In this document: positions 1 to 64,000 of the stretch, in pieces
Numbering within the stretch: the stretch's first letter is position 1
Layout: the number at the start of each line of letters is the position of its first letter
From: Azospirillum sp. TSO22-1
GTDB lineage: Bacteria > Pseudomonadota > Alphaproteobacteria > Azospirillales > Azospirillaceae
NCBI RefSeq assembly: GCF_003116015.1
Contig: NZ_LGQZ01000011.1
Coordinates: forward strand, 1-64,000
Reading direction: 5' to 3'
Length of the DNA: 64,000 nucleotides
Translations under genes and position numbers: made by a program
Notes under the pieces: generated by a model
Databases searched by the model: none
What the model saw: the letters and a program-made list of their open reading frames with translations, nothing else
What the model was told of the DNA's origin: nothing

Positions 1-22
1 GGTCGCCCGCAAGTCGGGCGAC
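1..22. repeat. Short perfect hairpin at window edge
   Basis: A 9-bp inverted repeat (GGTCGCCCG / CGGGCGACC) encloses a 4-base loop. It lies about 90 bp past the stop of the leftward chemoreceptor gene and has no T-run, so it is called a repeat, not a terminator. GC-rich palindromic sequence (CCCCCGCCGGGGGCGGGGG, about 78-96) follows it. Confidence 0.5.
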
Positions 23-110
23 CGCGCTCCGCCTACGATCGCCTTCGGCGCTCGTTGCCTACGGCACCGGCTCCACGCCCCCGCCGGGGGCGGGGGAGGG
101 CAAAACGACG

Positions 111-1796
111 TCATGCCGCCTTGATGGCGCTCAGGAACCGTTCGACCTCGCCGCGCAGGCTGTCGGCCTGCCGGGTCAGGGCTCCCGCCGCGCCGAGGAC
201 CTGGGAGGCCGCGGTGCCGGTCTCGTCGGCGGCCTGGCTGACGCGGGCGATGTTGCCGGTGACCTCCTGGGTGCCGGCCGAGGCCTGCTGGACGCTGCGG
301 CTGATCTCGTGCGTGGCCGCCGCCTGCTCCTCGACCGCGGCGGCGATGGCGGTGGAGATCTCGTTGATCGTCACGATGGTGCCGCTGATCCCCTGGATGG
401 CGTCCACCGCACCGCCGGTCGCCGTCTGGATCGCCTGCACCTGGGCGGCGATGTCCTCGGTCGCCTTGGCGGTCTGGCTGGCGAGGTTCTTCACCTCCGA
501 GGCGACCACGGCGAAGCCCTTGCCCGCTTCGCCCGCACGGGCGGCTTCGATCGTGGCGTTCAAGGCCAGCAGGTTGGTCTGGCTGGCGATCGAGCTGATG
601 AGCTGCACCACCTCGCCGATGCGCTGCGCCGCCTCGGACAGGCCGCGCACGGTGTCGTTGGTGTGCGTCGCCTGCTCGACCGCCTGCCCGGCGATGGCGG
701 TGGAGCGGGAGACCTGACGGCCGATCTCCTGGATCGAGCTGGCCATCTCCTCGGTGGCGGAGGCGACCGTCTGCACGTTGGCGGAGGTCTGCCCGGCCGC
801 GGCGGAGGCCGCCGCCGCCTCGCCGCTGGCGTGGCGCGCCACCTCGGCCATGCTGCGCGCGGTGCTGTCGAGCTGCCCGGCGGAGGCGCCGACCGTCTCC
901 AGCGCGCCGGCCATGGTGCCCTCGAAGTCGCGGACCAGACGGTCGACCGTCTCGGTGCGGCGCTGCTTGGCCCGCTGCTCGGCGGCCTCGGCGGCGGCGA
1001 GGCGTTCGGCCTCGATCAGGCCGTCCTTGAACACCTGGACGGCGCGCGCCATGGCGCCGATCTCGTCGCCGCGCTGCGTGCCGTCGACGGCGACGGACAG
1101 CTCGTGCTGCGCCAGCCGGTCCATGGTGCCGGTCAGCGCGCGGATCGGGTCCGACACCGCCCGCACCAGGAACAGCCCGGCCGCCAGGCAGATCGCCACC
1201 GCCAGGCCGAGCGCCGCGAAGATCCAGATCTTGCCGGCGCCGTAGGCCTGCTCGCCGTGGTTGGCGGTGGCGCGCCCCTCCTCGGTGTTGTGGTCGACGA
1301 GTTCCTTGAGCAGGCCGGCGACCTTCAGGAACGCGTCGCGCGACTCGCCGCGGAAGACACGGCCGGCGTTCTCGTTGTCGTTGGCGCGCGACCGCGGCAG
1401 CAGCTTGTCCGTGCCGATGGTGCGGTAGGCGTCCCAGGCCGCGGCGAACTGCCTGTAAAGCTCGGTCTCGCGGCCGGGGGACAGCGCCTCGCGCTCGAAG
1501 CGGGTGCGGAGCGCGGCCATCTCGTCGAGCAGCGTGGCCATGCGGCCCTCGTAGGTCTGCATCTCCTGCGGCGTGGCGGCGAGGATGTGCGAAGCCTCCT
1601 GGATGCGGAACTGCTGCGCCGCCGTGTCGAGGGCGCCGATCATGCCGACGCTCGGCAGGTAATCGTCGCGGATCAACGCCGCGTCGTGGTTGAGCACGCT
1701 CAGCCGCTCCACCGCGAACAGGCCGAGCCCGGCCGTCACCGCCAGCACGCAGGCGAACACCGCCAGCACCTTGGCCCGGATCGACAGGGTGCTCAT
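111..1796 (-). CDS. Methyl-accepting chemotaxis protein
   Basis: A 561-residue transmembrane chemoreceptor that senses a ligand and controls the CheA kinase. It has an N-terminal membrane segment at about residues 8-28, a periplasmic helical region resembling a four-helix-bundle sensor to about 189, a second membrane segment at about 190-211, a HAMP linker to about 265, and a long cytoplasmic coiled-coil. The conserved signalling tip ([18 protein letters not shown]) is at about 405-422. I chose the ATG at 1796 because a GAGGCGAG ribosome site precedes it; an in-frame start 18 codons upstream is less likely. No che genes are adjacent, so it is an orphan receptor. The ligand cannot be read from the sequence. 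Confidence 0.93.
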
Positions 1797-2075
1797 GCCT
1801 CGCCTCTTTCGCTGATGTCTCGAGTCGAATTCATAGCCGTGGTGCCGCAAGGACGCTGCGCCGTGCCGTCGCAGCCGATCTCGTACGCCATTGTTTCCAA
1901 CTCTCCCTGTCCAGGGTCTGCGCGTTCAGAGGCCCGGCCTGATACCAATGGTTCGGCGCCGTCTCACGGGAAGAATACGCAGGTATGCGGCGATTGGATT
2001 GCCGCATTTGTCATAATTACAAAGAATTCACAAAAGCCGTTGGCCGCCGCTATTCGTGTGTGGTTAATCGCTGGT

Positions 2076-3020
2076 TTATCCCGGCGCGTAGACGGCCAGC
2101 AGGACGCTCAGCGTCACCACGCTGAGCACGGTGGAGACCAGGATCGCGGCCGAGGTGCGCTCGATGTAGATGCGGTACTGCGTCGCCACCACGAAGGTCA
2201 GGGCACCCGTCGGCAGCGCCGCCAGGATCATCGCCGACGCGGTCCAGAACGGGTCCATCGGGAACAGCGTGCGGATCAGCAGCCAGCACAGCAGCGGGTG
2301 CGCCAGCAGCTTCAGCGCCACCACCCAGGCGATCTCGCCGGCGGGAGCCCGGATGTCGCGCGTCGCCAGGAACAGGCCGATGGCGACCAGCGCGCAAGGG
2401 CCGGCGGCGGCGCCCATCAGCTCGCAGAAGGTGACGATCGGCTGCGGCACCGAGCCCTGCGGCAGCAGCAGCGACCACGTCACGCCCGCCGCCGTCGACA
2501 CGATCAGCGGGTTCTTCGCCACCGCCCTGCCGACGTCCCCGAGCGCCTTGCCCAGGCCCTGGCCGTGGCTGGCGGCGAACTCCAGCCAGATCACCGCGAT
2601 GCCGACCATGATGGCGCTCATGATCACGGTGGCGAGGATCGCCGGGGCCAGCTTGTCCGCGCCGAAATAGGCGATGAACAGCGGGATGCCCATGTAGCCG
2701 GTGTTGGAGAAGCAGGCGGTGAGCCCCTGCATGCACAGGGTCTCCGACTTCTCCTTGTGCAGCACGCGGCCCAGCAGCGCGCCCAGCGCGTAGACCATCA
2801 GCATGGAACCGAGGAAGGCGCCGATGAACGGGCCGTTCAGCAGCTCGGCCAGCGGGCGGCGGGCGGTGCCGAGGAACAGCACCGGCGGCAGCGCCATCCA
2901 GTAGACGAACTTGTTCAGCGCCTCCGACGAGGCGGAGCCGAGCAGCTTCGCCTTGCCCGACAGATAGCCGGCCAGGATGATGGCGAAGACGGGGAGGACG
3001 ACGTTGACGACGACGGACAT
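2076..3020 (-). CDS. AEC family (auxin efflux carrier-like) transporter
   Basis: A 314-residue integral membrane protein of the AEC/bile-acid-arsenite-riboflavin transporter type. Hydrophobic segments run through the whole length, starting with VVLPVFAIILAGYLSGK at about residues 6-22, and a conserved family-like stretch (SNTGYMGIPLF) lies near residue 108. Members move small organic acids or similar solutes across the inner membrane; the substrate here is unknown. The ATG at 3020 puts the first membrane segment at the N-terminus, as usual for the family. No strong Shine-Dalgarno is visible, so the start is moderately sure. It is divergent from the TerB-like gene, with about 115 bp between them. 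Confidence 0.85.
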   Translation of the reverse strand: MSVVVNVVLPVFAIILAGYLSGKAKLLGSASSEALNKFVYWMALPPVLFLGTARRPLAELLNGPFIGAFLGSMLMVYALGALLGRVLHKEKSETLCMQGLTACFSNTGYMGIPLFIAYFGADKLAPAILATVIMSAIMVGIAVIWLEFAASHGQGLGKALGDVGRAVAKNPLIVSTAAGVTWSLLLPQGSVPQPIVTFCELMGAAAGPCALVAIGLFLATRDIRAPAGEIAWVVALKLLAHPLLCWLLIRTLFPMDPFWTASAMILAALPTGALTFVVATQYRIYIERTSAAILVSTVLSVVTLSVLLAVYAPG

Positions 3021-3136
3021 GCGCGACGAAGGTAGGGGACGCGGCGGCGCCTGTCGACCTGCGCAAAGCGCCGCCCAGGCTTGACGGCGCGCGGGTGCCG
3101 GGCAAGATTGCGCGTACCCGCTTCCCAGGAGCTGCA

Positions 3137-3541
3137 ATGCACGACCATCACCGCGCGCTCATCTACGTCATGGTGCTCGTCTCGGCCTCCGACGCCGACA
3201 TGACGGACCTCGAGCTGGAGGCCATCGCGGAGAACGTCCGCTACCTGCCGATCTTCAAGGACTTCGAGACCGATCGGCTGTTCGCCGTGGCCGGCGAGTG
3301 CACCAAGCTGCTGGACGACCCGAACGGCCTAAACAAGACGCTGGAGCAGATCAAGGCCTGGCTGCCGCCCAAGCTGTGCGAGACCGCCTACGCCGTCGCC
3401 TGCGACATCGCCGCCGCCGACGCCACCGCGTCGCAGGAGGAACTGCGCCTGCTGGAGTTGCTGCGCCACAAGCTGGGCGTCGACCGCCTGTGCGCCGCCG
3501 CCATCGAGCGCGGGGCGCGGGCGCGGCACATGCGGCTGTAA
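3137..3541 (+). CDS. TerB-like (tellurite resistance) family protein
   Basis: A 134-residue acidic, all-helical cytoplasmic protein. The pattern LIYVMVLVSASDADMTDLEL followed by a second half with a similar D-A-T-x-S-x-E-E-L-R-L-L run matches the duplicated TerB/DjlA N-terminal fold, which carries acidic, possibly metal-binding loops. The ATG at 3137 has an AGGAG site 7 bp upstream; upstream in-frame codons are not needed. It sits 17 bp before a dehydrogenase gene on the same strand and may be cotranscribed with it. The family often has no connection to tellurite; the cellular role is unknown. Confidence 0.75.
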   Translation: MHDHHRALIYVMVLVSASDADMTDLELEAIAENVRYLPIFKDFETDRLFAVAGECTKLLDDPNGLNKTLEQIKAWLPPKLCETAYAVACDIAAADATASQEELRLLELLRHKLGVDRLCAAAIERGARARHMRL

Positions 3542-3558
3542 GAGGGGCGGCTCCGACC

Positions 3559-4449
3559 ATGAGCGACGCCACCGCCGAACAACGTCCCGACCTGTCCGGC
3601 CGCACGGTCGGGCTCATCGGCCTCGGCCTGATGGGCCGGCCGATGGCGCGCAACCTGGCGCGCGCCGGAGCGCGCGTCGTCGTCCACAACCGCAGCCGCG
3701 GCCCGGTGGACGAGCTGGCGGCGGAGGGCATGGTCCCGGCCGCCGACCCGGCCGGCGTGGCGCAGGCCGCCGACACGCTGATCCTGATGCTGACCGACAC
3801 CCCGGCGGTGGAGGCGGTGATCGATGCGCTGCTGGGCGCGCTGACATCAGGGCATCTGGTTATCGACATGGGGACGACCGCCGTCGGCGCCACCCGCCGG
3901 CTGGCCGAACGCGTGCGCGCCGCCGGCGCCGAGTGGGTGGACGCGCCGGTCTCCGGCGGTCAGGTGGCGGCCGAGGCGACGACCCTCACCATCATGGCCG
4001 GCGGCACGGAGACGGCGTTCGCCCGCGCGTTGCCGCTGTTCCAGGCGCTGGGCCGCCGCATCACGCACGTCGGCAACACCGGCGCCGGGCAGATCGCCAA
4101 GACCGCCAACCAGGTGATCGTCGGCCTGACCATCGGCGCCGTGGCCGAGGCGCTGGCCCTGGCCAAGGCGGCCGGTGCCGACCCGGCCAAGGTGCGCGAG
4201 GCGATCCGCGGCGGCTTCGCGGAATCGCGCATCCTGGAGCTGCACGGCGGCCGCATGGTGTCCGGCGACTTCGCGCCGGGGGCGCGGGCGACGACGCAGC
4301 TCAAGGACCTGACGCAGGCCGAAGCGCTCGCCGAGGAGGCCGGCATCGACCTGCCGGCGGTGTCGCTGTGCAAGGAGCTGTACGAGCTGCTGGTCGACAA
4401 GGGCGACGGCGGATTGGACCACGCGGCGCTGTACCGGCTGTTTTCCTGA
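3559..4449 (+). CDS. NAD(P)-dependent beta-hydroxyacid dehydrogenase
   Basis: A 296-residue soluble oxidoreductase of the 3-hydroxyisobutyrate dehydrogenase / tartronate semialdehyde reductase superfamily. The N-terminal Rossmann motif GLGLMG is at residues 21-26, the substrate-binding DAPVSGG at 128-134, and the catalytic lysine in GQIAKTANQ is K181. The start ATG at 3559 follows a GGGGCGG stretch. Length and domain order match the family. The exact hydroxy acid oxidised cannot be told from sequence alone; the neighbours (TerB-like upstream, a DUF6647-like gene convergent downstream) give no pathway. Confidence 0.9.
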   Translation: MSDATAEQRPDLSGRTVGLIGLGLMGRPMARNLARAGARVVVHNRSRGPVDELAAEGMVPAADPAGVAQAADTLILMLTDTPAVEAVIDALLGALTSGHLVIDMGTTAVGATRRLAERVRAAGAEWVDAPVSGGQVAAEATTLTIMAGGTETAFARALPLFQALGRRITHVGNTGAGQIAKTANQVIVGLTIGAVAEALALAKAAGADPAKVREAIRGGFAESRILELHGGRMVSGDFAPGARATTQLKDLTQAEALAEEAGIDLPAVSLCKELYELLVDKGDGGLDHAALYRLFS

Positions 4450-4473
4450 CGCGCCGGGGTGGGGGCAACGCGC

Positions 4474-4917
4474 TCAGCACCGGCTGTACATTGCCGCCCA
4501 GAAGTTGCGGTTCGGCAGCGGATCCTCCGCGCGCTTCTCTTTCAAGAACCGGCCGCCGAGGAGATACGCTTCGCGTTCCCCCTCGGCGCGGCAGCGGAAG
4601 CGGCCGTAGGCGCCGTTCACGCGCTGGACGTGGTGCACCAGTTCGTGCAGCAGGCGCTCCTGGAACAACGGGTCGTCGAGCGGCCGGTCGTTCACCACGT
4701 AGACGATGCCGCCGGTGCCGCCCTCCATGTCGTAGAGCGCCCAGATCCGCTCGTCCACCTCCGGCCGGCCGTAAGCGGAGAGCTGCGCCTCGGCGTAGTA
4801 CTCGGCGGTGATCTCCCGGGCGGAGACCAGACGCACCTCGGGCCGCGGGATGCCGTCCACCCGGTATCCCGTGTGCGCCCCGATCCACAGCAGCAAGGCC
4901 GCCACCAGCTCGCCCAT
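4474..4917 (-). CDS. Putative HExxH protein, DUF6647-like
   Basis: A 147-residue protein with a hydrophobic N-terminus (about residues 3-13) that could be a signal or membrane anchor, and an HELVHHVQ motif at 91-98. The HExxH pattern suggests a zinc-binding metallopeptidase-type site. Conserved-looking aromatic and cysteine residues follow (FRCRAEGEREAYLLG), with a downstream glutamate that could be the third ligand. I chose the ATG at 4917, where GGGAG stands 8 bp upstream; an ATG 7 codons earlier is possible. It is upstream of nothing obvious and convergent with the dehydrogenase. Peptidase activity is not established. Confidence 0.7.
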   Translation of the reverse strand: MGELVAALLLWIGAHTGYRVDGIPRPEVRLVSAREITAEYYAEAQLSAYGRPEVDERIWALYDMEGGTGGIVYVVNDRPLDDPLFQERLLHELVHHVQRVNGAYGRFRCRAEGEREAYLLGGRFLKEKRAEDPLPNRNFWAAMYSRC

Positions 4918-4983
4918 CGCCCGCACTCCCGCGTCCATCCTGGAAGATAGACGCGGGACGGCGGGCGGCAGGGGGCAGGGCGG

Positions 4984-6003
4984 CTATTTGTCGAGGTGCT
5001 CGGCGATCAGCAGCTCGGCGATCTGCACGGCGTTGAGCGCGGCACCCTTGCGCAGGTTGTCGGCGACGCACCAGAAGGACAGGCCGTTGTCCACCGTCGG
5101 GTCCTCGCGCAGGCGGCTGACGTAGACCGCGTCGTCGCCCGCCACCTCGACCGGCGTGATGTAGCCGCCGGGCTCGTGCCGGTCCATCACCGTCACCCCC
5201 GGCGCCTTGCGGAGCGCCCGGCGCGCCTGGTCGGCGGAGATCGGGTCGGCGAACTCCACCGTCACCGCTTCCGCATGGCCGATGAACACCGGCACGCGCA
5301 CGCAGGTCGCCGTCACGCGGATCTTCGGGTCGAGGATCTTCTTGGTCTCGACCACCATCTTCCACTCTTCCCTGGTGGAGCCGTCGTCCATGAAGACGTC
5401 GATGTGCGGGATGACGTTGAAGGCGATCTGCTTGGGGAAGATCTTCTCCTCGATCGGGTCGGCGACGTAGATGGCGCGGGTCTGCGAGAACAGCTCGTCC
5501 ATCGCCTCCTTGCCGGCGCCGGACACCGACTGGTAGGTGGACACCACCACGCGGGTGATGGTGGCGATGTCGTGCAGCGGCTTCAGCGCCGTCACCAGCT
5601 GGATGGTCGAGCAGTTCGGGTTGGCGACGATGCCCTTCTTCCGCCAGCCGGCCAGGGCCTGCGGGTTGACCTCCGGCACCACCAGCGGCACGTCGGGGTC
5701 CATGCGCCAGTGGGACGTGTTGTCGATCACCACTGCGCCGGCCGCCGCCGCCTTCGGCGCGAACTGCGCCGAGACCTTGGATCCCGGCGAGGACAGCACG
5801 ATGTCGGTGCCTTTGAAGTCGAACTTGGCGAGGTCGCGCACCTTGAGGATGTCGGTGTCGCCGAACGACACCTCGCGGCCCGCCGACTTCTCGGAGGCGA
5901 GCGCCACGACCTCGTCGGCAGGGAAGTCGCGGGCGGCGAGCGTGGCCAGCATCTCGCGTCCCACATTGCCGGTGGCGCCGACGACGGCAACTCTGTAGCC
6001 CAT
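4984..6003 (-). CDS. asd: Aspartate-semialdehyde dehydrogenase
   Basis: A 339-residue enzyme that reduces aspartyl phosphate to aspartate semialdehyde with NADPH, the branch step to lysine/diaminopimelate, threonine and methionine. The N-terminal nucleotide-binding motif GATGNVG is at residues 9-15, the catalytic cysteine is C131 in ANPNCSTIQ, and the active-site histidine is H243 in FIGHAEAV. The full family length is present. It is transcribed alone on the minus strand, away from the small gene that starts at 6130. An AGGACC ribosome site lies upstream of the ATG. No neighbouring lysine or threonine genes are seen. Confidence 0.96.
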   Translation of the reverse strand: MGYRVAVVGATGNVGREMLATLAARDFPADEVVALASEKSAGREVSFGDTDILKVRDLAKFDFKGTDIVLSSPGSKVSAQFAPKAAAAGAVVIDNTSHWRMDPDVPLVVPEVNPQALAGWRKKGIVANPNCSTIQLVTALKPLHDIATITRVVVSTYQSVSGAGKEAMDELFSQTRAIYVADPIEEKIFPKQIAFNVIPHIDVFMDDGSTREEWKMVVETKKILDPKIRVTATCVRVPVFIGHAEAVTVEFADPISADQARRALRKAPGVTVMDRHEPGGYITPVEVAGDDAVYVSRLREDPTVDNGLSFWCVADNLRKGAALNAVQIAELLIAEHLDK

Positions 6004-6129
6004 GGCGAAAGGTCCTGTGATGGAAGTGCAAGAGCGCTTGACCTATGCGCTTTGCGTCGGAATTGCAACGGGCGGCGCGCTGTGCGACGGTGGACTTCGC
6101 ACCGTTCCATCAGAATCTTGCAGCGACGT

Positions 6130-6393
6130 ATGGCCATTCCGCTCGAGGACATCATCGCCAAGGCGATCAAGGACGCCGACAAGTCCATCTTCAACGAGGA
6201 TTACACCAAGCAGGCGCGCGCCGTGGTGGCCGCGCTGAAGAAGGCCGGCTACGAGGTGGCGCCCGTCAAGCCACCCCCCGGGCTGGTGGAGTGGGCCAAG
6301 GACAACATCCCCTTCGGCCGCCTGCGCCCGACCGAGCTGATCGTCCAGATGTACTCGATGATGGTCGAGAACGTCCGGCGCTTCGACAAGTAA
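6130..6393 (+). CDS. Conserved small hypothetical protein
   Basis: An 87-residue, lysine-rich, probably soluble protein with no signal peptide or membrane segment. Its second half (FGRLRPTELIVQMYSMMVENVRR) looks helical. I do not recognise a named family. The ATG at 6130 is divergent from asd with about 126 bp between them. It ends 19 bp before the glycosyltransferase gene on the same strand, so the two are probably cotranscribed. Confidence 0.65.
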   Translation: MAIPLEDIIAKAIKDADKSIFNEDYTKQARAVVAALKKAGYEVAPVKPPPGLVEWAKDNIPFGRLRPTELIVQMYSMMVENVRRFDK

Positions 6394-6412
6394 CCGGCAG
6401 GGAGGCTCCGTC

Positions 6413-7810
6413 ATGTCCGACTTCTCCGGCGGTGACCCGGGCGAGGAAGGCCGCGCGGCGGCCGAGGCCTGCCTGGAGACGGCGACGCACCTGCTGACCG
6501 CCGGGCGGGTGGGGGAGGCGCAGGCGTTCCTCACCCAGGCGGTGCAACTGCATCCGCCGTCGTTGGCCGCGCTGGCGGAGAGCGAAGGGGCGCCGCTGCG
6601 CGCCATGGCCGCGCGCACGCTGGTGATGCACAGCCCGCGCGGGCCGGAGATCGCCCGGCCCTGCGCCATCCTCGGCCCGGCTGGTCCCGAGCTGGACGCG
6701 GACACCGAGGCGCTGGTGCGCGGCATCTTCGACCACCACCAGCGCCGCTTCGAAGCCGGTGCCGCACCGCCGCTGGCCGGCCTGTACGACGGGGCCGCGC
6801 CCGAGGGCTTCGGCCGGGGGCGGCGCACGCTGGTGGTGATGACCGAGCGCATCCACGGCAACCCGGAATTCATCGAGAACGACGTCTTCCACCACGTCGC
6901 CCGCAGCGCCGCGGCGTATGGGCTGGACGTGCGGACCTTCGCTGCCGACCGGCTGACCTTCGACACGCCGAACCGCGCCGCCTGGACCGATGCCGAGATC
7001 GCCCAGGCCTGGGCCGACCTGCAGCGCACGGTGACGGAGTTCCGCCCGGAGCTCGTCGTCATCCAAAGCGACTGGCCGACCGAGCGGACGCTCGATCTCG
7101 CCTGGGCGCGCCGGTTGCGGGGGAACGGCTGCCGGGTCGTCGTCGTGCTGGGCGACGTGTACGACACCGAGTTCGACTTTTTCGGCTTCTGGGCGCCGGA
7201 GGCGGACGCGCTGGTCTATTTCAACAGCGAGACGACGCAGCCCCTGCGCTCCGGGCACGCGGAGAAGGCCTTCCCGGCGCACGGCCTGCCGATGGACGCG
7301 GCGCTGTTCGCCGGCCCGGAGGAGGACCCGGAGAGGGGAAAGGAGTTCGACGTCGCCGTCATCGGCGGCAACACCCGCAGCCGGCGGGAGATGCTGGTGC
7401 TGCTGCAGGCCTACGGCGTCGAGGTGGCGGCCTGCCTGCACCACCGCCTGACCCGCAACGCACCGACGCTGGAGCAGTACGGCCTGCTGACCCGCAAGGG
7501 GAAGCTGACGCTCAACACCGGCCGGGTCGAGAAGGCGCGTGCGCTCAGCATCGTCACCGGGCGCTGCTTCGAGGCGGTGCTGGCCCGCACCGTGCTGCTG
7601 GAGGAGGCGGGGAGCCGGCTGTCGGATTTCCTGCTGCCCTTCGTGCACTACGTGCCCTTCGCCAACACCGACCAGCTGGTGGGCTTCGCCCGCTTCCTGC
7701 TGAAGAACGGCGACTATCGGCGGCGCATCGCCGACCAGGCGTTCGACTGGCATCACCGCCAGTTCGGAGCGGATCGCTTCTGGCGGGCGCTGCTGGGGCG
7801 GCTGTTCTGA
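6413..7810 (+). CDS. CgeB-like glycosyltransferase family protein
   Basis: A 465-residue protein. The first ~70 residues are helical and TPR-like (ATHLLTAGRVGEAQAFLTQA). The rest has the alternating strand/helix layout of GT-B glycosyltransferases of the CgeB/DUF3880 kind, including LVVIQSDWPTER, CRVVVVLGDVYD, a FDVAVIGGNTRSRREML turn near residue 310, and a C-terminal FVHYVPFANTDQLVGFARFLL stretch that resembles the nucleotide-sugar region of such enzymes. Donor and acceptor are unknown. It follows a small gene by 19 bp. The family call rests on fold-like motifs, not on a clear signature. Confidence 0.6.
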   Translation: MSDFSGGDPGEEGRAAAEACLETATHLLTAGRVGEAQAFLTQAVQLHPPSLAALAESEGAPLRAMAARTLVMHSPRGPEIARPCAILGPAGPELDADTEALVRGIFDHHQRRFEAGAAPPLAGLYDGAAPEGFGRGRRTLVVMTERIHGNPEFIENDVFHHVARSAAAYGLDVRTFAADRLTFDTPNRAAWTDAEIAQAWADLQRTVTEFRPELVVIQSDWPTERTLDLAWARRLRGNGCRVVVVLGDVYDTEFDFFGFWAPEADALVYFNSETTQPLRSGHAEKAFPAHGLPMDAALFAGPEEDPERGKEFDVAVIGGNTRSRREMLVLLQAYGVEVAACLHHRLTRNAPTLEQYGLLTRKGKLTLNTGRVEKARALSIVTGRCFEAVLARTVLLEEAGSRLSDFLLPFVHYVPFANTDQLVGFARFLLKNGDYRRRIADQAFDWHHRQFGADRFWRALLGRLF

Positions 7811-8089
7811 GCTGTTGCAGCGGCTCCCAAGCCTCGGCGCAACAGCCTATGACCGCCCCTTGTTGTGCGCTGCAACGCTGGTAGTACCATCGACATTTGA
7901 GCCAGCGTTTCCAGCGCTTTGCGCGTATAGGCGCAAAATCGTCATGGTCAAGCCCCCGTCGTTGACTCGGGAAGTCCGGAGGGGTAATTCAATGCGCCAA
8001 TCAGGACGCCCCCGTTCTTTTCCGTCTCCGCTTCACCCGCCGCGCGGCGCTTTCTTCCAGCGCCCGGCAGCCGATCAGAGGACGACCCA

Positions 8090-8479
8090 ATGGCAAACGG
8101 CAGCAGTCGGCCGCTTTCACCGCACCTTCAAGTCTATCGCTTCCAGTGGACCATGGCGCTGTCGATCACGCACCGCATCACGGGCGTGGGGCTGGTCCTG
8201 GGCACGCTGCTTCTCACCTGGTGGCTGGTCGCCGCCGCCGCCGGGCCGGAGGCCTTCGCGAAGGCGCAGAAGTTCATCGGCTCGGGCATGGGCCTGCTGC
8301 TGCTGTTCGGCTGGACCTGGGCGCTGTTCTACCATCTGGGCAATGGCATCCGCCATCTGGTGTGGGACGCCGGCTACGCGCTCGACCTGAAGAACGCCGA
8401 ACTGGGCGCCTACATCGTTGCCGGCGCCTCGCTCGGCCTGACGATCCTCGCCTGGATCGTCGGTCTGGCGGTGTGGTGA
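8090..8479 (+). CDS. sdhC: Succinate dehydrogenase cytochrome b556 subunit
   Basis: A 129-residue inner-membrane subunit of complex II. It carries the family signature PHLQVYRFQWTMALSITHR (residues 11-29), three hydrophobic helices, and the YHLGNGIRHLVWD stretch (81-93), where H82/H89 include the probable heme ligand. With SdhD it anchors the catalytic dimer and binds ubiquinone. It is the first gene of sdhCDAB. The 279-bp gap upstream (7811-8089) presumably holds the operon promoter, but I could not pick out a convincing one. Confidence 0.95.
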   Translation: MANGSSRPLSPHLQVYRFQWTMALSITHRITGVGLVLGTLLLTWWLVAAAAGPEAFAKAQKFIGSGMGLLLLFGWTWALFYHLGNGIRHLVWDAGYALDLKNAELGAYIVAGASLGLTILAWIVGLAVW

Positions 8480-8493
8480 GGAGATAAGAAAAA

Positions 8494-8895
8494 ATGACGA
8501 CGCACTCGGCCAAGAACCTCCGCTCGCCGCTGTCCGAAGCCCGCGGCCTCGGCTCCTCCAAGTACGGCACCGAGCACTGGTGGCACCAGCGCCTCACCGC
8601 CATCGCGCTCGTTCCGCTGACGATCTGGTTCGTCATCGCGGTGATTTCCCATCTGGGCGCCGATCACGCGCAGTTCACCGCCTGGCTGAAGGGCTCGCCG
8701 CTGTCGGCGATCCTGCTGATCCTGACCGCGGGGGTCACCTTCCACCACGCCCAGGGCGGCATGCAGGTGGTCATCGAGGACTACGTCCACGTCGAGTGGC
8801 AGAAGCTCGCCGGCATCATCGCCGTGAAGTTCCTCTGCTACGCGCTGGCCGCGGCCTGCATCTTCGCCGTCCTCAAGATTTCGTTCGGAGCCTGA
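8494..8895 (+). CDS. sdhD: Succinate dehydrogenase membrane anchor subunit
   Basis: A 133-residue protein with three hydrophobic helices (about residues 33-50, 66-86, 103-125), starting 15 bp after sdhC with an AGGAG site upstream. The motifs GTEHWWHQRLTAIAL and FHHAQGGMQVVIEDYVH are typical alphaproteobacterial SdhD features, with histidines suited to heme and quinone binding. It pairs with SdhC in the membrane. Confidence 0.94.
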   Translation: MTTHSAKNLRSPLSEARGLGSSKYGTEHWWHQRLTAIALVPLTIWFVIAVISHLGADHAQFTAWLKGSPLSAILLILTAGVTFHHAQGGMQVVIEDYVHVEWQKLAGIIAVKFLCYALAAACIFAVLKISFGA

Positions 8896-8901
8896 CGCGC
8901 C

Positions 8902-10689
8902 ATGGCGAACGCCTATCAGATCATCGACCACACCTATGACGTCGTCGTCGTCGGTGCCGGCGGCGCGGGCCTGCGCGCCACCTTCGGCATGGCCGAGAAG
9001 GGCCTGAAGACGGCCTGCGTCACCAAGGTCTTCCCCACCCGCTCGCACACCGTGGCGGCGCAGGGCGGCATCTCCGCCGCGCTGGGCAACATGGGCGAGG
9101 ACGACTGGCGCTACCACATGTACGACACCGTGAAGGGGTCGGACTGGCTGGGCGACCAGGACGCCATCGAGTACATGTGCCGCGAGGCCATCCCGGCGAT
9201 CATCGAGCTCGAGCACTACGGCATGCCGTTCTCGCGCACGGCCGAGGGCAAGATCTACCAGCGCGCCTTCGGCGGCATGACCGCGCAGTACGGCAAGACG
9301 CAGGCCTACCGCACCTGCGCCGCCGCCGACCGCACCGGCCACGCCATGCTGCACACGCTGTACCAGCAGGCGCTGAAGCACGAGGCCGAGTTCTTCGTCG
9401 AGTACTTCGCGCTCGACCTGATCATGGACCAGGACGGCGCCTGCCGCGGCGTCATCGCCTGGAACCTGGACGACGGCACCATCCACCGCTTCAACGCGCA
9501 GCTGGTGGTGCTGGCGACCGGCGGCTACGGCCGCGCCTACTTCTCCTGCACCTCGGCGCACACCTGCACCGGCGACGGCGGCGGCATGGTGATGCGCGCC
9601 GGCCTGCCCATGCAGGACCTGGAGTTCGTGCAGTTCCACCCGACCGGCATCTACGGCTCCGGCTGCCTGATCACCGAGGGTGTCCGCGGCGAGGGCGGCT
9701 ACGTCACCAACTCCAACGGCGAGCGCTTCATGGAGCGCTACGCGCCGTCGGCCAAGGACCTGGCGTCGCGCGACGTGGTGTCCCGCTCGATGACCATCGA
9801 GATCCGCGAGGGCCGCGGTGTCGGTGAGCACAAGGACCACATTCACCTGCACCTCGAGCACCTGCCGCCGGAGATCATCCACCAGCGCCTGCCCGGCATC
9901 GCCGAGACGGCCAAGATCTTCGCCAACGTCGACGTCACCAAGGAGCCGATCCCGGTGCTGCCGACGGTGCACTACAACATGGGCGGCATCCCGACCAACG
10001 TTCACTGCGAGGTGGTCCGCCCGACCGCCGGCAACCCGGACGCCACCGTGCCCGGCCTAATGGCCATCGGCGAGGCGGCGTGCGTGTCGGTGCACGGTGC
10101 CAACCGCCTGGGCTCCAACTCGCTGCTCGACCTCGTGGTGTTCGGCCGCTCCGCCGCCAACCGCGCCGCGCAGATCGTCGAGAAGGGCAAGGTCAGGGAC
10201 CTGCCGGCCAACTCGGCCGACTTCGCCCTCGACCGCCTGGACCGGACGCGCAACGCCAAGGGCGAGGTCCGCGTCGCCGACCTGCGTCTCGAGATGCAGC
10301 GCGTGATGCAGAACAACTGCGCCGTCTTCCGCACCGGCGAGGTGCTGGAGGAGGGCAGCAAGCTCATCGACCAGACCTTCGCCAAGAAGGGCGGCATCGG
10401 CATCTCCGACCGCTCGATGGTGTGGAACTCGGACCTCGTCGAGGCGCTGGAACTGGACAACCTGCTGTTCCAGGCGGTCGGCACCATGCACTCGGCCCGC
10501 AACCGCACCGAGAGCCGCGGGGCGCATGCCCGCGAGGACTACCCGGACCGCGACGACACCAACTGGATGAAGCACACCACGGTGGAAGTGACGGAGAAGG
10601 GCGAGGTTTCCCTGGGCGACCGCCCGGTGCACCTCTACACCCTCACCAACGACGTCCAGGTGTTCCCGCCGAAGGCGCGCGTCTACTAA
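8902..10689 (+). CDS. sdhA: Succinate dehydrogenase flavoprotein subunit
   Basis: A 595-residue catalytic subunit that oxidises succinate to fumarate. The FAD-binding GAGGAGLRA is at residues 18-26 and the covalent-flavin histidine is H49 in [11 protein letters not shown]. The substrate-site stretch [15 protein letters not shown] and the later [16 protein letters not shown] are intact. The length matches the family. It begins 6 bp after sdhD and is cotranscribed with sdhB. It faces the cytoplasm and docks on SdhB. Confidence 0.97.
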
Positions 10690-10720
10690 GGCCCCGGCTC
10701 AGAAGGCAAGGAAGACAGAC

Positions 10721-11497
10721 ATGGTTGAATTCAACCTTCCCGCCAATTCGAAGGTCGGCGTCGGCAAGACGATCAACGCGGCCAACGGTGCGAAGCGGGT
10801 CAAGACGTTCAAGATCTACCGCTGGAACCCGGACGACGGGCAGAACCCGCGGGTCGACACCTATGTGGTCGACCTCGACAAGTTCGGCCCGATGATCCTG
10901 GACGCGATCATCTACATCAAGAACACCCTCGATTCGACGCTGACCTTCCGGCGCTCGTGCCGCGAGGGCATCTGCGGCTCGTGCGCGATGAACGTCGACG
11001 GCATGAACACGCTGGCCTGCCTGAAGGCGATCGACGAGGTGAAGGGCGACGTCAAGATCTACCCACTGCCGCACATGCCGGTGGTGAAGGACCTCGTCCC
11101 CGACCTGAAGCACATCTACGCCCAGCTGGCGTCGGTGAAGCCGTGGCTGCAGACCCAGTCCCCGGCCCCGAGCCGCGAGCGCCTGCAGTCGCCGGAGGAC
11201 CGCGCCAAGCTGGACGGCCTCTACGAGTGCATCCTGTGCTTCTGCTGCTCGACCTCGTGCCCCAGCTACTGGTGGAACGGCGACCGTTACCTCGGCCCGT
11301 CGATCCTGCTCCAGGCCTATCGTTGGATCGCCGACTCGCGCGACGAGATGACCGGCGAGCGTCTGGACGCGCTGGAGGATCCGTTCCGCCTGTACCGCTG
11401 CCACACCATCATGAACTGCACCAAGGCGTGCCCGAAGGGTCTCAACCCTGCCAAGGCCATCGCCGAGATCAAGAAGCTGATGGTGGTCCGCCGCTGA
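10721..11497 (+). CDS. sdhB: Succinate dehydrogenase iron-sulfur subunit
   Basis: A 258-residue electron-transfer subunit. The [2Fe-2S] ligands are C80, C85, C88 and C100; the [4Fe-4S] and [3Fe-4S] centres use C170, C173, C176, C180, C227, C233 and C237. All expected cysteines are present. An AAGGAAG site precedes the ATG. It is the last gene of sdhCDAB and is followed at once by a strong intrinsic terminator. Confidence 0.97.
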
Positions 11498-11521
11498 CCG
11501 GCGTATCAGTTCTGCACGACG

Positions 11522-11555
11522 GGAATGGGGGCCGCGAGGCCCCCATTCCTTTTTT
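11522..11555 (+). terminator. Intrinsic terminator of sdhCDAB
   Basis: A perfect 12-bp GC-rich stem (GGAATGGGGGCC / GGCCCCCATTCC) with a GCGA tetraloop is followed by a run of six to seven T. It starts 25 bp after the sdhB stop. Confidence 0.92.
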
Positions 11556-11575
11556 GCGTTATCATCCCCGGCATC

Positions 11576-12217
11576 ATGCTCCCACTTCCCGCACTCCACG
11601 TCGAACCCTCGGTCCTCCTCTTGTGGATGGACCTCGTCGGCATCTTCATCTTCGGGCTGACCGGCGGCACGCTGGCGGTGCGGCACAAGCTCGACATCTT
11701 CGGCGTGCTGGTGCTGGCCATGGCCTGCGCGCTGGCCGGCGGCGTGGTGCGCGACCTGATGATCGGCGCGGTGCCGCCCGCCACCTTCCGCGACGAGCGC
11801 TATCTGTGGTCGGCGCTGCTGTCGGGCGTGGCGGCGTTCTTCGGCCACCGCTGGATCGAGCGGGTGAGCCGGCCGGTCATGGTGCTGGACGCCGCCGGGC
11901 TGGGGATCTTCGCCGTGGCGGGCTGCCAGAAGGCGCTGGCCTACGGGCTGGCGCCGCTGCCGGCGGCGCTGCTGGCGGTGGTCACCGCCATCGGCGGCGG
12001 CATGCTGCGCGACGTGCTGGTCAGCGAGGTGCCCCGCGTGCTGCGCGAGGAGATCTACGCCGTCGCGGCGCTGCTGGCGGCGGTCGTCGTCATTGCCGGC
12101 ACGCGGTTCGGCCTGCCGGAACTGCCGGTGGCGGTGGCCGGCGCGCTCGCCGCCTTCGTGCTGCGCCTGGTCAGTGTCTGGCGGAACTGGAGCGCGCCGC
12201 GCGCCCCCTGGTCCTGA
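11576..12217 (+). CDS. TRIC cation channel family (UPF0126) membrane protein
   Basis: A 213-residue inner-membrane protein with two homologous halves, each built of about three helices. The repeated glycine-rich signature is seen as ALAGGVVRDLMIG in the first half and AIGGGMLRDVLVSEVPRVL in the second, the mark of the prokaryotic TRIC/YicG family. Members form trimeric cation (mainly potassium) channels; here channel activity is inferred. The ATG at 11576 lies 20 bp past the sdh terminator. Confidence 0.9.
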   Translation: MLPLPALHVEPSVLLLWMDLVGIFIFGLTGGTLAVRHKLDIFGVLVLAMACALAGGVVRDLMIGAVPPATFRDERYLWSALLSGVAAFFGHRWIERVSRPVMVLDAAGLGIFAVAGCQKALAYGLAPLPAALLAVVTAIGGGMLRDVLVSEVPRVLREEIYAVAALLAAVVVIAGTRFGLPELPVAVAGALAAFVLRLVSVWRNWSAPRAPWS

Positions 12218-12228
12218 TCTTTGGAGTC

Positions 12229-12420
12229 CTAGCGTTCCGTCGGGACCGAAGGCTGGATGTCGCTGTCGGGCGTCGGCGCGTCGCTGAGGCCGGGGCCGGG
12301 CGTGGCGAGGTCCGGGTTGTCGGTGGCCGGCTTCTGGCTGCCGGGCGACGGCGCATCGGTGTTTTTCGGCGGGGCAGGGCGCAGCGGGCGCGGCGCCGGG
12401 GTGAGCGACATCCAACCCAT
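12229..12420 (-). CDS. Small proline-rich hypothetical protein
   Basis: A 63-residue, proline/serine/threonine-rich protein, probably unstructured. I support it because a perfect GAGGAGG ribosome site stands 6 bp before the ATG at 12420. There is no signal peptide or recognisable family. It is convergent with the TRIC gene, ending 11 bp from it, and divergent from the aminotransferase. Confidence 0.55.
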   Translation of the reverse strand: MGWMSLTPAPRPLRPAPPKNTDAPSPGSQKPATDNPDLATPGPGLSDAPTPDSDIQPSVPTER

Positions 12421-12560
12421 GGGAAACCTCCTCGAACGATCGGGACGAAACCACTCAACACGGCAGATGGGCTTTTGGTCGCCGTTGACCGAGTGCGCTG
12501 AGGGGGTATCCTCTGTCGACGGGGGTTCGTCACCAAACGTCAAAGCAATGGGAGGAAGCC

Positions 12561-13421
12561 ATGGCCGGGCACGGCACCGGAGGAGGAGCAGGCGCGCTCA
12601 CCTACGTCAGGGGCGCCTGGCTGGAGGGCAACCCCGGCCTGATCGGGCCGATGAGCCACGCCATGTGGCTGGCTTCGCTGGTGTTCGACGGCGCCCGCGC
12701 CTTCGAGGGGGTGGCCCCCGACCTGGGCCTGCACTGCGCCCGCGCGGTGCGTTCGGCGCAGGCCATGGGGCTGAAGCCGATGCTCACCGCCGGCGAGATC
12801 GAGGAGCTGTGCTGGGACGGCATCCGCCGCTTTCCTCGGGAGACGGCGCTCTACATCCGGCCGATGTTCTGGGCCGAGGACGGCTTCGTCGCGCCCGACC
12901 CGGACAGCACGCAGTTCGCGCTGACCATCAATGAATCGCCGATGCCGCCGGCCGGCGGCTTCACCGCCTGCCTGTCCACCCGCCGCCGCCCGGCACCGGA
13001 CATGGCGCCGACCGAGGCCAAGGCCGCCTGCCTGTACCCGAACGCCGGCCTGGCGCTGAAGGAGGCGCAGGAGCGCGGCTTCGACAACGCCATCATGCGC
13101 GACCCGATCGGCAACGTCGCCGAGTTCGCCACCGCCAACCTGTTCATCGCCAAGGACGGCACGGTGCACACGCCGGTACCGAACGGCACCTTCCTGAACG
13201 GCATCACCCGCCAGCGCGTCATCGGCCTGCTGCGCGACGCCGGCGTGACGGTGCACGAGCGCACGCTGACCGTCGCCGAGGTGATGGCGGCCGACGAGGT
13301 GTTCTCCACCGGCAACTACGCCAAGGTGGTGCCGGTCACCCGCGTCGAGGACCGCGACCTGCAACCCGGCCCGCTCGCCAAGCGCGCCCGCGTCCTGTAC
13401 TGGGAGTTCGCGCACTCGTGA
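12561..13421 (+). CDS. Class IV aminotransferase (branched-chain type)
   Basis: A 286-residue PLP enzyme of the IlvE/D-amino-acid aminotransferase fold. The Schiff-base lysine is K154 (TEAKAACLYPN), and the cofactor-binding GNVAEFATANLF is at about 184-195. The N-terminal strand YVRGAWLEGNPGL and VFDGARAFEG are typical of the class. It is a little shorter than standard IlvE (about 300), so the precise amino acid is uncertain; NCBI-style naming would be branched-chain amino acid aminotransferase. Its stop overlaps the start of the EamA transporter gene, so the two are translationally coupled. Confidence 0.88.
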   Translation: MAGHGTGGGAGALTYVRGAWLEGNPGLIGPMSHAMWLASLVFDGARAFEGVAPDLGLHCARAVRSAQAMGLKPMLTAGEIEELCWDGIRRFPRETALYIRPMFWAEDGFVAPDPDSTQFALTINESPMPPAGGFTACLSTRRRPAPDMAPTEAKAACLYPNAGLALKEAQERGFDNAIMRDPIGNVAEFATANLFIAKDGTVHTPVPNGTFLNGITRQRVIGLLRDAGVTVHERTLTVAEVMAADEVFSTGNYAKVVPVTRVEDRDLQPGPLAKRARVLYWEFAHS

Positions 13422-14371
13422 GTTCTCCTGTGATTTCTGGGCGCCGGACGCACCTGGACGCCACGGCGGCCGGGTGCATGGTCCTGCTGTGTGCCCTGTG
13501 GGGCCTGCAGCAGGTCGCGATCAAGGTCGCCAACGCGGGCGTCTCGCCGATCCTGCAGGGCGGCTTGCGCTCGGCCGGCGCGGTGCTGCTGCTGTGGGGG
13601 TGGTCGACCCTGCGCGGGCAGCGGCTGTTCGCCCGCGACGGGGCGCTGCTGCCGGGTATCGTGGCGGGGCTGCTGTTCGCGGTGGAGTTCCTGCTGATCT
13701 ACGTCGGGCTGGCCTACACCAGCGCGTCGCGTGGCGTGCTGATCCTCTACACCGCGCCGTTCTGGACCGCGCTCGGCCTGCACCTGACGGTGCCGGGCGA
13801 GCGGCTGACCCGCATCCAGGGCGTCGGGCTGGCCTGCGCCTTCGTCGGCGTCGCGGTGGCTTTCACCGACGCGCTGCGGCTGCCGACGTGGCGGGAGCTG
13901 ACCGGCGACCTGATGCTCCTGCTCGCCGGCATCCTGTGGGCGGCGACCACGGTGACCATCCGCGCCACCGCGCTGATCCGCGTGCCGGCGGCCAAGACGC
14001 TGTTCTACCAGCTCGGCATTTCGGCCCTGGTCCTGCCGCTGGCGTCGCTGGCGGTGGGGGAGCCGGGGATCGTGAACCTGACGCCGGTGGTGGCGGGCAG
14101 CCTGCTGTTCCAGACGGTCGTGGTGGCGTTCGCCAGCTACCTGACGTGGTTCTGGCTGATCACCCGCTACCCGGCGTCGCGGCTGTCGGCGTTCTCGTTC
14201 CTGACGCCGCTGTTCGGCGTGCTGGCCGGGGGCGTGCTGCTGTCCGAGCCGATCACCCCGGCGCTGATCGCGGCGCTGGCGCTGGTCGCCGTCGGCATCA
14301 ACCTGGTGAACCGCAAAGCGGCGCCGCTGCCGAAGCGGGTGCCGGAGCCGGCCGGGGCGGGGACGGACTGA
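13418..14371 (+). CDS. EamA/DMT family transporter
   Basis: A 317-residue inner-membrane protein with ten hydrophobic helices in two EamA repeats, the drug/metabolite transporter layout. The GTG start at 13418 overlaps the TGA of the upstream aminotransferase by four bases. Coupling to an amino-acid aminotransferase suggests export of an amino acid or a related metabolite, but that is inference. Confidence 0.88.
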   Translation: MSSPVISGRRTHLDATAAGCMVLLCALWGLQQVAIKVANAGVSPILQGGLRSAGAVLLLWGWSTLRGQRLFARDGALLPGIVAGLLFAVEFLLIYVGLAYTSASRGVLILYTAPFWTALGLHLTVPGERLTRIQGVGLACAFVGVAVAFTDALRLPTWRELTGDLMLLLAGILWAATTVTIRATALIRVPAAKTLFYQLGISALVLPLASLAVGEPGIVNLTPVVAGSLLFQTVVVAFASYLTWFWLITRYPASRLSAFSFLTPLFGVLAGGVLLSEPITPALIAALALVAVGINLVNRKAAPLPKRVPEPAGAGTD

Positions 14372-14427
14372 CTGGCGGAGGAGAGCGTTTTAAGGCACCC
14401 TGTGGTGGTATCTCCGAGGGGTGGGCC

Positions 14428-14814
14428 ATGCAGTTCCGAGAACGCCGCCGCGTGATCCAGGTGATCCGCACCACCTACGACCCGACGCTGAAGCGTGGCC
14501 GCTCGACGCTGCTCGGCACGCTGGACAAGGCCGCCCCCGCCATCACCGACGCGCTGCGCATCGCCTGCACGGCCGACGAGCTGGAGGAGGTGAAGCGCTT
14601 CCTGGACGGCCGGCACGCGGTCGGGGCGGACACCCTGCCCGAGCAGATGCGCAAGGCGGCCGCCTATTTCCGCAGCCACCACGACGCCGCCGCGCTGACC
14701 TTCGCCGCGGAGGTCCGCGGCGCCTGGGACGAGTTGAAGGAGGCGATGCGCGAAGCGGGATTCTCCAAGGAGAAGCTGCGCAAGGCGGCGAAGGCGCTCA
14801 AGGAACCAGCGTAG
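14428..14814 (+). CDS. Hypothetical helical protein
   Basis: A 128-residue, charged, all-helical protein with no signal peptide. GAGGGG stands 8 bp upstream of the ATG at 14428. The first part (RRRVIQVIRTTYDPTLKRGR) is reminiscent of small uncharacterised alphaproteobacterial proteins; the end is lysine-rich. It is not named by any family I recognise. It lies 56 bp after the transporter gene and its end overlaps a weakly supported minus-strand gene. Confidence 0.6.
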   Translation: MQFRERRRVIQVIRTTYDPTLKRGRSTLLGTLDKAAPAITDALRIACTADELEEVKRFLDGRHAVGADTLPEQMRKAAAYFRSHHDAAALTFAAEVRGAWDELKEAMREAGFSKEKLRKAAKALKEPA

Positions 14815-15091
14815 CCGCGTTCCGGTGGTGCGCCAGCGTTGCGCATAAGCGCGTCAGCCACCCATCCCCAGCGACCTCATCGGCCTTCAGCCCCGCTCGC
14901 CGCCGCACTGCACCCAGCCGTGCGTCCGCCGCCAACCTCTGGTGAACGCGCCGTGCCGCCTCGCGGCTGAGCACCTCCGCCCGTCCGCGCCCGCCGAGCA
15001 TCGCCACGCGCGCCACCGTGTCCGGGAGCGGGCCGTCGTAGCGGCGGTGGAGGTCGTCGATCCGGTCGAAAACGGGCAGGGGACACGCCAT
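14798..15091 (-). CDS. Possible small arginine-rich protein under repressor control
   Basis: A 97-residue arginine- and alanine-rich product, helical, no known family. Evidence is modest: the frame is open and compact, it starts 40 bp downstream of a palindromic operator (15131-15152), and its opening codons have no strong ribosome site; a GTG three codons earlier could also serve. If real, the operator places it under the adjacent S24 repressor. It overlaps the end of the convergent upstream gene by 17 bp. Confidence 0.35.
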   Translation of the reverse strand: MACPLPVFDRIDDLHRRYDGPLPDTVARVAMLGGRGRAEVLSREAARRVHQRLAADARLGAVRRRAGLKADEVAGDGWLTRLCATLAHHRNAATLVP

Positions 15092-15130
15092 GCGGGCCAC
15101 TGTGGGCTCGCCGGCGCATCCATGTCAAGG

Positions 15131-15152
15131 AAAATTATCCTAGGATGATTTT
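15131..15152. promoter_or_regulatory. Probable repressor operator O1
   Basis: A nearly perfect palindrome centred on ATCCTAGGAT with A/T-rich flanks (AAAATT...GATTTT). The 14-mer CCTAGGATGATTTT (15139-15152) recurs with two changes at 15817-15830, on the other side of the S24 repressor gene. Such paired sites around a phage-type repressor are typical operators. It touches the repressor stop codon. Confidence 0.65.
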
Positions 15153-15783
15153 ACTGGCTCGCCCACACGATGCGGGCCATCCAGGCGACCTCGTTGCGCG
15201 GCAGCGAACGGTCGGGGTGGGCGCGGTTGATGGACATCAGCTCGATCTTGTTGGCACTCTCGCGCACCAGCTGCTTGGCCATCACCTCGCCGCCCTTGGT
15301 GCGCACCACCACGCGGTCGCCGCGGCGGATCTGCGCGGCGGGGGAGACGATCACGGTGTCGCCGTCGCGGTACACCGGCTCCATGCTCTCGCCCGACACC
15401 TCCAGCGCGTAGGCGTGCGGGTCGCCCAGGCTGGGGAACAGCAGCTCGTCCCAGCCGGCGCCCACCGGATAGCCGGCGTCGTCGAAATAGCCGGCGCTGC
15501 CCGCCTGCGCATAGCCGATCACCGGCACCCGCTGCACCGTGCCCGGCCCCGAGGTCTCGCCGATCAGGCTGACGAACTCGCCCAGCGAGGCGCTGGTCGC
15601 CTCCAGCACCTTGGCGATGCTCTCGGTGGACGGCCAGCGCAGCTTGCCGTCGCCGGTGGTCCGCTTGCTCTTGTTGAACGTGGTCGGATCGAGGCCGGCG
15701 CGCCGCGCCAAGCCCGAGGCGGACAGCCCGTTCTGAGCCGCCAGCCGGTCGATCGCCCGCCAGATGTCCGAATGTTTCAGCAT
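15151..15783 (-). CDS. S24 (LexA/CI-like) phage repressor
   Basis: A 210-residue transcriptional repressor. The N-terminal ~65 residues form a helix-turn-helix (GLSASGLARRAGLDPTTF). The C-terminal half is an S24 self-cleavage domain: cleavage-site Ala-Gly in YAQAGSAG, catalytic serine in VSGESMEP, catalytic lysine in EVMAKQL. This predicts RecA-dependent autocleavage and induction by DNA damage. Operator-like sites lie on both sides of the gene. Read divergently, the virion cassette starts about 200 bp to the right, so this is the likely control switch. Confidence 0.92.
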   Translation of the reverse strand: MLKHSDIWRAIDRLAAQNGLSASGLARRAGLDPTTFNKSKRTTGDGKLRWPSTESIAKVLEATSASLGEFVSLIGETSGPGTVQRVPVIGYAQAGSAGYFDDAGYPVGAGWDELLFPSLGDPHAYALEVSGESMEPVYRDGDTVIVSPAAQIRRGDRVVVRTKGGEVMAKQLVRESANKIELMSINRAHPDRSLPRNEVAWMARIVWASQ

Positions 15784-15816
15784 GGGACCATAGTCTCACA
15801 AACCGATCTTTCCGTC

Positions 15817-15869
15817 CCTAGGATCATATTCATAAATTCCTTGACAGAGGAATATAAACCGAACATAAG
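15817..15869 (+). promoter_or_regulatory. Operator O2 and rightward promoter of the virion cassette
   Basis: The 14-mer CCTAGGATCATATT (15817-15830) matches the other operator at 12 of 14 bases. Eleven bases on stands a perfect -35 box TTGACA (15841-15846), a 17-bp spacer and a -10-like CATAAG (15864-15869). The arrangement fits a repressor-controlled rightward promoter that reads the phage genes from 15980 on. It could also overlap the repressor's own leftward promoter. Confidence 0.6.
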
Positions 15870-15979
15870 GGGAACGTCTGTTCCACTTCGCCGCGAGTGG
15901 ACGGGCGGGGTGCCCGGCTTCGGCGAATCGGCCTCCGCATCGGCAATTCCGCGGCCCGCATTCCCTGGAGATGTCCTTG

Positions 15980-16348
15980 ATGACCCGTGCGCGCATTTCC
16001 GTTCCCCGACCGACCGACTCGCCCGGCGGCGTCCCCTTCGGCAGCGCCGAGGAGGCGTGGTTCTGGTCGGTCCAGGCGCAGGAGGCGCGGGCCGAGGGCG
16101 CGCGCTGCGCCGCCGGCCTGGGGCTGGTGCCGCGCCCCTGCGAGCCGTTCGACGTGATGCGCGCGGTGGACCGGCTGTACCGCCAGCGCCGGCTGGTGCG
16201 CGACCACCTGCACGTGCTGGTGCACTACGGCCGCCGCCTGATGCCGCCCGACCCCGACCGCTTCCGCGAGCAGCGCGCCAGCGTGCTGTGGCGCGAGGCC
16301 TTCGACCACATCGGCCCGCTGCTGCGCGACAAGGGCATCGTGCAGTGA
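15980..16348 (+). CDS. Phage-cassette hypothetical protein
   Basis: A 122-residue soluble protein, rich in arginine and aspartate, with a helical middle (AEEAWFWSVQAQEARAEGARC) and a C-terminal YGRRLMPPD...REQRASVLWREAF stretch. It resembles small DUF6362-like proteins found at the head of phage morphogenesis modules, some near terminases; that link is tentative. ATG 15980 has GGAG about 10 bases upstream; an ATG three codons earlier is too close to it. Its stop overlaps the next gene by four bases. Confidence 0.6.
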   Translation: MTRARISVPRPTDSPGGVPFGSAEEAWFWSVQAQEARAEGARCAAGLGLVPRPCEPFDVMRAVDRLYRQRRLVRDHLHVLVHYGRRLMPPDPDRFREQRASVLWREAFDHIGPLLRDKGIVQ

Positions 16349-16743
16349 GCGCCGCCGGCACCACCGCCGCGGCATCCCAGCCCGGCGCCTGGGTGGTGTT
16401 CTGCGGCCAGACGGAGCTGTGGTGGCTGCGCCTGCTGCGGCCGGGGTTCCGCCACTGCTTCGTGGCGCTGCACGACGGCCGGCACTGGGTGGTGGTCGAT
16501 CCGCTGGCGCCCTTCACCGACGTGGCGGTGCTGGACCTGCCGCCGGCCTACGACCTGCCGGGCTGGTTCCGCGCCCTCGGCATGACCGTGGTGCGGGCAC
16601 GCCTGCGCCGCGGCCTCGCCCGGCCGGCGCCGTGGGGCCCCTTCACCTGCGTGGAGGCGGTCAAGCGCGTCCTCGGCCTGCACGCCCCCTTCGTCCTGAC
16701 GCCCTGGCAGCTCTACCGCCGTCTGACGCGGCCGGGCGGCTGA
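16345..16743 (+). CDS. Phage-cassette hypothetical, possible cysteine-protease fold
   Basis: A 132-residue protein with a GTG start at 16345 overlapping the previous stop. The order of a histidine-containing strand (FRHCFVALHDG) and a later FTCVEAVKRVLG, which follows the catalytic-Cys pattern of papain-like/NlpC folds in permuted order, suggests but does not prove a peptidase or hydrolase. I do not recognise a named family. It is cotranscribed with the virion genes. Confidence 0.55.
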   Translation: MSAAGTTAAASQPGAWVVFCGQTELWWLRLLRPGFRHCFVALHDGRHWVVVDPLAPFTDVAVLDLPPAYDLPGWFRALGMTVVRARLRRGLARPAPWGPFTCVEAVKRVLGLHAPFVLTPWQLYRRLTRPGG

Positions 16744-16781
16744 CGCTCCTTCCCACCAAGCCCCCACCGGGAGACCCCCGC

Positions 16782-17270
16782 ATGGCCAATCTCTTCTCCG
16801 CCCCCCGGCCACCGGCGCCGCCACCGGCGCCGCAGCCGGTATACGTTCCACCTCCGCAGCCGGCTCCAGCCCCTGTTCCGGCCCCCGCCCCGGAGCCGAC
16901 GCCCGTCCCCGTCCCGACGCCCGTCCCTGCACCGGTTCCGGCCCCCGCTCCGGCGCCGGACCCCACGCCACCCGCCCCGGCACCGCAGCCGGCGCCGGCT
17001 CCCGCGCCCCAGCCGGAGCCGCCCTGGTGGGTGACCAATCCGCCGCCGCCGCCGGCCCCGGCTCCGGTGGTCGAACCGCCCGCGGCGACGCCCACCCCTA
17101 CCCCCACGCCGACCCCGGCCGAGCCGGACCCGGCGGCGGTGGAGAAGGCGGCGGAGGCGGCGATCCAGCGCCGGCCGCGCAGCCGCAGCGGCACGGTCGC
17201 CACCTCATGGCGCGGCGTGCTGAACCCGGACGCCGTGGTGCCCGGCCGCAAGCGCCTGCTGGGGGAGTGA
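16782..17270 (+). CDS. Proline/alanine-rich phage protein
   Basis: A 162-residue protein in which about residues 5-110 are almost only proline and alanine with periodic glutamate, glutamine, threonine and valine (repeats such as PAPAPAPEPTPVPVPTPVPA). This part will be extended and unstructured. The last ~45 residues are conserved-looking (RRPRSRSGTVATSWRGVL...RKRLLGE), like a short family of podoviral proteins ending in a T-L-L-G motif. The ATG at 16782 follows GGGAG by 8 bp. It ends 3 bp before the portal gene. Confidence 0.7.
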   Translation: MANLFSAPRPPAPPPAPQPVYVPPPQPAPAPVPAPAPEPTPVPVPTPVPAPVPAPAPAPDPTPPAPAPQPAPAPAPQPEPPWWVTNPPPPPAPAPVVEPPAATPTPTPTPTPAEPDPAAVEKAAEAAIQRRPRSRSGTVATSWRGVLNPDAVVPGRKRLLGE

Positions 17271-17273
17271 GTC

Positions 17274-18809
17274 ATGGCGCAATCCCCCAAATCCAAGGCC
17301 CCCGGCAAGGCCGATGACCCTTCCGCGCTGGTCGAGCGCTTCCGCGCCGCCAAGGCGCGCCGCTCGGTGTGGGAGGCGCACTGGCAGGACTGCTACGACT
17401 ACGCGTTGCCCAACGGCCGGCCGTTCAACCACGCCGGCACGCCCGGCGAGCGGCGCGTCGACCGGCTGTTCGACGGCACCGCGCCCGACGCGGTGGAACA
17501 ACTGGCCGCCAGCCTGCTGTCGCAGCTGACGCCGCCGTGGTCGAGCTGGTTCGGCTTCGTGCCCGGCCCCGACCTGTCGGATGCCGAGCGCGACCGCGTC
17601 GCCCCGATGCTCGACCGCGCTGCCGGCATCGTGCAGTCGCACTTCGACCGTTCCAACTTCGCGGTTGAGGCGCATCAGGCGTTCCTCGACCTCGTCACCG
17701 TCGGCACCGCCAGCCTGCTGATGGAGGAAGCGGCGCCCGGCGAGGCCTCCTCGCTGCGCTTTACCGCCGTGCCGATGGCCGAGGCGGTGCTGGAGGAGGG
17801 GCCGCACGGCCGGCTCGACGCCACGTGGCGCGGCAGCGCGCTGACGCTGGCGGAGATCGGGCGCCGCTTCCCCGGCGCGGCCCTTCCCCCCGGCGTGCGC
17901 CGGCGCGGCGAGGACGACCCGGACGCCCGCTTCGACGTGGTCGAGGCGGTGCTGCCGGACGGCGTCGCCTATCGCTGGACCGTCGTGCTGGATGCCAGCT
18001 CCAGTGGGGGCAGCGAGGAGGCGGTGACGCTGGCCGACGGCCGCTTCGCGCAGTCGCCGTTCGTCAACTTCCGCTGGCTGAAGGCACCGGGGGAGGTCTA
18101 CGGCCGCTCGCCGGTGATGAAGGCGCTGCCGGACATCAAGACCGCCAACAAGGTGGTCGAGCTGGTCCTGAAGAACGCCTCCATCGCCGTCACCGGCATC
18201 TGGCAGGCGGACGACGACGGCGTGCTGAACCCCGCCGCCATCCGGCTGGTGCCCGGCACCATCATCCCCAAGGCGGTCGGCTCGGCCGGGCTGACGCCGC
18301 TCGCCAACCCCGGGCGGTTCGACGTGTCGCAGCTGGTGCTCGACGACCTGCGCGCCCGCATCCGCCACGCGTTGCTGGCCGACCGGCTGGCGCCGCTCAA
18401 CGACGCCCGGATGACCGCCACCGAGGTGCTGGAGCGCTCGGCCGAGGTCGGCCGGCTGCTGGGCGCCACCTACGGGCGCTTGCAGGCGGAGCTTCTAACG
18501 CCGCTGCTGCTGCGCGCCGTGTCGATCCTGCGCCGCCGCGGCGAGATCCCCGACTTCACCGTGGACGGCCGGCTGGTCGAGCTGCAGTACCGCTCGCCGC
18601 TCGCCCAGGCGCAGGGCCTGCGCGACGTGCAGGCGACGCTGCGCTGGCTGGACACCGCGCAGCGCCTCGGCGGTGGCGCGCTGGAGACGGTGGACGCCGC
18701 CGCCACCGCGCGCTGGCTCGGCGAAGCGTTCGGCGTTCCCGCCAAACTGATCCGCGCGCAACCCGCGCCGAAGCCGGCGCCCGGTCCGGCGGAGGCGGCC
18801 CATGGCTGA
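17274..18809 (+). CDS. Phage portal / head-to-tail connector protein
   Basis: A 511-residue portal of the T7-like head-tail connector family. The N-terminal stretch (WQDCYDYALPNGRPF), the long helix DAVEQLAASLLSQLTPPWSSW near residue 80, and the central PFVNFRWLKAPGEVYGRSPV followed by LPDIKTANKVVELVLKNA are family hallmarks. It forms the dodecameric ring through which DNA enters the capsid. It is the largest head gene here and overlaps the next gene by 8 bp. Confidence 0.92.
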   Translation: MAQSPKSKAPGKADDPSALVERFRAAKARRSVWEAHWQDCYDYALPNGRPFNHAGTPGERRVDRLFDGTAPDAVEQLAASLLSQLTPPWSSWFGFVPGPDLSDAERDRVAPMLDRAAGIVQSHFDRSNFAVEAHQAFLDLVTVGTASLLMEEAAPGEASSLRFTAVPMAEAVLEEGPHGRLDATWRGSALTLAEIGRRFPGAALPPGVRRRGEDDPDARFDVVEAVLPDGVAYRWTVVLDASSSGGSEEAVTLADGRFAQSPFVNFRWLKAPGEVYGRSPVMKALPDIKTANKVVELVLKNASIAVTGIWQADDDGVLNPAAIRLVPGTIIPKAVGSAGLTPLANPGRFDVSQLVLDDLRARIRHALLADRLAPLNDARMTATEVLERSAEVGRLLGATYGRLQAELLTPLLLRAVSILRRRGEIPDFTVDGRLVELQYRSPLAQAQGLRDVQATLRWLDTAQRLGGGALETVDAAATARWLGEAFGVPAKLIRAQPAPKPAPGPAEAAHG

Positions 18810-19050
18810 GTGGCCCTGGTCCCCCGCACCCCCCGCACCGATGGCTGATGACGACCCGGCGCCGAGCTTCGCGCGCTGCTTCGCCGGGCCGGACGGCGCG
18901 CGGGTGGTGGCCGCGCTGCGCGCCATGACGGTCGAGCGAACGCTCGGCCCCGACGCCTCGGACGCGGCGCTGCGCCACCTGGAAGGCCAGCGCGCGTTGG
19001 TCGCCACCATCCTCGCCCTGGCCGCCCGCGGCCGCGGCGAGGCCCCCTGA
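18802..19050 (+). CDS. Bbp19-like small phage protein
   Basis: An 82-residue protein that begins inside the end of the portal gene. The core (FARCFAGPDGARVVAALRAMTVERTLGPDASDAALRHLEGQ, residues ~22-62) resembles the small Bbp19-type protein found between portal and scaffold in podoviruses and some prophages. Role unknown, probably structural or assembly-related. A start at a later ATG (MADDD) is also possible. Confidence 0.7.
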   Translation: MAEWPWSPAPPAPMADDDPAPSFARCFAGPDGARVVAALRAMTVERTLGPDASDAALRHLEGQRALVATILALAARGRGEAP

Positions 19051-19069
19051 CATGCACAAGGAGATCCCC

Positions 19070-19753
19070 ATGGCCGACAATCTGCTGACCGCGCCCACCG
19101 CTGGCCCGGCCGGCGTGCCCGACAAGTTCCTCGACCCGCAGACCGGCGCCGTGCGCGTCGATGCCCTGGTGAAGTCCTACCAGGAGCTGGAGCGCCGGCT
19201 GGCGGCCGCCCCCGCCGTCCCCGCCGCCCCGGCCTCGCCGGCCCCCGCATCGCCGGACGGGTACACCATCGCCTGCGACCACGGCCTGTTCGAGCCGTGC
19301 CCGGAGATCAACGCCCGCCTGCACACCGCCGGCTTCGCGCCGGAGCAGGCGCAGCTGGTCTACGACCTCGCCGCCGAGCGGCTGATGCCGCTGATCCAGG
19401 AACTGGTCGCCGAGTTCCAGGCCGACCGCGAGGTGCAGCGCCTCGTCCAGCATTTCGGCGGCGAGGAGAAGTGGCGGGCGGTGTCGCGCCAGCTGCTCGC
19501 CTGGGCGGCGAAGAACCTGCCGGCCCCGGCGGTGGACGGGCTGTCCACCACCTATGAAGGGGTGATGGCGCTGTACCGCATGATGACCGGCTCCGAGCCT
19601 TCGGCCCTGGCCCGCGGCGACACCCCGGCCGAGGGCGGCGAGACCGAGCTGCACACCCTGATGCGCGACCCGCGCTACTGGCGCGACCGCGATCCCGGCG
19701 TGGTGGCGCGGGTGACCGAGGGCTTCCAGCGGCTGTATCCCGGGGGGCGGTGA
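19070..19753 (+). CDS. Phage capsid scaffolding/assembly protein
   Basis: A 227-residue acidic helical protein with an alanine/proline linker near residues 45-62 and a long helical C-terminal half. Its place right after the portal and its mix of low-complexity and helix fit an internal scaffolding protein that guides coat assembly. AAGGAG stands 8 bp upstream of ATG 19070. In T7-type phages the major coat gene follows the scaffold at once; here two signalling genes intervene. Confidence 0.72.
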   Translation: MADNLLTAPTAGPAGVPDKFLDPQTGAVRVDALVKSYQELERRLAAAPAVPAAPASPAPASPDGYTIACDHGLFEPCPEINARLHTAGFAPEQAQLVYDLAAERLMPLIQELVAEFQADREVQRLVQHFGGEEKWRAVSRQLLAWAAKNLPAPAVDGLSTTYEGVMALYRMMTGSEPSALARGDTPAEGGETELHTLMRDPRYWRDRDPGVVARVTEGFQRLYPGGR

Positions 19754-19763
19754 CGCGCTCATT

Positions 19764-19856
19764 CCCCCACCCCGACCCTCCCCCGCTGGGCGGGGGAGGG
19801 AGTGGAAGGCGCCTGAATCCCCTCCCCCGCCCAGCGGGGGAGGGTTAGGGTGGGGG
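19764..19856. repeat. REP-like GC-rich inverted repeat (copy A)
   Basis: Two arms of about 36 bp (CCCCCACCC...CCCTCCCCCGC and its complement) flank a ~20-bp centre. It lies right at the boundary between scaffold and the GGDEF/EAL gene. Very similar repeats are at 25445-25592 and 47857-47949, with a shorter relative near 45090-45118. They look like mobile REP/RAYT-type palindromes; no RAYT transposase is in the window. Confidence 0.85.
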
Positions 19857-19937
19857 TTCCAAGATTCGATGTTGCTAATTTGAAACGAAAGCGGCAGTTT
19901 CCGTTACAGGAAGCTAACTGGTCCCCCGCGGCGGTGC

Positions 19938-21788
19938 ATGGTTCTGCGTCGGAAGATCCGCTGGCTGACTCTGTTCAGCCTGTTCGGCTGCCTCGCGGCG
20001 GCGGTCCCGGCCTATGTGCTGTTGCAGCTCGGCCTTTTCCCGTTCCTCATCTTCGCGGCCGGCGCGCTGGCCCTGGCGTGGCCGGCGTCGGGGCTGCTGG
20101 CCGAGCGCATGGCGCGGCTGATCGACCATGACGAGCGGCTGACCGGCATCATGCGCAACGTCGGCGAGGCCATCGTGCTGGTCGCCGACGACGGCACCGT
20201 CGAGGAGCACAACCCCGCCGCGGAGTCCCTGTTCGGCCGTCCCGACCTCGACGGCGCGCCGTTCGCCGCGCTGTTCGCCGAGGCCGAGCGCGGACGGGTG
20301 GCGGCGCTGCTCGTCGCCGGGATGCGCGACGGCGCCTCGGTGCAGGAGCCGGCGCTGGGCGTCGAGCGCGCCGGGGTGCGGATCGAGGCGTCGCTGGCGA
20401 TCTCCTGCCTCGACGTGCACGGGCGGCGCAGCACCATCGCCGTGCTGGCCGACGTCACCCAGCGCCTCAGGCACGAGCGCGAACTGCTGCGCCTCGCCAC
20501 CCGCGACCGGGTGACCGGCCTGCCCAACCGGGCGATGGTCGAATCGCTGCTGGAGGCGGCGGTGGAGGAGGCGCGGCGCGCCGGCACGCGCTTCGGCGTG
20601 CTGTGCCTCGACCTGTCGCGCTTCAAGCTGATCACCGACACGCTGGGCCATCAGGCCGGCGAGCGGCTGCTGATCGAGGTGGCGGCGCGCATCCAGGCCG
20701 CGGTGCCCGGCATCGACGTGGTGGGGCGCATCGGCACCGACGACTTCGCCGTGCTGCTCGACCACCTGCCGGAGCCCGAGCACGCCGCCGCCCTCGCCCG
20801 CACCGTGCTGGCGGCGTTCGACGACCCGGTCGACCTGGACGGGGCCGAGCACTATGTGCGTCCCTCCATCGGCATCGCGCTGTTCCCCGACCACGCCGAC
20901 GACGCGGCCGAGCTGATGCGCGCCGCCGACACCGCGCTGTACGCCGCCAAGCGGCAGGGCGGCCGGCGCTGGGCCTTCTTCCGGCGCGAGATGGCCGACC
21001 AGGCGCGCCGTCATCTGGCGCTGGACCGCGACCTGCGCGCGGCGCTGGCGGCGGGCGAGTTCCGGCTGGTCTACCAGCCCAAGGTGTCGCTGGCCGACCA
21101 TGCGCTGGAGGGCTTCGAGGCGCTGCTGCGCTGGGAGCGGCCGGGGCATGGCGTGGTGTCGCCCGGCGAATTCATCCCGGTGGCCGAGGAGACCGGCTTC
21201 ATCGTCCCGCTCGGCGACTGGGTGCTGGAGGAGGCCTGCCGGCAGCAGCGCGCGTGGCTGGAGCGCGGGCTGGAGCCGGTGCCGGTGGCGGTCAACATCT
21301 CGCCGCGCCAGCTGCGCCAGCGCACGGCGGTGGATTTCCTCGCCACGATCGCCCGCCACGGCCTGCCGCCGGGGCTGATCGAGATCGAGATCACCGAGGG
21401 CGCCGTGGTGCAGGACATCGACCACGCGCTGTCGGTGCTGGCCGGCCTCAAGGCGGTGGGCATCCGGGTGGCGGTGGACGACTTCGGCACCGGCTACTCC
21501 TCGCTCAGCTACCTGAAGCGGCTGCCCCTGAGCACGCTGAAGATCGACCGCTCCTTCGTCGCCGGGGTGCCGGGCGGGCGCGAGGACTGCGGCATCGTCT
21601 CCACCATCATCGCCATGGCGGACATGCTGGACCTGGACGTGGTCGCCGAAGGCGTCGAGCGGCCGGAACAGGCGGCCTTCCTGCGCCATCACAACTGCCT
21701 GACCGTGCAGGGCTGGCTGACCGGCCGCCCGGTCCCGGCCGCGGAAGCCGCCGAGCTGCTGGCGGTGCGGCTGAAGCGGACGGCGTAA
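19938..21788 (+). CDS. PAS-GGDEF-EAL cyclic-di-GMP phosphodiesterase
   Basis: A 616-residue membrane protein: hydrophobic segments at about 10-52, a PAS-like domain at about 65-180, GGDEF at 185-350 and EAL at 365-610. The GGDEF signature reads GTDDF (266-270), so the diguanylate cyclase site is probably inactive. The EAL signature EALLRW (394-399) and the DDFGTGYSSL loop are intact, so phosphodiesterase activity is likely. It is not a phage-type gene but lies inside the virion cassette, between scaffold and coat, convergent with the histidine kinase (12 bp between stops). Confidence 0.92.
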   Translation: MVLRRKIRWLTLFSLFGCLAAAVPAYVLLQLGLFPFLIFAAGALALAWPASGLLAERMARLIDHDERLTGIMRNVGEAIVLVADDGTVEEHNPAAESLFGRPDLDGAPFAALFAEAERGRVAALLVAGMRDGASVQEPALGVERAGVRIEASLAISCLDVHGRRSTIAVLADVTQRLRHERELLRLATRDRVTGLPNRAMVESLLEAAVEEARRAGTRFGVLCLDLSRFKLITDTLGHQAGERLLIEVAARIQAAVPGIDVVGRIGTDDFAVLLDHLPEPEHAAALARTVLAAFDDPVDLDGAEHYVRPSIGIALFPDHADDAAELMRAADTALYAAKRQGGRRWAFFRREMADQARRHLALDRDLRAALAAGEFRLVYQPKVSLADHALEGFEALLRWERPGHGVVSPGEFIPVAEETGFIVPLGDWVLEEACRQQRAWLERGLEPVPVAVNISPRQLRQRTAVDFLATIARHGLPPGLIEIEITEGAVVQDIDHALSVLAGLKAVGIRVAVDDFGTGYSSLSYLKRLPLSTLKIDRSFVAGVPGGREDCGIVSTIIAMADMLDLDVVAEGVERPEQAAFLRHHNCLTVQGWLTGRPVPAAEAAELLAVRLKRTA

Positions 21789-21800
21789 GCCCGTCCCGCG

Positions 21801-23867
21801 CTACAGGGTCCCCACCGCCTCCGGTTCCGCGCCCGCCCGTGCGGACCGCAACGCCGCCAGCACCTCCGCCTGCCCGAAGGGCTTGCCGAGCACCGGCAGG
21901 CCGCCCGGCACGCCAGCGGCCAGCGCCTCGCTGTAGCCGGTCATCAGCACGATGGGCAGCGCCGGCCGGCGCTCGCGCAGGCGTTGCGCCAGTTCCAGGC
22001 CGGACAGGCCGCCTTCCATGACGATGTCCGAGAGCACGGCGTCGAACGCCTCGCCGGCGTCGATCCGCGCCAGCGCCGCCGGGCCGCTCGGCACCCAGGA
22101 GACGCGGTGGCCGGCGGCGGTCAGCATGTCCTCGGTGGTGCGGGCGACGTCGGGGTTGTCCTCGACCAGCAGGATGCGGCCGGCGGCGTCGGCCATAGCC
22201 TCCGCGGTGCGCCGTACCGGCCGGACCGGCGGCTGCACGGCGCGCGGCAGGTAGAGCGTGAAGGTGGTGCCCTCGCCCAGCCGGCTGTCCGCCGTCACCG
22301 CGCCACCCGACTGCCGGGCGTAGCCCATCACCTGGCTGAGGCCCAGGCCGGTGCCCTTGCCGACCGCCTTGGTGGTGTAGAACGGCTCGAAGATGTGGCC
22401 GAGGTCCTCGGCGCGGATGCCGGTGCCGGTGTCGCGCACGCGCACCGCCACGTAGTCGCCACCGAGACCAGGGCCGCCGCTGCGTCCGGCGGTCAGGGTG
22501 ACGTTCTCGGCGCCGATGTCCAGCCGGCCGCCGCCGGGCATGGCGTCGCGGGCGTTCACCGCCAGGTTGACCAGCGCCACCTCCAGCCCGTCGGGGTCGG
22601 CGAAGATCGGCCAGACCTCGGCCGGAACCGCCAGCGTGACGGCGATGTCGCCGCGGGTCGAACGGGAGAGCAGCGTCAGCAGCTCGTCCGCCCGGTCCTG
22701 CAGCAGGAAGCTGACCGGTTCCTGCGGGCTGCGCCGGGCGAAGGCGAGCAACTGGCGGGTCAGCGCCTCGCCGCGCTGCACGGTGGCGAGGATGGCGTCG
22801 GCGTAGCGCACCACCCGCTCGGTGTCGTGCGGCCGGTTCCGGATGGACTCGGCGCCGCCCTGGGCGATCATCAGCAGGTTGTTGAAGTCGTGCGCGACGC
22901 CGCCGGTCATGCGGCCCAGCGCCTCCATGCGGCGGCCTTCCTCCAGTGCCGTCTCCTCGGCGCGGCGGGTGTGCATCTCGCGCGCCAGCACCCACAGGAA
23001 ACTGGCGACCAGCAGCAGGCTGAGCACCGAGCCGCCGGCCAGCAGCCACACCGAGCGGACGAACGGCGCCGTGTACATGTCGCGCGGGATGCCGACGTGC
23101 ACCGACCAGAAGCTGTCGGGCAGCACGCGGTAGGCGACCTTGGTGGCGTGGCCCTCGATGGTGCTCGGGCCGTCGTACAGCCCCTTGGCGGCTGCTGCCC
23201 GCGCCGCCAGGGCGCCGTCGCTGGCCTTGCGGCCGATGCGGTCGGGGTTGCCGCCGCGGCTGGTCGCCACCACGAACCCCTCGGCATCGACCACCGCGGC
23301 GATCCAGCCCGGCGGCAGGCCATAATCCAGCAGTCCGCGCACGCCGTCCGGCATTACCACCGCCGACAAGACGTAGGGCACCCGACCGCCGCGCAGCACC
23401 GGCACGCGGATGGCGAAGGCGAGGTTTTTCGGCCCGCGCAGGATGTGGCCGATCGTCGGGCGGCGGGTCTGCACGACGCGGGCGTGGCTGTCCGGCTCGA
23501 TCACCTTGCCCGGGCCGTTGCCGATCACCACGGGGACGTCGACCAGCCGGTTGCCGTCCGGGTCGCTGAGGCTGAGCACGCGCCATAGCGGGCGGTCCTG
23601 GCGAATCCGCTCGGCCAGCTTGGCGAACGCCGCTTGGTCGACGTCCCCGTCGAGCATCGGCGACTGCGCCACCGCCCGCAGCACCTCGACTTGCGCCGCC
23701 AGTTCGCGGTCAAGCAGGGCGGCCATGCGGTCCACCTGCTCGAAGGCGTCGTCGCGCATCTCGTCCTGCTCGTGCAGCAGCCAGGCGGTGCTGAGCGCGG
23801 CCGACAGCACGACCAGCGGCAGCAGCGCGGCCAGGACCAGCAGGATGAGGGGACGGCGGCGGTTCAT
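21801..23867 (-). CDS. Hybrid sensor histidine kinase with receiver domain
   Basis: A 688-residue membrane kinase. A signal-anchor helix (7-30), a periplasmic double-Cache-like sensor (about 40-265), a second membrane helix (272-294), a dimerisation domain with phospho-acceptor H326 in GGVAHDFNNLL, an ATPase domain (N437 box; GTGIRAEDLG and GKGTGLGLS boxes), and a C-terminal receiver with D614 as phospho-acceptor. The ATG at 23867 has no strong ribosome site; an earlier start is possible. It reads against the phage genes and sits within the virion cassette. Confidence 0.92.
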   Translation of the reverse strand: MNRRRPLILLVLAALLPLVVLSAALSTAWLLHEQDEMRDDAFEQVDRMAALLDRELAAQVEVLRAVAQSPMLDGDVDQAAFAKLAERIRQDRPLWRVLSLSDPDGNRLVDVPVVIGNGPGKVIEPDSHARVVQTRRPTIGHILRGPKNLAFAIRVPVLRGGRVPYVLSAVVMPDGVRGLLDYGLPPGWIAAVVDAEGFVVATSRGGNPDRIGRKASDGALAARAAAAKGLYDGPSTIEGHATKVAYRVLPDSFWSVHVGIPRDMYTAPFVRSVWLLAGGSVLSLLLVASFLWVLAREMHTRRAEETALEEGRRMEALGRMTGGVAHDFNNLLMIAQGGAESIRNRPHDTERVVRYADAILATVQRGEALTRQLLAFARRSPQEPVSFLLQDRADELLTLLSRSTRGDIAVTLAVPAEVWPIFADPDGLEVALVNLAVNARDAMPGGGRLDIGAENVTLTAGRSGGPGLGGDYVAVRVRDTGTGIRAEDLGHIFEPFYTTKAVGKGTGLGLSQVMGYARQSGGAVTADSRLGEGTTFTLYLPRAVQPPVRPVRRTAEAMADAAGRILLVEDNPDVARTTEDMLTAAGHRVSWVPSGPAALARIDAGEAFDAVLSDIVMEGGLSGLELAQRLRERRPALPIVLMTGYSEALAAGVPGGLPVLGKPFGQAEVLAALRSARAGAEPEAVGTL

Positions 23868-23991
23868 GAGGCCGGTGCCATGGGTCTGGCGAATGAGGGC
23901 GGGGGCGCCGGGCACCAGCATAACCGCAACGCGCGAGGAATCCTATTGGGCTACCCGTGACATCGCATCCGGCGGTCTTGGAATTTTTTCC

Positions 23992-24020
23992 TTGACGCGA
24001 AGCGCCGCTAGTTCTATATA
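23992..24020 (+). promoter_or_regulatory. Strong sigma-70-type promoter before the coat gene
   Basis: TTGACG (23992-23997), a 17-bp spacer and TATATA (24015-24020). It is the best consensus promoter in the cassette and lies 236 bp upstream of the coat start, just after the divergent kinase gene. Confidence 0.65.
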
Positions 24021-24025
24021 TGTTC

Positions 24026-24146
24026 TCGTCAAGGCCCGAGGTGCGTCTCCCCTCCACCCCGGTCCGCGACGCTTCCGCATCCCCCGATGCACCCTGGGAA
24101 AGGCCGGCTGGACAACCCGCAAGGGCCCGGCCGGCCTTTTCTTTTT
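24026..24146 (+). ncRNA. Possible short leader RNA/sRNA upstream of the coat gene
   Basis: From a predicted start near 24026 the transcript would run into a hairpin at 24099-24139 (arms AAAGGCCGG / CCGGCCTTT, with a nested CCCGCAAGGG hairpin) and a T-rich tail (24137-24146). The result is either a ~120-nt small RNA or a leader with an attenuator or transcription pause in front of the coat gene. No open frame lies within it. Confidence 0.45.
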
Positions 24147-24255
24147 GCGCACGCCCGCGGCCGGGCGCGTGGGCCCACGCGCGCCGACAACCGATGGGGC
24201 GGGTGCGCACCTCCCGACACTTCCATTCCTCTTCGTCCGGAAGGAGCGTATTCCT

Positions 24256-25071
24256 ATGTCCACATCGGTCGCCCAGGCTTTCGTCAAGCAGTTCGAGCGC
24301 GAAGTCCACGAGTCCTACCAGCGCATGGGCTCCAAGCTGCGCAACACGGTGCGCAGCAAGAACAACGTCCAGGGTGCCTCGACCGTCTTCCAGAAGGTCG
24401 GCAAGGGCACCGCCATGGTGAAGGCGCGGCACGGCACGGTGCCGGTCATGAACCTCGACCACGAGCCGGTGGAGTGCCTGCTCGCCGACTACTACGCCGG
24501 CGACTGGGTCGACAAGCTGGATGAGCTGAAGACCAACATCGACGAGCGGCAGGTCATCGCCAACGCCGGCGCCTATGCGCTGGGCCGCAAGACCGACGAA
24601 CTGGTCATCGCCGAGCTGGACAAGTCCACCGTCTTTGCCGGCACCGCCGCCGACGGCCTGACCAAGGGCAAGGTGCTGGAGGCGTTCGAGCTGCTGGGCG
24701 CCGCCGACGTGCCGGACGACGGCCAGCGCTACGCCGTGGTCGGCTGGAAGCAGTGGAGCCAGCTGCTGGGCATCGACGAGTTCGCCAGCAGCGACTACGT
24801 CGGCCCCGACGAGTTGCCGTGGCGCGGCACCCAGGCCAAGCGCTGGCTGGGCACGCTGTGGGTGCCGCATTCCGGCCTGACGCTGAGCGGCAGCGTGCGG
24901 CTCTGCCATTGGTACCACAAGACCGCGGTCGGCCACGCCGCCGGGGCCGACGTGAAGACCGACATCACCTGGCACGGCGACCGCGCCGCGCACTTCGTCA
25001 ACAACATGATGAGCCAGGGTGCCTGCCTGATCGACCAGGGCGGAGTCGTCACCCTGCGCTGCCTCGAATAG
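24256..25071 (+). CDS. Phage major coat protein
   Basis: A 271-residue virion coat protein. The start VAQAFVKQFEREVHESYQRM and the hallmark run KGTAMVKARHG...MNLDHEPVECLLADYYAGDWVD resemble the coat proteins of alphaproteobacterial podovirus-like prophages. AAGGAG stands 10 bp before the ATG at 24256. It has its own promoter, which fits the high copy number needed. It follows scaffold only after a 4-kb insertion. Confidence 0.85.
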   Translation: MSTSVAQAFVKQFEREVHESYQRMGSKLRNTVRSKNNVQGASTVFQKVGKGTAMVKARHGTVPVMNLDHEPVECLLADYYAGDWVDKLDELKTNIDERQVIANAGAYALGRKTDELVIAELDKSTVFAGTAADGLTKGKVLEAFELLGAADVPDDGQRYAVVGWKQWSQLLGIDEFASSDYVGPDELPWRGTQAKRWLGTLWVPHSGLTLSGSVRLCHWYHKTAVGHAAGADVKTDITWHGDRAAHFVNNMMSQGACLIDQGGVVTLRCLE

Positions 25072-25182
25072 GGGCGTACCGCAGGCTGACCGACGGCGGG
25101 CGCCCCTGACCGCATGCGGACCGATACTCCGGTCCGGCGGCGGGGGCGCCCCGATGCCCTGACCTTTCCCAGGAGATTCCCC

Positions 25183-25440
25183 ATGGCCTTCCTTTCCAAG
25201 GACCTGAGCGTCCTCGCCTACGCCAACGGCTTCACGCTCTGGCACTACACCACGCCCGACGCCGCGACGGCGGTGGACGGCAGCGGCTACTTCAACGGTG
25301 CGGCCGACATGCTGCGCGTCGGCGACATGGTCCTCGCCAACGCGGGTGGCGGATCGGGTGTGCTGGTGATCGCCAGCAACGCCGGCGGCACCGTGGACGC
25401 GACGAATCTGACCGCCTTCGGGACGACGAACAGCGACTGA
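25183..25440 (+). CDS. Small phage structural protein
   Basis: An 85-residue glycine/alanine-rich, strand-rich protein following the coat gene by 111 bp, with AGGAG 8 bp before ATG 25183. Motifs such as GGGSGVLVIASNAGGTVD recall short structural proteins of similar prophages, possibly a decoration protein. Function is inferred only from position. Confidence 0.62.
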   Translation: MAFLSKDLSVLAYANGFTLWHYTTPDAATAVDGSGYFNGAADMLRVGDMVLANAGGGSGVLVIASNAGGTVDATNLTAFGTTNSD

Positions 25441-25444
25441 GCGC

Positions 25445-25592
25445 AATCAAGCCCTCCCCACGCTCCGCGGGGGGAGGGAGGGGTCCCAGGCGAAGCCTGG
25501 GGTGGGTGGGGGCAGCGGCCTGCGGGATAAGCCGTAGCCCCCACCCTCCCGCTTCGCGGGTCCCTCCCTCCCCCGCCGGGGGCGGGGGAGGG
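25445..25592. repeat. REP-like GC-rich inverted repeat (copy B)
   Basis: Two arms (CCCTCCCC... and ...GGGGGAGGG) with an extended central part and further GGGTGGG/CCCACCC pairing. It belongs to the same family as 19764-19856 and 47857-47949. It lies between two virion genes and is longer and more diverged than the others. Confidence 0.75.
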
Positions 25593-25613
25593 ACAGAGAT
25601 CCGAGGACTCCCC

Positions 25614-26186
25614 ATGGCACTCACCGCGATCGGGCTGTGCAGCCGGGCGCTGCTGAAGATCGGCGCCACGCCGCTGACATCCTTCGACGAGGGCACGGCC
25701 GAGGCGGAAGTGGCCGCCGCCCTCTACGCGCCGACCCGCGACGCGCTGCTCTCGGCCCGCGCCTGGAGCTTCGCCACCGCGCAGGCCGCGCTGCCCCGCC
25801 TCGCCACCGAACCGGTGGCCGACTACGCCCACGCCTTCCAGCTGCCGGCGGACTTCCTGCGCGCGCTGTCGGCCGGTGCGGCCAGCCGCGGGCGCGGGCT
25901 GGACTACCGCATTTCCGGCCGGGCGCTGCACGCCGCGTCCTCGTCGGTCGTGCTGACCTACGTGTACCGCCCGGCGGAGGAGGACTTCCCGGCCTTCTTC
26001 GACCAAGCGCTGATCGCGCGCTTGGCGGCCGAGTTCTGCATCCCGCTGACCGAGAACTCGTCGCGCGCCGACGGCCTGCACCAGCTGGCCGAGGCGGAGT
26101 TCCGCCGCGCCCGGCTGATCGATGCGCAGCAGGACGTGCAGCCGGGCTTCGAGGACTTCTCCCTGATCGAGGCGCGCGGGTCATGA
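25614..26186 (+). CDS. Tail tubular protein A-like (T7 gp11 type)
   Basis: A 190-residue protein whose opening MALTAIGLCSRALLKIG and mid stretch LYAPTRDALLSARAWSFAT match the gp11 family that connects portal to tail nozzle. GAGGACT precedes ATG 25614 by about 5 bp. It overlaps the tail tube B start by four bases (ATGA). Confidence 0.88.
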   Translation: MALTAIGLCSRALLKIGATPLTSFDEGTAEAEVAAALYAPTRDALLSARAWSFATAQAALPRLATEPVADYAHAFQLPADFLRALSAGAASRGRGLDYRISGRALHAASSSVVLTYVYRPAEEDFPAFFDQALIARLAAEFCIPLTENSSRADGLHQLAEAEFRRARLIDAQQDVQPGFEDFSLIEARGS

Positions 26187-28081
26187 GCCGGGTCCGACAG
26201 GTGAAGACCAACTTCACGGCGGGCGAGATCTCGCGCCGCCTGCTCGGCCGCAAGGACCTGCGCGCCTACGACAACGGGGCGCTGACGCTGCGCAACGTCT
26301 TCATCCACCCGACCGGCGGCATCACCCGGCGCTCCGGCCTTGCGTTCGTCGATACGGCGCGCGGCGCCGGCCGGCTGGTGGCGTTCGAGTTCAACACCGA
26401 GCAGACCTACCTGCTGGCCTTCTCCGCCGGCAAGATCGACGTCTACCGCGACGATGCCCGCGTCGCCACGGTGGACGCCCCGTGGAGCGAGGCGCAGCTG
26501 AGGCAGATCGCCTGGACGCAGAGCGCCGACACGTTGCTGGTCTGCCACCCCGACGTGCCGCCGCGCAAGCTGACGCGCACCGGGGCGGATGCGTGGACAC
26601 TGTCGGACTGGGCCTACGTGGCGGAGGACGAGGCGGTGCGCCTGCCGTTCTACCGCTTCGCCGACAGCGAGGTGACGCTGACCCCCAGCGGCACCACGGG
26701 CGCCGTCACCGTCACCGCGTCCGCCCCGGTGTTCGATCCGCTGCACGAGGGCACGCGCATCCGCATCAAGGGCAAGCAGCTGGTGGTCACCGGCGTCGCC
26801 TCCGCCACCTCGGCGCAGGCGACGGTGAAGGAGGAGCTGCCGAACACCACCGCCACCGTGAACTGGGACGAGCAGGCGTTCAGCCCGCGCCGCGGCTGGC
26901 CGGTGAGCGCGGCGTTCCACCAGGACCGGCTGGTCATCGGCGGCGCGCGCGACCTGCCGAACCGGTTGTGGCTGTCGCGCTCGGCCGACCTGTGGAACTT
27001 CGACCTCGGCACCGGCCAGGACGACGAGGCCATCGAGTTCGGCCTGCTGTCCGATCAGGTGAACGCCATCCGCGCGGTGTTCTCCGGCCGCCACCTGCAG
27101 CTCTTCACCTCGGGTGCGGAGTACATGGTGACCGGCGACCCGCTGACGCCGCGCGCCATCCAGCTGAACCGGCAGACGCGCATCGGCTCGCCCATCGACC
27201 GCACCATCATGCCGCGCGACGTGGACGGTGCCACCCTGTTCGTCTCGCGCAACGGCAAGGAGATCCGCGAGTTCCTCTACACCGACACCGAGGCGGCCTA
27301 TCAGGCCAACGACCTGGCGCTGCTCGCCCGGCACATCGTGCAGAGCCCGCGCGACCAGGATTTCGACAAGCGCCGCCGGCTGCTGTTCGTGGTGATGGAG
27401 GACGGCTCCATCGGCGCGCTGACCGTCTATCGGGCCGAGCAGGTCACCGCCTGGACCCGGCTGGCGACGGACGGCGCCGTGCGCTCCGTCGCTGTGGTGG
27501 GCGACGACGTCTACGTGCTGGTGGACCGCGCCGGCACCTGGACCGTCGAGCGCTTCGACGACACGCTCAACACCGACTCCGCGCTGGTCGGCAGCAGCGG
27601 CGCGGCGGTCTCCACGTGGTCCGGCCTCGGCCACCTGGAGGGGCGGCGGGTCGCCGTGCTGGCCGACGGGACGGTGCGCGGCGAGGCCACCGTGGTCACC
27701 GGCCGCATCACCCTGGAGTCGCCGGCCAAGGAGGTCGAGGCCGGGCTGACCTACACCCACGTGGTCGAGCCGCTGCCGGCCAACCTGCTGGGGCAGGTGG
27801 CGGACGGCGACTTCGTCCGGCTGGTGGAGGTCGGCTTCAAGCTGGAGGATACCGCGGCGCTGCGCGTCGATCTCGGCCGCGGCCTCTTCGACATGCCGCT
27901 GCACCGCCTCGGCCCGCAGCCCGCAAGCGGTTCGCCGCCGCCGCGCGTCTCCGGCGACCGCCGGATGCGCGCGCTGGGCTGGCGGCGCGACAACGACAAA
28001 CCCCTGTGGCGGATCGAGCAGGACGCGCCGCTTCCCTGCACCCTGCTTTCCGTCACCATGTCCTTGAAGGTGAACGACTGA
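26183..28081 (+). CDS. Tail tubular protein B-like (T7 gp12 type)
   Basis: A 632-residue tail nozzle protein. The start QVKTNFTAGEISRRLLGR, then ALTLRNVFIHPTGGITRRSG and the later FSPRRGWPVSAAFHQDRLVIGG with GLLSDQVNAIRAVF are typical of gp12-like proteins. It forms the hexameric tip of the short tail. It overlaps both neighbours by a few bases, so translation is coupled. Confidence 0.9.
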   Translation: MSRVRQVKTNFTAGEISRRLLGRKDLRAYDNGALTLRNVFIHPTGGITRRSGLAFVDTARGAGRLVAFEFNTEQTYLLAFSAGKIDVYRDDARVATVDAPWSEAQLRQIAWTQSADTLLVCHPDVPPRKLTRTGADAWTLSDWAYVAEDEAVRLPFYRFADSEVTLTPSGTTGAVTVTASAPVFDPLHEGTRIRIKGKQLVVTGVASATSAQATVKEELPNTTATVNWDEQAFSPRRGWPVSAAFHQDRLVIGGARDLPNRLWLSRSADLWNFDLGTGQDDEAIEFGLLSDQVNAIRAVFSGRHLQLFTSGAEYMVTGDPLTPRAIQLNRQTRIGSPIDRTIMPRDVDGATLFVSRNGKEIREFLYTDTEAAYQANDLALLARHIVQSPRDQDFDKRRRLLFVVMEDGSIGALTVYRAEQVTAWTRLATDGAVRSVAVVGDDVYVLVDRAGTWTVERFDDTLNTDSALVGSSGAAVSTWSGLGHLEGRRVAVLADGTVRGEATVVTGRITLESPAKEVEAGLTYTHVVEPLPANLLGQVADGDFVRLVEVGFKLEDTAALRVDLGRGLFDMPLHRLGPQPASGSPPPRVSGDRRMRALGWRRDNDKPLWRIEQDAPLPCTLLSVTMSLKVND

Positions 28082-28824
28082 TGGGCGCACTCAGCTCCGT
28101 CGTCAGCGCCGCCGTGCCCGTGGCCACGTCCGCGCTGACCAACTACCAGCAGCAGCAATACCGCACGCAGACCAACGCGGCGGACTACCAGTACAAGGCG
28201 CAGAGCGACGCCGCCGACCGCGCCTACGAGCAGCAGCAGCTGGAACGCCGCTACGCCGAGGAGCGGCAGGCCCGCCTGGAGGCGCAGCAGCAGGCCGAAC
28301 GCGAGCGGCAGCTGCAATGGCAGCGCGAAGACCAGCTGCGCCGCGAGGACCAGGAGCGCGAACGCCAGGCCCAGGCCGAGGCGGCCGCGCAGCAGGCCGC
28401 GCAGCGCAACGCCGACATGGCGTGGCTCACGCAGTCGCAGAACCTCGAGGCGAGCCAGCTGCGCGCCCGCCGGGACGCCGAGTTGCAGGCCGCCGACGCC
28501 GATGCACGGACCCGCGTCGCCACCATCGCGCAGCAGTCGGCCGAGGACGAACGCCGCCGCCGCGACGCGCTGCGCCGCGCCGTGGGCCGCACCCGCGCCG
28601 ACCTCGGCGGCCAGGGGGTGAGCGCCGCCGACGGCTCGGGCGAGGCGATCCTGCTCGGCCTGGTCGGCGACACCGAGGCGGAGAGCGGCGCCGCCGCCCA
28701 GGCCGACCGGTTGAAGCGCCAGGCGATCCAGCAGGAGCTGGACAACACCCGGCGCCGCAACCTGCTCGAACAGGCCCAGCTGGCGCAGAAGCAGCGGCTG
28801 GACTTCATGAGCAAGTTCTTCTGA
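28081..28824 (+). CDS. Coiled-coil internal virion protein
   Basis: A 247-residue protein, mostly glutamine/arginine/glutamate-rich coiled-coil (about residues 50-200). The N-terminus is hydrophobic/alanine-rich, the end (QLAQKQRLDFMSKFF) is amphipathic. In this position such proteins are ejected or internal core proteins in T7-like phages. The large T7-type gp15/gp16 proteins are absent. The start overlaps the previous stop (TGATG). Confidence 0.68.
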   Translation: MGALSSVVSAAVPVATSALTNYQQQQYRTQTNAADYQYKAQSDAADRAYEQQQLERRYAEERQARLEAQQQAERERQLQWQREDQLRREDQERERQAQAEAAAQQAAQRNADMAWLTQSQNLEASQLRARRDAELQAADADARTRVATIAQQSAEDERRRRDALRRAVGRTRADLGGQGVSAADGSGEAILLGLVGDTEAESGAAAQADRLKRQAIQQELDNTRRRNLLEQAQLAQKQRLDFMSKFF

Positions 28825-28860
28825 CGGCGGTCGCCTCCGACACGCCTTGCGCTTTTCAAT

Positions 28861-28893
28861 TCGTCATGCCCGGGCTTGTCCCGGGCATGACGA
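28861..28893. repeat. REP-type palindrome
   Basis: An inverted repeat (CGTCATGCCCGGG CTTGT CCCGGGCATGACG) of the kind widespread between alphaproteobacterial genes. It could stop or slow transcription between the internal protein and tail fibre genes. Confidence 0.85.
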
Positions 28894-28934
28894 TGAAGAG
28901 GGTGGGTGACTGAACTCGACCCTTGGGAGCCCCC

Positions 28935-30965
28935 ATGCCCACGACCATCCAGATTCCGCGCGGCACGCCGCGCGTGCAGTACGTCGCCGACGGCGCGGTG
29001 GCGGCCTTCGCCTTCCCGTTCCCGATCTTCGCCGCCGCCGACCTCCAGGTGTTCCTCGGCGTGGCGTTGCAGTCCACCGGCTACACGGTGGCCGGTGCCG
29101 GGGCTACCGCCGGCGGCACGGTGACCTTCGCCGCGCCGCCCGCCTCCGGCACGTCCGTCACGCTGCGCCGCCGCGTGCCGATCGAGCGCACCAGCGACTT
29201 CCTGGAGAGCGGCCCGCTGCCCGCCAGCACGCTGAACAAGGAGTTCGACGTGCTGACCGCCGGCCTGCAGCAGGTCTCCGGCGACCAGGAGCTGATGCTG
29301 CGCTACGCCGACACCGATCTGCCGGCCAGCCCGGTGCTGCCCGGCCGCGCCACCCGGGCCGGCAAGCTGCTCGCGTTCGACAGCACCGGCAACCCCACCG
29401 TCCGCCTGCCGGTGGACGAGGAGGCGCTGTCCACCTACGTTCCCGGCGGCTCCGGCGCCGTGCCGCGGCCGATCCGCGAGAAGCTGGGCGACGCCGTCTC
29501 GGCCAAGGATTTCGGTGCGGTCGGCGACGGCACGGTGGACGACACCGTGGCGATCCAGGCGGCGCTGACCTCCGCCCAGGCGGTGTTCCTACCTCCCGGC
29601 GCCTACCGCGTCAGCAACACCATCACCGTGCCCTATGGCAAGACGCTGTCCGGCGCCGGCCAGTCGTCGATCCTGCGGGGGGCGGGCAACGGCTTCGACC
29701 TCGTGCACCTGCCGGACGGCTACGCCACGCTGCGCGACCTGCGGCTGGAGAAGGGGCTGGCCGGCGTGCGGCTGTTCGGCCGCGACGGGCCGTGCGTGCA
29801 GAACGTCCTCAGCGACCTCACGGTGTGGGAGTCCGTCTATGGACTGATCCTCGACGGCTACAATTCGCCCGACCGGCCGACCTACTGGAACAACATCGCC
29901 CGCGTGCTGGTCGCCCGGCCGTCGATCCATGGCGTCTGGCTGACCAGGAGCGGGGCGGGGGACTCGCCGAACGCCAACCGCTTCCACTGCGTGCGCGTCT
30001 ACTCGCTGTCGGCGCCCATTTCGGGAAGCGGCTTCTACGTCGAGCACGGCAAGTACAACAACGCCTTCGTCGACTGCGAGGCCAACCTGTCGACCATGGC
30101 GCACTCCTGCTTCCGGGTCGGCGCCGACACCGACAAGAACCTGATCGTCAACCTCTACTGCGAGACGCTGGGCGGCGTGCCCAACGTGGTGCTGGAGGCC
30201 GGCTCGGTGGAGACCGGCATCGTCAACCTGTTCTCGGCCAGCGCCGGGCCGGCGATCCAGGACCTGTCGGGCGGGCGCTACACCGCGCACAACGCCGGCT
30301 ATCCGGAGAAGAACCGCCTCGCCACCACCCGCGTCAGCCAACTGGTGGTCGAGGCGCTGCGCTACGACACCGAATACGTCGAGCCCGACGCCGGCGGGCT
30401 GGTGGAGCTGGACCTGACCAGCTCGGTCTATCTGCTGAGTTCCTACGGCGGGGCGGTGGAGGCGCGGCTGCCCGGCGCCGGATCCGCCAACGGCCACGCG
30501 GTGACCATCAAGAAGACCGACGCCTCGGCCAACCCGGTGACCATCACCGAGGCCGGCGGCGCCGGGCCGGACGGCCGCAGCGTGGTGCTGGGCAGCCGCT
30601 ACGATTTCGTGACCGTGGTCTCGAACGGAGCGGGCTGGTGGATCGTCGCCGGCAACAGCCTGCCCGGCAACGCCGCCTACACCGAGACCCCCGGCCTGTT
30701 CGAGCCCGACCTGACGCGCGGCCTCTATCTGGTCAGCGCCTGGGGCGGCGCCGTCGAGGTGCGGCTGCCCGCCCCCAGCGCGGCGCACGCGGTGGGCCGC
30801 ACGGTGACCATCAAGAAGGCCGACCAGTCCGGCCGCGCCGTGACCGTCACCAAGCAGGGCGGCGGCGGCCCCGACAACGAGGCGATCCCGCTGACCGGTT
30901 TCGGCCACGCCGTCACCGTCATGTCGAACGGGGCGGGGTGGCACATCATCGGGCGCAACCCGTGA
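28935..30965 (+). CDS. Tail fibre/tailspike with pectate-lyase fold
   Basis: A 676-residue host-recognition protein. Residues ~1-150 resemble the T7 tail-fibre adaptor (VQYVADGAVAAFAFPFPIFA and LNKEFDVLTAGLQQV). From ~185 a pectate-lyase-3-like region starts with KDFGAVGDGTVDDTVAIQAAL, followed by a right-handed beta-helix. The C-terminus holds two ~85-90-residue tandem repeats (each with GGAVEVRLP / GHAVTIKK-like and NGAGWWIV motifs). It probably binds or degrades surface polysaccharide. GGGAG precedes ATG 28935. Its stop overlaps the terminase start. Confidence 0.88.
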   Translation: MPTTIQIPRGTPRVQYVADGAVAAFAFPFPIFAAADLQVFLGVALQSTGYTVAGAGATAGGTVTFAAPPASGTSVTLRRRVPIERTSDFLESGPLPASTLNKEFDVLTAGLQQVSGDQELMLRYADTDLPASPVLPGRATRAGKLLAFDSTGNPTVRLPVDEEALSTYVPGGSGAVPRPIREKLGDAVSAKDFGAVGDGTVDDTVAIQAALTSAQAVFLPPGAYRVSNTITVPYGKTLSGAGQSSILRGAGNGFDLVHLPDGYATLRDLRLEKGLAGVRLFGRDGPCVQNVLSDLTVWESVYGLILDGYNSPDRPTYWNNIARVLVARPSIHGVWLTRSGAGDSPNANRFHCVRVYSLSAPISGSGFYVEHGKYNNAFVDCEANLSTMAHSCFRVGADTDKNLIVNLYCETLGGVPNVVLEAGSVETGIVNLFSASAGPAIQDLSGGRYTAHNAGYPEKNRLATTRVSQLVVEALRYDTEYVEPDAGGLVELDLTSSVYLLSSYGGAVEARLPGAGSANGHAVTIKKTDASANPVTITEAGGAGPDGRSVVLGSRYDFVTVVSNGAGWWIVAGNSLPGNAAYTETPGLFEPDLTRGLYLVSAWGGAVEVRLPAPSAAHAVGRTVTIKKADQSGRAVTVTKQGGGGPDNEAIPLTGFGHAVTVMSNGAGWHIIGRNP

Positions 30966-32461
30966 CGGAACCGCCTTTGACGTTCCGCGACTTCGTCGAC
31001 GCCTGGAACGGCCTGCAAGGCCAGGGCACGCCGCGCCACCATCGGACGATCGTGCGCTGGCTGGCGGCTCGCGTCGGCGGTGGCGACCGGCGCCTGCTGC
31101 TGATGGCGTTCCGCGGGGCCGGCAAGTCGACGCTGGTCGGCCTGTTCGCCGCGTGGCTGCTGCGCACCGACCCGAACCGCCGCCTGCTGGTGCTGGCCGC
31201 CGACCTGCGGCTGGCCAAGAAGATGGTGCGCAACGTCAAGCGCATCATCGAGCGCCACCCGCTGACCCAGGGCATGAAGCCGAGGGAACGCGACCAGTGG
31301 GCGTCCGACCAGTTCACCGTGGTGCGGAGCCTGGAGCTGCGCGACCCCTCCGTGCTGGCGGCGGGCATTGACGGCAACATCACGGGCACCCGCGCGGATG
31401 TGGTGATCTGCGACGACGTCGAGGTGCCGAAGAACGCCGACACCGCCCCCAAGCGCGAGGAGCTGCGCGAAGCCCTGCGCGAGATCGACTATCTGATGGT
31501 GCCGGATGGCGTGCAGCTCTACGTCGGCACGCCGCACAGCTACTACACCATCTACGCCACCGATCCGCGCGCCGAGGCCGGCGAGGCGCTGCCGTTCCTG
31601 GAGGGGTTCCGCCGCCTGACCCTGCCGGTGCTCGACCGCAGCGGCCGGAGCGCCTGGCCCCAACGCTTCCCGCAGGAGCACGTCGCCCGCATCCGCAAGC
31701 GCTCCGGCCACGCCAAGTTCGAGAGCCAGATGATGCTGCGCCCGATGCCGGCGACGGCGACGCGGCTCAACCCCGACGACCTGCGCCGCTACGAGGGCGA
31801 ACTGGTGCTGCACGCCGCGCAGAACGACACGCTGCTGACGCTGAACGGCGTGCGGCTGGTGTCGGCCAGCGCGTGGTGGGATCCGGCGCTGCTGCGCACC
31901 GACGAGGACGGCCGCACGGGCGGCGACGACAGCGTGGTGGCGGCGGTGTTCTCGGACAACGACGGCAACCTCTACCTGCACCGCGTGCTCTACCTGGGCG
32001 TCGATCCCGACGACCCGGCGACCGAGGCGGAGCAGCAGTGCCGGCAGGTCGCCCGCTTCCTGCGCGACCTGCACCTGCCCGGCGTGCGGGTGGAGGGCAA
32101 CGGCCTCGGCGCCTTCCTGCCGGCGGAGCTGGAGAAGCAGCTGAAGCTCATGCGGATCGGCGCCGCGGTGACGCGCGAGAACTCCAAGCGCTCGAAGGCC
32201 AGCCGCATCATCGAGGCGTTCGACGCCCGCCTCGCCGGCGGCCGCATCTTCGCCCACGCCGGCGTCTGGGACACGCCCTTCGTGCGCGAGATGCGCGAGT
32301 GGCGCCCGACCGGCCGCCAGCGCGGGCACGACGACGCGCTGGACGCGGTGGCCGGCTGCATCCTGTCCGAACCGCTGCGCGTTGGCCCGGCCCCGCCGCC
32401 CGCCCATCGCCCCGACTGGCGCCCCGGCCCGCTCGTGGCGCCGAGCGAGTTCGCGGTCTGA
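30962..32461 (+). CDS. Phage terminase large subunit
   Basis: A 499-residue DNA-packaging motor with GTG start at 30962 overlapping the tail-fibre stop. The ATPase Walker A FRGAGKST is at residues 50-57 and Walker B VVICDD at 147-152. The nuclease part includes SASAWWDPALLR, DDSVVAAV and a C-terminal GHDDALDAVAG. No clear small terminase is adjacent, unless one of the small early genes serves. The late position, after the tail fibre, is as in T7 relatives. Confidence 0.92.
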   Translation: MTEPPLTFRDFVDAWNGLQGQGTPRHHRTIVRWLAARVGGGDRRLLLMAFRGAGKSTLVGLFAAWLLRTDPNRRLLVLAADLRLAKKMVRNVKRIIERHPLTQGMKPRERDQWASDQFTVVRSLELRDPSVLAAGIDGNITGTRADVVICDDVEVPKNADTAPKREELREALREIDYLMVPDGVQLYVGTPHSYYTIYATDPRAEAGEALPFLEGFRRLTLPVLDRSGRSAWPQRFPQEHVARIRKRSGHAKFESQMMLRPMPATATRLNPDDLRRYEGELVLHAAQNDTLLTLNGVRLVSASAWWDPALLRTDEDGRTGGDDSVVAAVFSDNDGNLYLHRVLYLGVDPDDPATEAEQQCRQVARFLRDLHLPGVRVEGNGLGAFLPAELEKQLKLMRIGAAVTRENSKRSKASRIIEAFDARLAGGRIFAHAGVWDTPFVREMREWRPTGRQRGHDDALDAVAGCILSEPLRVGPAPPPAHRPDWRPGPLVAPSEFAV

Positions 32462-32496
32462 CGCCCCCTTTTCGTACCCCGACATCGGAGAGCATC

Positions 32497-32799
32497 ATGC
32501 ATGAGACCCTCGACGTGGTCTGGTGGATCACGGCCGTCGAGCTGCCGGTCATGGGCGGCCTGTTCTGGCTGATCGTGCGGCTGCGCAAGGAGGCACAGGA
32601 CGCGGTGGAGGCGCTGCGCCAGCGCGCCGAGACCGCCGGCGCCCAGGTGCGCGAAAGCCTCGCCGCCTACAAGCTGGAGGTCGCCAAGACCTACGTCTCG
32701 GTGAGCACGCTGAAGGACGTGGAAAAGCGCCTCACCGACCACCTGCTGCGCATCGAACACAAGCTGGAGCGCGCCTGCGCCGACGGCGGTGCGCGATGA
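32497..32799 (+). CDS. Small membrane protein, holin/spanin-like
   Basis: A 100-residue protein with one hydrophobic segment at about residues 7-27 (VVWWITAVELPVMGGLFWLIV) and a charged helical tail. The pattern and place beside a cell-wall hydrolase fit a holin or inner spanin. GGAG stands 7 bp upstream of ATG 32497. It overlaps the hydrolase start (ATGA). Confidence 0.65.
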   Translation: MHETLDVVWWITAVELPVMGGLFWLIVRLRKEAQDAVEALRQRAETAGAQVRESLAAYKLEVAKTYVSVSTLKDVEKRLTDHLLRIEHKLERACADGGAR

Positions 32800-33281
32800 G
32801 CCGCCCGACCCTGATCCCCGTCGCCGACGCCGCCAGGGCTCCGGCCCCGCCCACCCCCGGCGGCACCGGCGAGGAGGCGGTCGACACCCTGGCCCGCACC
32901 CTGTGGGGCGAGGCGCGTGGCGAGCCGGTGCGCGGCATCGAGGCGGTCGCCGCCGTCATCGTCAACCGCGTGCGCGCGGCGGAGCGGCGCGGCGGCTTCT
33001 GGTGGGGCGGCAGCGTCGTCGCGGTCTGCCGCAAGCCCTACCAGTTCAGTTGCTGGAACGCCGACGACCCGAACCGGCCGCAGCTGCTGGCGGTGACGGC
33101 GGCCGACCCGGTGTTCGCCACCTGCCTGCGCGTGGCGCGGCGCGCGGTGGCCGGGCTGCTGCCCGACCCGACCGGCGGCGCCACCCACTACCATGCCCTC
33201 GGCCTGCATCCCGACTGGGCGGCGGGACACACCCCCAGCGCCGAGATCGGCCGGCACCTCTTCTACACCACGACAGAGTGA
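32796..33281 (+). CDS. SleB-type cell wall hydrolase (phage lysin)
   Basis: A 161-residue Hydrolase_2 domain enzyme. The catalytic-type LARTLWGEARGEP (E39) and the later VVAVCRKPYQFSCW and GGATHYHA motifs are diagnostic. It probably cleaves peptidoglycan during lysis or DNA entry. It has no signal peptide, so export would need the holin-like neighbour. It is the last gene of the virion cassette. Confidence 0.86.
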   Translation: MSRPTLIPVADAARAPAPPTPGGTGEEAVDTLARTLWGEARGEPVRGIEAVAAVIVNRVRAAERRGGFWWGGSVVAVCRKPYQFSCWNADDPNRPQLLAVTAADPVFATCLRVARRAVAGLLPDPTGGATHYHALGLHPDWAAGHTPSAEIGRHLFYTTTE

Positions 33282-33300
33282 TCGTGGCACAAAGGCGCCT

Positions 33301-33507
33301 TCACTCCGCGGCCTTGATCATCGCCAGATAGATCTTCCAGGCGGCTTCGACCGACACGCCGCCGGCCCGGGCGCCGGCGGCCAGCATGGCGGCGGACGGC
33401 TTCAGCGGAACGGTGGCGCTGGTCGGCTCGGCTTGGCCCAGCAGGCCCGTCAGCGACTCGCTGGTCAGCGCACGGTCCTTAGCCACAATGCCCGAAATCG
33501 CGTTCAT
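33301..33507 (-). CDS. Small hypothetical protein at cassette edge
   Basis: A 68-residue protein rich in alanine and serine, helical, soluble. A GGAGG ribosome site 7 bp upstream of the ATG supports it. It is convergent with the phage hydrolase (20 bp between stops). Family unknown. Its promoter would lie in the palindrome-bearing gap up to 33771. Confidence 0.6.
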   Translation of the reverse strand: MNAISGIVAKDRALTSESLTGLLGQAEPTSATVPLKPSAAMLAAGARAGGVSVEAAWKIYLAMIKAAE

Positions 33508-33651
33508 GTCCGGTCCTCCAGAAAGATGCCGGACACACAGCAAGCGCGGTGCCAACCGCCGCCGGGCTGCAACCATTCCGGAAAGCGCCGGAAATTGTTG
33601 AATTGGCGGTGGTATCCCAGTGACGCGTCGCGACGGCGGGCGCGACATATC

Positions 33652-33695
33652 TGCAAAATGCTGCATCGCATTTGTTGCGCGCGTCGCATTTTGCA
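33652..33695. promoter_or_regulatory. Inverted repeat, possible operator
   Basis: Perfect 10-bp arms TGCAAAATGC (33652-33661) and GCATTTTGCA (33686-33695) separated by 24 bp in a GC-rich region. The position between a minus-strand small gene and the plus-strand DUF952 gene, at the end of the phage cassette, suggests a regulator site. No matching site was noticed elsewhere. Confidence 0.4.
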
Positions 33696-33771
33696 AAGCA
33701 CACCGCCGCCCCCCTGGCCGGGGCCAGGCCTTTCGGGTAAGGTCCGCGCCGGCCCGACCGAGGGAAATCGT

Positions 33772-34137
33772 ATGACCGAGCGAATCATCTATCACATGTG
33801 CCGGGCCGAGGAATGGCGGCAGGCGATGGAATCCGGCTCCTATCCGGGCTCCTCGCAGGACGCCGCGGACGGCTTCATCCATTTCTCGACCGCCGCCCAG
33901 GTGGTGGAGAGCGCCGCCAAGCACCGCGCCGGCCAGGACGGGCTGGTGCTGCTGACGGTGGACGCCGACGCGCTGGGCGAGGATCTGTGGTGGGAGCCGT
34001 CGCGCGGCGGCCAGCTGTTCCCGCACCTCTACGCCGCGCTGCCGGTGCCGGCGGTGCTGCGCGCCGACCCGCTGCCGCTGGGCGCCGACGGCCGCCACAT
34101 CTTCCCGCCGCACGTCTTCGACGAGTCCGCACCGTGA
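33772..34137 (+). CDS. DUF952 family protein
   Basis: A 121-residue protein with the family motif DGFIHFSTAAQV near residues 34-45 and the WWEPSRGGQLFPHLYAALP stretch. DUF952 is thought to be related to ADP-ribosyltransferase-like folds; biological role unknown. Its stop overlaps the GTG start of pyrD (GTGA), so the two are coupled. Confidence 0.85.
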   Translation: MTERIIYHMCRAEEWRQAMESGSYPGSSQDAADGFIHFSTAAQVVESAAKHRAGQDGLVLLTVDADALGEDLWWEPSRGGQLFPHLYAALPVPAVLRADPLPLGADGRHIFPPHVFDESAP

Positions 34138-35228
34138 TCGACCTCTTCCCCATCGCCGGCCGCATCCTGCGCTCTTTCGACCCGGAGACGGCGCACACCC
34201 TGACCGTCCTGTCGCTGGCCACCGGTTTCGGTCCGGTCGACCGCGAGCTGGACGACCCGATCCTCAAAACGCGCGTCTGGGGCCTGGACTTCGCCAACCC
34301 CGTGGGCCTAGCCGCCGGCTTCGACAAGAACGCCGAGGTGGTGGACCCGATGCTGCGCATGGGCTTCGGCTTCGTCGAGGCGGGCAGCGTCACGCCGCGC
34401 CCGCAGCCCGGCAACCCCAAGCCGCGCCTGTTCCGCCTGACCGGGCAGGGCGCGGTGATCAATCGCATGGGCTTCAACAACGGCGGGCTGGAGCAATTCG
34501 CCCGCCGCTTCGAGGACCGCCGCGGCAACCCGGACCGCGCACCGGGCATCGCCGGCGCCAACCTGGGCAAGAACAAGGACACGGCGGAGGCCGCCGACGA
34601 CTACGTGCTGGGCGTGCGCCGGCTGGCGCCGTTCGCCGACTATCTGGTGGTCAACGTCTCCTCGCCGAACACGCCGGGCCTGCGCGCGCTGCAGGGGCGC
34701 GAGCCGTTGCGCACGCTGTTGGGCCGCGTGCTCGACGCGCGCGCCGCGTGCAATCTCGCGAAGGCGCCGCCGCTGCTGCTGAAGATCGCCCCGGACCTCA
34801 CCGATGAGGACAAGGCGGACATCGCCGCGGTGGCGCTGGACTCGGGCATCGACGGCCTCGTCGTCTCCAACACCACCATCGCGCGGCCGGACTCCATCCC
34901 CGAGCGCTTCAGGGGCGAGGCCGGCGGCCTGTCCGGCAAGCCGCTGTTCGGCCCGTCCACCCAGGTGCTGCGGGAGATGTACGGGCTGACCGGCGGCAAG
35001 CTGCCGATCGTCGGCGTCGGCGGCATCGCGTCGGGCGACGACGCCTACGCCAAGATCCGCGCCGGCGCCTCGCTGGTGCAGCTCTACTCGGCGCTGGTCT
35101 ACGGCGGTCCGGCGCTGGTGCGGTCGATCAAGCGCGACCTCGCGGCGCGGCTGAAGGCGGACGGCTTCACCAGCGTGGCCGATGCCGTAGGGACTGGCGC
35201 GGTGGGAACGGAATTGACGAAGCGGTAA
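34134..35228 (+). CDS. pyrD: Dihydroorotate dehydrogenase (quinone), class 2
   Basis: A 364-residue membrane-associated flavoenzyme of pyrimidine synthesis that oxidises dihydroorotate and passes electrons to ubiquinone. The N-terminal helical extension (1-45) marks class 2. FMN/substrate motifs include NPVGLAAGFDKNA, NRMGFNN, and VNVSSPNTPGLR with the catalytic serine near S176. The C-terminal VGVGGIASGDDAYAKIRAGAS binds FMN phosphate. GTG start overlaps the DUF952 stop. Confidence 0.95.
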   Translation: MIDLFPIAGRILRSFDPETAHTLTVLSLATGFGPVDRELDDPILKTRVWGLDFANPVGLAAGFDKNAEVVDPMLRMGFGFVEAGSVTPRPQPGNPKPRLFRLTGQGAVINRMGFNNGGLEQFARRFEDRRGNPDRAPGIAGANLGKNKDTAEAADDYVLGVRRLAPFADYLVVNVSSPNTPGLRALQGREPLRTLLGRVLDARAACNLAKAPPLLLKIAPDLTDEDKADIAAVALDSGIDGLVVSNTTIARPDSIPERFRGEAGGLSGKPLFGPSTQVLREMYGLTGGKLPIVGVGGIASGDDAYAKIRAGASLVQLYSALVYGGPALVRSIKRDLAARLKADGFTSVADAVGTGAVGTELTKR

Positions 35229-35251
35229 CCCTGCTGTTCCACTCTGGGGCC

Positions 35252-36508
35252 ATGACGCTCCTGACCCACATCGTCTACGCGCTCGCCTACATCGTCGCCG
35301 GCGTGTCGGTGGGCGCGGTGCTGCCGTTCCTGCGGCCGGAGACGGACCCGCTGGTCGCCTGGATGGCCGGCGGCATGGTGGTGCTGGCCGGCGTCCTCGT
35401 GCACGAGGTGATCACCCGCTTCGACCGCGAGCGCACGCTGAACAAGCGCTTCACCCGCATGCTCGAGGCGATGGGCACGCTGAACGAGGAGCTGACCCGC
35501 CAGCACGCCGAGATGGACACCATCCGCACCGACATGGAGCGGGTGCGCCAGCTGGGCGGCGTCGCCGGCTACGACACGGTGATGCAGGAGGTGAAGCTGC
35601 TGCAATCGCTGGTCGGCCGGTTGCAGGAGAAGCGCCCCCCGCCCCGTCCCCCGGTGCCGCCGGCCACCGCCGGGGCGCCGCCGAAGGCGCGGCCCACGGT
35701 GGAGAGCGGCGGCGCGGTGCTGCCGCAGGCGCCGCAGGTGGCGGCGGTGCCGCCGTCGTCCGGCGACCTGGACGACGCCCGCGTGCTGGAAACGGTGCGC
35801 GACGCGCTGCGCGCCGACCGCATCGACATCTATCTCCAGCCCATCGTCAGCCTGCCGCAGCGCCGCCACCGCTTCTACGAGGTGTTCTCGCGCGTGCGGG
35901 CCAGCGACGGCGCCACCATCAAGCCCGACCGCTACCTCGCCATCGCCGAGCGCGAGGGGCTGATCGCCACCATCGACAACCTGCTGCTGGTCCGCTGCAT
36001 CCAGCTGATCCGCGAGACCGAGCGGCGCCAGCACCAGATCGGCTTCTTCTCCAACATCTCGCCGGCCACCATCGGCGATGCGGAGTTCATGAAGCAGTTC
36101 CTGGAGTTCATGGCGCAGAACCAGACGCTGGTGCCGAAGCTGGTGTTCGAGCTGGGCCAGGACGACATGCGGGCCGGGCAGGCGGTGACCCAGGCGATCC
36201 TGTCGCAGCTGGCGCGGCTCGGCTTCCGCTTTTCCATGGACCAGGTCGGCGACGTCGCGGCGGTGGACGTGGACGCGCTGGCCCGCAACGACTTCCGCTA
36301 TCTGAAGCTGGACTGCGCCCGCCTGCTGGCCCCCGACGCCCGCGCCCGCGCGCCCGGCCTGCTGAAGCGCTGCAAGGAGCACGAGATCGACGTGATCGTC
36401 GAGAAGATCGAGACCGAGAACCAGCTGATCGAGCTGCTCGACCTCGGCGTCGATTTCGGCCAGGGCTACCTGTTCGGCGAACCCCGCCTCAGCCGCAAGC
36501 CGGGATGA
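35252..36508 (+). CDS. TipF-like protein with degenerate EAL domain
   Basis: A 418-residue inner-membrane protein: two hydrophobic helices (about 4-28 and 34-54), a coiled-coil (60-130), a proline-rich linker (about 130-155) and an EAL-like domain (180-410). The EAL signature reads EVFSRVR and the catalytic DDFGTG loop reads MDQVGD, so it cannot hydrolyse c-di-GMP in the usual way and is probably a c-di-GMP receptor or scaffold. This architecture resembles TipF, a flagellar positioning factor in Caulobacter. That identity is a suggestion only. Confidence 0.75.
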   Translation: MTLLTHIVYALAYIVAGVSVGAVLPFLRPETDPLVAWMAGGMVVLAGVLVHEVITRFDRERTLNKRFTRMLEAMGTLNEELTRQHAEMDTIRTDMERVRQLGGVAGYDTVMQEVKLLQSLVGRLQEKRPPPRPPVPPATAGAPPKARPTVESGGAVLPQAPQVAAVPPSSGDLDDARVLETVRDALRADRIDIYLQPIVSLPQRRHRFYEVFSRVRASDGATIKPDRYLAIAEREGLIATIDNLLLVRCIQLIRETERRQHQIGFFSNISPATIGDAEFMKQFLEFMAQNQTLVPKLVFELGQDDMRAGQAVTQAILSQLARLGFRFSMDQVGDVAAVDVDALARNDFRYLKLDCARLLAPDARARAPGLLKRCKEHEIDVIVEKIETENQLIELLDLGVDFGQGYLFGEPRLSRKPG

Positions 36509-36542
36509 TGCGGACCGCGCCCCCGTCGACTCGGGCGCCGGT

Positions 36543-36583
36543 CAGAGCGTGTCCCGGTTCGCGCCGAACCGGGACACGCTCTG
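36543..36583. repeat. Perfect 19-bp palindrome
   Basis: Arms CAGAGCGTGTCCCGGTTCG and complement with a 3-base loop, followed by AGTTTTC, 35 bp past the EAL gene stop. A second looser stem-loop (GAGCAG...CTGCTC) lies at about 36598-36644. The pair may be a repeat element or serve as terminator between convergent genes. Confidence 0.8.
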
Positions 36584-36643
36584 AGTTTTCGATAAGACGA
36601 GCAGATTCACGCTCCCGGACCTTCGGTCCGTCCGCGATCTGCT

Positions 36644-36979
36644 CTAATCGTCCAGCGGGATGGCGTCCTGCAGGGCGCGGCGCAGGCGGGACGACGGCTT
36701 GACCTCGCTCGCCTCCCCGAAGCCGGTCGGCTGCTTGGGCACCGCCGAGCGGAAATAGCTGACGATGAAGACGCGGATCGAGGCAGTGAGGTTCGCGTCG
36801 CCGCGCCGCCGGTCGATCATGGTGCACAGCTCGTTGAGCGTGCAGCTCTCACGATCGCAGATGTCCTTCAGGGAGTCCCAGAGCAGCGGCTCCATGCGCA
36901 GGCTCGTCCGCCGGCCGCTGACGGTCACGTTGCGGCAGACCAAGCCCGGCTTGTCCTTCCAGCCCTCCGCTTCCGCCAT
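36644..36979 (-). CDS. Ribbon-helix-helix domain protein
   Basis: A 111-residue protein. Residues ~20-80 (RRTSLRMEPLLWDSLKDICDRE...LTASIRVFIVSYF) match the RHH_4/arc-like DNA-binding domain, with strand residues followed by two helices. Probably a small DNA-binding regulator. It starts at the ATG at 36979 with an AAGG site nearby and reads away from the exported-protein gene. Confidence 0.82.
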   Translation of the reverse strand: MAEAEGWKDKPGLVCRNVTVSGRRTSLRMEPLLWDSLKDICDRESCTLNELCTMIDRRRGDANLTASIRVFIVSYFRSAVPKQPTGFGEASEVKPSSRLRRALQDAIPLDD

Positions 36980-37292
36980 CGTGCCTTGAGCCTCTCCTGT
37001 TCCCACGCGGGCTCCACCCGCAGCCCCTATACATCCATTTGTATGATCGGAATGCAAGTGGGCGTGTGTGCTCCTGGGTCATTTTCGACCGCCGGTCGCG
37101 TCGATGACGCCCCGATCCTGACCCCATCCGGAGCACTGCGGCGCGCGCAACATATCCGAGTATGCGGCTGGGCCGGATCCGGAGCGGTGCCGGTCGAAAA
37201 GCCGCTTCCCTTCCGCACCGCTTCGCGGTACCGCTTTTGATGATGGGTGGGCGGGCGAAAAAGCCTTGCGCGGCAACGGAACGAGGTGGGTG

Positions 37293-38435
37293 ATGGCGCG
37301 ACCGGCGGCGTGGCGGATGACGGCGCCTTGGGTGGTGGCGTTGGGTATCGGGCTGACGCTGGCTGGACCGTCGCAGGGCGCCGATCCGGCGCCGGCACCG
37401 ACCCCCGCCGCATCCCCCCTGGCCGACACGGTGCGGCACGAGGTCGCGCGGCAGGTGCCGCCCTCCTGGCGGGTCGACGCGGTGATGCTGGAACCGCCCG
37501 AATCGGCGACCGGGCCGCTGCGCGTCGCGGCGCGCCTCAAGCTCGCCAAGCCGACCTACGTGGTGGACGGCCGGGACGGCCCCTACGCCTTCGTCCTTCC
37601 GGTGGCCGAGGCCGGGGCCGAGAAGGTGCTGACCGGCATCGCCACCACCGCCAAGGCGCGCGACGGCAGCTTGGCCGTGAAGCTGGAACTGCAGAACCCG
37701 GAGGTGCTCGACAGCCTGGGCAAGCCGGCCGAGGAACTGCCGGGCAAGGTGGTGGTGGTCGGGTCCGAGGAGGCCAAGGCGGTGCGCGCCAAGCTGGACG
37801 CCGAGGCCAAGCAGCGCCTCGCCGACGAGCAGGCCCGCCGCCAGCGCGAGGAGGAGCTGCTGACCGAGCAGCGCGCGGTGGCCGAGGCCGAGACCGAACG
37901 CCTCGCCGGCGAACGCCAAGCCGTGGAGGCGCGCGCCGCGCTGATCGGCGAGGTGCGCAACCGCCTGCTGTCCGGCGACCGGGGGACGCGCGTCGCGGTG
38001 TACGAGGCGGTGCTGGGCGGCAACGATCCGGCGCTGCGCCAGTTCGCGGTGGAGGCGGCGCTGCAGAGCCGCGACCCGGTGCTGGCCAACCTGGCGCTGA
38101 AGGACTGGATCGCCCGGCGCAAGACCATCCCGGTGCTGCTCTACGCCACCAAGGAAGACCCCAACAGCGACACCGTGCTGCGCAACCTGGGTCCGCTGAC
38201 CATCGAGGTGGAGGGCTTCGCCGCCGTCAACGGCGCCTTGCAGGGCAAGATGGGGGCGCCCGGCTACACCATCGCCGCGCCCGCGGTGGCGGTCGGCACG
38301 CTGGCGCAGACCGAGCTGACGGTGAACACCTACGGCTGCAGCCTGACCCTGCGCCTGACCGAGCATCGCACGCTCGACGGTCTGTACCGCTGCCAGACGC
38401 TGCCGACGCTGGTCGCGCGCGTCACGCTGGACTGA
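37293..38435 (+). CDS. Exported hypothetical protein with coiled-coil
   Basis: A 380-residue protein with a signal peptide (about residues 1-28, ending near SQGA), a strand-rich domain, a helical coiled-coil (about 155-210) and a C-terminal strand-rich part (from about 265) with one cysteine pair (NTYGCSLTLRL...YRCQT). It is likely periplasmic. I do not recognise the family. GAGG stands 6 bp before ATG 37293. It is followed 6 bp later by an SH3 protein gene, so they form an operon. Confidence 0.72.
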   Translation: MARPAAWRMTAPWVVALGIGLTLAGPSQGADPAPAPTPAASPLADTVRHEVARQVPPSWRVDAVMLEPPESATGPLRVAARLKLAKPTYVVDGRDGPYAFVLPVAEAGAEKVLTGIATTAKARDGSLAVKLELQNPEVLDSLGKPAEELPGKVVVVGSEEAKAVRAKLDAEAKQRLADEQARRQREEELLTEQRAVAEAETERLAGERQAVEARAALIGEVRNRLLSGDRGTRVAVYEAVLGGNDPALRQFAVEAALQSRDPVLANLALKDWIARRKTIPVLLYATKEDPNSDTVLRNLGPLTIEVEGFAAVNGALQGKMGAPGYTIAAPAVAVGTLAQTELTVNTYGCSLTLRLTEHRTLDGLYRCQTLPTLVARVTLD

Positions 38436-38441
38436 CGCGCG

Positions 38442-39032
38442 ATGCGCCGGCAAGCCCTGCTGCTCACCCTGGCGCTGCTGGCCCTGCCCGCTGCGACGGT
38501 GCGGGCGCAGACAGCGCAGGCACCGGCCGACCGGCTGACCCCGCGCCCGCCGCCCGCCGCCGTGCTGCCCAAGGCGACCCCGGTGCACGCCGAGCCGAAG
38601 GGCCGCGCGCCGGCCGGCGTGGCGGTGCTGCAGCCGCTGCCGGCGGTGGCGCCGCCGCTGTCGCCGGTCGTGGTTCCCGGCGAGGCGCCGGCCATTGCCG
38701 CCGCGGCCCCGACCACCACTCCGGCCGCTCCCGCCGCCCCCCCGCCGGCACCCGCGGCCAAGCCGAAGGCCGTCGCCGAGGCGCCGAAGCCGGAGCCCGC
38801 CAAGCCCGCGGACAGGAAGCCCGCCACCCGCACCGTCTACGCCAAGGAAGGCATCTACATCCGCGCCACGCCGAGCCGGAAGGGCACGGTGCTCGACACG
38901 CTGGAGGAGGGCGAGGCGGCGCAGGTGCTGCCCGACAAGGCGCCGGAGGAGGGCTGGGTGCGCATCGCCCGCAACGGCCGTCCGGTGGGCTGGGTGTCCT
39001 CGTCCTTCCTGACCGAGCGCCGGCCGAAGTAG
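38442..39032 (+). CDS. Exported bacterial SH3 domain protein
   Basis: A 196-residue periplasmic protein: signal peptide (1-22), a proline/alanine-rich linker (about 23-125) and a C-terminal SH3-type domain (about 128-194; motifs GIYIRATPSRKGTVLDTLEEGE and GRPVGWVSSSFL). Such domains bind peptidoglycan or peptides. It ends 11 bp before the convergent class A penicillin-binding protein gene, which suggests a cell-wall role. Confidence 0.85.
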   Translation: MRRQALLLTLALLALPAATVRAQTAQAPADRLTPRPPPAAVLPKATPVHAEPKGRAPAGVAVLQPLPAVAPPLSPVVVPGEAPAIAAAAPTTTPAAPAAPPPAPAAKPKAVAEAPKPEPAKPADRKPATRTVYAKEGIYIRATPSRKGTVLDTLEEGEAAQVLPDKAPEEGWVRIARNGRPVGWVSSSFLTERRPK

Positions 39033-39043
39033 CGGCGGACGCG

Positions 39044-40867
39044 TCAGCCCTTCCGCAGCTTCGCCGCGTCCTGCATGAAGCCGCGCCAGACCTCGGCGGG
39101 GACGGAGCCGCCGCTGACGCCCTTCATCGGCGCGTTGTCGTCGTTGCCGACCCACACGCCCACCGTCAGGCCGCCCGCGACGCCGTCGGCAAAGCCGATG
39201 AACCACGCGTCGCGGTAGTCGTTGGTGGTGCCGGTCTTTCCGGCTCCTCCCTTGATGAACGCCGCCCGCCCGGTGCCGGTGGTCATCACCTCGCCCAGCA
39301 TGGACGTCATGACCGCCGCGGTGCGGGCGTCGAGCACACGTTCCGCCGGCGCGCCTGGGTAGGCGTAGACCTCGCGGCCGCGCGGGTCGAGGATGCGCTG
39401 GAAGGCGTGCGCCTCCACCTTGGTGCCGCCGTTGCCGACCATCGCATAGGCCTGGGTGAGCTGGAGCAGGGTCGTCTCCGCGTTGCCGAGCGCCAGGCCG
39501 AGGTTGGCCTCCAGCGGCGTCTCGACGCCGAGGCGGCGGGCCATCGCCACCACCTCGTCGACGTGCCCGGCGGTCAGCCGCGCCGAGGCGGTGTTGACCG
39601 AGCGCGCCAGCGCCTGCCGCAGCGTCAGCTGTTTCGGATACGCGTCGTCGAAGTTGCGGATCGAGCGGCCGTCGGCGAAGGCCAGCGGCGAGCCGTCGAT
39701 CATGCTGTCCGGTGTCAGCCCGCGCTCCAGCGCCGCCAGGAAGACGAACAGCTTGAAGGCCGAGCCCGGCTGCCGGCGCGCCTGGAGCGCCCGGTTGAAG
39801 TGGTCGTGCCGCGCCGCCGCGTCGCGCCCGCCGACCATCGCCAGCACCTCGCCGCGGTCGTTCAGCGCCACCAGCGCGTACTCGGCGTCGCCCAGGCGCT
39901 TGGCGTTGCGCTGGGCGGCGCGCTCCAGGCTGCGCACGGCGGCGGCCTGGAGGTCGCGGTCCAGCGTGGTGCGCACGGTGAAGGTCGGCCCCGGATCGGT
40001 GTTCCCGCCAAAGCGGGCGGCGTGGAAGCGGCGGAAGCGGGCGTTGGCGGTCTCGCGGAAATGGCCGGCGATGCGGACGCCCAGCCCGTTGGTCTCGGCC
40101 AGGTCCAGCGTCTGGCGCTTGGCGGCTGCCGCCTGCTTCCCGGTGATGAAGCCGGCGTCGGCCATGGCGTCCAGCACGATGCCCGCCTTCTCCTCGTTGC
40201 GTGCGCGGTCGGCGAACGGGTTGAGGCGCGACGGCGCGGTCAGCGAGCCGATCAGCGCCGCCGACTCCTTCAGCGTCAGCTGCGCCGCCGGATGGCCGAA
40301 GTACAGCTTCGCCGCCGCATCGACGCCGTAGGCGCCGAAGCCGAAATAGACGCGGTTGAGGTACAGGTAGAGGACGGTGCGCTTGCCGACCTTCTCCTCG
40401 AAGTCCTGGGCGCTGATGATCTCGTAGGCCTTGCGCTCCCAGCGGCCGTAGTCCTTGAAGAAGATGTTCTTCATGGTCTGCTGGGTGAGCGTGCTGCCGC
40501 CCTGGCTGAAGCGGCCGGAGGTCACCGCCACCGACAGCGCCCGCGCCAATCCGAAATAGTCCAGCCCGTCGTGCTCGAAGAAGCGCCGGTCCTCCTTGGC
40601 GATCAGCGCCTGGAGCAGGTGGCGCGGCATCTTTTCGATCGGCACGATCTCGCCGTAGTTCTCGCCGACCGAGCCGAGGAAGCGTCCCTGCCGGTCCAGG
40701 TAGCGCACGCCGTCGCCGCGGTTGAAGGCGGCGATCTCCCCGGCGGATTTGAAGGTCTCGCCGAACAGCTCGACCGCGGCGGCCGGCCCGGCGACGGCCA
40801 GCGGCACGGCGAGGGCGAGCAGGGCGGCCGTCTTGCGGAGAAAGGAGGGGAGGGGCATCGGCGGCAT
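39044..40867 (-). CDS. Class A penicillin-binding protein (PBP1-type)
   Basis: A 607-residue bifunctional peptidoglycan synthase. A signal/anchor helix (10-31), a glycosyltransferase domain with catalytic glutamate E92 (KEDRRFFEHDG) and GGSTLTQQ, and a transpeptidase with active serine S369 (SxxK at 369-372), SVN at 423-425 and KTG at 544-546. It is short for PBP1a but has all motifs. Exact paralogue name is not decided. It reads leftward, alone. Confidence 0.93.
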   Translation of the reverse strand: MPPMPLPSFLRKTAALLALAVPLAVAGPAAAVELFGETFKSAGEIAAFNRGDGVRYLDRQGRFLGSVGENYGEIVPIEKMPRHLLQALIAKEDRRFFEHDGLDYFGLARALSVAVTSGRFSQGGSTLTQQTMKNIFFKDYGRWERKAYEIISAQDFEEKVGKRTVLYLYLNRVYFGFGAYGVDAAAKLYFGHPAAQLTLKESAALIGSLTAPSRLNPFADRARNEEKAGIVLDAMADAGFITGKQAAAAKRQTLDLAETNGLGVRIAGHFRETANARFRRFHAARFGGNTDPGPTFTVRTTLDRDLQAAAVRSLERAAQRNAKRLGDAEYALVALNDRGEVLAMVGGRDAAARHDHFNRALQARRQPGSAFKLFVFLAALERGLTPDSMIDGSPLAFADGRSIRNFDDAYPKQLTLRQALARSVNTASARLTAGHVDEVVAMARRLGVETPLEANLGLALGNAETTLLQLTQAYAMVGNGGTKVEAHAFQRILDPRGREVYAYPGAPAERVLDARTAAVMTSMLGEVMTTGTGRAAFIKGGAGKTGTTNDYRDAWFIGFADGVAGGLTVGVWVGNDDNAPMKGVSGGSVPAEVWRGFMQDAAKLRKG

Positions 40868-40932
40868 CGTGGCGGAAGACGCCGCAGAGGTCGGGACCAG
40901 GTGGGGGTTCTACAATGCACTACCACCTAATT

Positions 40933-42447
40933 TCAGGCAGGCGCCGCCGGCTTGCCGTCATGCTTCAGCAGCGTCCGGACGTCAGTGGTCGTGCCGTCCA
41001 TGAAGCGGACGGTGGGGTTTGCGTTGCCGGTCCAGCCGACCAGGGTGATGGAGTCGTTCTCGCCGAACCGGAGTCGGAGCGTGTCGCCCTCGACGACGGC
41101 GCGGATCTCGGACGCCTTCATCGGGCTGTCGAGCCGCACGGTCACGTTTGTGGCCGGATCGGCGGCGTGAACGGTGTCGTGGCCGTCCCCGGCCTGGAAG
41201 ATGATCTGGCTGGTCTCCGCACCGTCCGCAGGGCCGGCGATGGTGATGTCGTCGTCGCCGCGTCCAGCTTCGACCACGCTTCCCGCGCCGGCGGTGATAC
41301 GGTCCTTGCCGCTGCCGCCGCGGACGAGGCTGTGCGTGCCGGCCGTGATGGTGTCGTCGCCATCCCCGCCTTCTGCCCAGGCATGCCCGCCCAACTCGAT
41401 GTGATCGTTGCCGTCCCCACCCTGCGCGATGCCACCGTCGCCGCCCTTGATCGTGTCATTGCCGACCCCGCCCAAAGCGCGGCCGTAGGCGCCGACCTGG
41501 ATGCCGTCGTCACCGGCTCCGCCGGTCGCAGTGCTGCGATCCCCCGCGACGATCACATCGTTGTCGTCTCCGGCCAGAACGGCGGAACGCTCGCCGGCAA
41601 CGAGCGTGTCGTTGCCGTCTCCGCCGTCCACCCGCGAATTGTCGCCCGCCGTGACGACATCGTTGCCGCTATCGCCTGCCAACCAGGACTGATGGCCGCC
41701 GACGAGGGTGTCGTTCCCGCTGCCGGCGAACGCCGCCGAGCGGTTGCCGACGGTCAGCGTGTCGTTGCCGGCCTCCCCGTGGGCCACCGACCGGTGACCC
41801 GCCACGACGGTGTCGTCACCGCTTCCGCCGATGGCTCTGGCCAAGTCGCCGAGGACCAGAGTGTCGTTGCCGTCTCCGCCGTATGCCCGCGAGCGGTCGC
41901 CGACGACGATCCTGTCGTCGCCCTGGCCGCCATCGACGGCGGCGTGCGTGCCGGCCAGCAGCACGTCGTCCTGCTTGCCGCCCTGCAGCCGCAGGCGCGC
42001 CTCGTCCTTCAGAGTGAAGCGCGTTTCAACGGTCGGCGTGGTGCTGCCGTCACCGCCTTCCAGTCGCAGCCGCGTTTCCATGTCGAAGGTGTAGCCGCCC
42101 GGCATTTCGGTGCTTCTGACGATGCCGATGGTGCTGTTCCGTTCCGTCGAAATGACGAAGACGGTGTCGCTGGAGGATTTGACGCCGGTGATGGGCTGCG
42201 CCAAGGCGCGCGCGGTGGGAAGCCAGCGGGGGTCTTCGGGCGCCCGTCGCAGCGCCACGTCGCGCAGCTTTTCCAGAACCGAGATGAGATCCCTGATGCG
42301 TCCGGCGTGGGAGGAGATCTCGACGCTGTCCCCGCCGTAGGAACGGGGGGAAGGCAGGACAGACATGGTGCCGGCAGGGTGGCGGCCGCCCGGAGTCCAC
42401 CAGGGCGCGGAGCCGCTCATCACCCCGTCGTTGCGGATCGTTGCCAT
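40933..42447 (-). CDS. RTX/hemolysin-type calcium-binding repeat protein
   Basis: A 504-residue acidic protein. After a helical N-terminal third there are about fifteen tandem GGxGxDxI/V-type units between about residues 160 and 440, spaced about 18 residues and often longer than the classic nonapeptide. The calcium-binding aspartates alternate with small side chains. It ends with a strand-rich tail (LRFGENDSITLVGW). Such proteins are usually secreted by type I systems; no exporter genes are adjacent. The role, adhesin or effector, is unknown. Confidence 0.8.
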   Translation of the reverse strand: MATIRNDGVMSGSAPWWTPGGRHPAGTMSVLPSPRSYGGDSVEISSHAGRIRDLISVLEKLRDVALRRAPEDPRWLPTARALAQPITGVKSSSDTVFVISTERNSTIGIVRSTEMPGGYTFDMETRLRLEGGDGSTTPTVETRFTLKDEARLRLQGGKQDDVLLAGTHAAVDGGQGDDRIVVGDRSRAYGGDGNDTLVLGDLARAIGGSGDDTVVAGHRSVAHGEAGNDTLTVGNRSAAFAGSGNDTLVGGHQSWLAGDSGNDVVTAGDNSRVDGGDGNDTLVAGERSAVLAGDDNDVIVAGDRSTATGGAGDDGIQVGAYGRALGGVGNDTIKGGDGGIAQGGDGNDHIELGGHAWAEGGDGDDTITAGTHSLVRGGSGKDRITAGAGSVVEAGRGDDDITIAGPADGAETSQIIFQAGDGHDTVHAADPATNVTVRLDSPMKASEIRAVVEGDTLRLRFGENDSITLVGWTGNANPTVRFMDGTTTDVRTLLKHDGKPAAPA

Positions 42448-42541
42448 TTTGGCCTCGCAAGGGGAGAGTTTTCCCGCTCTATTCAACCCTAGGGTAATTA
42501 ATGAGTCCTTAAGGCGTGGAACGCCGCCGGGTGACGGCAAC

Positions 42542-42570
42542 AAAAAGCCCGCCATTTCCGGCGGGCTTCC
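42542..42570 (-). terminator. Intrinsic terminator of cstA-ybdD
   Basis: A perfect stem read on the minus strand (AAGCCCGCC / GGCGGGCTT with GGAAAT in the loop) is followed by a T-run, 19 bp past the ybdD stop. Confidence 0.85.
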
Positions 42571-42588
42571 TGCCGAGCATCGGACCGC

Positions 42589-42768
42589 TCAGCAGCAGCG
42601 GTTCACGCCGCTCCATTTGCGGTCCAGCTCGCTGGCATAGAACTCCTCGCGGCTCAGTGGCGGCACGTCCCGGTGCAAGCGGTTGTGCCGCTCCAGATAC
42701 CGCTCGAACGCGTCGTCGCCGGTGATCTGGCGCAAACCCTCCCAACCGGCACGCAGGACGTGCAGCAT
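42589..42768 (-). CDS. YbdD-family small protein
   Basis: A 59-residue protein with the YbdD/YjiX signature (ERYLERHNRLHRDVPPLSREEFYASELDRK, partly shown). GGAGG stands 8 bp before the ATG. YbdD-like proteins are typically encoded right after cstA-type peptide or pyruvate transporters, and this one starts 15 bp after that gene. Confidence 0.9.
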   Translation of the reverse strand: MLHVLRAGWEGLRQITGDDAFERYLERHNRLHRDVPPLSREEFYASELDRKWSGVNRCC

Positions 42769-42782
42769 GACCCGGCCTCCGC

Positions 42783-44840
42783 TCAATCGTCGCCGCCGAC
42801 GGGGTGCGCCTCCCAGGGGTGCTCGCTCAGCGGCGGCACCGGTTGGCCGTTGAGATGGCGCAGCGAGAGGCGGGCCGCCTCGATGATCACCACCCACAGC
42901 ACCGCCACGAAGAACACCGTCAGCGCCGCGTCGAGCCGCTGGTTGAAGATCAGCTTCGGCGCGGAGGTCAGCGCCGGGCCGGTCAGCGTGCCGGCGGCCA
43001 GCTTGGCGGCCAGCGCGTCGGCGCCGGCCAGGAAGCCGACGCGCGGGTCGGCGGAGAACAGCTTCTCCCAGGCGGCGTAGGTGGTGATGACGGCGATCAC
43101 CGCCGTCGGCGTCGCGGTCACCCAGGCGTACTTCGCCTTGCCGGACTTCACGAAGATGACCGTCGCCACGGCCAGCGCGATGGCGGCGAGCATCTGGTTG
43201 GAGATGCCGAACAGCGGCCACAGGATGTTGATGCCGCCCAGCGGGTCGATGACGCCGATGTAGAGGAAATACCCCCACGCCGCCACGAACAGGCCGGAGC
43301 TGAGCAGCGTCATCGGGTACGACCGGGTGTTGGCGAACGGCTTCCAGATGTTGCCCAGCAGGTCCTGCAGCATGAAGCGGCCGACGCGGGTGCCGGCGTC
43401 CACCGCGGTCAGGATGAACATCGCCTCGAACATGATGGCGAAGTGGTACCACAGCGCCAGCATCGACTTGCCGAAGGCGCCGGCGAAGATGGTCGCCATG
43501 CCCACCGCCAGCGACGGCGCGCCGCCGGTGCGGGCCAGCAGCGAGGTTTCGCCCATGTCGCGGGCCAGCGTGTTCATGGTCTCCGCGGTGACCGGGAAGC
43601 CCCAGCCGGAGATGGTGGCAACCGCCTTCTCGACGGTCCCGCCGACGATGCCCGCCGGCGAGTTGATGGCGAAGTAGACGCCCGGGTCGAGCACCGCGGC
43701 GGCGATCAGCGCCATCAGGCCGACGAAGCTCTCCATCAGCATGGAGCCGTAGCCGACCATGGGGATGTCACGCTCGTTGGCGATCAGCTTGGGCGTGGTG
43801 CCCGACGAGATCAGCGCGTGGAAGCCGGAGATGGCGCCGCAGGCGATGGTGATGAACAGGAACGGGAACAGGTTGCCGGCGACCACCGGGCCGGTGCCGT
43901 CCATGAAGCGGGTGAACGCGGGCATCTTCATCTCCGGCTGGAGGACGACGACCGCGAACGCCAGCAGCATGATGGCGCCGATCTTGATGAAGGTGGAGAT
44001 GTAGTCGCGCGGGGCGAGCAGCAGCCACACTGGCAGGATGGCGGCGACGAAGCCGTAGCCGATGACGAACATCGCCAGCGTTGTGCCGTCGTAGTCGAAC
44101 CAGGCGCGCAGCGGGCTGTGGTCGAGCCAGCCGCCGCCCGCCGTCGCCAGCAGCAGCAGCGCCAAGCCGATCAGCGAGCCCTCCAGCACCCGGCCCGGCC
44201 GGATGTTGCGCATGTAGACGCCGACCAGGATGGCGATCGGGATGGTGGCGAACACGGTCGAGGTGCCCCACGGGCTGTGCTTCATGGCGTTGACCACCAC
44301 GAGGCCGAGGACGGCGACGATCAGCACCATGATCATCAGCGTGCCGAGCAGCGCCGCCGAGCCGGCCACCGGCCCCAGCTCGTCGCGGGCCATCTGGCCC
44401 AGTGTGCGGCCGTCGCGCCGCGTCGAGCAGAACAGCACCACCATGTCCTGCACACAGCCGCCGAACACGGCGCCGGCCAACAGCCACAGCGTGCCCGGCA
44501 TGTAGCCGAACTGCATGGCCAACGTCGGGCCGACCAGCGGGCCGGCGCCGGCGATGGCGGCGAAATGGTGGCCGAAGGTGATCCAGCGGTGCGTCGGCAC
44601 GAAGTCGCGGCCGTCGTTGATCCGCTCCGCCGGGGTGGCGCGCGTCTCGTCCACCACCATCAGCTTCGCCGCGATCCAGCCGGCGTAGAAGCGGAACGCC
44701 AGCGCGTACACGCCGGCGGCGGCGCCGATGAACCAGATGGCGTTGATGGTCTCGCCGCGGTTCAGCGCGATGCCGCCGAGTCCGGCGGCTCCGAGGACGG
44801 CGACGGCGACCCAGATCAGAGGCCGCAGTTTTTCGGGCAT
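42783..44840 (-). CDS. cstA: Carbon starvation protein A (CstA) family transporter
   Basis: A 685-residue inner-membrane protein with about 16-18 hydrophobic helices. Hallmarks are the early FGHHFAAIAGAGPLVGPTLA, then PGTLWLLAGAVFGGCVQDM and FHALISSGTTPK. The family moves peptides or pyruvate. GAGGTG precedes ATG 44840. It is in an operon with ybdD. A palindrome upstream (45028-45046) may control it. Confidence 0.92.
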   Translation of the reverse strand: MPEKLRPLIWVAVAVLGAAGLGGIALNRGETINAIWFIGAAAGVYALAFRFYAGWIAAKLMVVDETRATPAERINDGRDFVPTHRWITFGHHFAAIAGAGPLVGPTLAMQFGYMPGTLWLLAGAVFGGCVQDMVVLFCSTRRDGRTLGQMARDELGPVAGSAALLGTLMIMVLIVAVLGLVVVNAMKHSPWGTSTVFATIPIAILVGVYMRNIRPGRVLEGSLIGLALLLLATAGGGWLDHSPLRAWFDYDGTTLAMFVIGYGFVAAILPVWLLLAPRDYISTFIKIGAIMLLAFAVVVLQPEMKMPAFTRFMDGTGPVVAGNLFPFLFITIACGAISGFHALISSGTTPKLIANERDIPMVGYGSMLMESFVGLMALIAAAVLDPGVYFAINSPAGIVGGTVEKAVATISGWGFPVTAETMNTLARDMGETSLLARTGGAPSLAVGMATIFAGAFGKSMLALWYHFAIMFEAMFILTAVDAGTRVGRFMLQDLLGNIWKPFANTRSYPMTLLSSGLFVAAWGYFLYIGVIDPLGGINILWPLFGISNQMLAAIALAVATVIFVKSGKAKYAWVTATPTAVIAVITTYAAWEKLFSADPRVGFLAGADALAAKLAAGTLTGPALTSAPKLIFNQRLDAALTVFFVAVLWVVIIEAARLSLRHLNGQPVPPLSEHPWEAHPVGGDD

Positions 44841-45027
44841 GATGTCACCTCGTGAGTGCTCCCCGGCGGGGAAGGGCGCGGCGGCGGGCATCGCTGTGCG
44901 GGCGCGCGCTCTTCCGGGCGGGATCCGTGTCGGCCGGCAGGGTCGAAGGCACGGCGTCGTCATGCGCGTGGCGGTCGAACGGCTGCCGGGAAGTGGCTGA
45001 TGCTACCGCCGTGCCTCGGCGTGATAC

Positions 45028-45046
45028 ATGCGACGGCGCGTCGCAT
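45028..45046. promoter_or_regulatory. Palindrome upstream of cstA
   Basis: ATGCGAC, a 5-base centre (GGCGC), GTCGCAT, 188 bp upstream of cstA and between it and the infC terminator. AT-rich flanks (CTAGAATATCAA) on one side suggest a promoter with an operator on the minus strand. The regulator is unknown. Confidence 0.45.
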
Positions 45047-45125
45047 ACTAGAATATCAATGTGCGGATCGTCCGGAGGTCGGAGCGATTCCCTCCCCCGG
45101 CGGGGTTGGGGGGAGGGGATTCAAA

Positions 45126-45158
45126 CAAAAAGCCCGCCGTCTCCGGCGGGCTCTTTTT
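45126..45158 (-). terminator. Intrinsic terminator of thrS-infC
   Basis: A GC-rich stem (AGCCCGCCG / CGGCGGGCT with TCTC in the loop) flanked by A and T runs on both sides, so it works on either strand. It lies 22-55 bp past the infC stop. Confidence 0.88.
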
Positions 45159-45179
45159 GAAGCAGGCGGTGAACCGCGG

Positions 45180-45716
45180 TCACTTCGGCGACAGCACCAT
45201 GATCATCTGGCGGCCTTCGAGCTTGGGCATCTGCTCGACCTTCGCCAGTTCGTCCAGGCGGTCGCGCACGCGCATCAGCACGTTCATGCCGATGTCCTGG
45301 TGCGCCATCTCGCGGCCGCGGAAGCGCATGGTCACCTTGACCTTGTCGCCTTCCTCGAGGAAGCGGGTCGCGGCGCGCATTTTCACGTCGTAGTCGTTGT
45401 CATCGATGTTCGGCCGGAGCTTGATCTCCTTGACCTCGATGATCTTCTGCTTCTTGCGCGCCTCGGCGGCCTTCTTCTGCTCCTCGTACTTGAACTTGCC
45501 GTAGTCGAGGACCTTGCAGACGGGCGGCTCGGCCTGCGGGGCCACCTCGACGAGGTCGAGGCCAGCCTCCTCCGCGGCCATCAGAGCGTCGCGCAGCGAA
45601 ACAATGCCGACCATCTCGCCGTCGGCGCCGACGAGACGGACGGAACGCGCCGTGATCTCCCGGTTGATCCGCGGTCCGTCGCGGGTCGGGGCGGCTTCCT
45701 GTGGTAACCTGGCTAT
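45180..45716 (-). CDS. infC: Translation initiation factor IF-3 with non-AUG start
   Basis: A 178-residue factor. The N-terminal part [21 protein letters not shown] and the conserved [30 protein letters not shown] segment are clear, as is the C-terminal domain ([14 protein letters not shown]). No ATG, GTG or TTG in frame lies before the conserved N-terminus. The best fit is an ATA codon at 45714-45716 with a GGAGAGG ribosome site 6-8 bp upstream. Rare AUU/AUC/AUA starts on infC are known to allow IF-3 to repress its own translation. It follows thrS on the same strand. Confidence 0.92.
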
Positions 45717-45791
45717 GGAACCCTCTCCATGGTTATGGACCCCGTCCGGCGGGCCCCCGGCTCAGCGGCGGGCCCGGCGAACGGCGGTCAA

Positions 45792-47753
45792 TCAGAATGG
45801 CGAATCGAAGCCACGGTCCCCGGCCGGGGACCGCGCCTCTTCAGTAAGTTTATTGACTGCGGCGTCAAGGGCAAGAACTTCCTGATCCTTACCGCCGAGG
45901 TACCGCATCGCCACCGTCCGCTCCTCCGCCTCGCGGCGGCCGACGACGACGATCACCGGCACCTTCTGAAGGCTGTGCTCACGGACCTTCAGGTTGATCT
46001 TCTCGTTGCGGACGTCAAGCTCGGCCCGGATTCCACGCGCCTTGAGGATCTTGTGGACCTCCGCCGCGTAGCCGTCGGCCTCGTTGGTGATGGTGGTCAC
46101 CACCGCCTGCACCGGGGCCAGCCACAGCGGGAACTTGCCGGCGTAGTGCTCGATCATCATGCCGATGAAGCGCTCCAGCGAGCCGAGGATGGCCCGGTGC
46201 AGCATGATCGGCCGATGTTTCGCACCGTCCTCACCGATATAGTGAATGTCGAGCCGTTCCGGCAGGTTCGGATCGTACTGCAGCGTGCCGCACTGCCAGG
46301 TGCGGCCGATGGCGTCGGTCAGGTGGAACTCCACCTTCGGGCCGTAGAAGGCGCCCTCGCCCGGCAGTTCCTCGAACTCCAGCCCGGCCGAGCGCAGCGC
46401 GCTGCGCAGGCCGTCCTCGGCGCGGTCCCACAGATCGTCGGACCCCGTGCGGACGTCCGGGCGCAGCGCCAGCTTCACGTCGATCTTGTCGAAGCCGAGG
46501 TCCTTGTAGACGCCGAGCTGCAGCTTGAAGTACTCCGCCGCCTCCTCCGGCACCTGGTCCTCGGTGCAGAAGATGTGCGCGTCGTCCTGGGTGAAGGCGC
46601 GCACCCGCATGATGCCGTGCAGGGCGCCCGACGGCTCGTTGCGGTGGCAGGAGCCGAACTCGGCCATGCGGATCGGCAGGTCGCGGTAGGAGCGCAGCGC
46701 GCTCTTGAAGATCTGCGTGTGGCCTGGGCAGTTCATCGGCTTGACGCCGAGCTGCTTCTTGCCCTCGTCCGCCTCCACCTTGAACATGTTGTCGCCGTAC
46801 ATGTCCCAGTGGCCGGACGCCTTGAACAGCGAGCTGTCGATCAGCTGCGGCGTCTTCACCTCGACGTAGCCGGCCTGCTCCAGCCTGGTGCGGATGTAGG
46901 TCTCGATGGTGCGGTACAGCGTCCAGCCCTTCGGGTGCCAGAACACCGAGCCGACCGCCTCCTCCTGCACGTGGAAGAGGTCCATCTCCTTGCCCAGGCG
47001 GCGGTGGTCGCGCTTCTCCGCCTCCTCCAGCATGGTCAGGTAGGCCTTCAGCTCCTTCTCGTCGCGCCACGCCGTGCCGTAGATGCGCTGCAGCATCGGG
47101 TTGCGGCTGTCGCCGCGCCAGTAGGCGCCGGCCACCTTCATCAGCTTGAAGGCGGTGCCGACCTTGCCGGTGGAGGGCGCGTGCGGGCCGCGGCAGAGGT
47201 CGAGCCAGTCGCCCTGGCGGTAGACGCTGATCGCCTGGTCGGCGGGGATCGCCTCGACCAGCTCGGCCTTGAAGTGCTCGCCGTGGGTCTTGAAGTAGGC
47301 GACGGCGTCGTCGCGCGTCCACTCCTCGCGCACGAGGGGGGCGTCGCGCTGGACGATCTCGCGCATCTTCGCTTCGATCTTCGCGAGGTCGTCCGGCGTG
47401 AACGGCTCGTCGCGCGCGAAGTCGTAGTAGAAGCCGTTGGCGATCGCCGGGCCGATGGTCACCTGGGTGCCGGGGTACAGCTCCTGCACGGCCTCCGCCA
47501 GCACGTGGGCGGCGTCGTGGCGGATCACCTCCAGCGCGTCGGGGTGGTTGCGGGTGACGATCTCGATCCTGACGTTCGACGTGACGGTGGTGGTGAGGTC
47601 CTTCACGGTGCCGTCGATCTTGACGGCAAGAGCATCCTTGGCCAGACGCTGGCCGATGGAGGCGGCGATCTCCGCCCCCGTGACCGGCCGGTCGAATTCG
47701 CGCACGCTGCCGTCGGGCAGCGTGATGGCAATGCTGGACGTCACCGGATTCAC
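45792..47753 (-). CDS. thrS: Threonyl-tRNA synthetase
   Basis: A 653-residue class II synthetase: an N-terminal TGS domain (about 1-65), the editing domain with [11 protein letters not shown] and later C-H residues, and the catalytic core with [10 protein letters not shown] (motif-linked zinc site) and [12 protein letters not shown] prefer a GTG start at 47753, with GGAAG upstream, over an upstream ATG that adds 37 non-conserved residues. It is first in thrS-infC. Confidence 0.93.
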
Positions 47754-47856
47754 CGTTCGCTTCCGTTGTTCATGCGGGTCCGACTCGCGCCGGAACGCGC
47801 GAGACTCTAAAGGCGTCGCGGTGCAAGTCAAGTATGGGGGTTGAAATGAGGGTATT

Positions 47857-47949
47857 GCCCCCACCCTAACCCTCCCCCGCTTCGCAGGGGAGGGAACTCC
47901 GCCGCTCTGCCCCCTCCCCTGCGAAGCGGGGGAGGGTTAGGGTGGGGGC
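47857..47949. repeat. REP-like GC-rich inverted repeat (copy C)
   Basis: Two almost perfect ~39-bp arms (GCCCCCACCCTAACCCTC... and its complement) with a short centre. It is the cleanest copy of the family also found at 19764 and 25445. It lies between thrS and the second chemoreceptor. Confidence 0.88.
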
Positions 47950-47958
47950 AAGCGGCCC

Positions 47959-49647
47959 TTACGCCGCCTTCACCCCATCGAGGAACCCATGCACCAGGTC
48001 GCGCAGCGAATCGGCCTGGGCGGACAGGCCGGACGCCGCGTCCAGCACGTCGCGAGCGGCGCCGTCGGTCTGGCGGGCGGCGGCGTTGACGCCGCCGATG
48101 GTGACGCTCACCCGCTCGGTGCCCTGCGCCGCCTGCTGGATGTTGCGGGCGATCTCGCCGGTGGCGGCGCCCTGCTGCTCGATGGCGGTGGCGATGGTGG
48201 TGGCGATGCCGTCGATGCGGGTGATGACCTCGCCGATCGAGCGGATCGCCGTCGCCGTGTCGGTGGACACCCGCTGGATGCCGGCGATCTGCTGGCCGAT
48301 GTCCTCGGTGGCGCGGGCGGTCTGGGTGGCGAGGTTCTTCACCTCGGTCGCCACCACGGCGAAGCCCTTGCCGTGCTCGCCGGCCCGCGCCGCCTCGATG
48401 GTGGCGTTCAAGGCCAGCAGGTTGGTCTGGCTGGCGATGGAGTTGATCAGTTCCACCACCTCGCCGATCTTCTCGGCGGCGTCGGTCAGGCCGCGCACCT
48501 GCTGGTCGGCGCGCTGCGCCTCGCCGACGGCGTGGCGGGTGATCTCGGTGGAGGTGGCGACCTGCCGGCCGATCTCGCCGATCGACGCCGACAGCTGCTC
48601 GGTGGCGGTGGCGACCGCCTGGACGTTGGCCGAGGTCTGCTCCGACGCGGTCGCCACGTCGGCGGCGCGGCTGGTGGTGTCCTGGGCGGTGGCGGTCATG
48701 CCGTTGGCGGTGCTGCGCATCCGCTCGGCCGAGGTGCGGACGGTGGCCAGCACGCCGGTGACCTCGCGGTCGAAGCGGTCGGTCAGCGCGACGATGGCCT
48801 GGGAGCGGGCCAGCCGCTCCTCCGCCGTGCGCTGCTGTTCCTGCGCCAGGTCGCGGGCCTGCCGCATGGCGTCGCGGAAGACGCACAGCGCGCGCGCCAT
48901 GGCGCCGATCTCGTCGCCGCTGTCGGTGTCGGGCACGGCGGCGTCCAGGCGGCCGGCGGACAGCTCCTGCATGGACGCCGTCATGCGGCGGATCGGGTTG
49001 ACCATCATGCGGATGGCCAGCACGCTGGCCAGCAGGATGGTCAGCGGGATGCCGACCGCCGGCACCGCGATCAGCAGCCGGCTCATGGTGGTCTGGAACG
49101 CTTCCAGCTCGGCGCTGAGGCGGGCGATGGTGGCGTTGTCGGTCTCCGCCTGCTTCTGCAGCAGGACGTTCAGCGCCTGCCGGTTGGCGCGGTTGGCATC
49201 GTTGTCGCCGTAGCTGCGCGCCTCGGGGATGGAGGCTTCGCGGCTGAGGCGGACCAGCTCGGTGCGGAAGGTGATGAACTCGCGCACCTTGGCGGCGATC
49301 TCCTGGTTGTGGGCGCGTTCGGCGGCGGGGGTGATCGCCGACCACTCCTTCATCAGGCGGTCCATGCCGGCCAGGTTCTTGAGCAGGGGCGGGGCGTACT
49401 TCTCCGCCTCCTTGCCGTCGCGCGCCATGTAGATGCCGCGGGAGTCCATCACCACGGCCAGCACCAGGCCGTTCATGCGTTCGCCGTCCATGGCGCGGGC
49501 GGAGGCGTTGGTGATCTCGTCGACGTAGCCGTCGTAGGTGCGCATCGCCTGCACGCCCAGCGTCGCGATGGCCACGGCGATCAACGCCAGCGCGGTCACC
49601 ACCATGCCGAACTTCCGCGAGATCGGAAGATCCTTGAGAAGGCGCAT
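47959..49647 (-). CDS. Methyl-accepting chemotaxis protein
   Basis: A 562-residue transmembrane chemoreceptor. Membrane helices lie at about 13-33 and 190-212, a helical periplasmic sensor between them, a HAMP domain to about 270, then the cytoplasmic domain with signalling tip [18 protein letters not shown] near residue 405-430. Its first half differs from the other receptor at 111-1796 (the sensing part includes [18 protein letters not shown]). ATG 49647. It is flanked by the REP repeat and a long gap to the glycosyltransferase. Confidence 0.93.
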
Positions 49648-49869
49648 GACTCCCCCCTTTATGACCTCTGGCCTAGGCTTCCCGGCTAGGGCCTTTTGTA
49701 TTTATCGTGACTTGGGAATTCTAAAATTCCATGAACGACTATGCGTCATGCCAAATCTTGCCCGCAAGGGGGTGTGACAAAAAGGCTATCGAGGTCTTCA
49801 CCGTCTTTTCACGATGTGGAATTTTGCCGCACCGCGAAGGTTGAATATTGCCGAGTATCGGCAATGGCC

Positions 49870-51087
49870 TTACGCGGCCAGCAGCTCCGCGTACACCGCC
49901 AGGGTGTCGGCGCACATGCGCTGCTTGGTGTAGCGCTCGGCGACGAAGGCCTGGGCGTGGGCGCCGATGGCGGCGCGCTGCCCGGCCGTCATCGACAGTG
50001 CCTCGTCCAACGCCTTGGCCAGCGCGTCGGCGTCGTCCGGCGGCACCACCCAGGCGGTCTCGCCGGGCAGCACGGTCTCCTGCCAGGCGCCGATGGCGGT
50101 GACGATCACCGGCTTGCCCATGGCCTGCGCCTCGACGATGACGCGGCCGAAGGCCTCCGGCTCGCGGGAGGCCGAGACCACGACGGTGGACAGCATGTAG
50201 GCGGCGGCCATGTCGCTGCAGTGGTCGGTGATGTGCACCACGCCGGCCAAGCCGGCGCGGCGCGCGCGCTCCTCCAGCTCCTGCCGGTAGCCGGAGCGCC
50301 CCTGGTCGGAGCCGACCAGCAGGCACACCACGTCCTTGCGGCCCAGCTTGGCCAGCGCGTCGATCATCACGGTCTGGCCCTTCCAGCGGGTCAGCCGGCC
50401 GGGCAGCAGGATGACCGGCCGGTCCTCCGGCAGCCGCCATTGGGTGGCCAGCTGGATCAGGCGGGCGGTGGTGACGCGTTCCGGCGCGAAGATCGCCGGG
50501 TCGTAGCAGCGGTGGACGAGGCGGACGGCCGCCGGGTCGACGTCGTAGTTCTTCAGGACGTGGTCGCGGATGAAGCCGGAGATGGCGATGACCCGCTCGC
50601 CGCGCGCCATCACCGAGTTGTACCAGCGCTTCAGCCCGTTGGAGAAATTGTACGGCGCATGGAAGGTGGTCATGTAGCGCGCGCCGGTGCGCTGCGCCGC
50701 CATCCAGGCGCTCCACGCCGGGGCGCGAGAGCGGGCGTGCACGATGTCCACCCCGAAGTCGCGGATGATCTGTTCCAGCCGCCCGGCGTTCTTGCGGATG
50801 ACCAGGGGGTTCTTGCTCTTCAGCGGCAGCGTGATGTGGGCGACGCCGGCGCGGTCCAGCTCGCGCACCATGGGGCCGCCCTCGGAGGCCACCAGCGGCG
50901 TCGCCCCGGCCTCCGCCAGCGCCAGCGCCACGTCGATGCAGCCGCGCTCGGCCCCGCCGGTCACCAGGTTGGGCAGCACCTGCAGGATCACCGGCGGCCG
51001 GCGGCCGGGCTGGCGGAAGGCCGCTGATCCCCCCGTGGGCGCATTGCCCGTTGCGTCGGCGGTGGTAAGGTGCGGATCCAGAATCAT
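49870..51087 (-). CDS. GT4 family glycosyltransferase
   Basis: A 405-residue GT-B enzyme. Motifs in order: VLPNLVTGGAERGCIDVALAL (N-terminal), a central GRLTRWKGQTVMIDAL, and the GT4 donor-site EPEAFGRVIVEAQAMGKPV (E-x7-E). It probably transfers a sugar for envelope polysaccharide or lipopolysaccharide. ATG 51087 is divergent from the hydrolase gene (29 bp), so both promoters share a short region. Confidence 0.9.
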   Translation of the reverse strand: MILDPHLTTADATGNAPTGGSAAFRQPGRRPPVILQVLPNLVTGGAERGCIDVALALAEAGATPLVASEGGPMVRELDRAGVAHITLPLKSKNPLVIRKNAGRLEQIIRDFGVDIVHARSRAPAWSAWMAAQRTGARYMTTFHAPYNFSNGLKRWYNSVMARGERVIAISGFIRDHVLKNYDVDPAAVRLVHRCYDPAIFAPERVTTARLIQLATQWRLPEDRPVILLPGRLTRWKGQTVMIDALAKLGRKDVVCLLVGSDQGRSGYRQELEERARRAGLAGVVHITDHCSDMAAAYMLSTVVVSASREPEAFGRVIVEAQAMGKPVIVTAIGAWQETVLPGETAWVVPPDDADALAKALDEALSMTAGQRAAIGAHAQAFVAERYTKQRMCADTLAVYAELLAA

Positions 51088-51116
51088 GATGCCCGAAACG
51101 CGAATGTGGTGAAGCC

Positions 51117-51908
51117 ATGAGCGAACGCGCGCACGCCCCGGCGGGCGGGCACAATAGCCTGACCCGCGGCGAGGCCACCATAGCCTATCGTCACACCCCC
51201 TCCTCTCGGCCCGGCGCGTCGCCGGGTGTGATGTTCTGCGGTGGCTTCATGTCCGACATGACCGGCACCAAGGCGGTGGCGCTGGAGGCCTGGGCGGCGA
51301 TGCGCGGCCTCGCTTACACGCGCTTCGATTACCAGGGCCACGGCGTCTCCAGCGGCCGGTTCGATGACGGCACGGTCGGCGTGTGGGCCGAGGACGCGCT
51401 GGCGGTGCTGGACCATGTGACGCAGGGGCCGCAGATCCTTGTCGGCTCCTCGATGGGCGGCTGGATCGCGCTGCTGGCCGCCCTGCGGCGGCCGGAGCGG
51501 GTGGCCGCGCTGGTCGGCGTGGCGCCGGCCCCCGACTTCACCGAGGATCTGATCTGGGATGCGCTGGGCGACGACGTCCGGGCCACGCTGCTGCGCGATG
51601 GCGCGTGGTGCCGCCCGTCGCAGTACTTCGACGATCCCAAGCCGGTGACGCTCAAGCTCATTGAGGACGGGCGGCGGCACCTGTTGCTGCGCGCCCCGAT
51701 CCCGTTCGCCGGCCCGGTGCGGCTGCTGCACGGCATGATGGACGCGGACGTGCCCTGGCAGACCAGCCTGCGCCTCGCCGATGCGCTGGTGGGGACCGAC
51801 GTGCGGGTGACGCTGGTGAAGGACGGCGACCACCGCCTGTCGCGCGACGCGGACATCGCGCTGCTTTGCCACACGGTGGGCGAGGTGGCGGACGAGTTGG
51901 CGCCATAG
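51117..51908 (+). CDS. Alpha/beta-fold hydrolase
   Basis: A 263-residue serine hydrolase. The nucleophile is S112 in GSSMGG (110-115); the oxyanion region is FCGGFMSDMTGTKA near 40-53; a catalytic aspartate in MMDADVPW near residue 205 and histidine in GDHRLS near 240 complete the triad. The class resembles acylglycerol lipases or depolymerases. Substrate unknown. It is divergent from the glycosyltransferase. Confidence 0.88.
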   Translation: MSERAHAPAGGHNSLTRGEATIAYRHTPSSRPGASPGVMFCGGFMSDMTGTKAVALEAWAAMRGLAYTRFDYQGHGVSSGRFDDGTVGVWAEDALAVLDHVTQGPQILVGSSMGGWIALLAALRRPERVAALVGVAPAPDFTEDLIWDALGDDVRATLLRDGAWCRPSQYFDDPKPVTLKLIEDGRRHLLLRAPIPFAGPVRLLHGMMDADVPWQTSLRLADALVGTDVRVTLVKDGDHRLSRDADIALLCHTVGEVADELAP

Positions 51909-51997
51909 GGCGAAGCTATCGCTGCGGTCCGGATTCGCGATTGGACCGCGCGAGCCGCGGCCGGCACTCTCCATCTGCGGCATTGATGGAGGGGGCC

Positions 51998-52210
51998 ATG
52001 GCCAAGACGTTGAGCTTTGCGTGCGTGCACTTCACGGTGGCGTTCACCCTGGGCTACCTGATGACAGGCAGCGTGGCGGTGGGTGGTGCGGTGGCGCTGG
52101 TCGAGCCGCTGTGCAACACGGTGGCCTTCCACCTGCACGAAAAGGCCTGGGCCTGGCTGCGCGAGCGCCGCGCCGGCGTGGCGGCGGAGCCGGCGATGGC
52201 CGCTGCGTAA
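51998..52210 (+). CDS. DUF2061 small membrane protein
   Basis: A 70-residue inner-membrane protein with two hydrophobic segments (about 5-25 and 30-48) and the family pattern FTVAFTLGYLMTGSVAVGGAVALVEP, partly visible. GGAGGGGGCC precedes ATG 51998. Role unknown. It lies 70 bp before the tRNA gene. Confidence 0.85.
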   Translation: MAKTLSFACVHFTVAFTLGYLMTGSVAVGGAVALVEPLCNTVAFHLHEKAWAWLRERRAGVAAEPAMAAA

Positions 52211-52279
52211 GGTGCGTTCGGCACCTCAAAACAGGGGCTTGCGATCCGCCGCGGGGATGGCTATAAACGCGTCCTCCGC

Positions 52280-52370
52280 GGAGGGGTGGCCGAGTGGTCG
52301 AAGGCGCACGCCTGGAAAGTGTGTATACCCCAAAAGGGTATCGAGGGTTCGAATCCCTCTCCCTCCGCCA
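52280..52370 (+). tRNA. tRNA-Ser (GGA)
   Basis: A 91-nt class II tRNA with encoded CCA (52368-52370). The acceptor stem pairs GGAGGGG (52280-52286) with TCCCTCC (52360-52366). The anticodon loop CTGGAAA carries GGA. The long variable arm (TATACCCCAAAAGGGTATC) is typical of serine tRNAs. It is the likely attachment-site gene for the adjacent Tn7-like element. Confidence 0.96.
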
Positions 52371-52397
52371 CGAATTTAGCCCAAGCAACTGGTTTGC

Positions 52398-52480
52398 TGT
52401 CGCTTTCGCCTTTAGGTGAGAATTGCGGCTTATAAGTGAGAGTGCGACGCGCATAAGTGAGACGAAACCGCACTCTCCGG
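52398..52480. mobile_element. Right end of the Tn7-like transposon
   Basis: TGT at 52398-52400, 28 bp past the tRNA CCA, starts a series of TnsB-site-like direct repeats with core (A)TAAGTGAG or TAGGTGAG at 52413, 52432 and 52453, spaced 20-21 bp. An inverted GAGAGTGCG/CGCACTCTC pair (52438-52446 / 52469-52477) overlaps them. The TGT terminus, repeat spacing and place next to tniQ-tnsABC are those of a Tn7 right end. The rest of the 52371-52753 gap shows only a weak inverted repeat near 52555-52590 and no gene. Confidence 0.75.
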
Positions 52481-52753
52481 ATCGGATTTCCCAAAGTCTT
52501 CCAACGAATTGATGGGGTGGTCGGGCGCCTCTGAGGAGTCGCGCGGCCTTCAATCCGTAATTCGTCGTCTCAATCCTGAAATTCGGATTCTTCTCGCCTA
52601 AAGGGATCACCGTCAGGATGGAGTCCTTCGGGACCGAATCACGCGGTGGTGTGCGGCGCGAAGCATGTGGCGACTGTCCGGACGTCTCCGCGACAACGGT
52701 GCCGCCGACCCGGATCATGGGGCCTTCCGGTCCAACGTTCGGGAGCCCTGGGG

Positions 52754-54049
52754 ATGCTGCCAGCCGCCGATGACCTCTGGCCGGGGCGGCCGCCCCTTCT
52801 GGAGGATGAGTCTTTTTCCTCCTGGTTCGCTCGCGTTGCCGCCGCCAACGGTCTGCGGCCTGCCGAATTGTACCGGCTCGTCCAGCCAAGCGGTGGCCTC
52901 CGTCCACGGGACCTCGACCGCTACGGCGACATCCATCTGCTGGGCGCCATGGCCGACAAGACCGGCGTTTCCAGAGAGGCTCTGGAGCAATCCACCTTCC
53001 GCCGCTGGGCCGGATGGGCGTTCGAGCGGGACGATGGCTTGGTCAAGCTGGACTGGCTACCGCCGGCCGGGCGGGAGAAGGCAAAGCGGTGCTTCGGCCA
53101 GCAGGTATGCCCGTCATGCTTGGCAGAAGACACCACTCCCCACCTGCGGCTGGAATGGCGCCTATCCTTCCTAACCGTCTGTCCGATGCACGGGCACCTT
53201 CTGCTCGACCGTTGCCCCGCCTGCAACGAGCCGTTCAGCATTCTGCGCCAAGAACGCCGGGAAGGCGTCTGCTGCTGGTCCTGTGGCGCCGACGTGCGCC
53301 GCTTCACAGGGGATCATCCGCCTGTCGATCCGATTCCGGTGCAGCAGAACCTGCTGGACACGCTGAATCAGGGATGGCGGACGCTGGGCAGCTACGGCCC
53401 CGTCTATTCGTTCGCGGCTTTGGAGATACTGGCGCTGATCGCCCGCCGGATCGCTGGCGGCAAGTATGCCTATGGGCTGAGGGAATGGATCAGCCTGCAC
53501 GAGCCCCGGCTGTCCCTGCCGCCCGAAACCTTACCACGGGTTCATGACTGGGCGTTGCTGACTCCGAGGGCCCGGTGCGTGCTGGTTGCCATGGCGCATC
53601 ACCTGCTCGGCGACTGGCCTCACCGCTTCATAGTTGCGGCGCGGTCTGTCGGGATGGCGAGCTCCTCCGTGTACAATCCGTCTAATGAGTACGTGCCCTT
53701 CGCCTACGCCCATGCCGTCGAGTGGCACCTGAAAGAGCCTCACAAGTTTGGAGCCCGCTACGAAGTAGCCTCTGCCAAGTCTGTTCTGGAGCGGCATGGC
53801 ATCAAGCCGACCTACCGGAACTTGAAAGAACTGGTCGGCACCAAGCTCGCCGCCATGAGCGAAATGGCGGAGCCGGTCGGGCAGGCCACTCCTTGGGGGC
53901 AGGGGCGGTACTGGAAGCTCGACGGTGTCTCGGCCGAGGTGAAGGAGGCCGCGCGTCACGCGGCCCATCGATCGGGCGAAAATGTCGCGGCTTGGCTAGA
54001 TAAAGTATTGCGGAAGGAGTTGAAGCTACCAGATATGCGGTTATCCTAG
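52754..54049 (+). CDS. tniQ: TniQ/TnsD-like target selector
   Basis: A 431-residue DNA-binding protein that selects the target site. The family opening EDESFSSWFARVAAANGL is at residues ~17-34; zinc ligands are C119, C122, C143, H148, C154, C157, C174 and C177. The C-terminus (392-424, VSAEVKEAARHAAHRSG...WLDKVLRKEL) resembles a short ribbon-helix-helix or helical module, unusual for TniQ. GGGAG lies 8 bp before ATG 52754. It is first in the operon, next to the right end, unlike Tn7. It probably recognises the tRNA-Ser gene. Confidence 0.9.
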   Translation: MLPAADDLWPGRPPLLEDESFSSWFARVAAANGLRPAELYRLVQPSGGLRPRDLDRYGDIHLLGAMADKTGVSREALEQSTFRRWAGWAFERDDGLVKLDWLPPAGREKAKRCFGQQVCPSCLAEDTTPHLRLEWRLSFLTVCPMHGHLLLDRCPACNEPFSILRQERREGVCCWSCGADVRRFTGDHPPVDPIPVQQNLLDTLNQGWRTLGSYGPVYSFAALEILALIARRIAGGKYAYGLREWISLHEPRLSLPPETLPRVHDWALLTPRARCVLVAMAHHLLGDWPHRFIVAARSVGMASSSVYNPSNEYVPFAYAHAVEWHLKEPHKFGARYEVASAKSVLERHGIKPTYRNLKELVGTKLAAMSEMAEPVGQATPWGQGRYWKLDGVSAEVKEAARHAAHRSGENVAAWLDKVLRKELKLPDMRLS

Positions 54050-54107
54050 TTTCGCGGGAGGGGTTGCGTATCGGATATTCCACTGGTTGTAGCTGTGGGG
54101 TCGTTCC

Positions 54108-54761
54108 ATGTCGGTCCGTAAAATCGGGCTCTGTTACCGAAGCGTCGGTGGTCGGGTGCCCATGGGGGCTGGCCGGGCGGCCGTCATGGTCGAATCGACG
54201 TTGGAGCGGGACTTCGCCCTTCTACAGCGGTTCGACCCGGCCGTTGCCGGCATCGAGGAGCAACCGGTGCGCATCGAGTACCGGGTCGGCCAGGGAACCA
54301 AGCGCCACTACGTTCCGGACTTTCTCGTGACCTACCAGGACGCTGCACGGCCGACACGGTTGGTCGAGGTCAAGTACTCCACCGACCAGCACCTGTTGAC
54401 CGGATCTCTGGAAGAGCGATTCGCCGCGGCCCGAGATTACGCCGCCGAGCGCGGCTGGGTCTTCGCGCTGGTGACCGAGAAGGAGATCCGCACCCCAAGG
54501 CTGGAGAACGCGACTTTCCTGCTTCCCTTCCGTGACCGGCCGCCAGATCCGGCATTTCGCGACCGGATGCTCGAGGCGACGGGCCGGGAACCGGTCACCG
54601 TGCAGGAACTGGCCGATCTCGTCGCCGGCGATGCCGGTGACCGCGCGCGGGTGCTGCCCAGTCTGTGGGCCTTGGTCGCGCGCTTCGAGATCATGGCGGA
54701 CCTCGACCAGCCGATCACCATGCGGACCGTGCTTCGGCGGCCCAGGAGAGGAAGCGCATGA
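54108..54761 (+). CDS. tnsA: TnsA endonuclease
   Basis: A 217-residue restriction-like nuclease that cuts the 5-prime ends of the transposon. Catalytic residues are visible: E33 (LERDF), D71 (VPDFLV) and the E87-x-K89 pair (VEVKYS). The C-terminal half is a helical domain that contacts TnsB/TnsC in the family. With TnsB it allows cut-and-paste movement. It overlaps tnsB by four bases (ATGA). Confidence 0.93.
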   Translation: MSVRKIGLCYRSVGGRVPMGAGRAAVMVESTLERDFALLQRFDPAVAGIEEQPVRIEYRVGQGTKRHYVPDFLVTYQDAARPTRLVEVKYSTDQHLLTGSLEERFAAARDYAAERGWVFALVTEKEIRTPRLENATFLLPFRDRPPDPAFRDRMLEATGREPVTVQELADLVAGDAGDRARVLPSLWALVARFEIMADLDQPITMRTVLRRPRRGSA

Positions 54762-56713
54762 CAAAGCGGTTCAGCTACAGTCCTGGCGCGGCCGTGAAGC
54801 ACCAGGGGCGCTCTTGCACCATTTTGGAGGCGGTCACGGCCTCGTCCGTTCTGATCGAGGACGCTGAGACGAAGGAGACGCAGGTGGTGCCGGTCTCCCA
54901 GCTGTCGTATCCGGATGGTCAGGAGAAGGCGGAACCGAAGCGGCTCCTGGACAGCCTTCCCGACGACGATCTGGCCGAGGCGAAGCGTCGCTTCGCCATC
55001 ATCAAGCCGCTGGTCCGCTGCGAGCGCCGCAGCCACGAGGACGTGAAGTGGGTGGCCGAGCAACATGGAATTGGGCTTTCCACGCTCTACCGCTGGATCA
55101 AGACCTACGAAGGCCGGCGGCTTATGTCCGACCTCGCTCCGCGGCGTAAGGGCAGGGCCATGCCCAAGCGCTTGGATCCCGCCATCGAGGCGGTCATCGA
55201 GAGCGTGATCAAGGAACTCTACCTGTCCAAACAGAAGGTCACCGGCGAGGAGGTGATCATCGAGGTCCATCGTCGCTGTCGGGTCGCCAAGCTGACCAGG
55301 CCGGCCGGAAGCACGATCCGTGATCGCCTCCGGGCGGTGGACCCCAGGGAGAAGGTGCTGAAGCGCGAGGGCAAGAAGGCGGCGCGCGACAAGTTCGGTT
55401 CGGTGAAGGGGGAGTTCCCCGGTGCCGATTCGCCGCTCGCCGTCGTGCAGATCGACCACACGCTGCTCGACATCATCGTGCTGGACGAGGAGATGCGTCT
55501 GCCGATCGGCCGCCCCTGGCTGACGCTGGCCATCGACGTCTTCAGCCGCATGGTGGTCGGCTATCACTTGTCGCTGGACCATCCGAGCGCCTTCGCCGTG
55601 GGGTTGTGCCTGTGCCAAGGCATGCTGGGCAAGGCGGCGGAACTGGAGCGACTCGGCATCAAGGGTGAGTGGCCGGTGTGGGGCAAGCCCCGCATGATCC
55701 ACTCCGACAACGGTAAGGACTTCCGCAGTTACCTGATCCAGGACACGCTGGACCAGCATGATGTACGCTACGAGTTCCGCCCGCCCAAGACCCCGCACTA
55801 CGGCGGACATATCGAGCGGCTGTGCGGCGCGCTGGGCAAGAAGATTCACGCGCTGCCCGGCGCCACCTTTTCCAACCCCAAGCAGCGGGGCGAGTACAAG
55901 TCCGAAGCCAAGGCAAAGATGACGCTGGAGGAGCTTCGGAGATGGCTCCTGAACCGTATCGTTGGCATCTACCACAACAAGGTTCATGAGGGGATAGGCT
56001 TCCCACCGCTGGCCCGGTGGAACGAGGGTATCGTCGGCAGCGACCGCATGCGCGGCCGTGGCCTGCCCGAGCCGATTCAGGACCCGCGCCGCCTCCGTCT
56101 GGACTTCCTACCCTTCATTGAGCGCACGGTACAGCCTGAAGGCATCGTCTGGGACAAGATCTGGTACCGCGACCCGTTGCTCTCCCAGTGGGTGCGGGCC
56201 GATGAAGGGCGCCGCCGGCGAAAGTTCAAGGTTCGGCGCGACCCAACCGATATCTCGAAGCTCTACTTCCTCGACCCGAGCCTGGGTGACTACGTGGAAA
56301 TCCCCTATAGGGACTATGGCCGCCCCTCAATCTCGCTGTGGGATTACCGGGCGGTCGAGGCCTACCTGCGGCGCCAGGGCAAGGCGGCGGAGAACGAGGC
56401 CGCCATCTTCGAAGCCTACGAAGAGATGCACCGCATCACGGCCGAGGCGGCGCAGCACACCAAGCGCGTGCGCCGGGAGCAGGCCAAGCGGGCAGAGTTG
56501 CGCAAGCATCGCGCCGCCCTGACGCTGGATCCGCCGCAGTCGCCAGAACCGGTGGCGCTGAAAACGCCCCCACCAAAAACGCCCCGTCAGCGCGAGGGAC
56601 ATCTGGCACTCGTGGTTGACAACGAGCAGCGAACGCCGGCCAAGCCTTCGACCTCCGCAACGGACTTCGACTTCGACGACAGTGAGATCAGGACGGGCGT
56701 GGAGGAATGGTGA
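54758..56713 (+). CDS. tnsB: TnsB DDE transposase
   Basis: A 651-residue transposase that cuts and joins the 3-prime ends. The N-terminal ~200 residues are helix-turn-helix DNA-binding domains. The catalytic triad is D233 (VQIDHTLLD), D317 (HSDNGKDF) and E353 (GGHIERL), with the usual 35-residue D-E spacing. A Mu-C-like barrel and a charged tail follow. The tail probably contacts TnsC. It starts inside the tnsA stop and its own stop overlaps tnsC. Confidence 0.95.
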   Translation: MTKRFSYSPGAAVKHQGRSCTILEAVTASSVLIEDAETKETQVVPVSQLSYPDGQEKAEPKRLLDSLPDDDLAEAKRRFAIIKPLVRCERRSHEDVKWVAEQHGIGLSTLYRWIKTYEGRRLMSDLAPRRKGRAMPKRLDPAIEAVIESVIKELYLSKQKVTGEEVIIEVHRRCRVAKLTRPAGSTIRDRLRAVDPREKVLKREGKKAARDKFGSVKGEFPGADSPLAVVQIDHTLLDIIVLDEEMRLPIGRPWLTLAIDVFSRMVVGYHLSLDHPSAFAVGLCLCQGMLGKAAELERLGIKGEWPVWGKPRMIHSDNGKDFRSYLIQDTLDQHDVRYEFRPPKTPHYGGHIERLCGALGKKIHALPGATFSNPKQRGEYKSEAKAKMTLEELRRWLLNRIVGIYHNKVHEGIGFPPLARWNEGIVGSDRMRGRGLPEPIQDPRRLRLDFLPFIERTVQPEGIVWDKIWYRDPLLSQWVRADEGRRRRKFKVRRDPTDISKLYFLDPSLGDYVEIPYRDYGRPSISLWDYRAVEAYLRRQGKAAENEAAIFEAYEEMHRITAEAAQHTKRVRREQAKRAELRKHRAALTLDPPQSPEPVALKTPPPKTPRQREGHLALVVDNEQRTPAKPSTSATDFDFDDSEIRTGVEEW

Positions 56714-57603
56714 TGCATCTTGAGCCGTTTGCTGGGGGCGGTTCGCTGGAACTGGGAATGTCTGCCGAAGACATCGCTACCCGGATTCGCCGGATCAGGA
56801 GCCCCCGCTACGTTGAATACGACACCGGAACGGCCGTGCTCGACCGGTTGGCTTGGCTGTACAACCACCCCAACGTGCCGAGACCGCCTTGCAGCCTGAT
56901 CTATGGCGATACGAACAACGGGAAGACGGCGCTCGCCTACAAGTTCGTGCGGGACCACAGCCCCAGCGAAGACAGTCCGGATTACGGCAAGCGCCCGGTG
57001 GTCTACCTCCAATCTCCTCCGTTCGCCGACGTGAACGGCTTCTACGACGCCATCCTGCGCGCCCTGAAGGCGCCATACCGTTCAACCGCCAGAGCCCAAA
57101 GCAAGTGGGACCAGCTTCTGGTTCTTCTCGGCGCGGTGGGGACGCGGGTGGTAATCGTGGACGAGGTCAACAACCTGCTGGTTGGCAAGGTCGACCAACG
57201 CTCGATGGTGCTGAACAGCCTCAAGAGCCTGAGCAACGAACTGAAGATATCCGTCGTCGCCCTGGGAACCCAGGATGCCGTGCGCGTCTTTCAGACCGAC
57301 CAGCAACTTGGCAACCGGTTCGAGCCCATGGGGATTCCCCGCTGGGCGGTGTCCAACGAATACGCCGTGTTCATTGGGCGCTTTGCCCAGGGGCTGCAGC
57401 TGAAGCAGGAAAGTAGCTTCCGCTCAAAAGAACTGGTTGGCCGGATCCACCGCTTGGCCGAAGGACTTACGGGCGAGACCTGCAAGCTGCTCGCTCTGGC
57501 GGCCGAGATGGCGGTGCAAAGCGGCCGGGAGGTCATCGACATGGAAACGCTGGACCAGATGCCTTGGGTGATGCCGAGTGAGCGGAGGAAGGCGGCGCGG
57601 TAA
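56713..57603 (+). CDS. tnsC: TnsC/TniB AAA+ regulator
   Basis: A 296-residue AAA+ ATPase that links target selector and transposase. Walker A is GDTNNGKT (65-72), Walker B VVIVDE (146-151), with a sensor/arginine-like GNRFEPMGIPRW later. It is short, like TniB and the TnsC of CRISPR-associated and tRNA-targeting elements, rather than the long Tn7 TnsC. I chose ATG 56713, with GGAGGA 7 bp upstream and TGATG overlap with tnsB. Confidence 0.94.
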   Translation: MHLEPFAGGGSLELGMSAEDIATRIRRIRSPRYVEYDTGTAVLDRLAWLYNHPNVPRPPCSLIYGDTNNGKTALAYKFVRDHSPSEDSPDYGKRPVVYLQSPPFADVNGFYDAILRALKAPYRSTARAQSKWDQLLVLLGAVGTRVVIVDEVNNLLVGKVDQRSMVLNSLKSLSNELKISVVALGTQDAVRVFQTDQQLGNRFEPMGIPRWAVSNEYAVFIGRFAQGLQLKQESSFRSKELVGRIHRLAEGLTGETCKLLALAAEMAVQSGREVIDMETLDQMPWVMPSERRKAAR

Positions 57604-57621
57604 ATCTCACCGCCTGGGGCT

Positions 57622-57733
57622 TGTGGCGTGTCCCATGAAGTGAGGCTTGGGTCGTATAAAATGAGAACGGGCGGGGCCGCAAGGTGCCGCCCGTTCTCAT
57701 CTTATGGGTAACACTACCTAAGCGGAAGCGTCT
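57622..57733. repeat. Second transposon-end-like repeat cluster
   Basis: TGT at 57622 followed at the same 18-bp distance by AAGTGAG (57638-57644) and 21 bp later by AAATGAGAA (57659-57667), the same orientation as the right end next to the tRNA; about two thirds of the first 45 bases match. Inverted copies follow: CATAAGATGAGAA read on the minus strand (57694-57706) and CGCTTCCGC...TTAGGT (57716-57730), like the outer part of the right end. Two arms form a perfect 14-bp palindrome (ATGAGAACGGGCGG). A left end interrupted by IS66 is one reading. Confidence 0.55.
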
Positions 57734-57738
57734 GGGTT

Positions 57739-57890
57739 GTAAGCCTCGGCTGGGAGCTGCGGCGATTGCCGGTTGACGTTGGCGTTCAGGCTGCGGACGC
57801 TGCGGCAATGTTCCAGGGCAGCAGGTCGGCGATGCCGTTGATCGGGTGATCAGCGATGCGGCCGAGGACATCGCGCAAGGTGCTGGCGCT
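57739..57890 (-). pseudogene. IS66 transposase (TnpC) C-terminal remnant
   Basis: A minus-strand frame encodes only the last ~30 residues of an IS66 TnpC, including DVLGRIADHPINGIADLLPW. A GTAAGCCTCGGCTG terminus, the usual IS66 inverted repeat start, is at 57739. The rest of the element is missing, cut by the IS630 remnant. The insertion lies in or beside the transposon end-like repeats. Confidence 0.75.
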
Positions 57891-57904
57891 GACCTGTTCG
57901 GAAC

Positions 57905-58038
57905 CACCCGGCGCCGTTACTCACTGGACGGGCCGGGCGCTGGCCAAGACGGTCGGCATCAGCCTGCGCGCCGTTCAGCGCATCTGGGAGGCCAAGCGCG
58001 CACGATCCTCCGGTCCAACGATGACGCTGACGGTCTGA
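57905..58038 (+). pseudogene. IS630 family transposase remnant
   Basis: A short frame encodes THWTGRALAKTVGISLRAVQ and RIWEAKRA, the second helix-turn-helix of IS630 transposases, then ends at a stop. No catalytic domain remains. Sequence to 58099 shows nothing else. Confidence 0.75.
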
Positions 58039-58099
58039 GCCATGCCGACAGAATCGCACGTCGGCGCCGCTCTATGAATCCTATGTCTGCGTCAATGCA

Positions 58100-58681
58100 C
58101 TAGCGACTTTCGATCGAGGTCTCCGTGGGCAGACCGGCAGCCATCCAGGAGGTCTGCCCTCCGCGATACCACTTCACGTTGGTATAGCCCAAAGCCACAG
58201 CGCGCAGAGAGGCGTTGTACGACAGCCAGCACTGGGCACTCAGGCAGAAAAACACGAGCGGCTTTCTACGGTCACCTGCGGTAAGGGTGTTCAGGCGCTC
58301 GGCCATACGGACCTGCACCCGGTCGTTGAGGTTCTCGCCCAACCCCGCACCGTTCAACCAGAGTGCCGTGGGAATGGTGGCGTGGGCGCCGCCTCCGAGC
58401 ACGTCGATGAGCACCGCGTCGGGGCTCGAGGCGATCAGCGACAGCACTTCTCCGGTCGTGATCGTTTGTGCGCCAGGCACCACGATGGGGGTTTTGCTGT
58501 GATAAGCTCCTGTGAAAACGCTATCGCGCGGTGGCACCTCCCAATTCACCGTTTCATCAGCGTAATTGCTGCCTGTTAGGACGATCTTTCCGAGTTGGGC
58601 GCGGTCGACCGGTGCCGTCGTCTGGCATCCGCCGAGCACCGCGGCGGCCAAGCTGACGAGGATGATGAAGATGCGGGGCAT
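58100..58681 (-). CDS. Rhodanese-like lipoprotein with Cys-Trp motif
   Basis: A 193-residue exported protein: lipoprotein signal with lipobox LGGC (residues ~16-19), then a rhodanese-like domain. The active-site region FFCLSAQCWLSYNA has C-x4-C-W, like the proteins named for a CXXCW motif in PQQ-linked alcohol oxidation, though here spacing differs. The segment VLIDVLGGG fits the rhodanese fold. It probably sits in the periplasm. It begins 3 bp past the stop of the upstream minus-strand gene, so they form an operon. Confidence 0.78.
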   Translation of the reverse strand: MPRIFIILVSLAAAVLGGCQTTAPVDRAQLGKIVLTGSNYADETVNWEVPPRDSVFTGAYHSKTPIVVPGAQTITTGEVLSLIASSPDAVLIDVLGGGAHATIPTALWLNGAGLGENLNDRVQVRMAERLNTLTAGDRRKPLVFFCLSAQCWLSYNASLRAVALGYTNVKWYRGGQTSWMAAGLPTETSIESR

Positions 58682-58684
58682 GGT

Positions 58685-59107
58685 TTACTCGCAAAAGCCG
58701 TTGATGACCCAGCGAAAGGCGCCATCAGCGGCACGCTGGCATTGGAGGGTGACGCCGCGGCAGAGGGGATGTTCAGTGATCGGCATTCCGCACGCCGCGG
58801 ACGGACCACTCATGGAAACTGGAAAGAACGACGCCGTCGTGCCGCCACCTTGCGTGTCTGTGTAGTACACCCGAATCATCCGTTGCGTGGCAGCAGGCTT
58901 TGCTTCGTCGGCCGGACTGCCTTCGGGCAGCGGTACACGACTGGCACCTTCGATGGGCGCCTGGGTAGACGCCAACGTACCTGCATCGAGAGGAATCTGA
59001 GGAGGTGCGTCCATTGCGAGCGCGCCGGTCCTCATGGACAGCACACACCAACCGGCTAGGAGTAGATGCCGGAGCGTTGGACGTGCAAGGGCGGTTGGGT
59101 CGGCCAT
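58685..59107 (-). CDS. Exported hypothetical protein
   Basis: A 140-residue protein with a signal peptide (about residues 1-32, ending near GALAMDA) and a C-terminal part with three cysteines (AACGMPITEHPLCRGVTLQCQ) plus a terminal cysteine (NGFCE). It is probably periplasmic with disulfides. GGAG lies 8 bp upstream of ATG 59107. It is upstream of the rhodanese gene. Function unknown. Confidence 0.68.
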   Translation of the reverse strand: MADPTALARPTLRHLLLAGWCVLSMRTGALAMDAPPQIPLDAGTLASTQAPIEGASRVPLPEGSPADEAKPAATQRMIRVYYTDTQGGGTTASFFPVSMSGPSAACGMPITEHPLCRGVTLQCQRAADGAFRWVINGFCE

Positions 59108-59250
59108 CGTGATTCTCCGGCGCAGAATGTGGCTGTCCTTCGCCGTCAGCCGGTTGAGCCATCGTTTCCGAGCGATGGCATCCGCGAGCATCGAGCGACT
59201 TCAGATATATCTTATGGTGATCGGAACGGCAACACTGTGCCATCCAGCGG

Positions 59251-59511
59251 ATGGTCAACGTTGCCGTTCAGTTTGGCGCCATCTTGCGAGATCTGCGCGT
59301 CGCCAATAGCCTCTCCCAGGAGGAACTGGCCTATCGTGCAGGCATGAGTGTACCTTACCTCAGCGACCTGGAGCGCGGGCGGTCGAATCCGTCGCTGGCG
59401 ATGATCGTCGATCTCGCTCTGGCGCTCGGCGTTCATCCGTCCCAGATGCTGGAAGCGTTGAAGATCGACGCCGCCGGGCAGCCGTCCCGCCGCAAGCGTC
59501 CCAAGGAGTGA
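59251..59511 (+). CDS. XRE family transcriptional regulator
   Basis: An 86-residue HTH_3 regulator: VANSLSQEELAYRAGMSVPY and LSDLERGRSNPSLAMIVDLA, residues ~17-56, form the full Xre/Cro DNA-binding domain. It is divergent from the exported pair. It may control them or the downstream genes. Confidence 0.9.
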   Translation: MVNVAVQFGAILRDLRVANSLSQEELAYRAGMSVPYLSDLERGRSNPSLAMIVDLALALGVHPSQMLEALKIDAAGQPSRRKRPKE

Positions 59512-59878
59512 GCGGTTCGGCCCGCCTACGCCTTCTCTGGGGGCTCTTCGGCGGGCCGGTTCCCCACATCTCCTGCACCACGCCCAGGGACGTGACCTGA
59601 CCCGCTGCACCCCGCTTGTGTCCACATCCGACCGCAGGAGCATGCCGCGGGTGGGGACACGACCCGTTGACCAAGGACCATTCTGAAATAGCTCATGTGG
59701 GATGGTGCATTGCGATGAGCTTCCAAAATTGCATAATTAGACCGGTCATCTGCGCCGCATGTGTATGTTCTAAGAGTGTCTTCGAGACAACGCTGCGGTG
59801 GGCTTATTACTATAAGAGCAGTATCAACCATTTTCAGTCGGTCTTCGCCTTGTAGAGACGGCTTTGGGAGATACCAGA
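59512..59878. other. Intergenic region with no supported gene
   Basis: No convincing frame with a ribosome site is seen. The right part (59720-59840) is more AT-rich (AAAATTGCATAATTAG, TTATTACTATAA) and probably holds the promoter of the small gene pair that follows. Confidence 0.5.
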
Positions 59879-60109
59879 ATGGCCAGTGAACAGAAGCAAT
59901 CCAAAGCTAAGGAAATTCTGGCGCGCTCCGGCGTCGGCAATCCCCCGCGTGACGACGACATGCTGCATGCTGAGGCTCCACCTGAGGCGGGAACAGAGCC
60001 GCAGTCGCTGGTAGACATGCTGCGTCAGAACGTTCCGGAGGCCGACTTCGACTTCGAGCCGCCTCGGCTCGGTGATATAGTGACTGACACATCGGAGGAG
60101 CCAGAATGA
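59879..60109 (+). CDS. Hypothetical protein, first of coupled pair
   Basis: A 76-residue acidic, probably disordered protein (ends EPPRLGDIVTDTSEEPE) with a helical segment PQSLVDMLRQNVPEADFDF. GGGAG stands 8 bp before ATG 59879. Its stop overlaps the next start (ATGA). Family unknown; the size and acid content would fit an antitoxin or small regulator but there is no direct evidence. Confidence 0.6.
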   Translation: MASEQKQSKAKEILARSGVGNPPRDDDMLHAEAPPEAGTEPQSLVDMLRQNVPEADFDFEPPRLGDIVTDTSEEPE

Positions 60110-60303
60110 CCAACGAGAAGCGGAAGCCTGCTGGCGCGTTGGGCGTGAAGAACATCGCTGACAACTTTGACGCTCCTGATGCCGCCATCGTCGCCCTCTT
60201 CGAAGGCGAGGCGGAGTTCCCGAAGGGGCTGAGCACACAGGATGGAGAGACCCTCAGTACGACGGCGGCAGCCCCTCCGAAGGATGGCGAAGCCATTCGA
60301 TAA
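60106..60303 (+). CDS. Hypothetical protein, second of coupled pair
   Basis: A 65-residue protein (begins TNEKRKPAGALGVKNIADNF) translationally coupled to the preceding gene by ATGA. It is small, soluble and of no known family. The pair lies within the accessory region between an XRE regulator and an IS66 fragment. Confidence 0.55.
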   Translation: MTNEKRKPAGALGVKNIADNFDAPDAAIVALFEGEAEFPKGLSTQDGETLSTTAAAPPKDGEAIR

Positions 60304-60459
60304 GCGGAACGCAATCGATGGTGCAGAACGGGGCACCGGATTTGAGAACATTGATCATGGGCTGACTGGGCGCAACGGCCCCGACGCACTATGTTGCGAC
60401 CATTGTCGTACACGAGCCCTGGTCATGCAGCGTCGTCGCAGCGAGGAGGCCTTGGCTTT

Positions 60460-60481
60460 CCGCTAGGTAGTCACCTAGCGG
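60460..60481. promoter_or_regulatory. Palindrome in accessory region
   Basis: CCGCTAGGT / ACCTAGCGG with a 4-base centre lies just before a possible small frame at 60491. It could be an operator. The gap 60304-60750 otherwise holds no well-supported gene. Confidence 0.45.
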
Positions 60482-60490
60482 AGAAAGGCC

Positions 60491-60742
60491 ATGTTCAGAA
60501 TTCGCCGTGTGCCGGTCCCTGGCACTGGCAAGCCGCGTCTTGGGCGTCTCGTCGGCCAGATGCGGCGCTATCCACGAACGCTTGCAGAGCTGCGCTGGTC
60601 CGCAGCAGCCGAGGTAAACGATGACAGTGTGCGGATCTCCGGGCGACTACGCCGGCCGCCTACGGCATGGGATGACCAATGGCGATCCGATCGCGGGCAT
60701 CGAAACTGGAAGCGACAGCGCCGACATCAGTGGAGGGGGTGA
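60491..60742 (+). CDS. Doubtful small arginine-rich gene
   Basis: An 83-residue frame preceded by GGAG 7 bp before its ATG. The first half (LGRLVGQMRRYPRTLAELRW) is regular, the second is arginine/tryptophan-rich and looks out of frame. No family. It may be a remnant of a gene cut by the IS66 insertion at 60751. Confidence 0.3.
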   Translation: MFRIRRVPVPGTGKPRLGRLVGQMRRYPRTLAELRWSAAAEVNDDSVRISGRLRRPPTAWDDQWRSDRGHRNWKRQRRHQWRG

Positions 60743-60847
60743 TGAGCAAGGTACGCATCCGCTGAGCGCCGCCTTGGCAAGGTAGAGTGCGGCGTCCGAG
60801 GTTTGCGGGGCGCGTCATCGCGCGGACGCAAACGAGTGGCAAACGTC

Positions 60848-61260
60848 ATGGCTTACCAGCGTGTCGAGGTTCTGACGGGGACGGAGCGGCGGCGGAACTA
60901 CACGCCGGCGGAGAGGGTGCGGACGGTCGAGGAGGCGTTCCGGCCCGGCGTGGTGGTGACGGAGGCGGCCCGCCGGTTCGGCGTGCACGAGAGCCTGCTG
61001 TATCGTTGGCGGCGGTTGATGACGGCCTCCGGCACCGCCGTGGCCGAACCGTCCACCTTTGTCGCGGTGACCATCACGCCGGAACCGGTCGCCACCGAAC
61101 CGCCAGCGCCGGAACCTCCTGGATCATTGCCGCCTCCGGTGATGCCGGCCGCGCGCCCTGCGGCGATCCTCGAGGTCATCCTGCCCGGCGGGCGCGACTG
61201 CGCCTGGAAGGGCCGGTCGATCCGGCCTTGGCGGCGGCCGTCGTCGGCGCCCTGGCATGA
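60848..61260 (+). pseudogene. IS66 tnpA, frameshifted
   Basis: The N-terminus (RNYTPAERVRTVEEAFRPG then VTEAARRFGVHESLLYRWRR) is the IS66 TnpA/IS3-type helix-turn-helix. Near 61185-61195 the frame changes: the expected C-terminal ending ([20 protein letters not shown]) is in another frame and stops at 61260, where tnpB begins. One indel explains it. Confidence 0.75.
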
Positions 61261-61361
61261 TCCCGGTGCCGAGCGGCGTGCGGGGCTGGCTGGCCAGCGG
61301 CCACACCGACATGCGCAAGGGCTGGGCGAGCCTGGCGCTCCAGGTTCAGGAACGGCGGTAG
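61257..61361 (+). pseudogene. IS66 tnpB, truncated
   Basis: Starts [20 protein letters not shown], the TnpB N-terminus, and overlaps tnpA by ATGA. It ends after only 34 codons because the element is cut, at a TAG in foreign sequence. Confidence 0.8.
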
Positions 61362-61365
61362 TGTC

Positions 61366-61722
61366 TCAGTTTGAATTTCCGGTAGCCTGCCTAGCGCGCT
61401 TGATGTTTCTCGCGACGCCGACCGCCACGTCAATGTCGCGAAACCACAAGCCGTCGATGTAAGCGATAGCGTCCTCGAACCGGAGGAAGACGGCGATCTC
61501 GCTGAACGTATGCAGCGGTTCGTTTGGGCCAGCTTTCTGTCGCGGCTTGTACTTGGCTACCGTGCGCTCTCCAGAGCGCCCCTCGATGGCGTTGTCATAT
61601 GCCGATACGATTGCGTTCAGAAACCCCTTGAGTTGAGGGTATGCATCCTCAATCTCCCTCATCTGACGCTCGAAAGGGTCAGACGCGCGGACAGCGAAAC
61701 GAAGCCTTATGCCGTCGCCCAT
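61366..61722 (-). CDS. Putative partner (toxin?) of Panacea protein
   Basis: A 118-residue basic protein. The middle reads SAYDNAIEGRSGERTVAKYK, then LHTFSEIAVFLRFEDAIAYIDGL. I do not recognise a family. Its first 16 bases overlap the end of the DUF4065 gene, so the two are translationally coupled in the order antitoxin-toxin. Toxin function is inferred from this pairing only. The final codons reach the IS66 break, so the native C-terminus could be altered. Confidence 0.6.
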   Translation of the reverse strand: MGDGIRLRFAVRASDPFERQMREIEDAYPQLKGFLNAIVSAYDNAIEGRSGERTVAKYKPRQKAGPNEPLHTFSEIAVFLRFEDAIAYIDGLWFRDIDVAVGVARNIKRARQATGNSN

Positions 61723-62249
61723 TCCGGAAATTCTTCTTTGTCGTAAAATGTAATTGCGTGTCCGGCCGGCTTAACAGCTTCAAGCCATTTAGACTTAAAC
61801 CAGTCCGCAATAAGCTCAATATCAATAGGCTCCTCCGAGTTCTCTCCTCTCGGAATGCCTTTTTCGTTCCTCACAATAGCCCAGGGGGTTCCCGGTAGAT
61901 GCGTCAACCCCACCAATGTTGGGGCGTCGAACTTGGAGAACACGTCATAGACGAGCCGTATCATTCCGAGAACGGACTCGGACAGAGTCGATCCCAGTCT
62001 GGTGTCAATAACCGCCGGGCTCACAGGCCCATCGCCGAACCGCTTGAGGCGCCGATAAACGCTGGGAAGGGCCGGCCCGAACTTCCATGCTTGGAAATTC
62101 TCATCAAAAAGCGGGGCGTCCACCAATGCCAAGTGCAGCCCCTCCAGAAAATACAGCATCTTCTGGATTTCCAACGGCGTTAGCGGCTTATGGGCCTCAA
62201 TGCCCAAGCCGATAAAGCAGTCAGTGGCTTCACGAACAGCGTCGCTCAT
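61707..62249 (-). CDS. Panacea/DUF4065 (SocA-like) antitoxin
   Basis: A 180-residue protein with the SocA/GepA-type fold: PLTPLEIQKMLYFLEGLHLA (residues ~21-40), then WKFGPALPSVYRRLKRFGD, and the C-terminal LTHLPGTPWAIVRNE. These match the Panacea antitoxin domain that neutralises many unrelated toxins. ATG 62249 has no strong ribosome site. The IS1-family gene lies 57 bp upstream, so the promoter may have been replaced. Confidence 0.85.
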   Translation of the reverse strand: MSDAVREATDCFIGLGIEAHKPLTPLEIQKMLYFLEGLHLALVDAPLFDENFQAWKFGPALPSVYRRLKRFGDGPVSPAVIDTRLGSTLSESVLGMIRLVYDVFSKFDAPTLVGLTHLPGTPWAIVRNEKGIPRGENSEEPIDIELIADWFKSKWLEAVKPAGHAITFYDKEEFPEWATA

Positions 62250-62305
62250 AAGGCGAAGAATCGCACTTTCGGGGGGAAGAGGCAACCGCAAACGGGGCGA
62301 AGCCG

Positions 62306-63196
62306 TTAAGCTACCGCCTCCTTCTCCCGCTTCTTGTACGGCCCGCGCTTCTTCGGCGGCTCCGCCCGTGCATCGATGGCGATGGCGATATCCTCCATGC
62401 TCCACAGCCGATCCGTGACGCCGGCCGCCATGGCGGGGGACACTTTCAGGCTCTTATGGATGCGGGTGAAGTTGTAGAACATGAAGTAGAGCGCCAGCGC
62501 GTGGATGTGGTTGTCCCGCTTCTTGGAGAAGGCGTTGGTGAGGCGGGTGAACCGGCGCATGCTCATCCGCATCGTGAGGTTCTGGCGTTCCACGTAGGAC
62601 GTGGAAACGTGCTTCAGGTCGGGGTTGCCCTCGACCTTCTGTTTGCGGATGCCGGTGCACTCCGCCGGGCTGTAGCGACCCTTGTGAGCCTCCGGAATGT
62701 CGCCGGAGAGCTTGATGAGTTGGGCGAAGTCCACATCCCCGCCGAAAGCCCCTTCCACCGCCTCCAAGTACGCCTTGTGCCCATCGGTGGTGAGCTGCAC
62801 TCGGTTCGCCAGCCGGCCGCACAGGTCGTCCATGAGCGCGATGGGGGACTGGCCGGAGCGGTCGCCCACGAAGTAGGAGACGATCATCTTCGTGTCGGCA
62901 TCCAGCGCCGTCCAGGCCCACACGTCGACGGCATCCTCGCCAGCGGCCTTGGCCTTTTCGACGTTCTTCTCCTTGGCGTAGCAGAATGACCAAATCTCAT
63001 CGCACTGGATGCGGCTGGCGCGCACGTTGCGCACCAGTTCGTCATGCAGCGCGAGGCAGGTTTCCCCCGCGTCTACCAGCAGCTTGGTCACGGTGTTGAT
63101 CGACACGTCCGTCACGCGGGAGATCGACCGCATGGACGATCCCTCGCACAGCATGGAAAGGATCTGGACGCGCTTGGCGAGAGGAAGCTTGTTCAT
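62306..63196 (-). CDS. IS1-family transposase
   Basis: A 296-residue single-frame DDE transposase with helix-turn-helix at ~10-45 and catalytic D66 (IQCDEIWSF), D138 ([10 protein letters not shown]) and E203 ([10 protein letters not shown]). It appears intact. The right boundary may be near 63290-63300; I could not confirm inverted repeats. The insertion is recent-looking, between the Panacea gene and the ATPase gene. Confidence 0.88.
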
Positions 63197-63368
63197 GGCT
63201 GTAGTGTAGGTGGTCAGCACTCCTCTGCCAAGCAAAAAGTTCATTTTCACGGCAGTGCCACGGGGTTACTGCCGGTCTCCTATTGAATTAGCACCACCAC
63301 TATCGTATGGATAGGCGGAAATCGGCGGCACGCGGCGCGCTCGGTGGCGGTGTTTGGCGGCAGCCGGA

Positions 63369-64000
63369 ATGACGGAGAGCCGGGCAGTGAGCAACAGTCG
63401 CGAAATGAGAAGGCTTGCGGCAAAGTGGCAGCAACGTACTGGCTGGCCGCAGTTCCTCGAGTCGCTTGAGATTACTGGGCTGCGTGGGTGGGACGGGCAG
63501 AGGGTTCCATTTGAATTTCCGATTGTCGCTCTAGTGGGCGAAAATGGAACAGGAAAAAGCACTGTTCTACAGTGCGCAGCGGCTTCGTACCGGCCGACCA
63601 ACAACGCACCTCCAGAACGGGAATCTTGGTTTGCCTCTGACTTCTTCCCAAAAACAGTTTGGGAAGACCCCCGTGGCGCCAAGATAGTTTCCACGGTGCG
63701 GCAGGGCAAAGAGACGAAACCCTATGATGTCCGCCTTCCAGGTGAGCGCTGGAGAGGCAACCCAGAGCGGCCCCAGCGTAATGTTAGTTACATCGATTTG
63801 CGTCGCATTCAGCCAATTTCCGCGAGGATTGGCTATAGCAAACTCGCTAAAGAAGCGAGGCTTGAGAAATCCGCACAACATTTTGATAAGGACCGACTTG
63901 CCCGCTTTAGCCAGATCATGGGCTGGCCATACGAAAGCGCAAGAATTGCTGTGACCGATGCTTCCGAAGATAGAAAGGTGCCCGTGTTCGGTCAGCAAGG
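63369..64000 (+). CDS. AAA/SMC-like ATPase, partial (runs off window)
   Basis: At least 210 residues, open at the right edge. Walker A GENGTGKST is at 57-65, after LEITGLRGWDGQRVPFEFP, which is the SMC/RecF/OLD N-terminal layout (ligand-strand before P-loop). The base composition is lower in GC than the core genes. Starts at 63369 (ATG), 63387 (GTG with GGAG upstream) or 63404 are possible. ATPases of this class are common in defence systems; this one's partners lie outside the window. Confidence 0.75.
   Translation, partial: MTESRAVSNSREMRRLAAKWQQRTGWPQFLESLEITGLRGWDGQRVPFEFPIVALVGENGTGKSTVLQCAAASYRPTNNAPPERESWFASDFFPKTVWEDPRGAKIVSTVRQGKETKPYDVRLPGERWRGNPERPQRNVSYIDLRRIQPISARIGYSKLAKEARLEKSAQHFDKDRLARFSQIMGWPYESARIAVTDASEDRKVPVFGQQ

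Follow-up and report, generated by a model that had tools for sequence, protein, structure and literature searches.

A tniQ-first Tn7-like transposon family probably targeted to the 3′ side of tRNA genes through protein recognition

The window, by which we mean the whole 64,000-nucleotide stretch of DNA analyzed here, contains the left part of a Tn7-like transposon that very probably recognizes tRNA genes through a protein and inserts on their 3′ side, presumably in a cut-and-paste mode, as TnsA is present. Homing to tRNA genes by TnsD/TniQ proteins is already known; the present family extends it to an element type with unfused TnsA and TnsB and with no CRISPR components found in the cargo scanned. 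The features of the window are as follows.

52280..52370, + strand: tRNA-Ser(GGA), intact with its CCA; the attachment gene
52393..52397, + strand: left copy of the 5-bp target-site duplication, TTTGC (right copy at contig positions 79383-79387; compare the empty site)
52398..52465, + strand: left end, beginning TGTCGCTTTCGCC; TnsB-like repeats, three in number, start at 52412, 52432 and 52453
52398..64000, + strand: transposon body within the window, running on to contig position G000:C54:79382
52754..54049, + strand: tniQ, 431 aa, with TniQ core (PF06527), two zinc fingers, helix-turn-helix-like region and C-terminal tail
53903..54031, + strand: TniQ tail, residues 384-426, probably ribbon-helix-helix (weak matches)
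54108..54761, + strand: tnsA, 217 aa (PF08722 and PF08721, both above cut-off)
54758..56713, + strand: tnsB, 651 aa, overlapping tnsA by 4 nt (PF09299 above cut-off)
56707..57603, + strand: tniB/tnsC AAA ATPase, 298 aa (PF05621)
57604..64000, no strand assigned: start of the cargo, with a rhodanese-like gene, a SocA/Panacea gene, an IS1-like transposase and the start of a PtuA-like AAA ATPase

The left end (TGTCG) begins 28 nt past the CCA of tRNA-Ser(GGA), with 27 nt between the CCA and the joint. The contig that carries the window (G000:C54, 97,474 bases) was searched downstream for ACA followed by the left-hand 5-mer, and a single site was found, ...GAAACCGACA followed by TTTGC, which places the right end (CGACA) beyond the window at contig position 79382 and gives an element of 26,985 bp counted from 52398. 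An earlier note on this DNA had proposed a transposon end 28 bp past the tRNA gene and had called for the other end, a 5-bp duplication and empty sites to be sought. The end was confirmed: TTTGC is present on both sides, and the TGT...ACA ends, arrays of TnsB sites and 5-bp duplication together are those of a Tn7-like transposon. The element does not stop at 57733, where the interval given in the note ends. TnsB-like repeats number three at the left end and two at the right, the first at position 15 from either end, although their pattern was fitted to these same sites (base-shuffle means of 0.066 and 0.055, one mismatch allowed). A palindrome at 57656-57705 was rejected as the right end; it is also matched on contigs C220 and C208 of the same genome, and the true right end lies ~21.7 kb further on.

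An uninterrupted version of the site is present in seven loci of the same genus, picked among 45 genomes by requiring the left-flank match to reach the junction, and the left and right flank matches overlap there by 5 nt (six of the seven as aligned, and G026 after extension past one mismatched base). The sequence next to the tRNA gene is thus a true insertion junction, as the earlier note had supposed. The empty site reads AGCCCAAGCAA-CTGG-TTTGCTTGGGCTTTTT and, by eye, forms a terminator-like hairpin behind the tRNA gene, the second arm of which is interrupted by the element. The ends, duplications, empty site, tRNA adjacency and orientation are facts of the sequence itself.

All four transposition genes are open and read inward, and because tnsA overlaps tnsB by 4 nt and tnsB shares 7 nt with tniB, we read them as one operon. 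The start of tniQ was corrected from the GTG of the long ORF at 52646 to the ATG at 52754, since an intervening stop is found in G009, G029, G034 and G066. Matches to PF09299, PF05621 and PF06527 all exceeded their cut-offs, which is the combination of TnsB, TnsC/TniB and TniQ that marks Tn7-like transposons, and PF08722 and PF08721 identify the TnsA endonuclease; the rve domain of TnsB (PF00665) fell just short, with 30.1 bits against a cut-off of 32.6. The D, D, E motifs of TnsB, the Walker motifs of TniB and the TnsA motif are those that we take to be catalytic. The intact operon and the placement of tniQ before tnsA, unlike in Tn7, were thus as the earlier note had read them. The absence of TnsE, a second TniQ and Cas genes was likewise upheld among the 10 larger cargo proteins, which were scanned with Pfam and PADLOC (nine, and the IS transposase, also with NCBIfam). 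No resolvase was found among the proteins scanned.

Relatives were collected by searching for tnsA and tniQ in 82 genomes of the order and for tniQ in 385 of the class, and by searching with a TniQ alignment in 398 genomes from the phylum and 18 from the order to which G373 belongs. Seventeen loci carry this TniQ type. Nothing was gained from the phylum search: of its eight matches besides the window's own, one (G633) was partial and the seven inspected were without the TniQ tail motif. The TniQ matches in G077, G073, G000:C220, G037:C39 and G633, as well as weaker TnsA matches, were left out of the family and comparison counts; no tRNA was present on the short contigs of G077 and G073. At 16 of the 17 family loci, the tniQ-side end of the element adjoins the 3′ end of a tRNA, always in one orientation. 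Eight of these sites are tRNA-Ser (GGA in the window, G373, G827, G828, G290 and G185; CGA in G009:C1 and G029), six are tRNA-Gln (TTG in G034, G009:C2 and G010; CTG in G207, G047 and G050) and two are tRNA-Phe(GAA) (G062 and G066). The notion that the operon always lies at a serine tRNA was therefore too narrow, being ruled out by the Gln and Phe sites, while the random placement that would have spoken against homing is not what we see.

In the relatives, the tnsA and tnsB matches are neighbors, the arrangement seen in the window. The order tniQ-tnsA-tnsB-tniB is complete in 13 of the 17 loci and incomplete in the tRNA-Ser copy of G009, in G029, in G047 (contig edge) and in G050 (3-kb contig, decayed tniQ). 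The tnsB match ends at residue 321 in the tRNA-Ser copy on G009:C1 and at residue 123 in G029, and neither of these tracts contains a tniB match; in G034, an inserted element disrupts tnsB. Only a tRNA tail adjoins the element in G010 (17 nt), G185 (15 nt) and G050 (17 nt, judged by eye against another genome's tRNA-Gln). The full tRNA gene lies ~7.2 kb upstream of the element in G010 and ~8.5 kb upstream in G185, a layout that would fit later entry of an integrase-type island into the same tRNA gene. The distance from T-loop to joint is 50-59 nt at 11 of the 13 intact sites, the exceptions being G047 (68 nt) and G290 (88 nt), where the left end, like that of G185, was placed by resemblance alone. 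No convincing right end was found for G029, G034, G062, G066 or G010 (chance-like candidates only in G066), and for the tRNA-Ser tract of G009, the one of three candidates ending GAAACCGACA was adopted. The two longer spacings and the missing right ends count against the homing interpretation.

Such a distribution might arise if insertion were unspecific and tRNA-flanked copies were retained as harmless, and one family locus does lie inside an apparent protein gene (G009:C1, duplication CGCAA). However, the zones behind tRNA genes, taking 80 genes and 60-nt zones, amount to ~0.07% of a genome and yet hold all the other loci in one orientation; spacing falls within 10 nt in 11 of 13 measured loci; and 12 comparison loci are not at tRNAs. 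Unspecific insertion is scarcely credible against these data.

The comparison loci (L045-L048, L096 and L185-L191, with L185 lacking a tnsA match) have related tnsB, tniB and tniQ. None showed the TniQ tail motif in a six-frame scan for WKL[DQE]G[VI], and none contained a tRNA within the 17 to 20 kb inspected, stretches that may stop short of the element ends. Within the family, the tail is seen in 15 of 17 loci (12 alignment rows, G827, G828 and the identical copy on G009:C1); the TniQ match of G047 extends into the tail, and no tail was seen in G050. Weak matches suggest that the tail is probably a ribbon-helix-helix. In 11 of the 12 comparison loci tniQ comes last, and in L096 (G053) the TniQ match precedes tnsA with neither tail motif nor tRNA, so gene order alone does not track tRNA sites. 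In these loci, tRNA sites track the TniQ tail better than gene order. The earlier note's zinc-finger TniQ does have zinc fingers, two in number; that it selects the tRNA gene directly is something we infer, on grounds strengthened by the 12 comparison loci lacking both tail and tRNA.

How much of the tRNA gene is read bears on whether TniQ might recognize only the universal T-loop sequence, which would make any tRNA gene a target. TTCGA is located upstream of the joint in 13 of 13 intact target genes, and it also occurs 47 nt upstream of the joint at the protein-gene site, where it may be due to chance. Of 55 tRNA matches in the window's own genome, all but two weak ones were fetched, and ARAGORN gave 44 distinct tRNA sequences (one probably false), 36 of which, counted from the listing, carry TTCGA; yet the 16 tRNA sites use only five tRNA species and three amino acids, set against the tRNAs listed for that genome. 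Close TniQ clades, moreover, have the same target amino acid, with support for a Ser-CGA pair, a Ser-GGA trio and a Gln group of four that includes the protein-gene copy. Because few tRNA species are used and clades share a target amino acid, the T-loop by itself seems insufficient, and we consider T-loop reading alone unlikely. One supported clade of four mixes Ser-GGA, Gln-TTG and Ser-CGA, with Phe elements as nearest neighbors. Since clades differ in target and one mixes targets, specificity appears to have changed at least twice in the family, on a tree built from every family locus except G050 (16 of 17) together with 4 of the 12 comparison rows, several of its deeper forks being open. 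Four further comparison rows gave no suitable ORF; the underlying TniQ alignment (A2) holds 94 of 113 collected proteins. A serine variable-arm inverted repeat, ATACC...GGGTAT, was discarded as a common mark of the targets, as it is present in six of eight serine loci and is not expected in tRNA-Gln or tRNA-Phe.

We propose that TniQ would bind a particular tRNA gene in its 3′ part and load TniB/TnsC, the short AAA ATPase, immediately downstream, whereupon TnsA and TnsB would insert the element in a single orientation, at most sites 50-59 nt beyond the T-loop, leaving 5-bp duplications and the tRNA coding sequence unharmed. The C-terminal tail, probably ribbon-helix-helix, would probably supply extra contacts to the DNA during tRNA homing, and different lineages would have switched target tRNA. 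The role of TniQ and its tail as tRNA reader and the order of assembly are what we infer from these comparisons. A bolder reading, to which we give slightly less than an even chance, is that this CRISPR-free proteobacterial family uses the ribbon-helix-helix tail as a swappable tRNA-gene reader, switched among Ser, Gln and Phe, with an origin separate from the cyanobacterial tRNA-homing TnsD. Were that so, the family would constitute naturally occurring inserters of large DNA that are site-specific and need protein only. In any case, tRNA genes are recurrent landing pads of mobile elements, and the loci form a clean comparative set, with one operon type, several tRNA targets and a TniQ tail that the comparison loci did not show. 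From this set, a testable rule for protein-guided homing to tRNA genes could be derived, which might also serve guide-free insertion tools.

Alternatively, an RNA guide might pick the tRNA, the mode of type V-K and of some I-F3 CRISPR-associated transposons (CASTs), with the Cas genes lost or supplied in trans. Among solved chains, TnsB is nearest to that of Tn6677 (I-F3; E = 6.8e-44, compared with 4.7e-13 for 9bw1_M, from the Peltigera element), and TniB is about equally near to I-F3 TnsC (2.3e-8) and V-K TnsC (2e-8). The Tn6677 core likewise has separate TnsA, TnsB and TnsC; in contrast to it, the present element has tniQ ahead of tnsA, lies at tRNA genes and has no Cas gene that we found. 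Type V-K CASTs, moreover, normally use tRNA genes as att sites (PMC11406308). However, Pfam and PADLOC scans of the 10 larger cargo proteins gave no Cas effector, the defining cargo of a CAST, no Rfam family was detected in a 20-kb cargo stretch, and an RNA scan of window positions 50000-64000 returned the tRNA-Ser only. The longest exact matches between att region and element, in three elements, were 10-13 nt, no better than shuffled controls, and a guide RNA was dropped as a candidate on this basis. We regard RNA guidance as very improbable and retain protein recognition.

Tn7 itself has TnsA, TnsB, TnsC and a TniQ/TnsD selector, makes a 5-bp duplication and uses a safe site beside a conserved gene, all of which are paralleled here. 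The present element differs in lying past tRNA-Ser(GGA) rather than downstream of glmS, in gene order, in the absence of TnsE from the proteins scanned and in a TnsB only distantly similar (E = 8.6e-15). Tn5053/Tn402 elements have a TniB-type ATPase, TniQ and a resolvase and are not known to carry TnsA; the first two are shared, whereas the present element has TnsA, a tRNA target and no resolvase among the scanned proteins, which sets it outside the Tn5053 family. Tn5053 targets plasmid resolution sites, according to a review table (PMC11406308). Guide-free homing of TnsD/TniQ-family proteins to tRNA genes is established for type I-B2 and I-D CASTs, and guide-based homing for V-K (PMC10293859, PMC11406308). 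The I-B2/I-D systems (PmcCAST, CyCAST, McCAST) share insertion tens of nt past the tRNA 3′ end, at 30-33 nt for CyCAST (PMC10293859) versus 27 nt from CCA to joint here, where protein guidance is our reading. In those systems TnsA and TnsB are fused, and CRISPR-Cas and a second TniQ are present (PMC11406308), whereas here TnsA and TnsB are separate ORFs, one TniQ and no Cas were found in the proteins scanned, tniQ comes first and TniQ has an extra tail. The family would work like the I-B2/I-D homing branch but lacks its fused TnsAB. To the tRNA-homing TnsD systems described in the publications consulted, it adds a second type, in which TnsA and TnsB are unfused and no CRISPR components were found.

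The Azospirillum brasilense genome G009 holds both the protein-gene copy and a tRNA-Gln copy (C2, duplication ACTTC). The two are 99.95% identical, with one mismatch and four gap openings over 13,549 columns, and because such near-identical copies occupy different sites, the element seems to have transposed within A. brasilense not long ago.

At three family loci carrying a tRNA tail only (L044 in genome G010, L093 in G185 and L078 in G050), the transposon end was adjoined by 15-17-nt tRNA 3' tails.

L044: 403-477 and about 7660, tRNA tail locus
L093: 19221-19310, tRNA tail locus
L078: about 826-842, tRNA tail locus

Because the full tRNA lies 7-9 kb from the tail in two of these cases, islands may have been inserted later between tRNA and transposon.

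Two features were recorded in the cargo of the element behind tRNA-Ser(GGA).

Window 63354 to contig position 64928: AAA ATPase gene, resembling PADLOC HEC-04 (E 6.9e-41) and PtuA
G000:C54:70579-78083, minus strand, beyond the window: gene cluster

Judged by these resemblances, the AAA ATPase is a possible defence gene. The cluster encodes two HSP90-like ATPase proteins and a protein weakly resembling mad8, and it also includes a 382-aa protein without a named relationship. A radical-SAM-like CxxxCxxC motif was recognized by eye in one protein of the cluster, for which family searches returned no match.

A palindrome with TnsB-site-like arms, ATAAAATGAGAAC, was observed at window 57656-57705. 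Two further copies, 85-87% alike, were present in the window genome (C220:26618-26695 and C208:4780-4854), with another tnsA about 7 kb from one of them; blastn did not find the palindrome in the other family loci searched.

Comparison locus L096 (G053), a relative outside the family, has one TniQ match upstream of tnsA and a second further up.

L096, about 3307-3762 and 8402-9190: TniQ matches, one before tnsA

Neither the C-terminal TniQ motif WKL[DQE]G[VI] nor a tRNA was found in the 20 kb examined there. At family locus L039 (G034), an insert roughly 5.5 kb long (about 11565-17045), which has the inverted ends TGCAGATTCCGA/TCGGAATCTGCA, splits tnsB.
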